Origin: a virus
Strand: one strand, 5' to 3'
IMG/VR virus record: IMGVR_UViG_3300005253_002504
Coordinates: 1 to 24,915 of that record
DNA length: 24,915 bases
The notes under the pieces were generated by a model. It saw only the letters and a program-made list of their open reading frames with translations. It was not told where the DNA came from and did no database searches. Positions within the stretch are counted from its first letter, which is position 1. Every line of letters starts with the position of its first letter. The translations under genes and the position numbers were made by a program. Shown here one piece after another: positions 1-24,915 of this stretch.

Positions 1-426
1 TATCTCTTCTGTTGTTGTTTTCTTATTAATATTTTCTAATATTTTATTATTCCCACTTTCAATTCCAATGCTTGCAATCTCCAATCCATTTTTTGCCATA
101 TAAGAAACTAAATCTTCATCTAATAAATCTGCTCTGTAATTTTCCTTTAAAGAGGCGAATAGTCGCTTCTTTATCACAATAGTCATATCTGGTTCTTGTG
201 ATATGATCTCTAATGCTCGTGGGCGTATGTTTCTTATAACACCATCTTCGACATAAGACCGTTGAGCAGATTTGTCTATTCTAGAAGCAAAATCTCCAAG
301 CTTACCAAAAGAGTTCAACACACCAAATGTATCAGAATCTAAATTGCCAGGCTTGTTTTCAGCAAGCCCCATATGCTCTTGCAGCATTGAATTTAGAGAA
401 CCACCTAAATCATCTAAAAATCCCAT
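1..426 (-). CDS. Partial virion structural protein with a radical-SAM-like C-terminal segment (runs off left edge)
   Basis: The ATG is at 426 and the frame stays open for 142 codons to the window edge. The first ~100 residues, starting MGFLDDLGGSLNSML, read like a phage tail or baseplate protein and follow the 298-aa structural gene after 15 bases. I recognise no named family there. From about residue 98 the sequence changes character. It contains IGIESGNNKILENINKK, closely like the segment of B12-type radical SAM enzymes with pattern GIESG..xxIL..inK. The CxxxCxxC cluster would lie upstream of this segment in a real radical SAM enzyme and is absent here. So this may be a chimera, either biological or from assembly, or a chance resemblance. 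The Shine-Dalgarno is weak (AGG). The gene is real; its function is unknown. Confidence 0.6.
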   Translation of the reverse strand, partial: MGFLDDLGGSLNSMLQEHMGLAENKPGNLDSDTFGVLNSFGKLGDFASRIDKSAQRSYVEDGVIRNIRPRALEIISQEPDMTIVIKKRLFASLKENYRADLLDEDLVSYMAKNGLEIASIGIESGNNKILENINKKTTTEEI

Positions 427-441
427 TACTTACCTAGACCT

Positions 442-1338
442 TTAAAATAAATCACCAATCTGACTAAACCCTTCGGTAAGTGATGTCTGTTCAACTCTCC
501 TAGGAGACATGACATTTCTATCAACTGACCTTCCAAAAGTGTGCACAGGACCTGTTAACGGATTAGAGCTGCTTGGTCCATTAGTAGCACTGCGGTGCCA
601 TCCAAGGAAGTTGCGACGGAATCCGCGCTTCTGTGTTACTGTAAATCTCATTGCGTAATCAAATAGTCCTAAATTTTCAGCTCTTTCTGTAACAGTAAAG
701 GTATTAAAATATCCTCTATAAACTTCTCCTGACCAATACATTTCTACTTGGGTTGCCAATGATGCTAACGTTGGGCCCTGTTTTGCCGCTGATGGAGATG
801 AGGCCTCAGAAGCACCTGAAAGCGCACCAAGAAAACTTTCTCCAGAACTAAAAGCGGACTCTACTCCAAATATATCTCCAGAAAATGTATCTTTACTAGT
901 TTTGGCAGCTAAAAATAACGCAAATGGATCAAATGCCAATTGTTCACCTCTATAAACGTCATGTAAAACGTTTATACCTTCGATTCCTGATGTTCCTGTA
1001 GTTCCAGTAATGTCTAGTATAGTTAAGGCTTCTCCCCAATATTGAATTACGAACCCGCCTTTAGTTCTTTGATTTTCTATATTTTTAGAATAGTTATATA
1101 CAATTTGCTGTGGGTTGCAATACATTTGGACAATTGGCCCTTCTGGCACTAACCAATGAACAAGCTTTCTTGTAGTTGTTCCTCCAACTTTACTTCTAAC
1201 CGAACTTGTTCTTGAACCTAGGCCTGTTGAAGATGGAACAACATCTGCTGAAAAACCATCAGCTGGTATTGGATTTTGACCCTGAAGAGCTTGCGCAGAG
1301 TTAAATAAATCTTGTGATTGAAGTGGTAAAAGTCCCAT
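442..1338 (-). CDS. Putative baseplate or tail-tip structural protein (298 aa)
   Basis: This gene lies directly downstream of the tape measure gene, and its ATG overlaps the tape measure stop as TAATG, so translation is probably coupled. A GGAG lies about 10 bases upstream of the start. Residues ~70-140 hold the best-conserved-looking part, with CNPQQIVYNYSKNIENQRTK followed by GGFVIQYWGE. This style occurs in peripheral tail and baseplate proteins of large myophages, but I cannot name a family. A Ser/Ala/Gly-rich middle (residues ~150-190) is probably a flexible linker. The C-terminal part (residues ~195-245) is richer in aromatic and beta-forming residues. In myophages the gene after the tape measure usually encodes a tail hub or baseplate component, which supports the call. 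No enzymatic motif is visible. Confidence 0.6.
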   Translation of the reverse strand: MGLLPLQSQDLFNSAQALQGQNPIPADGFSADVVPSSTGLGSRTSSVRSKVGGTTTRKLVHWLVPEGPIVQMYCNPQQIVYNYSKNIENQRTKGGFVIQYWGEALTILDITGTTGTSGIEGINVLHDVYRGEQLAFDPFALFLAAKTSKDTFSGDIFGVESAFSSGESFLGALSGASEASSPSAAKQGPTLASLATQVEMYWSGEVYRGYFNTFTVTERAENLGLFDYAMRFTVTQKRGFRRNFLGWHRSATNGPSSSNPLTGPVHTFGRSVDRNVMSPRRVEQTSLTEGFSQIGDLF

Positions 1339-3494
1339 TATATGCTAACTCCGGTCATTGTGTCATGAAATGCGTTATCTTTTAGTAAATTCCCAAACTC
1401 ATCTAGGCTTAATGTTATTACTTTTACGACTTCTTTTTCGCTCATTCCAGTCACTACCCTAATTGTTATTTCATTAGCTGATTGTTGGCCTCGCTGACCT
1501 TGCTGTTCTTGCCCCTGTTCGGCCGCCTGAGCGGTCGCTACGGCCTGTTCGTTAACACCCACGGCTACAACCTCTGCTGGCAGTAAAGGTATTGTAGGCG
1601 CCCCTGTGGCCCCTAGAGCGGGTGGGAGTATTGGTATAGTTGGAGTTGGTTCTGGTTGGCCAGGTTGAATGGGCTGTTCTGGCACTTCTGGTAATTGTTC
1701 TATGCCCGGCACCGTAGGTGTAGGCATTTCAATTCCTACTCTGCTAAGGCCTTTACGCAACAGATTATTTAGCACTCCAATTTCAGATGAAACTGAAGTA
1801 ACTAGATTTTCAGCAAATTCTGCTGGAGATGGTCCACCAGTGATTCCCTCTCCGGTTACGAGTTTTGACTGTGACAACCCTTTAGAGGCTACCTGTAAAT
1901 TAGAAGCAAATGCTGGACCGGCCAATAAGCCCTCAACTCCAACTGCCGTTCTTCGCGCTTGTTCGGCTGTCACAGATTGCCAGTTGGCAATCTTAGACAA
2001 TTCGTTGTTTCCTTTTATCAGTATGTCATTTTGGCTTTTAGCTAGGTCCGTGCCCCTTTCCATTGTTGCCTCTAACGCTTCAGAGCCTCCAGCAAGTTTA
2101 TCTTTAAGAGCCCCCCTATCGCCCGAAGCAAGCGCTTCTAACAACTTAGCGGCTTCCTGTTTTGATCCTGCTAGCTTTCCGAATGGCCCTTGCTGTAATA
2201 GGCTCCTTTGAAATTCAAATTGAGCAGAGGCTCCTGGGCCACCAGCAATGGCCTCCTTTCTGCTCATGATCTTTCCGCCACTAAGTCTTTTTATTGCTTC
2301 CTCAACTTTTTGAGCAACCTCATCAGCCTTGCCCTCTGCCAACATTTGCTCTATTTCAAGACCGCCCCTTAGCCCACCACCACCAATTCCAGTCTGGCTG
2401 GCCAAAAATGCACTTTGTGCAACATCCATTTGTGCCACGCCAGTGGTAAATCCTTGAACTATCTGCGTAACGGCAGCGGGCCCTAGCCCACTATCTTTTA
2501 ATGCGGGTCCAAATCGTGCCATAATATCTAATGCGGCCGATGAGTTATCTCCAAAGAACTTAAACTGTTCTCCAGTATCCTTTACATAGCGCCTCATATC
2601 TTGCATGCTCAGACCAATAGACTGAGTCGCACTATACATTCTAGAAATCGTCTCTACGGAATCTTGTACAGTGGCACCAAACTTTTGGGTCATTGTGATA
2701 ATATCTTCCTGTACATCCGCATAGTCTTGCCCAGTTCCTCGCGCTACCCTTATTGCGGCATCAAGCATATGAAATTCTTCTTCAGCGCCCTGGCCGGCCT
2801 TTACCGTCTGGTCAAAAATATCAGGCACTTTCATAAACTCATTTGCCAGTCCAGCAGTTTGCTTGGCGGTCAGCCCCATTGCGCTACCAATGTCTGCCGT
2901 CAAATCGGAAAACTGTAACACTTTCCGGCTCATACCTTCAAATGTGCCACCCATAGAACCCATCATATCATCTAACTGACCAGCTGCGGCCATATTCATG
3001 ATCATCTGGTTTTCCATGTTTTTGGCAGCTTCGCCAACTTTTATTAGATCTGCAGCATATGCTAATGGTCCTGGCAACATACCTGCCTTTGCAAGCTTGT
3101 CAGTAAGATCGCCCATTTGCGCCGTTACTTTTGAAGCATCACTGCTTATATCCCCTAACGTCTCAAATGGCCTTAATCCGGTAATAACTTTAGGAGCTAA
3201 TGCTAACATAGAGATACCAAGACCTTCAGCGCTATATCCCGCTTCTTTCATTGATAGCGTTATATCTCTGTATAATCCTAGTATTTTTTTACCAGCAACC
3301 GATCCTTCTTCAATGCCTGATGAGATTGATTTGCCAAATTTGCTAGCCTTTCTAGCGGCGGCTTCAGCAATATCACCAATGCCCTCAATCTCTGTAGAAA
3401 GGGATCCAAACTTCTCTTTAATCTCATCTAAGCTTGAACCGGACTCAAAAAGTTCTTTGAGATGGTCAATGAATTCTGTTACTGATAATGCCAT
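1338..3494 (-). CDS. Tail tape measure protein
   Basis: At 718 aa this is the longest protein between the tail chaperones and the baseplate-type gene, which is the standard tape measure position. It is Ala/Gly/Met-rich and mostly helical. Residues ~80-180 contain amphipathic and hydrophobic stretches such as GLGISMLALAPKVITGL, as expected for a protein packed in the tail lumen and later released. Residues ~590-640 are strongly Pro-rich. A short Gln-rich segment follows (~650-672), then a compact C-terminal region. By the usual rule of about 0.15 nm per residue the tail would be roughly 108 nm; this is inference. No lysozyme or peptidase motif is evident. The start has only a weak ribosome binding site and lies two bases after the frameshifted chaperone's stop, suggesting coupled translation. 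Confidence 0.85.
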   Translation of the reverse strand: MALSVTEFIDHLKELFESGSSLDEIKEKFGSLSTEIEGIGDIAEAAARKASKFGKSISSGIEEGSVAGKKILGLYRDITLSMKEAGYSAEGLGISMLALAPKVITGLRPFETLGDISSDASKVTAQMGDLTDKLAKAGMLPGPLAYAADLIKVGEAAKNMENQMIMNMAAAGQLDDMMGSMGGTFEGMSRKVLQFSDLTADIGSAMGLTAKQTAGLANEFMKVPDIFDQTVKAGQGAEEEFHMLDAAIRVARGTGQDYADVQEDIITMTQKFGATVQDSVETISRMYSATQSIGLSMQDMRRYVKDTGEQFKFFGDNSSAALDIMARFGPALKDSGLGPAAVTQIVQGFTTGVAQMDVAQSAFLASQTGIGGGGLRGGLEIEQMLAEGKADEVAQKVEEAIKRLSGGKIMSRKEAIAGGPGASAQFEFQRSLLQQGPFGKLAGSKQEAAKLLEALASGDRGALKDKLAGGSEALEATMERGTDLAKSQNDILIKGNNELSKIANWQSVTAEQARRTAVGVEGLLAGPAFASNLQVASKGLSQSKLVTGEGITGGPSPAEFAENLVTSVSSEIGVLNNLLRKGLSRVGIEMPTPTVPGIEQLPEVPEQPIQPGQPEPTPTIPILPPALGATGAPTIPLLPAEVVAVGVNEQAVATAQAAEQGQEQQGQRGQQSANEITIRVVTGMSEKEVVKVITLSLDEFGNLLKDNAFHDTMTGVSI

Positions 3495-3496
3495 AG

Positions 3497-3853
3497 CTAA
3501 TTAACAACGCTTCTACGTCTTTTACGTCTTCTTTTTGGTCTTGTCTTTTCTTTTTGTCTCTCTCTATCTGCCAACACCATTCTGGTTGACTCTTCGAAAT
3601 CTTCATCGGTTGATCCGTAATCTGGATTATCTTTTTTGAGCATCTGTTGTGCTGCTTCTGGGTTTGAGAAGGACCCTAAGAAAATCGAGAATGATTTGGC
3701 AAACTCATTTTTATCTTCTAAGTCTTGACACCAACTTTCATACATCCATAAGCGCTTCATTGGTGATAAGTTTTCGAACCAATCATCGTCTGGTTCCTTA
3801 TTATACTGCTTGCACATGTCCCAAAGAAACCTATGATCTGGCTCCTTTACTAT
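3497..3853 (-). CDS. Tail assembly chaperone frameshift extension (gpT-like part of a gpGT-type fusion)
   Basis: This is the -1 frame portion made when ribosomes slip at the A7 run at the end of the preceding gene. Reading on from 3853 in the -1 frame gives IVKEPDHRFLWD and then 106 residues from an internal Met (3817) to a TAG stop, with no interruption. The fusion would be 332 aa (214+118). The internal ATG at 3817 has no good Shine-Dalgarno, so independent initiation is unlikely. The domain is acidic in its first half and ends in a very basic tail, RPKRRRKRRR. In lambda-like and many myophage systems the equivalent fusion binds the tape measure while the short form coats it. The gene sits exactly between the short chaperone and the tape measure, as in those systems. 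Confidence 0.8.
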   Translation of the reverse strand: MVKEPDHRFLWDMCKQYNKEPDDDWFENLSPMKRLWMYESWCQDLEDKNEFAKSFSIFLGSFSNPEAAQQMLKKDNPDYGSTDEDFEESTRMVLADRERQKEKTRPKRRRKRRRSVVN

Positions 3854-3879
3854 TTTTTTACGGCCTCAACTACCTCCTT
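3823..3879 (-). promoter_or_regulatory. Programmed -1 ribosomal frameshift signal (SD + A7 + stop + hairpin)
   Basis: In sense order: an internal Shine-Dalgarno AAGGAGG (3879-3873); a 13-base spacer; the slip site A AAA AAA in zero-frame phase (3859-3853); the zero-frame stop TAG (3852-3850); then, four bases past the slip site, a 9-bp stem of AAAGGAGCC with GGTTTCTTT (3848-3840 and 3831-3823, two G-U pairs) around an 8-base loop. The layout matches that of the E. coli dnaX frameshift site. A -1 slip opens straight into the downstream chaperone frame. Confidence 0.85.
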
Positions 3880-4494
3880 AACATCTTTCTCCGTCTTGAT
3901 AGCATACTTATTTCTACTAGCTTTTAATATATGCTCCTCATAGTGCTTATACATATAATCAACAAGGTTTTCATCAAACGCCCTAATAAGGTCTAATTTA
4001 TGATCAATATCATTTGAGCTTATTAATTCCTCTATTGGCATGTTATCTACAGATGCCAATGATCTTGCCAATGTTTGCCTTCTTAGCTCAAAATTAAACT
4101 TAGCCTCATTTGTATCTCCCATGCTAATCATTGTGTCTAGAACATTTTCAAGCTCACCATCTTTTAATGATTGTAAGTGGAAAGTAACGCCATCCATTTC
4201 GAAATCTGTTTTAATTCTGCCAATTCCGGTCAAAAACTCAATTCTCTCTCTTGCAGTCTTTGATATGGCATTTTGATTGCGTTGAGACTCGGCCTTGGCT
4301 CGTTCAAATTCTGCAATCTCTTCATTGGTCAACTCTCTTAAGGGCTGTCGTTGTTGTTCCTGTGAAAAATGTTCCGGCCTAATATTTAAGTTATGGCGCC
4401 GACCTGCTGTTGGATCATCAACGGTTAACATTCGGCCCTGTTGTGGATTAGATGGAAAAGATTTCTTTCCCAATGGACTTTCTATATCTGTCAT
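3850..4494 (-). CDS. Tail assembly chaperone, short form (gpG-like)
   Basis: This 214-aa protein lies immediately upstream of the tape measure region. The first ~70 residues are polar and Gln/Glu-rich. From residue ~80 a helical domain follows (RERIEFLTGIGRIKTDFEMD and onward) with the look of tail assembly chaperones: a short beta-like segment with VTFHLQSLKDGE, then helices. It ends in EAVKK and a TAG stop that sits right after an A7 slippery run, with a frameshift signal around it. Start choice: the ATG is preceded by a GAGAGAG ribosome binding site at 7-13 bases. The role is to bind and protect the tape measure during tail assembly, with the frameshifted form as minor partner. The family is assigned from position, architecture and frameshift rather than from close sequence identity. 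Confidence 0.8.
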   Translation of the reverse strand: MTDIESPLGKKSFPSNPQQGRMLTVDDPTAGRRHNLNIRPEHFSQEQQRQPLRELTNEEIAEFERAKAESQRNQNAISKTARERIEFLTGIGRIKTDFEMDGVTFHLQSLKDGELENVLDTMISMGDTNEAKFNFELRRQTLARSLASVDNMPIEELISSNDIDHKLDLIRAFDENLVDYMYKHYEEHILKASRNKYAIKTEKDVKEVVEAVKK

Positions 4495-4575
4495 AATTTC
4501 TCTCTCTTTATTGTATACGGTTATAGGGAAGATATTACTCTTACCCCGCTATATACAAATATATAACAAATTATC

Positions 4576-4593
4576 CGCAGTTAAACCGCTGCG
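4576..4593 (-). other. Short hairpin over the GIY-YIG stop codon (weak terminator candidate)
   Basis: CGCAG and CTGCG form a perfect 5-bp stem around an 8-base loop containing the TAA stop of the GIY-YIG gene. The bases after it are AT-rich but not a clean U-tract, so termination is uncertain. It precedes the 86-base gap before the tail chaperone gene. That gap also holds AT-rich promoter-like sequence (TTGTTATATATTTGTATA), which I cannot assign with confidence. Confidence 0.3.
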
Positions 4594-5660
4594 AAATTGT
4601 TTGTGTTTGTTAGCGGAGCAGTTTTTAATATTTTTCCAATGGTTGGCTTGCTTACTCCATATTTCTTGGCCAACTTACTTTGAGACTTTATAGTCTTATA
4701 TTCTTCTACAATCTTAATCTTATCAGCGTCTGTTAGTTTACCAACGCGCTTATTTACACCATACCGATCTAGTATATCTGAAATAGTTGATCTATCACAA
4801 TTATATCGTTTGCCCAAAACAGTAAGCGTCATTCTATCATCCGAATACTTAGAAATAATTTCCTCTTCTGTATCTAAATCAAATAATCTATTATGAGCCA
4901 CTTTGCCTTTACTGTAAAATCCTCTATTCCTCTTATCAGTGTTGTGTCTATCCAATAATCTAATAATTACAGTTCGATGACAATTATACTTCATAGCGAT
5001 TTCCGTTGTAGATAATTCTTCTGCAGTATATAATTTACATATTTCAGTTTCTTGTTCTGTTGTAAATAGTTTATTATGAGGGGTTTGCTCTTTTTTAAAC
5101 TCTGTGTCTGGAGAATAATACTTTCCTTTACTAAATACTTTGTTTCCTAAAATTTCTATATCATTCCTTTGAAGCATTTTATATACTGTTGACTGCTCGC
5201 AATGATAAATTTCAGCTAATTTTGTTATAGTTAACTTTTCATCAGAATATTTCTGACAAACTTCAGGCTCTTGTTCTTTAGTGAAAAGACGATTATGGGC
5301 GGACTTACCATACAAAGGATGGTCTGGACCGCTACCTACGCCGTTTCTCCCACCAGGAATTATGTTATATCCCTTTTTGTTACTTCTGCTTTGTAAACGA
5401 TCAATCAATTCAATCTCTGCTGAATCAACTTCTTTTTGTGTATCATATTCGTTTATAATTTTAAGCTCGAAATTATCTACGCCATATTTGGCCATGGCCA
5501 TGTGAATCACCTGAATACAAGAATCAGCAGGCTTATTCTTGCCGAGCCATAAATTTCTAGCATGACGTTTATGATCGGACCATCTCTTTTTATAGTTTTT
5601 TGATTGGCCAACATAAACCTTGTTGTTAAGCTTGTTTTGTATAGTATATATGCAGTACAT
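4581..5660 (-). CDS. GIY-YIG homing endonuclease with four helix-turn-helix repeats
   Basis: The N-terminal nuclease domain (residues ~1-100) has C3-I-Y5 and Y16-V-G18 as the GIY and YIG elements, then R26, H30, E82 in SAEIELIDRL and N99 in KGYN, matching the catalytic pattern. A GPDHPLYGKSAHN linker (111-123) resembles NUMOD3-type DNA-binding segments. Four tandem helix-turn-helix units then begin near residues 121, 195, 256 and 309. Three are introduced by HN(R/K)LF, and each has a form like LAxxYxCxxxTVxxxL. The enzyme should cut a nearby allele and spread itself. It sits between the tube and chaperone genes and does not interrupt either. Its start region is folded into a hairpin that covers the ribosome binding site. 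Its longer DNA-binding tail is unusual compared with I-TevI-type enzymes. Confidence 0.9.
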   Translation of the reverse strand: MYCIYTIQNKLNNKVYVGQSKNYKKRWSDHKRHARNLWLGKNKPADSCIQVIHMAMAKYGVDNFELKIINEYDTQKEVDSAEIELIDRLQSRSNKKGYNIIPGGRNGVGSGPDHPLYGKSAHNRLFTKEQEPEVCQKYSDEKLTITKLAEIYHCEQSTVYKMLQRNDIEILGNKVFSKGKYYSPDTEFKKEQTPHNKLFTTEQETEICKLYTAEELSTTEIAMKYNCHRTVIIRLLDRHNTDKRNRGFYSKGKVAHNRLFDLDTEEEIISKYSDDRMTLTVLGKRYNCDRSTISDILDRYGVNKRVGKLTDADKIKIVEEYKTIKSQSKLAKKYGVSKPTIGKILKTAPLTNTNNFAAV

Positions 5661-5683
5661 ATTACCTCCTTACAAGGTAATAT
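5659..5683 (-). promoter_or_regulatory. Hairpin sequestering the GIY-YIG ribosome binding site and start codon
   Basis: In sense the sequence is ATATTACCT, a 7-base loop TGTAAGG, then AGGTAATAT, a perfect 9-bp stem. The Shine-Dalgarno AAGGAGG (5671-5665) lies across the loop and the 3' arm. The first two bases of the AUG (5660-5659) are the last bases of the 3' arm. Folding should block initiation. RBS-sequestering hairpins are known for T4 homing endonucleases such as I-TevI. Confidence 0.7.
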
Positions 5684-5724
5684 AACGCGCATCATCAGAA
5701 ATTTGCAAAAAGCTAATAAAAACG

Positions 5725-6345
5725 TTAGCTGTCCGAAGCAAAGGCATCCAGAAGGCCCGGGGCATCAAGGGCTCCACGGAACTTGCCTTCATCAGCCTCA
5801 GACTCGAAAGAGTTGAGGTTAATTGGCTGTCCAACTGCATTCTGTGACCCAACAATAGCATTATTGTTAAGAACACTATAGATATCTTCAGCTTGCCATC
5901 CCATCTCATCAGTAATGATAAAGTCGGATGCTGAATATGTATATCCAATTCTTTCTATCCATACATTCTTGATCGTTGTAACGATTGCTCTTCCTGCATC
6001 AGCATCATGAAAACGGTCCTGAATTTCTATGTCAAAAGCGATGCGCTGAGACTTAACATGGGTAAAACCCCTGCTAAATGACTCTGCTATTCGCATTCTA
6101 TCAAAACGCACACGAGTACAAGTTCCATTGTAATTAGTTGCTGCATTTGGCGCAGAATCAATGTGACCATCTGTACCAATCTCATCAATCATTTTAATAC
6201 TACCGCGCGCTTCAGTTACTTGCATTGACTGAATGGCGCCAATAACATTGCCCTCTACGAGAACGATAATATTAGTTGATAAATGAGTGCCGGTTTTGTT
6301 ATTTTGACCGCTATCAAAGATTTTTGTATCTGTATTCCTAGGCAT
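5725..6345 (-). CDS. Putative tail tube protein
   Basis: This 206-aa protein follows the sheath gene, where the tube gene lies in most myophages, and precedes the tail chaperones. The sequence is beta-rich with alternating polar and hydrophobic residues: IIVLVEGNVIGAIQSMQVTE near residues 26-45, and QRIAFDIEIQDR around residues 100-111. This fits the tube fold, which is shared with Hcp and related proteins. An acidic C-terminal tail ends in LDAFASDS. The start is supported by AGGGAT upstream. Known tubes are usually 150-200 aa, so the length fits. The assignment rests mainly on gene order and composition; I see no unique tube signature. It does not contain the DGY motif found in the exposed proteins. 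Confidence 0.7.
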   Translation of the reverse strand: MPRNTDTKIFDSGQNNKTGTHLSTNIIVLVEGNVIGAIQSMQVTEARGSIKMIDEIGTDGHIDSAPNAATNYNGTCTRVRFDRMRIAESFSRGFTHVKSQRIAFDIEIQDRFHDADAGRAIVTTIKNVWIERIGYTYSASDFIITDEMGWQAEDIYSVLNNNAIVGSQNAVGQPINLNSFESEADEGKFRGALDAPGLLDAFASDS

Positions 6346-6373
6346 TTATATCCCTACGTTTTAATTTCTGTTT

Positions 6374-6393
6374 ATATGGAAATTATTCCATAT
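6374..6393 (-). repeat. Perfect 8-bp inverted repeat between sheath and tube genes
   Basis: ATATGGAA and TTCCATAT flank a 4-base loop (6374-6381 and 6386-6393), in the 53-base gap between the sheath stop and tube start. It is AT-rich and has no U-tract on the minus-strand side. It is therefore more likely an mRNA stability or processing hairpin than a terminator for the operon. Read on the plus strand it is followed by a T-rich stretch. Confidence 0.45.
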
Positions 6394-6398
6394 TATTT

Positions 6399-8858
6399 TT
6401 AAAGTAGGCCGATTGCCACTCTAATGTATATCCAGTTTACAGGGAATACTGGCTGTACGGCCACTCGAATGTTCCACTGTCTTGGTTCTACACTATCTCG
6501 CCCAACTTGCAAGTCTGTGAAGTTTGTAATTAAGCCCTGCGAAATGAAGCCCTGCATTAGTCCTTGTGCGCGAGCCATTAAGGAGCCCTGTGTAGTCTGG
6601 GACTCTGCTGTACCAATAAAGCCTCTGAATCCGGCTCTCATGCTCTTAGCAATCCTATCACGGATGAACACGATGGAGATCTCTTCCTCTTCAGCGAATC
6701 CACTAGTTGTTGTGGTCTTGCCCCAAACAACGGTTCCACCGCCAATTGCAGGCTCAACAAGAGTGATGCCAGCAGCAGCAATATTCTCTCTGATAATAGG
6801 CCTGAACAGTCTGTCGCGTAGAATTGCGAACCCTGCCATGGTCTTGTTAGTAAGAGGAATTGCTACATTAGGTATGCCTGTTAGGAATCCGGCTGCGGCT
6901 GCAGCAAGGAAGAATCCGTCAAGAATAGTTCTATCAGCTCCAATCTGAACAATTATCTGATCTGGATAGAAGAATACTACTCGGAAAGTAGTTCCGAATG
7001 AGTTCTGCACGCCATAGTCAGTTAAGTCCTCTACGTTTCCGGCTAGAATCTCAGCTACAGTATCACCCTGAATTCCTTCAAGAACACCAATATCTTCAAC
7101 GGCAGCTGGAGTGTCTCCTATTACATTGCCAGGAAGAAGACCATTAATTGCTCCAATAAACAACATGCGCTCTCTCTTATTCTTGAGATTTGACATGGTA
7201 TCAACATGGATGCGTCCTACCTGGAAAATAGCACTAATTGTCTGAGATGGTAGCGGTACAACAATATCACAGTTTACAGTCTCAAGCGCTTCATAAGCTG
7301 ATAGCCAATTGACATCAAAAAAGTCTGCGTCCTTACTGTCAACAACAGTTACTCTCAAAATAGCGCTGGCTGTTAGGGCCAAATCATCTGTAAATAGAAT
7401 CTTTGAGCTACTATCAGCGCTGTCAATGATGCGGAACTCCGCCGCTGTCTCGTCCGTAAATCCACCTGGATCGCTTAGCGTCAAAATACCATCAGCGGCC
7501 GATACAATTGCATATGTGCCAGCATTAACTGCTGGAGCTAGAATCTGCAAAGTTCTAGTTCCATTAATATCATCTTGACCGAAATTAACAACTGTGCTAC
7601 TAATTGTGGCGCTCGTTGGTCCGGTTGATGTAATAACACCATCATCGCCTTCCTTCTGAACTGAGTCATCTTGAACAACAGTATAGGAGAAAACATAACC
7701 AGCTCCAAAGTGGAAGAGGTCTGGTGAGGCAGTTATAGCCGCATCAAAGAAATCTACCTTATTTGGAATAATCTGAGACTCAGTATTGGTTACAGGATCC
7801 GTTATAAAGAAATTGATATTTGTATCAAAATCTGGCAATACGCCAACTGGTAGTGCAAACTGTAGATCATCTCTAACAGCTCCGCCAGAAGCTGATTCTT
7901 CTACAACGTATGACTGTCGTCTTGGAATACCAGGGGCTGCCTGTACTGCAAATATTCCAGGAGGTCCATTTGAAAACGCCAATTGAGCGCCTAACGATAA
8001 TCTGTTGTCGGTGCTAGCTGCTCCGTGCTTAGTTTGTAATTCATCAAAATCTGTAAAGAATTCTGGATCATTAAGATCTGCCGTTGCTATATAGTGTGCT
8101 ACTAACGAATCTCCGGCTGACAATGAACCGCTTGTAACTTCAATTGTAAAGGAGTCTCCCTCAACGAAAGTTGTCGCTCCTTCTGTAATTGAGAAGCTTA
8201 AAATGCTGTTACTTACAGCGATACCATTAGATTGCCAGGTAATTTGGCTTCCGTACCCATCTAGGATTACCCCACTGACAGAGCCTGAAACTACAAAAAT
8301 GGCATAGCCATCAATTGGATCGCCATAACCATCTCTTAATACAGATGAAACACGTACCGTCCAAACTTCACTAGGAGCATTAGCGTCAACCAGTGACAGG
8401 CTTCCAATTGTACCATTGCCTACATTAGCAGTACCAGTAGTGAAATCCGCACCACCCTGATCAACCAAAGCGGCAGCTTGAAGCTCAATATTCCCGTCTA
8501 AATCATAACGATATCCGAATGTAGAACTAAATGTTCCACCAGCAAGAAGGAATCCACTCTGTTCTAATCCGTTAAGTAGAATTCCATTTTTAAAAAGATC
8601 AAGACGATTAGACGTAATTGGGACGAAAGTCAGTTTAAAATGACGACCATCAGAATCTCCGACTGTGGTACCATCGGAGTCTAATCCGTCGTTTCCAGAG
8701 CCTCTAGCTGAACTTACTATTCTCTCAACACGTTGTCCTTCACCTACGATGGCAGCAAGTCTTATGCCACCAGGCACAGAAGCACCACGTGATACTGTGA
8801 CTATCTCAGTGGTAACACTAGGTGTCTCGTTACCTGCTCCTGGAAAATTGGCTCCCAT
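6399..8858 (-). CDS. Contractile tail sheath protein
   Basis: The C-terminal end carries the typical sheath C-terminal domain: a segment with RDRIAKSMRAGFRGFIG, then NFTDLQVGRDSVEPRQWNIR and AVQPVFPVNWIYI. The last strand is the one that weaves neighbouring subunits together in T4-like sheaths. The N-terminal and middle regions (residues ~10-480) are beta-rich with Gly/Asp/Ser loops and probably form the outward-facing insertion domains. At 819 aa the protein is longer than T4 gp18 (659 aa). Three DGY tripeptides lie in the middle domain near residues 175-205. The ATG is preceded by GAGGAA at a suitable distance. It lies between the neck protein and tube genes. This is the most secure structural assignment in the window. 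Confidence 0.92.
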   Translation of the reverse strand: MGANFPGAGNETPSVTTEIVTVSRGASVPGGIRLAAIVGEGQRVERIVSSARGSGNDGLDSDGTTVGDSDGRHFKLTFVPITSNRLDLFKNGILLNGLEQSGFLLAGGTFSSTFGYRYDLDGNIELQAAALVDQGGADFTTGTANVGNGTIGSLSLVDANAPSEVWTVRVSSVLRDGYGDPIDGYAIFVVSGSVSGVILDGYGSQITWQSNGIAVSNSILSFSITEGATTFVEGDSFTIEVTSGSLSAGDSLVAHYIATADLNDPEFFTDFDELQTKHGAASTDNRLSLGAQLAFSNGPPGIFAVQAAPGIPRRQSYVVEESASGGAVRDDLQFALPVGVLPDFDTNINFFITDPVTNTESQIIPNKVDFFDAAITASPDLFHFGAGYVFSYTVVQDDSVQKEGDDGVITSTGPTSATISSTVVNFGQDDINGTRTLQILAPAVNAGTYAIVSAADGILTLSDPGGFTDETAAEFRIIDSADSSSKILFTDDLALTASAILRVTVVDSKDADFFDVNWLSAYEALETVNCDIVVPLPSQTISAIFQVGRIHVDTMSNLKNKRERMLFIGAINGLLPGNVIGDTPAAVEDIGVLEGIQGDTVAEILAGNVEDLTDYGVQNSFGTTFRVVFFYPDQIIVQIGADRTILDGFFLAAAAAGFLTGIPNVAIPLTNKTMAGFAILRDRLFRPIIRENIAAAGITLVEPAIGGGTVVWGKTTTTSGFAEEEEISIVFIRDRIAKSMRAGFRGFIGTAESQTTQGSLMARAQGLMQGFISQGLITNFTDLQVGRDSVEPRQWNIRVAVQPVFPVNWIYIRVAIGLL

Positions 8859-8960
8859 ATAACTATTTCCTCATTTACGTTAGGTTGGAATTACTTCTCA
8901 GAGTAATATGATATTATTGCCTTACCCTTATAAGTAAATATTGGTTAGAAAGGCTTTTCG
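8859..8960 (-). promoter_or_regulatory. Sheath leader region: ribosome binding site and possible promoter
   Basis: This 102-base gap upstream of the sheath gene is one of the longest in the window. It holds GAGGAA just before the ATG, a 6-bp inverted repeat (8890-8895 with 8902-8907), and an AT-rich run reading AATATTTACTTATAAGG in sense. The same AATATTTAC occurs upstream of the spike gene. A promoter here would suit a gene needed in many copies, but no element is strong enough to define one. Confidence 0.35.
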
Positions 8961-9752
8961 TTATAAGTCTATTAAGGCATCAAGCAGCTCAACCGAAGAA
9001 CTTATCCTAAGGTTCGGGGCTATCTGCGTTGGTTCGGTTTCTAGGTTTCCAAAATCTATACAGATAGTTATTGCGTCAACTACACTGTTAATAGGTATTT
9101 TGCGTCTCCATTCGCTTCTTATTTCATATGTTATTGTTTGTTTAAATAACTTATCATTTCTATCTTCACCTTCAGATGGAGCAGAAACGCTTAATCCTTT
9201 GATAAAAACACCAGCATTTTGAAGTTGCAACCTCTTATTATTCATGAATAAAAGCGATGCTAACTCAACAAGTTCATCTCTAGAGCGTGGAGACAGGGTC
9301 TCAATATCTATCGAGATAGAGCCTTCCCAGGCACCATTTTCTTTAAAATGGTCTGGCGTTGCAACCGTAGTTCTATTTCCATAGCCGTCTACAAAGATGG
9401 TATTTGTCCAAACAACAGCATTTAGATTCTGACTCATAGAAATTGGCACATAGCGGGAACCAGCAGATCTCACGAGCATGGCCGGATAATATCTTGCATC
9501 AAATCTGTAATATTCACCAATAAATAACCTAGTAGTATCATCATCAATAAAACCAGCATCATTCAAAAGATCGGTATGGTCAGGTACTTTTGGAAATCCC
9601 CATTCGTCTCTGACATAATGATAATATGAATCCTGGCTAAAGAACTCCCTCAGAGTGTTTATGAACACTTCTTTAGGATGCGTAATCATAGAGTTTTGAA
9701 CATAGCTATGAATAGCATACAAATCGCTGCGGAAGGTATTACCAGTACCCAT
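8961..9752 (-). CDS. Putative neck or tail terminator protein (263 aa)
   Basis: This gene lies immediately upstream of the sheath, where myophages usually carry the tail completion or terminator gene. The N-terminus is helical (SDLYAIHSYVQNSMITHPKE). A central beta-rich part includes VWTNTIFVDGYGNRTTV, and the C-terminal part has paired strands (AGVFIKGLSVSAPSE, then QTITYEIRSEW). This helix-plus-beta-sheet pattern is compatible with neck and tail-terminator folds. At 263 aa it resembles T4 gp15-sized proteins rather than the short lambda gpU type. Its ATG overlaps the stop of the HNH gene as TAATG. One DGY tripeptide is present (near residue 121). I see no diagnostic motif, so the call is by context. 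Confidence 0.5.
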   Translation of the reverse strand: MGTGNTFRSDLYAIHSYVQNSMITHPKEVFINTLREFFSQDSYYHYVRDEWGFPKVPDHTDLLNDAGFIDDDTTRLFIGEYYRFDARYYPAMLVRSAGSRYVPISMSQNLNAVVWTNTIFVDGYGNRTTVATPDHFKENGAWEGSISIDIETLSPRSRDELVELASLLFMNNKRLQLQNAGVFIKGLSVSAPSEGEDRNDKLFKQTITYEIRSEWRRKIPINSVVDAITICIDFGNLETEPTQIAPNLRISSSVELLDALIDL

Positions 9753-10360
9753 TATATCCTCTTGCTACCCTTGTATAGGTTTTCTTTAGCAGACACTGGT
9801 CTTAGATTATCAAGCGCCCAGCACTTACAAAAATTCGCATGCATCATAGAATCATACACCAAAGCAGAACGCGGTACAATATGATCTATATTCCATTTCC
9901 ATGTAGAGCTATCATTATCATTCCACGAATCCAATTTATACTTACCATAGTTATCCCAATTCATCCATGTTTCCCATTGAGATTCAATATGTTTTTTTAA
10001 CTTATCAATAGAATATGGTAGATATTTAGTTATAGATTCTCCACGCTTTGAACTATGATACTCAGACATTTTCTCACTATTAGCTGTGTTCCACAATTTG
10101 TTACACTTTAAAACCTTTTCTTTGTTATCATTATAGTAGTTTTTCCTCTTATTTTTTATTCTTTCCTGATTTGCCAAGTAATAGCGCTTTTTGTCTTTTT
10201 GTTGTTTTTCTATATTTTTTTTATTATATACTTGCTTTTGTGCCTTTATACATATTTTACATGTGGCTCTCCACGAACCTCTATCAGCTCTCCATTGAAA
10301 AAACTCATTTGTTAATGACTTTGTTTCTCCACACTTAGTGCAAATTTTTACTGTCCCCAT
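9752..10360 (-). CDS. HNH homing endonuclease with N-terminal zinc ribbon
   Basis: The 202-aa protein starts with a CxxC pair (C7, C10) and a second pair (C34, C37), a treble-clef or zinc-ribbon module common in phage HNH enzymes. A long basic helical linker rich in Lys, Asn and Tyr follows (residues ~40-130). The C-terminal HNH core shows D159-H160 in WNIDHIVPRSAL, then N185 in ALDNLRPVS and N194 in KENLYKG, the expected D-H, N, N pattern. It is wedged between the fibre stop (3-base gap) and the next gene (1-base TAATG overlap). No strong Shine-Dalgarno precedes it, so it probably relies on ribosomes leaving the fibre gene. Its Lys/Asn-rich composition differs from the structural neighbours and suggests separate acquisition. 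Confidence 0.9.
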   Translation of the reverse strand: MGTVKICTKCGETKSLTNEFFQWRADRGSWRATCKICIKAQKQVYNKKNIEKQQKDKKRYYLANQERIKNKRKNYYNDNKEKVLKCNKLWNTANSEKMSEYHSSKRGESITKYLPYSIDKLKKHIESQWETWMNWDNYGKYKLDSWNDNDSSTWKWNIDHIVPRSALVYDSMMHANFCKCWALDNLRPVSAKENLYKGSKRI

Positions 10361-10363
10361 CTA

Positions 10364-10380
10364 TTACCAGCGATAAGTTA
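10364..10380 (-). repeat. 17-bp near-identical 3' end shared with the spike gene (copy 1)
   Basis: The last 17 bases of the fibre gene match the last 17 bases of the spike gene at 16 positions. They encode the terminal TYRW and stop. DNA identity is limited to this end, while the rest of the C-terminal domains has diverged. It reflects a shared C-terminal end, by common descent or recombination. Confidence 0.7.
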
Positions 10381-13300
10381 CGGTGACTGGGCTGAAATTC
10401 AAAGTGCCTACACCAGAAAATGCCAATGAATTATTATCTAGCCTGAGGGCCAATCCCGCTCCAGGCTTATAGCTCTTATCGGGCGTAGTAATAACCGACT
10501 CAATTGCATCAAAAAGCGTTTGTGCCCCATAGTCCCATGTTGGTGTCCCAGTTGTAGATCCGGGAGGTGAATGCAATTCAATATCTCCAGTGCCACTAAC
10601 GGCAGCTGACGCCTTATAAGCTGTCATTGCTACGGTTACAACATATGTTCCAACTGGTATTATGTTTTCTAAAGATACTACCCAGTCCAGGCTTGATGCG
10701 GAAACTGTCCCAGCAGCCACAAGGCCCACGTGAGTATTCGTTATACCTCCAAGCCCTCCGGCTGATGTAACGCTCAAATTGGTAATATCCGTCCAAGGAG
10801 CTAAAGTTGCTGGTGGACTTTGCCAATGACCTTGACTGGTTAATATTAACACTGTTGCAGTTTGATTCTTGTTTCGTTCAACAATAAATGTATCTGCATA
10901 ATTACTAGCCGGGGATGTGCCTGTTCCAGTAATCGTCTCATCATCAGAGCTGCCATCAACAGTCTCACTATCAAAAATATTATCAACAACAGTGCCCATA
11001 GCACGAGTGTTATCCGTATCTAGCACGATATAATTAGAAATCGTTGAGCTGCCTCTTGTTATCCTGTTGCCAGATATGTAATACTGCCTTAGGCCTGCTG
11101 TTGTGGCTGCAGCTTGAATGCCAATACTAGCACCACCGGTCCTTAAACTGTTGTGAATGATATTATTAGTAATGGTTGCGGAAACTGATGTACTAATACC
11201 CGTTAAGAAATAATAAGTAGCAGCATCAAATATGCCAAAATGTAACATGTTGTTGGATATTATTACATTTCCCTTGTTATCAGCCGCATCATCGGCAAAT
11301 ATACCAAATAACTGACCAGATGTTGAGCTTGCTCCAAAATAGTTGGTTGGCGCCCAGTTATTTAAGAATGTCGGATCTGTGGCCGTTACTCTGTTTTTGT
11401 CAATTACTATTCCGCCATAAGTGTTGGCAGATACATCATTATCAGTCGCAGATACGAAGATGACATTACAATGATTGCTAGAGATCTCTAAATGTCCTGC
11501 CGGGAATGGCGTTGCATGAGCTAACAAAATTTGGGTTCCAACACCAGATCCGCCAACAGAGCTTATCATGTGACCAATAAGGTTAGCAGTGTTATCGCGA
11601 ACAATTATACCAGAATCTCTATCTGTCGCTACAAACGTGGTTTCTGTACTACTTATAGATGTCGTCAACACTCCAATGGCACCACAATTATTTCCAGAAA
11701 TTACAGTATCAAATGCTCTTATTCCCGGATCCTCAGCCTCGCCCGCACCGCCGGATATTGACTCAGTCTCCTGCGTTACATAAATTCCCTGGAATTTGTC
11801 ACAAATATTATCAGATATCCTAATGTGTCTAATAACTACCGGCTCTATGGTTGCTGCGGAATTTAGGCTGACAATTGCTACTGCCGACTGTCTGGTAACT
11901 GCGCCCGAGCCCGAATCATTGAACTTATTTCTCAATATCGATACATTGCTAAGCACATGGCTGGGTAATGCAGTTACCTGATCAAGTTCAAAACTGATAA
12001 ACGGTGGCCTTTGTGTTGCTGACAGAACTGAATTAAAAACACAATCTTCTATTGTAACTCCGTCCCTAGAGCCGGTGCTATAGATACATCCATTAGTTCC
12101 ATTGATTTTATCAGCAGCAGATACAAAAGTAATTCCACTTACATCAGGGTTGTAATTAAAAGTGATGTTTTTGAAAGTTACATCGTCACTTAGTATAATT
12201 CCCTTGTCGGCAGTGACATTTATAGTTGCACCGTCGCCTTCAAAAATAACAGGACTAGTAAGCCCAAGAGTTACAGATGAAGCAAGATTAAATACTCCAC
12301 GAACCTTAACTTTTAGCGTTCCTTCTGCAGCATACTGGTTGGCCCAGTTCTCAAGCTTAGAGAAAGAATCAAACTGACCTACATAACCATCTGGGGCCAA
12401 TGTTAGATCTGATCGGCCTCCGTCTGTAATAATCCTTCTTACATCAACAACATCGCTGTCAGTGATTGTAATAGACGCAATTGCTGCCGTTACAACAGCA
12501 ATTGGCACAAGATCTTTTCTTGTTTCAACAAGCTCAGTGAATGTTACTGATGGTACATAATATGTTGACCCACTAGTATTTTCTATAGCGAAGAATTGTT
12601 GCTTAGTTGGTGTAACTATGATTGGCTCAAGAAAACCTTCTTCATTTACACATACCGCCCAATCAATTGAGTCTATTGAATTTGGATTCTCAGCTATTTC
12701 AGGGATAGTTACAGAGATTGCATTAGCGGCAACCATTCGCCCATTTACAAGCGCCATTCCGCCTTTATAAAAAATCTCTCTATTATCTGTATTGATAAAG
12801 TCGAAATCAAATCCTCTTATAATGCCGTTCTCATGTAACGCCCTATCACCGGCGGTAATGAAATCTACTGCTGACTGAGTGAACTTTCCCTCATCAATGC
12901 TTCCAATCTGTTTTCTATTTATGACGCGCTGAATGATTTCTTGACCAGAGGTTGGGTCCCAATTTACTTCAACCGTTGCTAGGAGTAAAAGATCATCATT
13001 CAATTTAAGAGTATCAAAAATCTCGATATCAACATATCGTGGTGCAGCGGTGGGTAATACATCGATGGATGAAGCTAATGTAAGAGATTCCTCTACAAAT
13101 GTAAGATCAATAAAGTCTACATTGGTTTCATCATAGAAACGAGTTGGGATCTCTTTTCTTCCTCTCGTTGCCGGACCGGCATTTAGAATAGCATTACCTG
13201 ATGGGGCTCTTTGACCGATATATCCATCATACTCGCCAGTGCCAGAATCATAACTAAGAATATAAAATCTTATAAACTTGTTAAATGTAGTTGTACTATC

Positions 13301-15667
13301 TCGATAGCCCCTTAGCTTTGGAGACACATCTTCTATATGCCATATGTCTGAACGCAGTAATGCGCCAGACTCACTTTGAACGGTCATTCTTGCACGTTCA
13401 TGACTAAAAGTAGCCCCTTGACTATTTACAAAGATCTCATGTAATCTATGGTAATTCAGCGAAGTTGGAGTTTGTGCGATAATATGTTCATTGTTAAAAT
13501 CTACGGAGTCTTCTGAGAAATATAGCTTTACATTAAATGTTGGGCTTGATGAGAATCCGGTTCCAGATCCTGAAGCGTGGAGACTATTGATTACTGTAAT
13601 TAATGTCTGTGCTGGAACACCAGCACAGATTGGCGGGAATACCACCGATTTGATTATAAATCTACCATAGTCAACATCAAAGTAATTCGCATCAGTAAGC
13701 GGTATGGCCGGCTGGATAACAATTGTCTTACCAGGTTTAAGTCCTGCCGGTTTAAGATCTAGAGGGACTGTGTATGTTGTTTCAACAGTAAGTGCGCCAA
13801 CAACTGTCCTATCAGAGATGTAACCATCCCAATATCCGTCCTTATTAATATCTTCTGTCGCTAGCCAAGTTGGGGCAAAGGCCTCAAGTCTTTGGCCATC
13901 TACTATATAGTCTCTGCTCTTAAATGGAACAATAACCTTGGTAGGAAGCTGGGCAACACTAGTATTTAATAAAGTGCTACCAAAAGCTGGGCTAGCCAGA
14001 TCAGTATGAGTATTTCCCAAACCTAATGCGTCAAATCCTGTTGCGGCAGCATCTCCAATTACATTGTTAGTAAACGTACCGACCCCTAATGCGCCTAAAC
14101 TAATTGATCCGCTAGTTATAGAGAAGCTAACAGCGCTTATGGCGTCTGCCAACATGATACCAAAATTACCTTCATGTGCAAATGCAATGAATCTAAAGTT
14201 GTATCCTATCTCTCTAAGCTGCTTATTTGTTTCGTGAACAATGCTTTCAAGCGTATAGCGCCCTGGAGTAACTCCAAGGTTTCCAGTTATGTCAATGACG
14301 GGCATTGAAACAACTCTATCCGACGGGTTTCCGGAAGGATAAAGTTCTAGATACAAATTGTAATGGGACGCATCAAGCTGTCCTGGATCGAATCCGTTTC
14401 CTAGAGCCATTGCGCTACGTGGATGAGCGACAATTACACTGGACAATATTGTATCAAATGAGCCGGTAGGAGTTGCATTTGCGGCGGCAACTGCCAATAT
14501 ACCCACTGTATCGAGATCGTATAATGACCTATCAATTCTGGCAGATACATATCCGTCACTGTTATTGACTAAGTTTGTTCCATTGATTCTTACAACCCAT
14601 TCTGAAGCGGGTGTGAATCGTACAGAATCAACCTTAAATGATGCCTCAAATCCTGAACCATAATTTATACGAATAATGTCGCCAACATTTACTTGACTGA
14701 ACTGTGCATCAAAAGAGAAATCAGAATTATCCACTGGGTGGAAAGTTACTAAATCATCACCAGAAGAAATATTATCAACCGGAACAATATTAGGACTTCT
14801 TACTAAAAATGTTTTGACAGGAGTATTTGGTACAACATTCTGACCATAACCATCTGGCAATGTGTTGCTGGTAATACGGCCAATTTTGGACACTCCATTA
14901 GCATGACTAGTCGCTCTATGGTCAGCAATTGTTATTACTTCAAACTCATCTACATAATCAATAAATTTCTGAACAGTATCAACAGTTTGTGGAATCTCTA
15001 GGAATTCATCTGTATCAACATCTACAGCTGAAGCAACGTGCGCACCAGCTATTGCATTCTGATGGCCTACAAAATCTGTATTGATTTGATCAAGTGCTTG
15101 CGCCACAGTGAGAGCAGAGCGAGGAGTGCCAGCTTTGTTTAACAGGCCGCCCCATGTATATGACAAATCGCGAGCATCTACTGGTACACCATTTAGGTCA
15201 ATATGGCTTGCTACATGTCTCGCGGCCGAACCATCTGTCAACAGCGACCCACCGGCAATATGAGTATTAAGATCTGAATCGGTAGCATTTGCAAATGCTG
15301 TAAGTGAATTTAACAACGCACTGTTCGCGACAATCAGTGTGCTTAAATCTGAGGTAGAATGATCTAATGCCAGCTTTATCTCCTGGATGCCGGCAGTTGG
15401 AGATACCTGATTATTAGTGATAGGAAGTGTAACTAGACCGACGCTGGTTAGCGCAGATGATTTTATGGTACCATCTTGGTTCAAAGACGCATCAAGGCGA
15501 GCAGCTACAGAGCTAACACTGCCAGAAGGCCTTACTCCTAACTCTGTTTCAATAGCAAATATAGCTTCACGTGACTGATTAATGGCTTCGCCACCAACCT
15601 CAGTTATATTGTCATCGACACGTATAATGTCAGCATCGCTATCGATCTCAAATGGATAAACAGTCAT
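10364..15667 (-). CDS. Large beta-helix tail fibre or baseplate-attached fibre protein
   Basis: At 1767 aa this is the largest protein here. Residues 1-75 (IRVDDNITEVGGEAINQSRE, then a VSSVAARLD segment) resemble an N-terminal segment I recall from fibre-like virion proteins of large phages, probably the virion-binding end. Residues ~85-250 are helical and repetitive. Residues ~250-1080 are several beta-rich modules, including an EF-hand/dockerin-like loop DINKDGYWDGYI near residue 605. Residues ~1090-1595 form a right-handed parallel beta-helix, with repeated ISNN, ISGN and ITNN turns. The C-terminal domain (~1600-1767) starts at NKNQT and ends TYRW, like the spike upstream. Six DGY tripeptides are spread along it. 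A host-recognition or glycan-binding role is inferred. No catalytic residues can be assigned by eye. Confidence 0.75.
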   Translation of the reverse strand: MTVYPFEIDSDADIIRVDDNITEVGGEAINQSREAIFAIETELGVRPSGSVSSVAARLDASLNQDGTIKSSALTSVGLVTLPITNNQVSPTAGIQEIKLALDHSTSDLSTLIVANSALLNSLTAFANATDSDLNTHIAGGSLLTDGSAARHVASHIDLNGVPVDARDLSYTWGGLLNKAGTPRSALTVAQALDQINTDFVGHQNAIAGAHVASAVDVDTDEFLEIPQTVDTVQKFIDYVDEFEVITIADHRATSHANGVSKIGRITSNTLPDGYGQNVVPNTPVKTFLVRSPNIVPVDNISSGDDLVTFHPVDNSDFSFDAQFSQVNVGDIIRINYGSGFEASFKVDSVRFTPASEWVVRINGTNLVNNSDGYVSARIDRSLYDLDTVGILAVAAANATPTGSFDTILSSVIVAHPRSAMALGNGFDPGQLDASHYNLYLELYPSGNPSDRVVSMPVIDITGNLGVTPGRYTLESIVHETNKQLREIGYNFRFIAFAHEGNFGIMLADAISAVSFSITSGSISLGALGVGTFTNNVIGDAAATGFDALGLGNTHTDLASPAFGSTLLNTSVAQLPTKVIVPFKSRDYIVDGQRLEAFAPTWLATEDINKDGYWDGYISDRTVVGALTVETTYTVPLDLKPAGLKPGKTIVIQPAIPLTDANYFDVDYGRFIIKSVVFPPICAGVPAQTLITVINSLHASGSGTGFSSSPTFNVKLYFSEDSVDFNNEHIIAQTPTSLNYHRLHEIFVNSQGATFSHERARMTVQSESGALLRSDIWHIEDVSPKLRGYRDSTTTFNKFIRFYILSYDSGTGEYDGYIGQRAPSGNAILNAGPATRGRKEIPTRFYDETNVDFIDLTFVEESLTLASSIDVLPTAAPRYVDIEIFDTLKLNDDLLLLATVEVNWDPTSGQEIIQRVINRKQIGSIDEGKFTQSAVDFITAGDRALHENGIIRGFDFDFINTDNREIFYKGGMALVNGRMVAANAISVTIPEIAENPNSIDSIDWAVCVNEEGFLEPIIVTPTKQQFFAIENTSGSTYYVPSVTFTELVETRKDLVPIAVVTAAIASITITDSDVVDVRRIITDGGRSDLTLAPDGYVGQFDSFSKLENWANQYAAEGTLKVKVRGVFNLASSVTLGLTSPVIFEGDGATINVTADKGIILSDDVTFKNITFNYNPDVSGITFVSAADKINGTNGCIYSTGSRDGVTIEDCVFNSVLSATQRPPFISFELDQVTALPSHVLSNVSILRNKFNDSGSGAVTRQSAVAIVSLNSAATIEPVVIRHIRISDNICDKFQGIYVTQETESISGGAGEAEDPGIRAFDTVISGNNCGAIGVLTTSISSTETTFVATDRDSGIIVRDNTANLIGHMISSVGGSGVGTQILLAHATPFPAGHLEISSNHCNVIFVSATDNDVSANTYGGIVIDKNRVTATDPTFLNNWAPTNYFGASSTSGQLFGIFADDAADNKGNVIISNNMLHFGIFDAATYYFLTGISTSVSATITNNIIHNSLRTGGASIGIQAAATTAGLRQYYISGNRITRGSSTISNYIVLDTDNTRAMGTVVDNIFDSETVDGSSDDETITGTGTSPASNYADTFIVERNKNQTATVLILTSQGHWQSPPATLAPWTDITNLSVTSAGGLGGITNTHVGLVAAGTVSASSLDWVVSLENIIPVGTYVVTVAMTAYKASAAVSGTGDIELHSPPGSTTGTPTWDYGAQTLFDAIESVITTPDKSYKPGAGLALRLDNNSLAFSGVGTLNFSPVTVTYRW

Positions 15668-15687
15668 ATTACCCTACAAACACTATG

Positions 15688-16047
15688 TTATTTCTCTGTA
15701 TTTGGGGCTTCTCCGTTGATTTTCCCCATTTTATTAAGTATATTCTTTTTTATCAATCTATACACAAGTCCACTAATTAAACCCAACGCTCCACCAAATA
15801 CCATTTTAACTAAAACGCCACCGGCAAATACTGCTGGTACAGGAACTAGAGGCACAAGCATTAATAATGCGCCGGTAACAATTGGCCCTACCGGCAAGAC
15901 AAGCTCTCTCCAAACCTCACTATCTTCAAGTTTTTTACCGAATTTGTGAGCAACTACAACGGCAGTTTTTCTTTGGATCCAAAGTAATGCCACAATAGCT
16001 AAACATAATATCATATTGGAAAAGCTTAAAAGCTCTGTTAGTTCCAT
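15688..16047 (-). CDS. Small membrane protein with three hydrophobic segments
   Basis: I place the start at the ATG at 16047, which has GAGGTG six bases upstream. A longer reading from a TTG at 16080 adds 11 residues but lacks a ribosome binding site. The 119-aa product has three hydrophobic segments: ~10-24 (SNMILCLAIVALLWI), ~52-75 (LPVGPIVTGALLMLVPLVPV) and ~80-102 (a Gly-rich helix ending LVYRLI). A basic stretch (VYRLIKKNILNK) follows the third, and the tail is polar. Small three-helix phage proteins include class I holins, but here it sits between two fibre-type genes and no lysis gene is next to it. It could also be a virion-associated or host-membrane protein. The function is unknown; the membrane location is well supported. 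Confidence 0.7.
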   Translation of the reverse strand: MELTELLSFSNMILCLAIVALLWIQRKTAVVVAHKFGKKLEDSEVWRELVLPVGPIVTGALLMLVPLVPVPAVFAGGVLVKMVFGGALGLISGLVYRLIKKNILNKMGKINGEAPNTEK

Positions 16048-16100
16048 ACAAGGCACCTCATATTGATTGTTATAAATCAATTAAATGCACAATTATGCCG

Positions 16101-16117
16101 TTACCAACGATAAGTTA
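16101..16117 (-). repeat. 17-bp near-identical 3' end shared with the fibre gene (copy 2)
   Basis: The last 17 bases match those of the fibre gene at 10364-10380 except for one transition. They encode the TYRW terminus and TAA stop. Upstream in both genes the encoded domains start with NKNQT, but the sequences between are strongly diverged. Confidence 0.7.
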
Positions 16118-19100
16118 TAGTCATCTCAGAGACAGTTGTACCAATCCCCGCAACGCTATCATGTATCTGAAGTTGCAAATAAAGTATCGTATTTGAACCT
16201 GGTAAAGCGCGGAACGTTCCAGCTAGGATTCCGTTCAAAGTATGTGTACTGCCTGTCGTAAGATTTGTATTTGACTCAAGAGTCTCTGTTGTGAAATCTT
16301 TATCAATTATTGCCAATTTTCCTGTTTTTACAGTATCTGGCGTAGCGTCAACAATAACATCTACTGTTGCGTCAATTAGTGTAGTCCCATACGGAATCAA
16401 TCCAAATAACGGCAATAACCACTGCATATAAATTGGACTTCCAGCATCTGCTACATCATAAGTAAACTCTATAGGAGCATTAGCGAGCACTCTGATCTGA
16501 ACAAAAGAAGCTGTAACATTTGGGCCCAAACCAACAGTTGCTAGGTCGGAAGTATCACCTAATACAATTGTTCCATCTTGACCTCTTAAACTACAAGAAT
16601 CTGTTTGATTCTTATTTTGGGTAATGATCCAAATAAGACTAGAAGTATCATCCTGAACAGTTGTAGTCGTTGTTCCATCAGGTATAGGAGAACTATAAGT
16701 ATTGTTGATGATTGATCCATCAGCCTCACAAGTGGCAAGTAATCTTATATATGCTACTATAACCTCCGTGCTGACCGCACCTGCAACTGTAGTATTACCG
16801 AAACTGTTACTTGACACCATAGTTGGAGGTGCAGATCCGGTTACCGAATCACGGTTATCAATACATAGACAGCCAACAAAATTACCAGCAGAAGCGGCTT
16901 TATTCTCTGTAGTCAAAGAATTATTACTTATATTTATTTCTGGACCTCTTACCCATAATGCGGCAGCATTATCAGTTGCAGTTGCTGAAGTATAACTACT
17001 AACATTATGAATTGTGTTTCCAAATACATTAATTGGGGCAGTATAATCTGAATCGGTTGTTTCACCAGCATCATCAAAATTGTTTATAACTACAACACCA
17101 TGTTGCAACAATGTGTCTTCAGTGGTATTAGTTCCACCTGTAACTGTATTATCTTTAAAATTAACAATAAAGTTACGAGCAAAAATTTGTACAGTGCCAT
17201 GTGCCGTATAACCACTTAACAATGGGTGATATGGCTCTAAGCTTAAAGCTTTTGATTGGCCGCTAAAAGTGCAATTAGTAACGGAAAATGTGGTACCAGC
17301 AGCATTGGCGGTTGGGTCAAGTTCAACATCAAATATCGATGTAGACTTATTTGCCGAAGCAGTGCGGAAAAATGAACAATTATCAATAGACGCAAATCTT
17401 TGATTAGTATTTAGATCGGCTGCCAAACCACCAATTTTACATGCTATTCCACCATCAATAAATGATGAGTGACTCATATGCAACACTGATTGCGGATGTA
17501 TTTCAACACCCGGCAATGGATAATCTGCCGCGGACTCTGTAAACATCTGATCTGGAGAATGAAAAGTGCTATTTCGTATATCAACATCATCTCCTCGCAC
17601 ATAAACATGCGAAAAATAATCTGATACAATACCAGAATCAATTGCGGTAGTCCTAGTTTGATAATCATTTGATACAACAATCTGACAATTGTCAATTAAA
17701 ACATCACCATCAGCATCGTCAAGTCTGAAATACGATTCATTAGTCGAGGATATGTTACTTACAGTAGAACCATGTAAAGACATAGAACAATCACGCAATA
17801 TGTATCTTGGTTTCAAATCGGTTATAACCCAGGCGGTACTTGCGTAGGTGCTGAAACTTCCAACTGCTCCCGCCAAACCATTTCCGGTAAATACACACCC
17901 CTCTACAACTACATTATCTGCCCTTGGTAATAAAATACCCATTCCATCACTAAAATCACCAGTCTGCTTAAACTGAGAATTTATAACAGAAATGTTGCCC
18001 TTATTTGTTCCAGCAGTAGTATTAGGAGCATGCGATAATGTGCAGTTTTCAAATACACAATTTGTTACTCTTAACAAATCATCCACATCTGTACCATCAC
18101 TCATCTGCGGCATAATGGAGTGATAACTAGAAGTGACCGCAATATTAGACCTAAAATGAATAGATTCTAATACCGGTCCAGTTTTAAACGCCCTATTCGA
18201 TAATACACCATCAGTAGGCGCGCCGGCCCCCAAATCCATTTCAAATATTGGAATAGAATCTTTTACCTTATTTCCAATAAACTTGTAATATGCATTCCCA
18301 TTCTCTGTAATGGTATATGTTCCAGGATTTACGATTACGGTTGTAGGGTACTGATAACTGGTGTTCAATAGTAAATCAATAGCTCCGGCTCCGTAGAAAT
18401 CCCCAGAGAATCTATTATCTCCAGTTCCATCTGCATTCTCACCAACTGTAACAACCCAGTCATTTCCAACGCTTCCGCCCCAGTTATTTCCATACTGGAC
18501 AGTTACTAGATTAGCAGCGATTCCAACATTGCTATCAAATAGCTTTGCTGTTGTGGATGAGTTATCTGATGGGGCACCACTATTGCCGGCAATTACCATG
18601 CGTACAGCCGCGCCACTTACTAATGACTCCACTACAAAACAACGAGATACTTTGCTATCAGTGCTATTAACTCCAATATGATAGTTGTTTGTCAATATGG
18701 CATTACACTCTGACATTGCTACAAAGCAATCAGATGCAAGAGGCTCGCCGATTCCAGAAGCTTCTGAACCAAATGTTCTAGCGCGACAACCATCAACTAT
18801 TAAATGATCCTCATCTCCCTCACCAGGGCCAAAGTTAATCGCAGTAGCTAAGCCATCAAAAAAGCATCCCTTCACGGTTAAATAAGAACCTGTAGTGCTG
18901 CCTGATGTATAACCAATTGCCCTTAGAGTTTTGCCCCTATCAGGAACCGCACCGTTATTTACCCTGCCTATAAACTTAACATTTTCTACATATACTCGCG
19001 CAGACTTTTCAATCTGCACCATTGGAACGGTCTGCATTGTAGAATCTGGCTGTCCCGTTGAGCCAATATAGCCATCTAAATTGTCTGTAAGTGTAATATT

Positions 19101-19673
19101 TAATAGTCTAGATTCATCTATAGGTGCGCCTACTTCTGCACTAAGTTCTCCAGAACCAGAATTTCCACCAATTGTAGGAATATCAATTGAGCGCGAAAAC
19201 TTAAACATTGGCTGCTCAATCATCTCTCCATTGATAATCGAACCGGCAATTTCTCCCATGATCGAAATGCCAGCAGGAACATCTACAGTTGTATTGAGCT
19301 TGTAGGTGCCGGATAATATAAATACAACACCACCATTCTGCAGACGATCATCGGCGATAGCCGCAATAAGAGCTTCTCTAAAAGTTGGAGTAGCAGCTGA
19401 ACCATCATTATAGGTTCCGGCTGCGTAACCATCTGATCCAAGTTTGCCAACTGATACAAATCCTGTACCCGAAGAAGCCGCATATGCAGCAATAAGCACA
19501 AGTGTCCCCTGCACATCTGGAGCAGAAAAATTAGCCAAGGCTGGATTCATAGTGATATGATCAGCCGGATGCTTGTAATCACCACCCGAAGTATGGGCAA
19601 GAAAATCTCGCTTATGTGTGGCTAAAAACCCACCTTCCTTTACTCTGCCGGATCCTTGAAAACGTTCAACCAT
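16101..19673 (-). CDS. Parallel beta-helix tail spike protein
   Basis: This 1190-aa protein has a ~100-residue N-terminal region (FLATHKRDFLAHTSGGDYKH). It is followed by a segment typical of pectate-lyase-like spikes: FREALIAAI, then GGVVFILSGTYKL and VDVPAGISIMGE. From ~110 to ~1020 it shows a long series of beta-helix rungs with V.NC.F, I.NS.F and ISNNSL-type turns. The last ~170 residues begin NKNQT and end TITYRW, matching the fibre's C-terminal end. Such C-terminal domains often trimerise or cap the helix. A role in adsorption, perhaps with polysaccharide cleavage, is inferred; catalytic residues cannot be picked out by eye. A strong GAGGAG precedes the ATG. Two DGY tripeptides are present. 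The homing endonuclease on the plus strand lies just upstream, divergently transcribed. Confidence 0.8.
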   Translation of the reverse strand: MVERFQGSGRVKEGGFLATHKRDFLAHTSGGDYKHPADHITMNPALANFSAPDVQGTLVLIAAYAASSGTGFVSVGKLGSDGYAAGTYNDGSAATPTFREALIAAIADDRLQNGGVVFILSGTYKLNTTVDVPAGISIMGEIAGSIINGEMIEQPMFKFSRSIDIPTIGGNSGSGELSAEVGAPIDESRLLNITLTDNLDGYIGSTGQPDSTMQTVPMVQIEKSARVYVENVKFIGRVNNGAVPDRGKTLRAIGYTSGSTTGSYLTVKGCFFDGLATAINFGPGEGDEDHLIVDGCRARTFGSEASGIGEPLASDCFVAMSECNAILTNNYHIGVNSTDSKVSRCFVVESLVSGAAVRMVIAGNSGAPSDNSSTTAKLFDSNVGIAANLVTVQYGNNWGGSVGNDWVVTVGENADGTGDNRFSGDFYGAGAIDLLLNTSYQYPTTVIVNPGTYTITENGNAYYKFIGNKVKDSIPIFEMDLGAGAPTDGVLSNRAFKTGPVLESIHFRSNIAVTSSYHSIMPQMSDGTDVDDLLRVTNCVFENCTLSHAPNTTAGTNKGNISVINSQFKQTGDFSDGMGILLPRADNVVVEGCVFTGNGLAGAVGSFSTYASTAWVITDLKPRYILRDCSMSLHGSTVSNISSTNESYFRLDDADGDVLIDNCQIVVSNDYQTRTTAIDSGIVSDYFSHVYVRGDDVDIRNSTFHSPDQMFTESAADYPLPGVEIHPQSVLHMSHSSFIDGGIACKIGGLAADLNTNQRFASIDNCSFFRTASANKSTSIFDVELDPTANAAGTTFSVTNCTFSGQSKALSLEPYHPLLSGYTAHGTVQIFARNFIVNFKDNTVTGGTNTTEDTLLQHGVVVINNFDDAGETTDSDYTAPINVFGNTIHNVSSYTSATATDNAAALWVRGPEINISNNSLTTENKAASAGNFVGCLCIDNRDSVTGSAPPTMVSSNSFGNTTVAGAVSTEVIVAYIRLLATCEADGSIINNTYSSPIPDGTTTTTVQDDTSSLIWIITQNKNQTDSCSLRGQDGTIVLGDTSDLATVGLGPNVTASFVQIRVLANAPIEFTYDVADAGSPIYMQWLLPLFGLIPYGTTLIDATVDVIVDATPDTVKTGKLAIIDKDFTTETLESNTNLTTGSTHTLNGILAGTFRALPGSNTILYLQLQIHDSVAGIGTTVSEMTITYRW

Positions 19674-19782
19674 GTCTCCTCGTAAATATTATGACCTTAT
19701 CTAATACAATAGCAAAATATGCAATAACTATAAAACAACATGTTATATATATACGGATGGCATATACATATAGAGAGCTTTC
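19674..19782. promoter_or_regulatory. Divergent intergenic region between spike and LAGLIDADG gene
   Basis: This 109-base AT-rich gap separates two genes that point away from each other, so it should carry start signals for both. On the minus strand it provides GAGGAG before the spike ATG and an AATATTTAC also found upstream of the sheath. On the plus strand it provides GAGAG six bases before the endonuclease ATG and TGTTATATATATAC, a plausible extended -10 element. Promoter calls are tentative. Confidence 0.4.
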
Positions 19783-20580
19783 ATGAGTAAAAAGAAAAAA
19801 CTAGAACGATTGTATAAAAAACTAGGATCGTTAAAAGCTATATCCAAAGAACTCGGAGTGCATGACACAACAGTCGGCAAATGGTTTAAAAAATATAAGA
19901 TACCATATGACCATTGGAACAGATCAAAAAGCCGCAAAGACTTCTTAAACGAAAATTTCTTTGAAGCCCCAAATTATATAAATAAGCTTTACTGGATAGG
20001 GTTTTTAGCGGCAGATGGTAATGTCTCGAAATCAATAAATAATATTAGAATTAACTTAAGAAAACAAGATTTTGCCCATCTGCAAAAATTCTTAACAGAC
20101 CTAAAAAGCTCAAAACAAGTTAAAATCTATAAGGGTACAAATTACGCCTATGCATGTGCGTGCGTTTCGTCATCTAAAATGAAAAAAGATCTGGTAAAAT
20201 ATAACATACTACCACAAAAGACAAACAACTATAAATTCCCAACAATCCTGGATAATAATACCTACATAAATAATTACTATTTAGGATATATAGACGGAGA
20301 TGGATGTATCCGCAAAACTAAAAATGGGCAACTAAGTATAGATATAAGAGGAACAAAGCTGTTCTTAGAAAAGTTAAGGTATGATTTCTGGAAACGTATT
20401 AACTTAAACATTAAATATAAACATAAAAAAATATTATTAGATAATGGCACATATAGGATATTCTACGGTGGCAATTTGAATGGAGCCAAAATAATAAATT
20501 GGCTGTACAAGGATATTAGTGACGTAAGTTTTAGATGCCTAGAAAGAAAGCTAAATATTGCAAGGCAATTTATAGGATAA
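19783..20580 (+). CDS. LAGLIDADG homing endonuclease (plus strand)
   Basis: The 265-aa protein has two LAGLIDADG motifs: YWIGFLAADG (70-79, acidic D78) and YYLGYIDGDG (165-174, acidic D173). It is therefore a monomeric enzyme with both half-sites in one chain. A helix-turn-helix lies at the N-terminus (~15-40, LKAISKELGVHDTTVGKW). It is very Lys/Asn/Ile-rich compared with its neighbours, fitting independent arrival. It is the only real gene on the plus strand. Its last 11 bases overlap the tail of the convergent 530-aa gene, and its start is 109 bases from the divergent spike start. Its own promoter is therefore needed, or antisense transcription may occur. GAGAG precedes the ATG. Free-standing homing role inferred; the target is unknown. 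Confidence 0.9.
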   Translation: MSKKKKLERLYKKLGSLKAISKELGVHDTTVGKWFKKYKIPYDHWNRSKSRKDFLNENFFEAPNYINKLYWIGFLAADGNVSKSINNIRINLRKQDFAHLQKFLTDLKSSKQVKIYKGTNYAYACACVSSSKMKKDLVKYNILPQKTNNYKFPTILDNNTYINNYYLGYIDGDGCIRKTKNGQLSIDIRGTKLFLEKLRYDFWKRINLNIKYKHKKILLDNGTYRIFYGGNLNGAKIINWLYKDISDVSFRCLERKLNIARQFIG

Positions 20581-22162
20581 TACTATGCGCGTGTCCTACG
20601 CTTTTTAACACAATACCATTTCTGATTTGATGATTGTGCCCCTCAGAAACTGATGTTGTTTGATTTATTTGAGACAAAGAAACGATCCCTTCGTTAATAA
20701 CAATATTGTGTATATGAGGTATCTGTAAGCCTCCAAGGCCACGTAACAAACCTATAGATGTGGTTAAAGTTTGTGGCATTGTTGCTGTTGTATCAATGGC
20801 GGACCACATGTAAATTGGATCTGTTTTCCGAATTCTCTGTGCACTAAACTTTTGAGCCCCACTCTTTCCTTCTGCTAGAATATTTCTGGTCACATTTAAG
20901 ATTTCATATCTAAATTCTTCAACGCCATCTTCGTCAAATCTTATGATAAAATCACGATCTCTGATTGCCGGATATACCAATGTCCAACAGTCTGGAATGA
21001 ATACATTTTCAAGTCCAGCAGAATCCATCTTGACATCTTCCTGTGTAGGTCCGAATCTTACACGTATTTTCCCATCGCTTTTCCTAGAGTTGAAGAATTG
21101 CTCATAGCCAGTACTAAAACCTGTCCCAAAACAGAAAATACATCTGTGTTCTGGCTGCTCTGTTGTGCTTAATATACAAGAACAACGAATACCAGACCAA
21201 AGCCTACGAACTAACATAACAGGCTCGCCCCATGTATTGAGCAATACTTCTTCTCGTCTAGCTGCTTGCTCATTAATCGGCACGCCTCTTAACTGACGAC
21301 CAATACCAAGATATCCATCAGCACACCACTGCTCGCCACCATAATAGGTTCCTATGCAGTCTCCACGCAATAAACGACTAGGATCTGTTCTATGCCAACC
21401 AACAAAGTCATATTTTGGAAAGCTCTCAATACTTGTATCACTAGCCCCTAGATTAGTAGTAATTATATCACTCTTTATGGCATAACCATCTGCTGCTGTG
21501 AAGGCATGATTTGGAAATGCAAAGCTTGCAGTCTCCTGCTGGACTCTCTCATTATCATCTTCATAACCTCTCCAAAACCTTACAATTGGATCTCTTGTTT
21601 CAATCCCATCATATCCATCAGTATCATGAAACCTTATGTTAGTGCCTAGAAATCCTCGTTCCGAAACAAGAACAGAGCTAGATGGTATATCTTTCGATAT
21701 ATACCTCATTATTTCGGTTCCAACTTGAATTACTCCAAATGCTGGGAACTGATCAATATCAGAAAGCGGAATAACTACATCAGTGGTACTTATGTCGGAT
21801 AGCAATAATCCCTCAGGATATGCTTTGAAACCCGGAAAACTATCTGGTAGAAGCGCTAAATTAAACCAACTAGGATCATGTTGAGCGCCCTTCACTGCAA
21901 AATAGTAAACATCTCCAGGGGTTAGCTCAATAACATAGCCATCTGTGGCGCCATCTATGGAAACAAACTTTACACCTTCTGTGAATACATCTTCACGTAT
22001 TGTGGAATAATAAACGTTATAACCAAGATCATAATCTAAGACGCTTTCATAGGCTTGGTCCCAGAAAATTTGTATAGTATACCCGTCCTCTGCAGAGCGA
22101 GCTAATGAACATCCACCCCTTTTAGTTGCGGAGTAGATTGGTTTTGTAAAATCACATGTCAT
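20570..22162 (-). CDS. Multi-domain virion protein: Fn3-like, Cys knuckle, His-rich C-terminus
   Basis: Residues ~25-105 read as a fibronectin type III-like fold (IQIFWDQAYES, YNVYYSTIRED, VYYFAVKG). Around residues 325-345 there is RCSCI followed by RCIFCFGTGF, a CxC...CxxCxGTG knuckle likely to bind zinc or be disulphide-linked. I recall this knuckle from neck or baseplate proteins of large phages. The C-terminus has three HxH pairs, H483/H485, H509/H511 and H524/H526, with GHNHQ and GHAHS near the end. HxH motifs hold iron in the T4 long-fibre tip. Five DGY tripeptides are present, the highest density in the window. The ATG overlaps the stop of the zincin gene as TAATG. It is probably a neck, collar or fibre-linked structural protein; its exact place in the virion is unclear. 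Confidence 0.65.
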   Translation of the reverse strand: MTCDFTKPIYSATKRGGCSLARSAEDGYTIQIFWDQAYESVLDYDLGYNVYYSTIREDVFTEGVKFVSIDGATDGYVIELTPGDVYYFAVKGAQHDPSWFNLALLPDSFPGFKAYPEGLLLSDISTTDVVIPLSDIDQFPAFGVIQVGTEIMRYISKDIPSSSVLVSERGFLGTNIRFHDTDGYDGIETRDPIVRFWRGYEDDNERVQQETASFAFPNHAFTAADGYAIKSDIITTNLGASDTSIESFPKYDFVGWHRTDPSRLLRGDCIGTYYGGEQWCADGYLGIGRQLRGVPINEQAARREEVLLNTWGEPVMLVRRLWSGIRCSCILSTTEQPEHRCIFCFGTGFSTGYEQFFNSRKSDGKIRVRFGPTQEDVKMDSAGLENVFIPDCWTLVYPAIRDRDFIIRFDEDGVEEFRYEILNVTRNILAEGKSGAQKFSAQRIRKTDPIYMWSAIDTTATMPQTLTTSIGLLRGLGGLQIPHIHNIVINEGIVSLSQINQTTSVSEGHNHQIRNGIVLKSVGHAHSIIL

Positions 22163-22647
22163 TATACTTGTTGAGCCATATTAAGTAAGTCTTTCCTGCG
22201 TTTAGCTTTATCATCATCATCAACATCATGATGGTTTAAGACTTGTTCAACATAGTTAACAGCAGCTTGATCATCACGAGTTTCTGATAGATATTCAGTT
22301 TGTGTCTGAAATCCTTCTTGTTCATATTCGTTGTCTAAATAATCTTCACTATTATTGGATCCCTTTGTTGGCCCATCTCCGAAACATTGCTGCCGCCAAT
22401 GTTCAAGCTCGTGAATCATATAATGATCATTTTGATTAAAATCATCTAATAAATTATAATTAAAATATATACAACCCTTTTCTGTTCTTGCCGAAACATC
22501 TAAATCTGCAAAAGCCATTGGTACCAAAAAGATTATACTTTCATCAACACCAATTTCTCTACATAAATCTTTATAAACATCACTGTTTTTAACCTTTTGT
22601 TTAACAGCCTCAATAATAGGCAGCGTTTGTTTATGAGATAGTTTCAT
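22162..22647 (-). CDS. HExxH zincin-like putative metallopeptidase
   Basis: The 161-aa protein carries HELEH (H79, E80, H83), the zinc-binding and catalytic motif of zincins. A downstream acidic stretch (DYLDNEYEQEGFQTQTEY, with E109 and E111) could supply a third ligand in gluzincin fashion. A strand-like ADLDVSARTEKGCIYFNYN precedes the motif, as in many small zincins. The C-terminus is charged. It has no signal peptide or membrane segment. It overlaps the HTH fragment upstream (ATGA) and the 530-aa gene downstream (TAATG), so it is probably co-translated with them. Possible jobs are virion maturation, host takeover or cell-envelope peptide cleavage; none can be chosen from sequence. It has no clear ribosome binding site of its own. 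Confidence 0.7.
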   Translation of the reverse strand: MKLSHKQTLPIIEAVKQKVKNSDVYKDLCREIGVDESIIFLVPMAFADLDVSARTEKGCIYFNYNLLDDFNQNDHYMIHELEHWRQQCFGDGPTKGSNNSEDYLDNEYEQEGFQTQTEYLSETRDDQAAVNYVEQVLNHHDVDDDDKAKRRKDLLNMAQQV

Positions 22648-23027
22648 ATTATTTTATACTGTTGTAGGTACTTTCTTATTGTTGTAGGAGATCTGGTAAG
22701 CTCAACACTTACTTTACGAATACTTCCATGTTTGAGATATAGTTTTTCTAATAAATCCTTGTTTAAATTTAAAGTTTTAGATTTACTAACTCTATCTCCT
22801 TTATAAAGCGATGTAAGTGGTATATTATATTTTTTTAGATACTTATATACAGCCCCAGTAGAACACCCAAGTTCTTTTGCCACTAAAAGAGCAGACTGAT
22901 ATTGTTCATATAGCCTTTTTATTTTAGCCTTATCTATATTCAATATTATTGTCTGTTGGTCTGATATTTTAGTACGTTTTGCTAATTCAAATTTACGATC
23001 TAAGTAAGACAATGATTTGCCGTACAA
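22644..23027 (-). CDS. Orphan helix-turn-helix protein, probable homing-endonuclease remnant
   Basis: Two helix-turn-helix units are visible: residues ~34-72 (LLVAKELGCSTGAVYKYLKK) and ~90-125 (SIRKVSVELTRSPTTIRKYL). They strongly resemble the N-terminal units of the two LAGLIDADG enzymes in this window, but no nuclease domain follows. The start given is a TTG with no ribosome binding site. The same frame is open back to 23153, without an ATG, and its extra part reads DVFLISEYLYGKSLSYLDRK, perhaps a third helix-turn-helix. Either an unusual start is used, or this is the decayed front half of a homing endonuclease. The stop overlaps the zincin start as ATGA. It could still act as a DNA-binding regulator. 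Confidence 0.5.
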   Translation of the reverse strand: MYGKSLSYLDRKFELAKRTKISDQQTIILNIDKAKIKRLYEQYQSALLVAKELGCSTGAVYKYLKKYNIPLTSLYKGDRVSKSKTLNLNKDLLEKLYLKHGSIRKVSVELTRSPTTIRKYLQQYKII

Positions 23028-23134
23028 ATATTCAGAAATCAGAAATACATCATGCTGATTAGCGTATGTGAAAATGCAAAGACCATTTTTTCTATATGAA
23101 AAAGATCCAATAGTAGTAATTTCTAAAATAGCAT

Positions 23135-23359
23135 TTAAATTAGTTTTAATTTCTTATAATACTCTGGATCTTCCATTAAATGATCCATAGCAATTTCAAT
23201 AGCAATGCTTTTATCGCTCGTGTGCTCCATCTCTACCGTGAAGCCTTCTTGCAGTGCAAGTTGGTCAAAATCTGCCGGCGACATTCCATCTGCCAATCCG
23301 CCAGGGATCCTATCTGCTAACTTCTTTGCGAACTCTTCTGCTAATTTAAACAGCTTCAT
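23135..23359 (-). CDS. DUF5661-like small protein
   Basis: This 74-aa protein has the layout of the DUF5661 family as I know it: an N-terminal helix, GGLADGMSPADFDQLALQEG, then VEMEHTSDKSIAIEIAMDHL and a DPEYYKKL ending. The conserved EHT and AMDHL...DPxYY blocks are both visible. These proteins occur in many phages and environmental contigs, and their function is unknown. The start lacks an obvious Shine-Dalgarno. The gene lies 18 bases downstream of the 173-aa gene, and its 3' end overlaps the open frame of the orphan helix-turn-helix fragment by 19 bases. Confidence 0.7.
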   Translation of the reverse strand: MKLFKLAEEFAKKLADRIPGGLADGMSPADFDQLALQEGFTVEMEHTSDKSIAIEIAMDHLMEDPEYYKKLKLI

Positions 23360-23368
23360 ATATGTAAT

Positions 23369-23383
23369 GACTAATTATTAGTC
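23369..23383. repeat. 15-bp palindrome at the 173-aa gene's stop codon
   Basis: GACTAAT and ATTAGTC flank one central base, spanning the TAA stop of the 173-aa gene and lying 10 bases before the start of the DUF5661-like gene. It could be an operator or a small mRNA hairpin that affects coupling between the two genes. In AT-rich DNA it may also be chance. Confidence 0.35.
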
Positions 23384-23899
23384 TTTACCAAGATTAGAAA
23401 GCGCTGCAGCAAGGGCCATTTTACCCTCCATACTTACATTTGCCCTCTTCATAAGATCCATTCGATTATCTGGGGGCATTGCGCTTTCATCTTTTTTCTC
23501 ATTATTAAATGTACCGGGCCACTTTTTTAAGTTCATTATCTTGATTTTCCAAACCCTTTCAGTCTCTATACATACCCAGCCCAGAGTAAATCGAAGCACA
23601 TCATCAGCTGGAATGATTGTGACAATGCCTTCTGTTGCAATGTTGTGTTGTGCTATATTATCTAATAAATCTTCAAATGACTCATATAAATCGGGCTCGG
23701 ACGGCTGTGCCGCCTGTATTAGCTCATTCGCCTGATCAACTGATAATACTTCAAATATCTCTTTCCCTTCAGCTATTGGCTTCATTTTATTACAAAGCAT
23801 CCCAACTTTAATACGCTCTTCGGCTGATAGGTGTTTCATTTGATTCATCATAGTTGTCATGATGAGCTTGCAATCGTCTTGTGTAAATAGATTTGTCAT
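23378..23899 (-). CDS. Hypothetical phage protein (173 aa)
   Basis: I do not recognise the family. The protein begins with a helical region (DDCKLIMTTMMNQMKHLSAE). A central acidic stretch follows (PSEPDLYESFEDLLDNIAQ), then a beta-rich part (GIVTIIPADDVLRFTLGWVC) and a polar C-terminus with a final helix (EGKMALAAALSNLG). There is no membrane segment or metal-binding motif. Its ATG overlaps the stop of the LAGLIDADG gene as ATGA. An AAGGAT ribosome binding site lies inside the end of that gene, so it can be translated independently of it. Position beside structural genes suggests a virion or assembly role, but this is only context. Confidence 0.65.
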   Translation of the reverse strand: MTNLFTQDDCKLIMTTMMNQMKHLSAEERIKVGMLCNKMKPIAEGKEIFEVLSVDQANELIQAAQPSEPDLYESFEDLLDNIAQHNIATEGIVTIIPADDVLRFTLGWVCIETERVWKIKIMNLKKWPGTFNNEKKDESAMPPDNRMDLMKRANVSMEGKMALAAALSNLGKD

Positions 23900-24846
23900 A
23901 ATTTATCCTTAATAATATCGCGCTTACGCTCTAGATATATATCAGCGTCCTTGTAAAGGAATCTTACTATATCGTTCATAATACCATTACCACCATATTC
24001 TAAAACACCTATGCCATTATTAACTCGTATTGGCTTGGCTCTTTCTGTAAGATTACATTTTCTTTCAAGAATTGTACGATATACTGTAAGAAACTCTGAT
24101 GTGCCACGCAGGCCAAAATATAGCTGCTCAACAATACGCCCTTCTTTTAGTTTAGGGTAGAAAAAAGACCCATCACCATCAAAATAACCGCGCATGAAAT
24201 GGTGTGTTAATTCATGATTTACAAGCCATTCTGGAAATGTGTATATTTTTGATTTTCGTGGTACTACATTGAAACGCTCTAAATCTTTGCATAACTTATT
24301 AGAAGTGATTTTAATTTCACTCTTCCAACAGTCGTTCCAATTAGGATTTCGTTTGCTATTTTTTATAAGAATATCATGAATGGGATTTTCAGCACTAATA
24401 TTCTGTTTAAATTTTTGAATATGGTTTTTATCTTTTTGAGCTAAACCTATACTAAGCTCTAGAGTTTTGCGCCTATCTATAATTGCACCATCAGCCGCAA
24501 TAAATCCCGCCCAATAAAATGAATGCTGACTATCTTCTGAAAAGAAATTGTGATCACAATTATATCTAACTAACTTGTTACACAATCCATACTTAACTAA
24601 TAACCGTCTAGCCTTTTCATGTGACATATTAAAATGCCTGCCCGCTTCACGTACACTTTGAGTGTCCTTATAAACTTTTTCTAAATCATCTTTACTAATT
24701 TTACTAGTATTTCTTTCTAATTTATAATTAATTTTGTGCTTATCTAATTGGTAACGTATTTTGCCATGTGAACAGCCAAAATGCTTGGCTGTTTTTGTGA
24801 TTGTACCGTATTCGTGATATGCTTTTTCTAACTCTAACTTGTCCAT
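23896..24846 (-). CDS. LAGLIDADG homing endonuclease with two N-terminal HTH units
   Basis: The 316-aa protein has two helix-turn-helix units at the N-terminus (~12-36 with TKTAKHFGCSHGKIRYQL, and ~63-86 with SVREAGRHFNMSHEKARRLL). Two LAGLIDADG motifs follow: YWAGFIAADG (111-120, acidic D119) and FMRGYFDGDG (217-226, acidic D225). It is therefore a monomeric double-motif enzyme. A conserved-looking C-terminal block ends in a basic helix (LYKDADIYLERKRDIIKDKL). It resembles the plus-strand enzyme at 19783 in domain order and in the LYKD...ERK ending, so the two are probably related. It lies at the upstream end of this gene cluster and overlaps the next gene by ATGA. No clear Shine-Dalgarno precedes its ATG. 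Confidence 0.9.
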   Translation of the reverse strand: MDKLELEKAYHEYGTITKTAKHFGCSHGKIRYQLDKHKINYKLERNTSKISKDDLEKVYKDTQSVREAGRHFNMSHEKARRLLVKYGLCNKLVRYNCDHNFFSEDSQHSFYWAGFIAADGAIIDRRKTLELSIGLAQKDKNHIQKFKQNISAENPIHDILIKNSKRNPNWNDCWKSEIKITSNKLCKDLERFNVVPRKSKIYTFPEWLVNHELTHHFMRGYFDGDGSFFYPKLKEGRIVEQLYFGLRGTSEFLTVYRTILERKCNLTERAKPIRVNNGIGVLEYGGNGIMNDIVRFLYKDADIYLERKRDIIKDKL

Positions 24847-24867
24847 ACTTATGTATATAACAAGCTG

Positions 24868-24915
24868 TTAGTGTAATTGACGGGCTCTCTTAAGAAAGTT
24901 GTCATGCACTAGTAG
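24868..24915 (-). CDS. Possible 3' end of an upstream gene (partial)
   Basis: From the right edge one minus-strand frame is open for 15 codons (ending NFLKRARQLH) and then a TAA. It lies 21 bases before the LAGLIDADG start, as an upstream operon gene would. Fifteen residues cannot identify a product. A competing short frame from the ATG at 24905 encodes 18 residues and seems less likely. Confidence 0.3.
   Translation of the reverse strand, partial: LLVHDNFLKRARQLH

Follow-up and report, generated by a model that had tools for sequence, protein, structure and literature searches.

Frameshifting between tail assembly chaperone genes is classical, and different phages are known to use −1, −2 or +1 shifts for it. 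In E. coli dnaX, whose slip site is A AAA AAG, the new frame stops at once and yields a shorter product. The tail chaperone frameshift of dsDNA phages, including that of lambda G/GT, is treated by Xu, Hendrix and Duda (2004), as cited in PMC5009743. Internal Shine-Dalgarno-like (SD) sequences that act as stimulators are spaced 9–14 nt from the slip site for −1 shifts and 3 nt for +1 shifts (PMC5009743), and a range of 6–17 nt has also been given (PMC4066793); an SD is estimated to be present in 56% of IS elements (PMC5009743), and the SD spacing of prfB is almost universally kept (PMC12421855). The annotated relative of the locus described here is found in Bacillus phage G (JN638751), where gp181/gp182 are distant homologues of our G and T, likewise lie before the tape measure gene, and gp182 is annotated as a joined CDS, ‘tail assembly chaperone’, with the −1 site A AAA AAC followed by TAG. 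Since this homologous pair is already annotated as a joined chaperone, the tail-chaperone frameshift itself is known, and the element reported here is, on well-supported sequence evidence, a frameshift of a known kind.

The element lies in a 24.9-kb virus record (the window), in which the frameshift element and the tail genes are all read on the minus strand (Table 1). The 3′ end of G reads ...GTT AAG GAG GTA GTT GAG GCC GTA AAA AAA TAG, where the 13-nt spacer between AAGGAGG and A AAA AAA is TAGTTGAGGCCGT and the phase of the heptamer is GTA AAA AAA TAG; the four bases TAGT then separate the heptamer from a stem of 9 bp (two of them G-U) with a loop of 8 nt. The zero frame ends at the TAG; the −1 frame runs on for 118 codons, beginning with I-V-K-E-P-D-H-R-F-L-W-D, 12 residues that precede the Met at 3817. 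A −1 slip would therefore give ...EAVKK-IVKEPDHRFLWD-MCKQ... and a predicted G-T fusion of 332 aa. These elements had been read from the letters by the first-pass annotation, and all were recovered: the SD with its 13-base spacer, the in-phase heptamer and the immediate TAG, the 9-bp stem with two G-U pairs four bases past the slip site, and, on recomputation, the entry of the −1 frame into the 106-aa ORF 12 residues before its Met and the length of the fusion. The SD spacing of 13 nt lies inside both published ranges for such stimulators (PMC5009743; PMC4066793).

Table 1. Frameshift element and neighbouring tail genes, with positions in the window.
Feature	Position	Strand	Remarks
G-type tail assembly chaperone ORF, 214 aa, zero frame	3850..4494	-	ends ...EAVKK-TAG
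Internal SD-like AAGGAGG (AAGGAGGT with the next base)	3873..3879	-	13 nt before the heptamer
Slip site A AAA AAA	3853..3859	-	phase allows tandem −1 slippage
Zero-frame stop TAG	3850..3852	-	directly 3′ of the slip site
Downstream stem, 5′ arm AAAGGAGCC	3840..3848	-	
Downstream stem, 3′ arm GGTTTCTTT	3823..3831	-	
T segment, −1 frame, 118 aa from IVKEPDHRFLW... plus stop	3497..3853	-	contains the 106-aa ORF 3497-3817
Tape-measure-like protein, 718 aa	1338..3494	-	directly downstream of T; Pfam TMP_3 E=2.4e-6, below the curated cut-off
Probable tail tube protein, 206 aa	5725..6345	-	upstream of G; PHROG 985 virion structural protein E=5.6e-4
Tail sheath, 819 aa	6399..8858	-	PHROG 2839 tail sheath E=4.9e-14

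The cassette had been called dnaX-like. The name suits its upstream SD at a −1-type distance, its A-rich heptamer and its downstream stem, but it is a loose one, as in the window it is the zero frame that ends and the new frame that gives the longer product, as in the IS3 family and lambda G/GT, in place of the immediate termination after the shift seen in dnaX. IS3-family elements (IS911) resemble the window in the A AAA AAN heptamer, in the combination of SD and stem and in the fusion of two ORFs, whereas their genes encode transposases and show no homology to ours. Compared with lambda G/GT, the window has A AAA AAA with SD and stem, and the set of stimulators varies among the clades of its family; the fold match to N15 GT is weak (E 0.34), and the comparison with lambda G is one by analogy. 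Phage G differs from the window in its A AAA AAC site, in a modest SD (AAAGGA-type, −4.6 kcal/mol, at much the same distance, 12 nt before the heptamer, at 3262–3300 of locus L173) and in a stem of 5 bp.

The identity of the two proteins is supported by both gene order and homology. The minus-strand order is sheath, probable tube, a GIY-YIG endonuclease ORF, G, T and tape measure, and two ORFs between tube/sheath and tape measure form a chaperone-type arrangement; the name ‘tube’ is a probable one, derived from the position of this gene after the sheath. PHROG and Pfam searches with the window G and T proteins themselves returned no match, but other G members of the family match PHROGs 2792, 2992 and 344 and other T members PHROGs 4988 and 25000, all named ‘tail assembly chaperone’. 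PHROG 1316, ‘RNA polymerase beta subunit’, also matches eight T members (best 4.5e-8), and this PHROG name looks wrong. The AF2 model of G (pLDDT 83) matches in Foldseek the chaperone of Rhodococcus phage Finch and gp181/gp182 of Bacillus phage G (E 7e-7 to 3e-6), and the best match of the T model, a weak one, is phage G gp182 (E 0.014). Family HMMs also detect the phage G proteins, with E=1.9e-18 for the G HMM and gp181 and E=3.3e-18 for the T HMM and the second frame of gp182. Searches by tblastn of phage isolates with the window G, the window sheath and G of another locus (L084) found nothing, and neither did a direct search of viral contigs with the window G.

T is too divergent in protein alignment for a contig scan, and relatives were gathered by searches with the sheath. 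These gave about 170 loci, with many contigs represented more than once, and 82 distinct G-T junctions were left after removal of duplicates. Except for phage G and one contig from a metagenome-assembled genome (MAG), the relatives are viral metagenome contigs, many of them 200–460 kb long. The exception, L110, is a 383-kb contig of a Chitinophagales MAG with the site A AAA AAA TAA, and may point to a host or be an artefact of binning. The T frame is −1 relative to G at 66 junctions and +1 at 16. At the junction, all 66 of the −1 relatives have a heptamer in the proper phase (51 A AAA AAA, 12 A AAA AAC and one each of A AAA AAG, T TTA AAA and T TTA AAG), while all 16 of the +1 junctions carry AAA AGY (AGT or AGC) at the homologous codon; the per-codon background in G genes is 0.8% for in-phase X XXY YYZ and 1.7% for AAA A. 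Not one of the 82 junctions breaks this rule of frame and slip site. A further 17 loci have no complete recognisable G-T pair, and none of them is a counter-example: most stop before or inside the pair and a few hold intervening endonuclease-like or unrelated DNA. The stop directly after the slip site, as it was described for the window, recurs in 47 of the 66 −1 relatives; in the remaining 19 one sense codon precedes it. At every junction T resumes 1–2 codons past the slip site with an IVKEPDHRFLW-like sequence (I/V-V-K-E/D-P-D-H-R-F), and T is conserved in frame right from the codon after the slip site. Comparison of the junctions thus shows a conserved slip site, an obligatory frame relation and T coding that starts from the slip site.

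This pattern bears directly on whether T could be a separate gene, started at the ATG at 3817 or at some other start and merely adjacent to G. The ATG does exist and the 106-aa ORF behind it is open, but L003, the window's nearest relative, is the only other locus that has this ATG, which argues against separate initiation of T. The AAAGGAG about 22 nt upstream of it is too far for initiation and nothing nearer is SD-like, while VKEPDHRFLW, ahead of the ATG, is conserved in frame up to the slip site. Nor is there a common start elsewhere, the first T codon among relatives being ATA, AGC, ATC, ATT, CTA, CTC or GTA. With no conserved start and conserved coding upstream, an independent start of T was rejected, as was reinitiation at the ATA overlapping the TAG, since relatives carry AGC, CTA, GTA and others at that place; we regard a separately started T as highly implausible.

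Sites of transcriptional slippage are typically homopolymers of about nine or more, and their action does not depend on phase. The A runs here are A7 or shorter, the heptamers are heterogeneous and they are always in phase. Slippage of RNA polymerase on the A7, which would yield mRNAs of altered length and produce the fusion in that way, is scarcely credible as an explanation: although A7 runs can slip in transcription (PMC4066793), relatives with A6C, T TTA AAA (with four A) or T TTA AAG (with three) retain tandem re-pairing without a long homopolymer, the phase is always X XXY YYZ, and the selected SD and the stem described below act on ribosomes. The −1 ribosomal shift accounts for these features, and we consider it very probable that the window element is a programmed −1 ribosomal frameshift that joins G and T into the predicted fusion, a reading built on sequence comparison.

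The −1 junctions were divided into a near clade, which contains the window, and a far clade by a sequence motif in T, and the agreement of this division with the sheath tree was found afterwards. The calculated energy of pairing with the anti-SD shows a single sharp peak, with a mean in the window's clade of −8.4 against a background of −1.3 kcal/mol and a mean in the +1 clade of −10.9; the far clade has none. A strong SD is present at 26 of 35 near −1 loci, 15 of 16 +1 loci and 3 of 31 far loci. Together with the heptamer found in every −1 relative, this answers the proposal of the first-pass annotation to look for slip site and SD in homologues, and its central claim, a −1 frameshift from a G-type to a T-type chaperone, is borne out: relatives conserve the slip site, the SD and coding in the T frame ahead of the ATG, and none of the outcomes that the annotation had named as refuting it was encountered. 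Family gene starts are also enriched in SD, less so than the internal position, which suggests that hosts of the family use SD.

AAGGAGG could, on the other hand, be conserved solely for the Lys-Glu-Val of the G protein that it encodes in frame, with the SD no stimulator at all, and K, E and V are indeed the commonest residues at these positions. However, the first of them varies between K, E, Q, S, R and D, and codon choice points to the nucleotides themselves: at the Glu codon of the SD, GAG in place of GAA is used in 20 of 27 cases in the near −1 clade against 9.7 expected (P=2e-5) and in 13 of 13 in the +1 clade against 4.7 expected (P 1e-7), statistics that are optimistic because related sequences are not independent. 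The bias to GAG and AAG is found mainly at the SD position, and Glu codons adjoining it are mostly free of GAG bias. Protein constraint as the sole cause is thus unlikely in our judgement, and comparison of the sequences shows the SD of the near −1 clade to be under selection at the nucleotide level, with P values made optimistic by relatedness.

The contribution of the stem is less certain. Against shuffles of synonymous codons, which keep the protein and codon usage, the window's own stem stands out (z = −2.2, p = 0.027), and to this extent the stem claimed for the cassette holds; it is not a general feature, since folding better than that of synonymous shuffles is confined to about one third of the near −1 members. 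The near −1 clade has a mean z of −1.1, with core pairing that beats 486 of 500 nulls, a figure rendered optimistic by relatedness. In the far clade, for which the first 42 nt of T were folded, the mean dG is −14.2 and the mean z −3.1, with 23 of 23 tested members below zero, and a six-pair core (GGAGCC with GGNTCC-type arms) at the same place as the window stem beats all 500 of 500 synonymous nulls, again optimistically for related sequences. The core is absent from the +1 clade. Roughly half of the near −1 clade has only a weak stem or none, so that for the window the part played by the slip site is more certain than any played by the stem. The stimulators evidently turn over within the family: a strong stem without an SD marks the far clade, a selected SD the window's clade, where some members add a stem, and the +1 clade combines the strongest SD with the lack of a −1 stem. 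We found no support for SD and stem trading off across the tree, either in independent pairs or in a correlation within the near clade (Spearman 0.14).

In the +1 clade (L047, L058-L064, L066, L068-L071, L073, L081 and L147) the SD lies about 17 nt upstream of the AAA slip codon, AGY occupies the A site and the stop comes 2–7 codons later. Sheath trees place these loci in one group, with one change (support 97–98; under a simpler model 90, not starred), and a tree that keeps the near −1 loci together without the +1 loci is rejected (AU p 0.0031), and therefore an origin of the +1 clade from within the −1 group is the most likely. In a DNA alignment made without guidance, a gap of two bases falls precisely on the slip site, and a possible path is a lengthening of the A run by two bases: an A9 would serve a +1 shift at the second AAA codon and lead to the same T product. 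As to where the shift occurs, the T frame opens 2 nt before AAA in four +1 loci and is closed between SD and AAA in 9 of 16, and in the loci with 5–7 zero-frame codons after AAA the new frame is the more conserved one over this overlap (0.68 vs 0.49 identity). Late opening of the T frame and conservation of the overlap point to a +1 shift at AAA A, before the stop; a shift near the SD was rejected on the closed T frame, and a shift at the zero-frame stop on the conservation of the overlap before it.

An SD at a −1-type distance would also fit a −2 movement of the ribosome in this clade, as phage Mu tail genes use −2 (PMC5009743) and the spacing of about 17 nt greatly exceeds the 3 nt seen in prfB. 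We nevertheless find it decidedly improbable, as no tRNA pair re-pairs at NNN AAA AGY and the codon before AAA varies (TCC, ACC, AAC, AAT, CGG, AGA, CGA, TCG), while a +1 shift gives a perfect AAA-to-AAA move in 16 of 16 loci. The +1 shift resembles that of prfB (RF2), where one P-site tRNA also moves +1 and an internal SD lies upstream. The two differ in detail: prfB has its SD 3 nt upstream and CUU before UGA, while the +1 clade, with its SD at about 17 nt and AAA before a Ser codon, has neither an SD at 3 nt nor a stop in the A site. Tail chaperones joined by +1 have been described in haloarchaeal myoviruses (HSTV-2, HF1 group; PMC5009743, PMC7230728). In the HF1 group, however, the proposed site is TTT CGC and no SD is reported, and any kinship of these viruses with the present family is conjectural.

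The SD of the +1 clade would act either as a pause without direction or in something else. We give slightly less than an even chance to the reading that a change of two bases at the slip site brought about a single switch from −1 on A AAA AAA to +1 on AAA AGY at one and the same codon, and that the same SD stimulates both directions despite the distance of about 17 nt. If this is true, the SD works as a pause or tether that is neutral as to direction, the direction being set by the slip sequence together with loss of the stem, and the rule that a +1 shift requires an SD 3 nt away is contradicted. It is this single switch with retention of the distant SD that is the less expected part of the analysis, and a search of the literature, mainly of open-licence papers, found no description of such a change of direction.

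For the window, the following account of slippage, of how efficient it is and of what G and G-T do is inferred. The majority of ribosomes would translate G and terminate at TAG, giving the 214-aa protein, while a minority would pause as AAGGAGG pairs with the 3′ end of the 16S rRNA and the stem lies ahead. Paused ribosomes may then move back by one base while the two Lys tRNAs sit on A AAA AAA, and go on into T to produce the 332-aa G-T. On the model of lambda gpG/gpGT, G would form a coat on the tape-measure protein, with the T part bringing in tail tube subunits. At the level of the family, one clade would later have moved to +1 at the same codon, with the SD kept, the stem lost and one Lys tRNA moving from AAA to AAA at AAA AGY.

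What is rare here is a dense natural series in one family. Its tree allows slip site, SD and stem to be traced, and forms with a stem only, with SD plus stem, with SD only at −1 and with SD only at +1 coexist with the same protein output; such a series makes the control of direction and the SD distance rule testable. In practical terms, ordinary gene finding would call T a separate short ORF, or shorten it, in these uncultured, often very large phages.

The tail genes of the window also contain several endonuclease-like ORFs. The GIY-YIG ORF between tube and G (359 aa, 4581-5660, minus strand) carries several helix-turn-helix repeats, and a relative of it occupies the same gap in L001 (3180-4232) and L005. 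Four further free-standing endonuclease-like ORFs lie among the tail genes at 19783-20580 (+), 23896-24846 (-), 22644-23027 (-) and 9752-10360 (-); by kind they comprise two LAGLIDADG_3 (one with NUMOD1), one HTH and one HNH-looking 202-aa ORF without a Pfam match. Finally, two very long ORFs of 1767 and 1190 aa (10364-15667 and 16101-19673, minus strand) have no Pfam match and look fibre-like by eye, and both end in ...TYRW.
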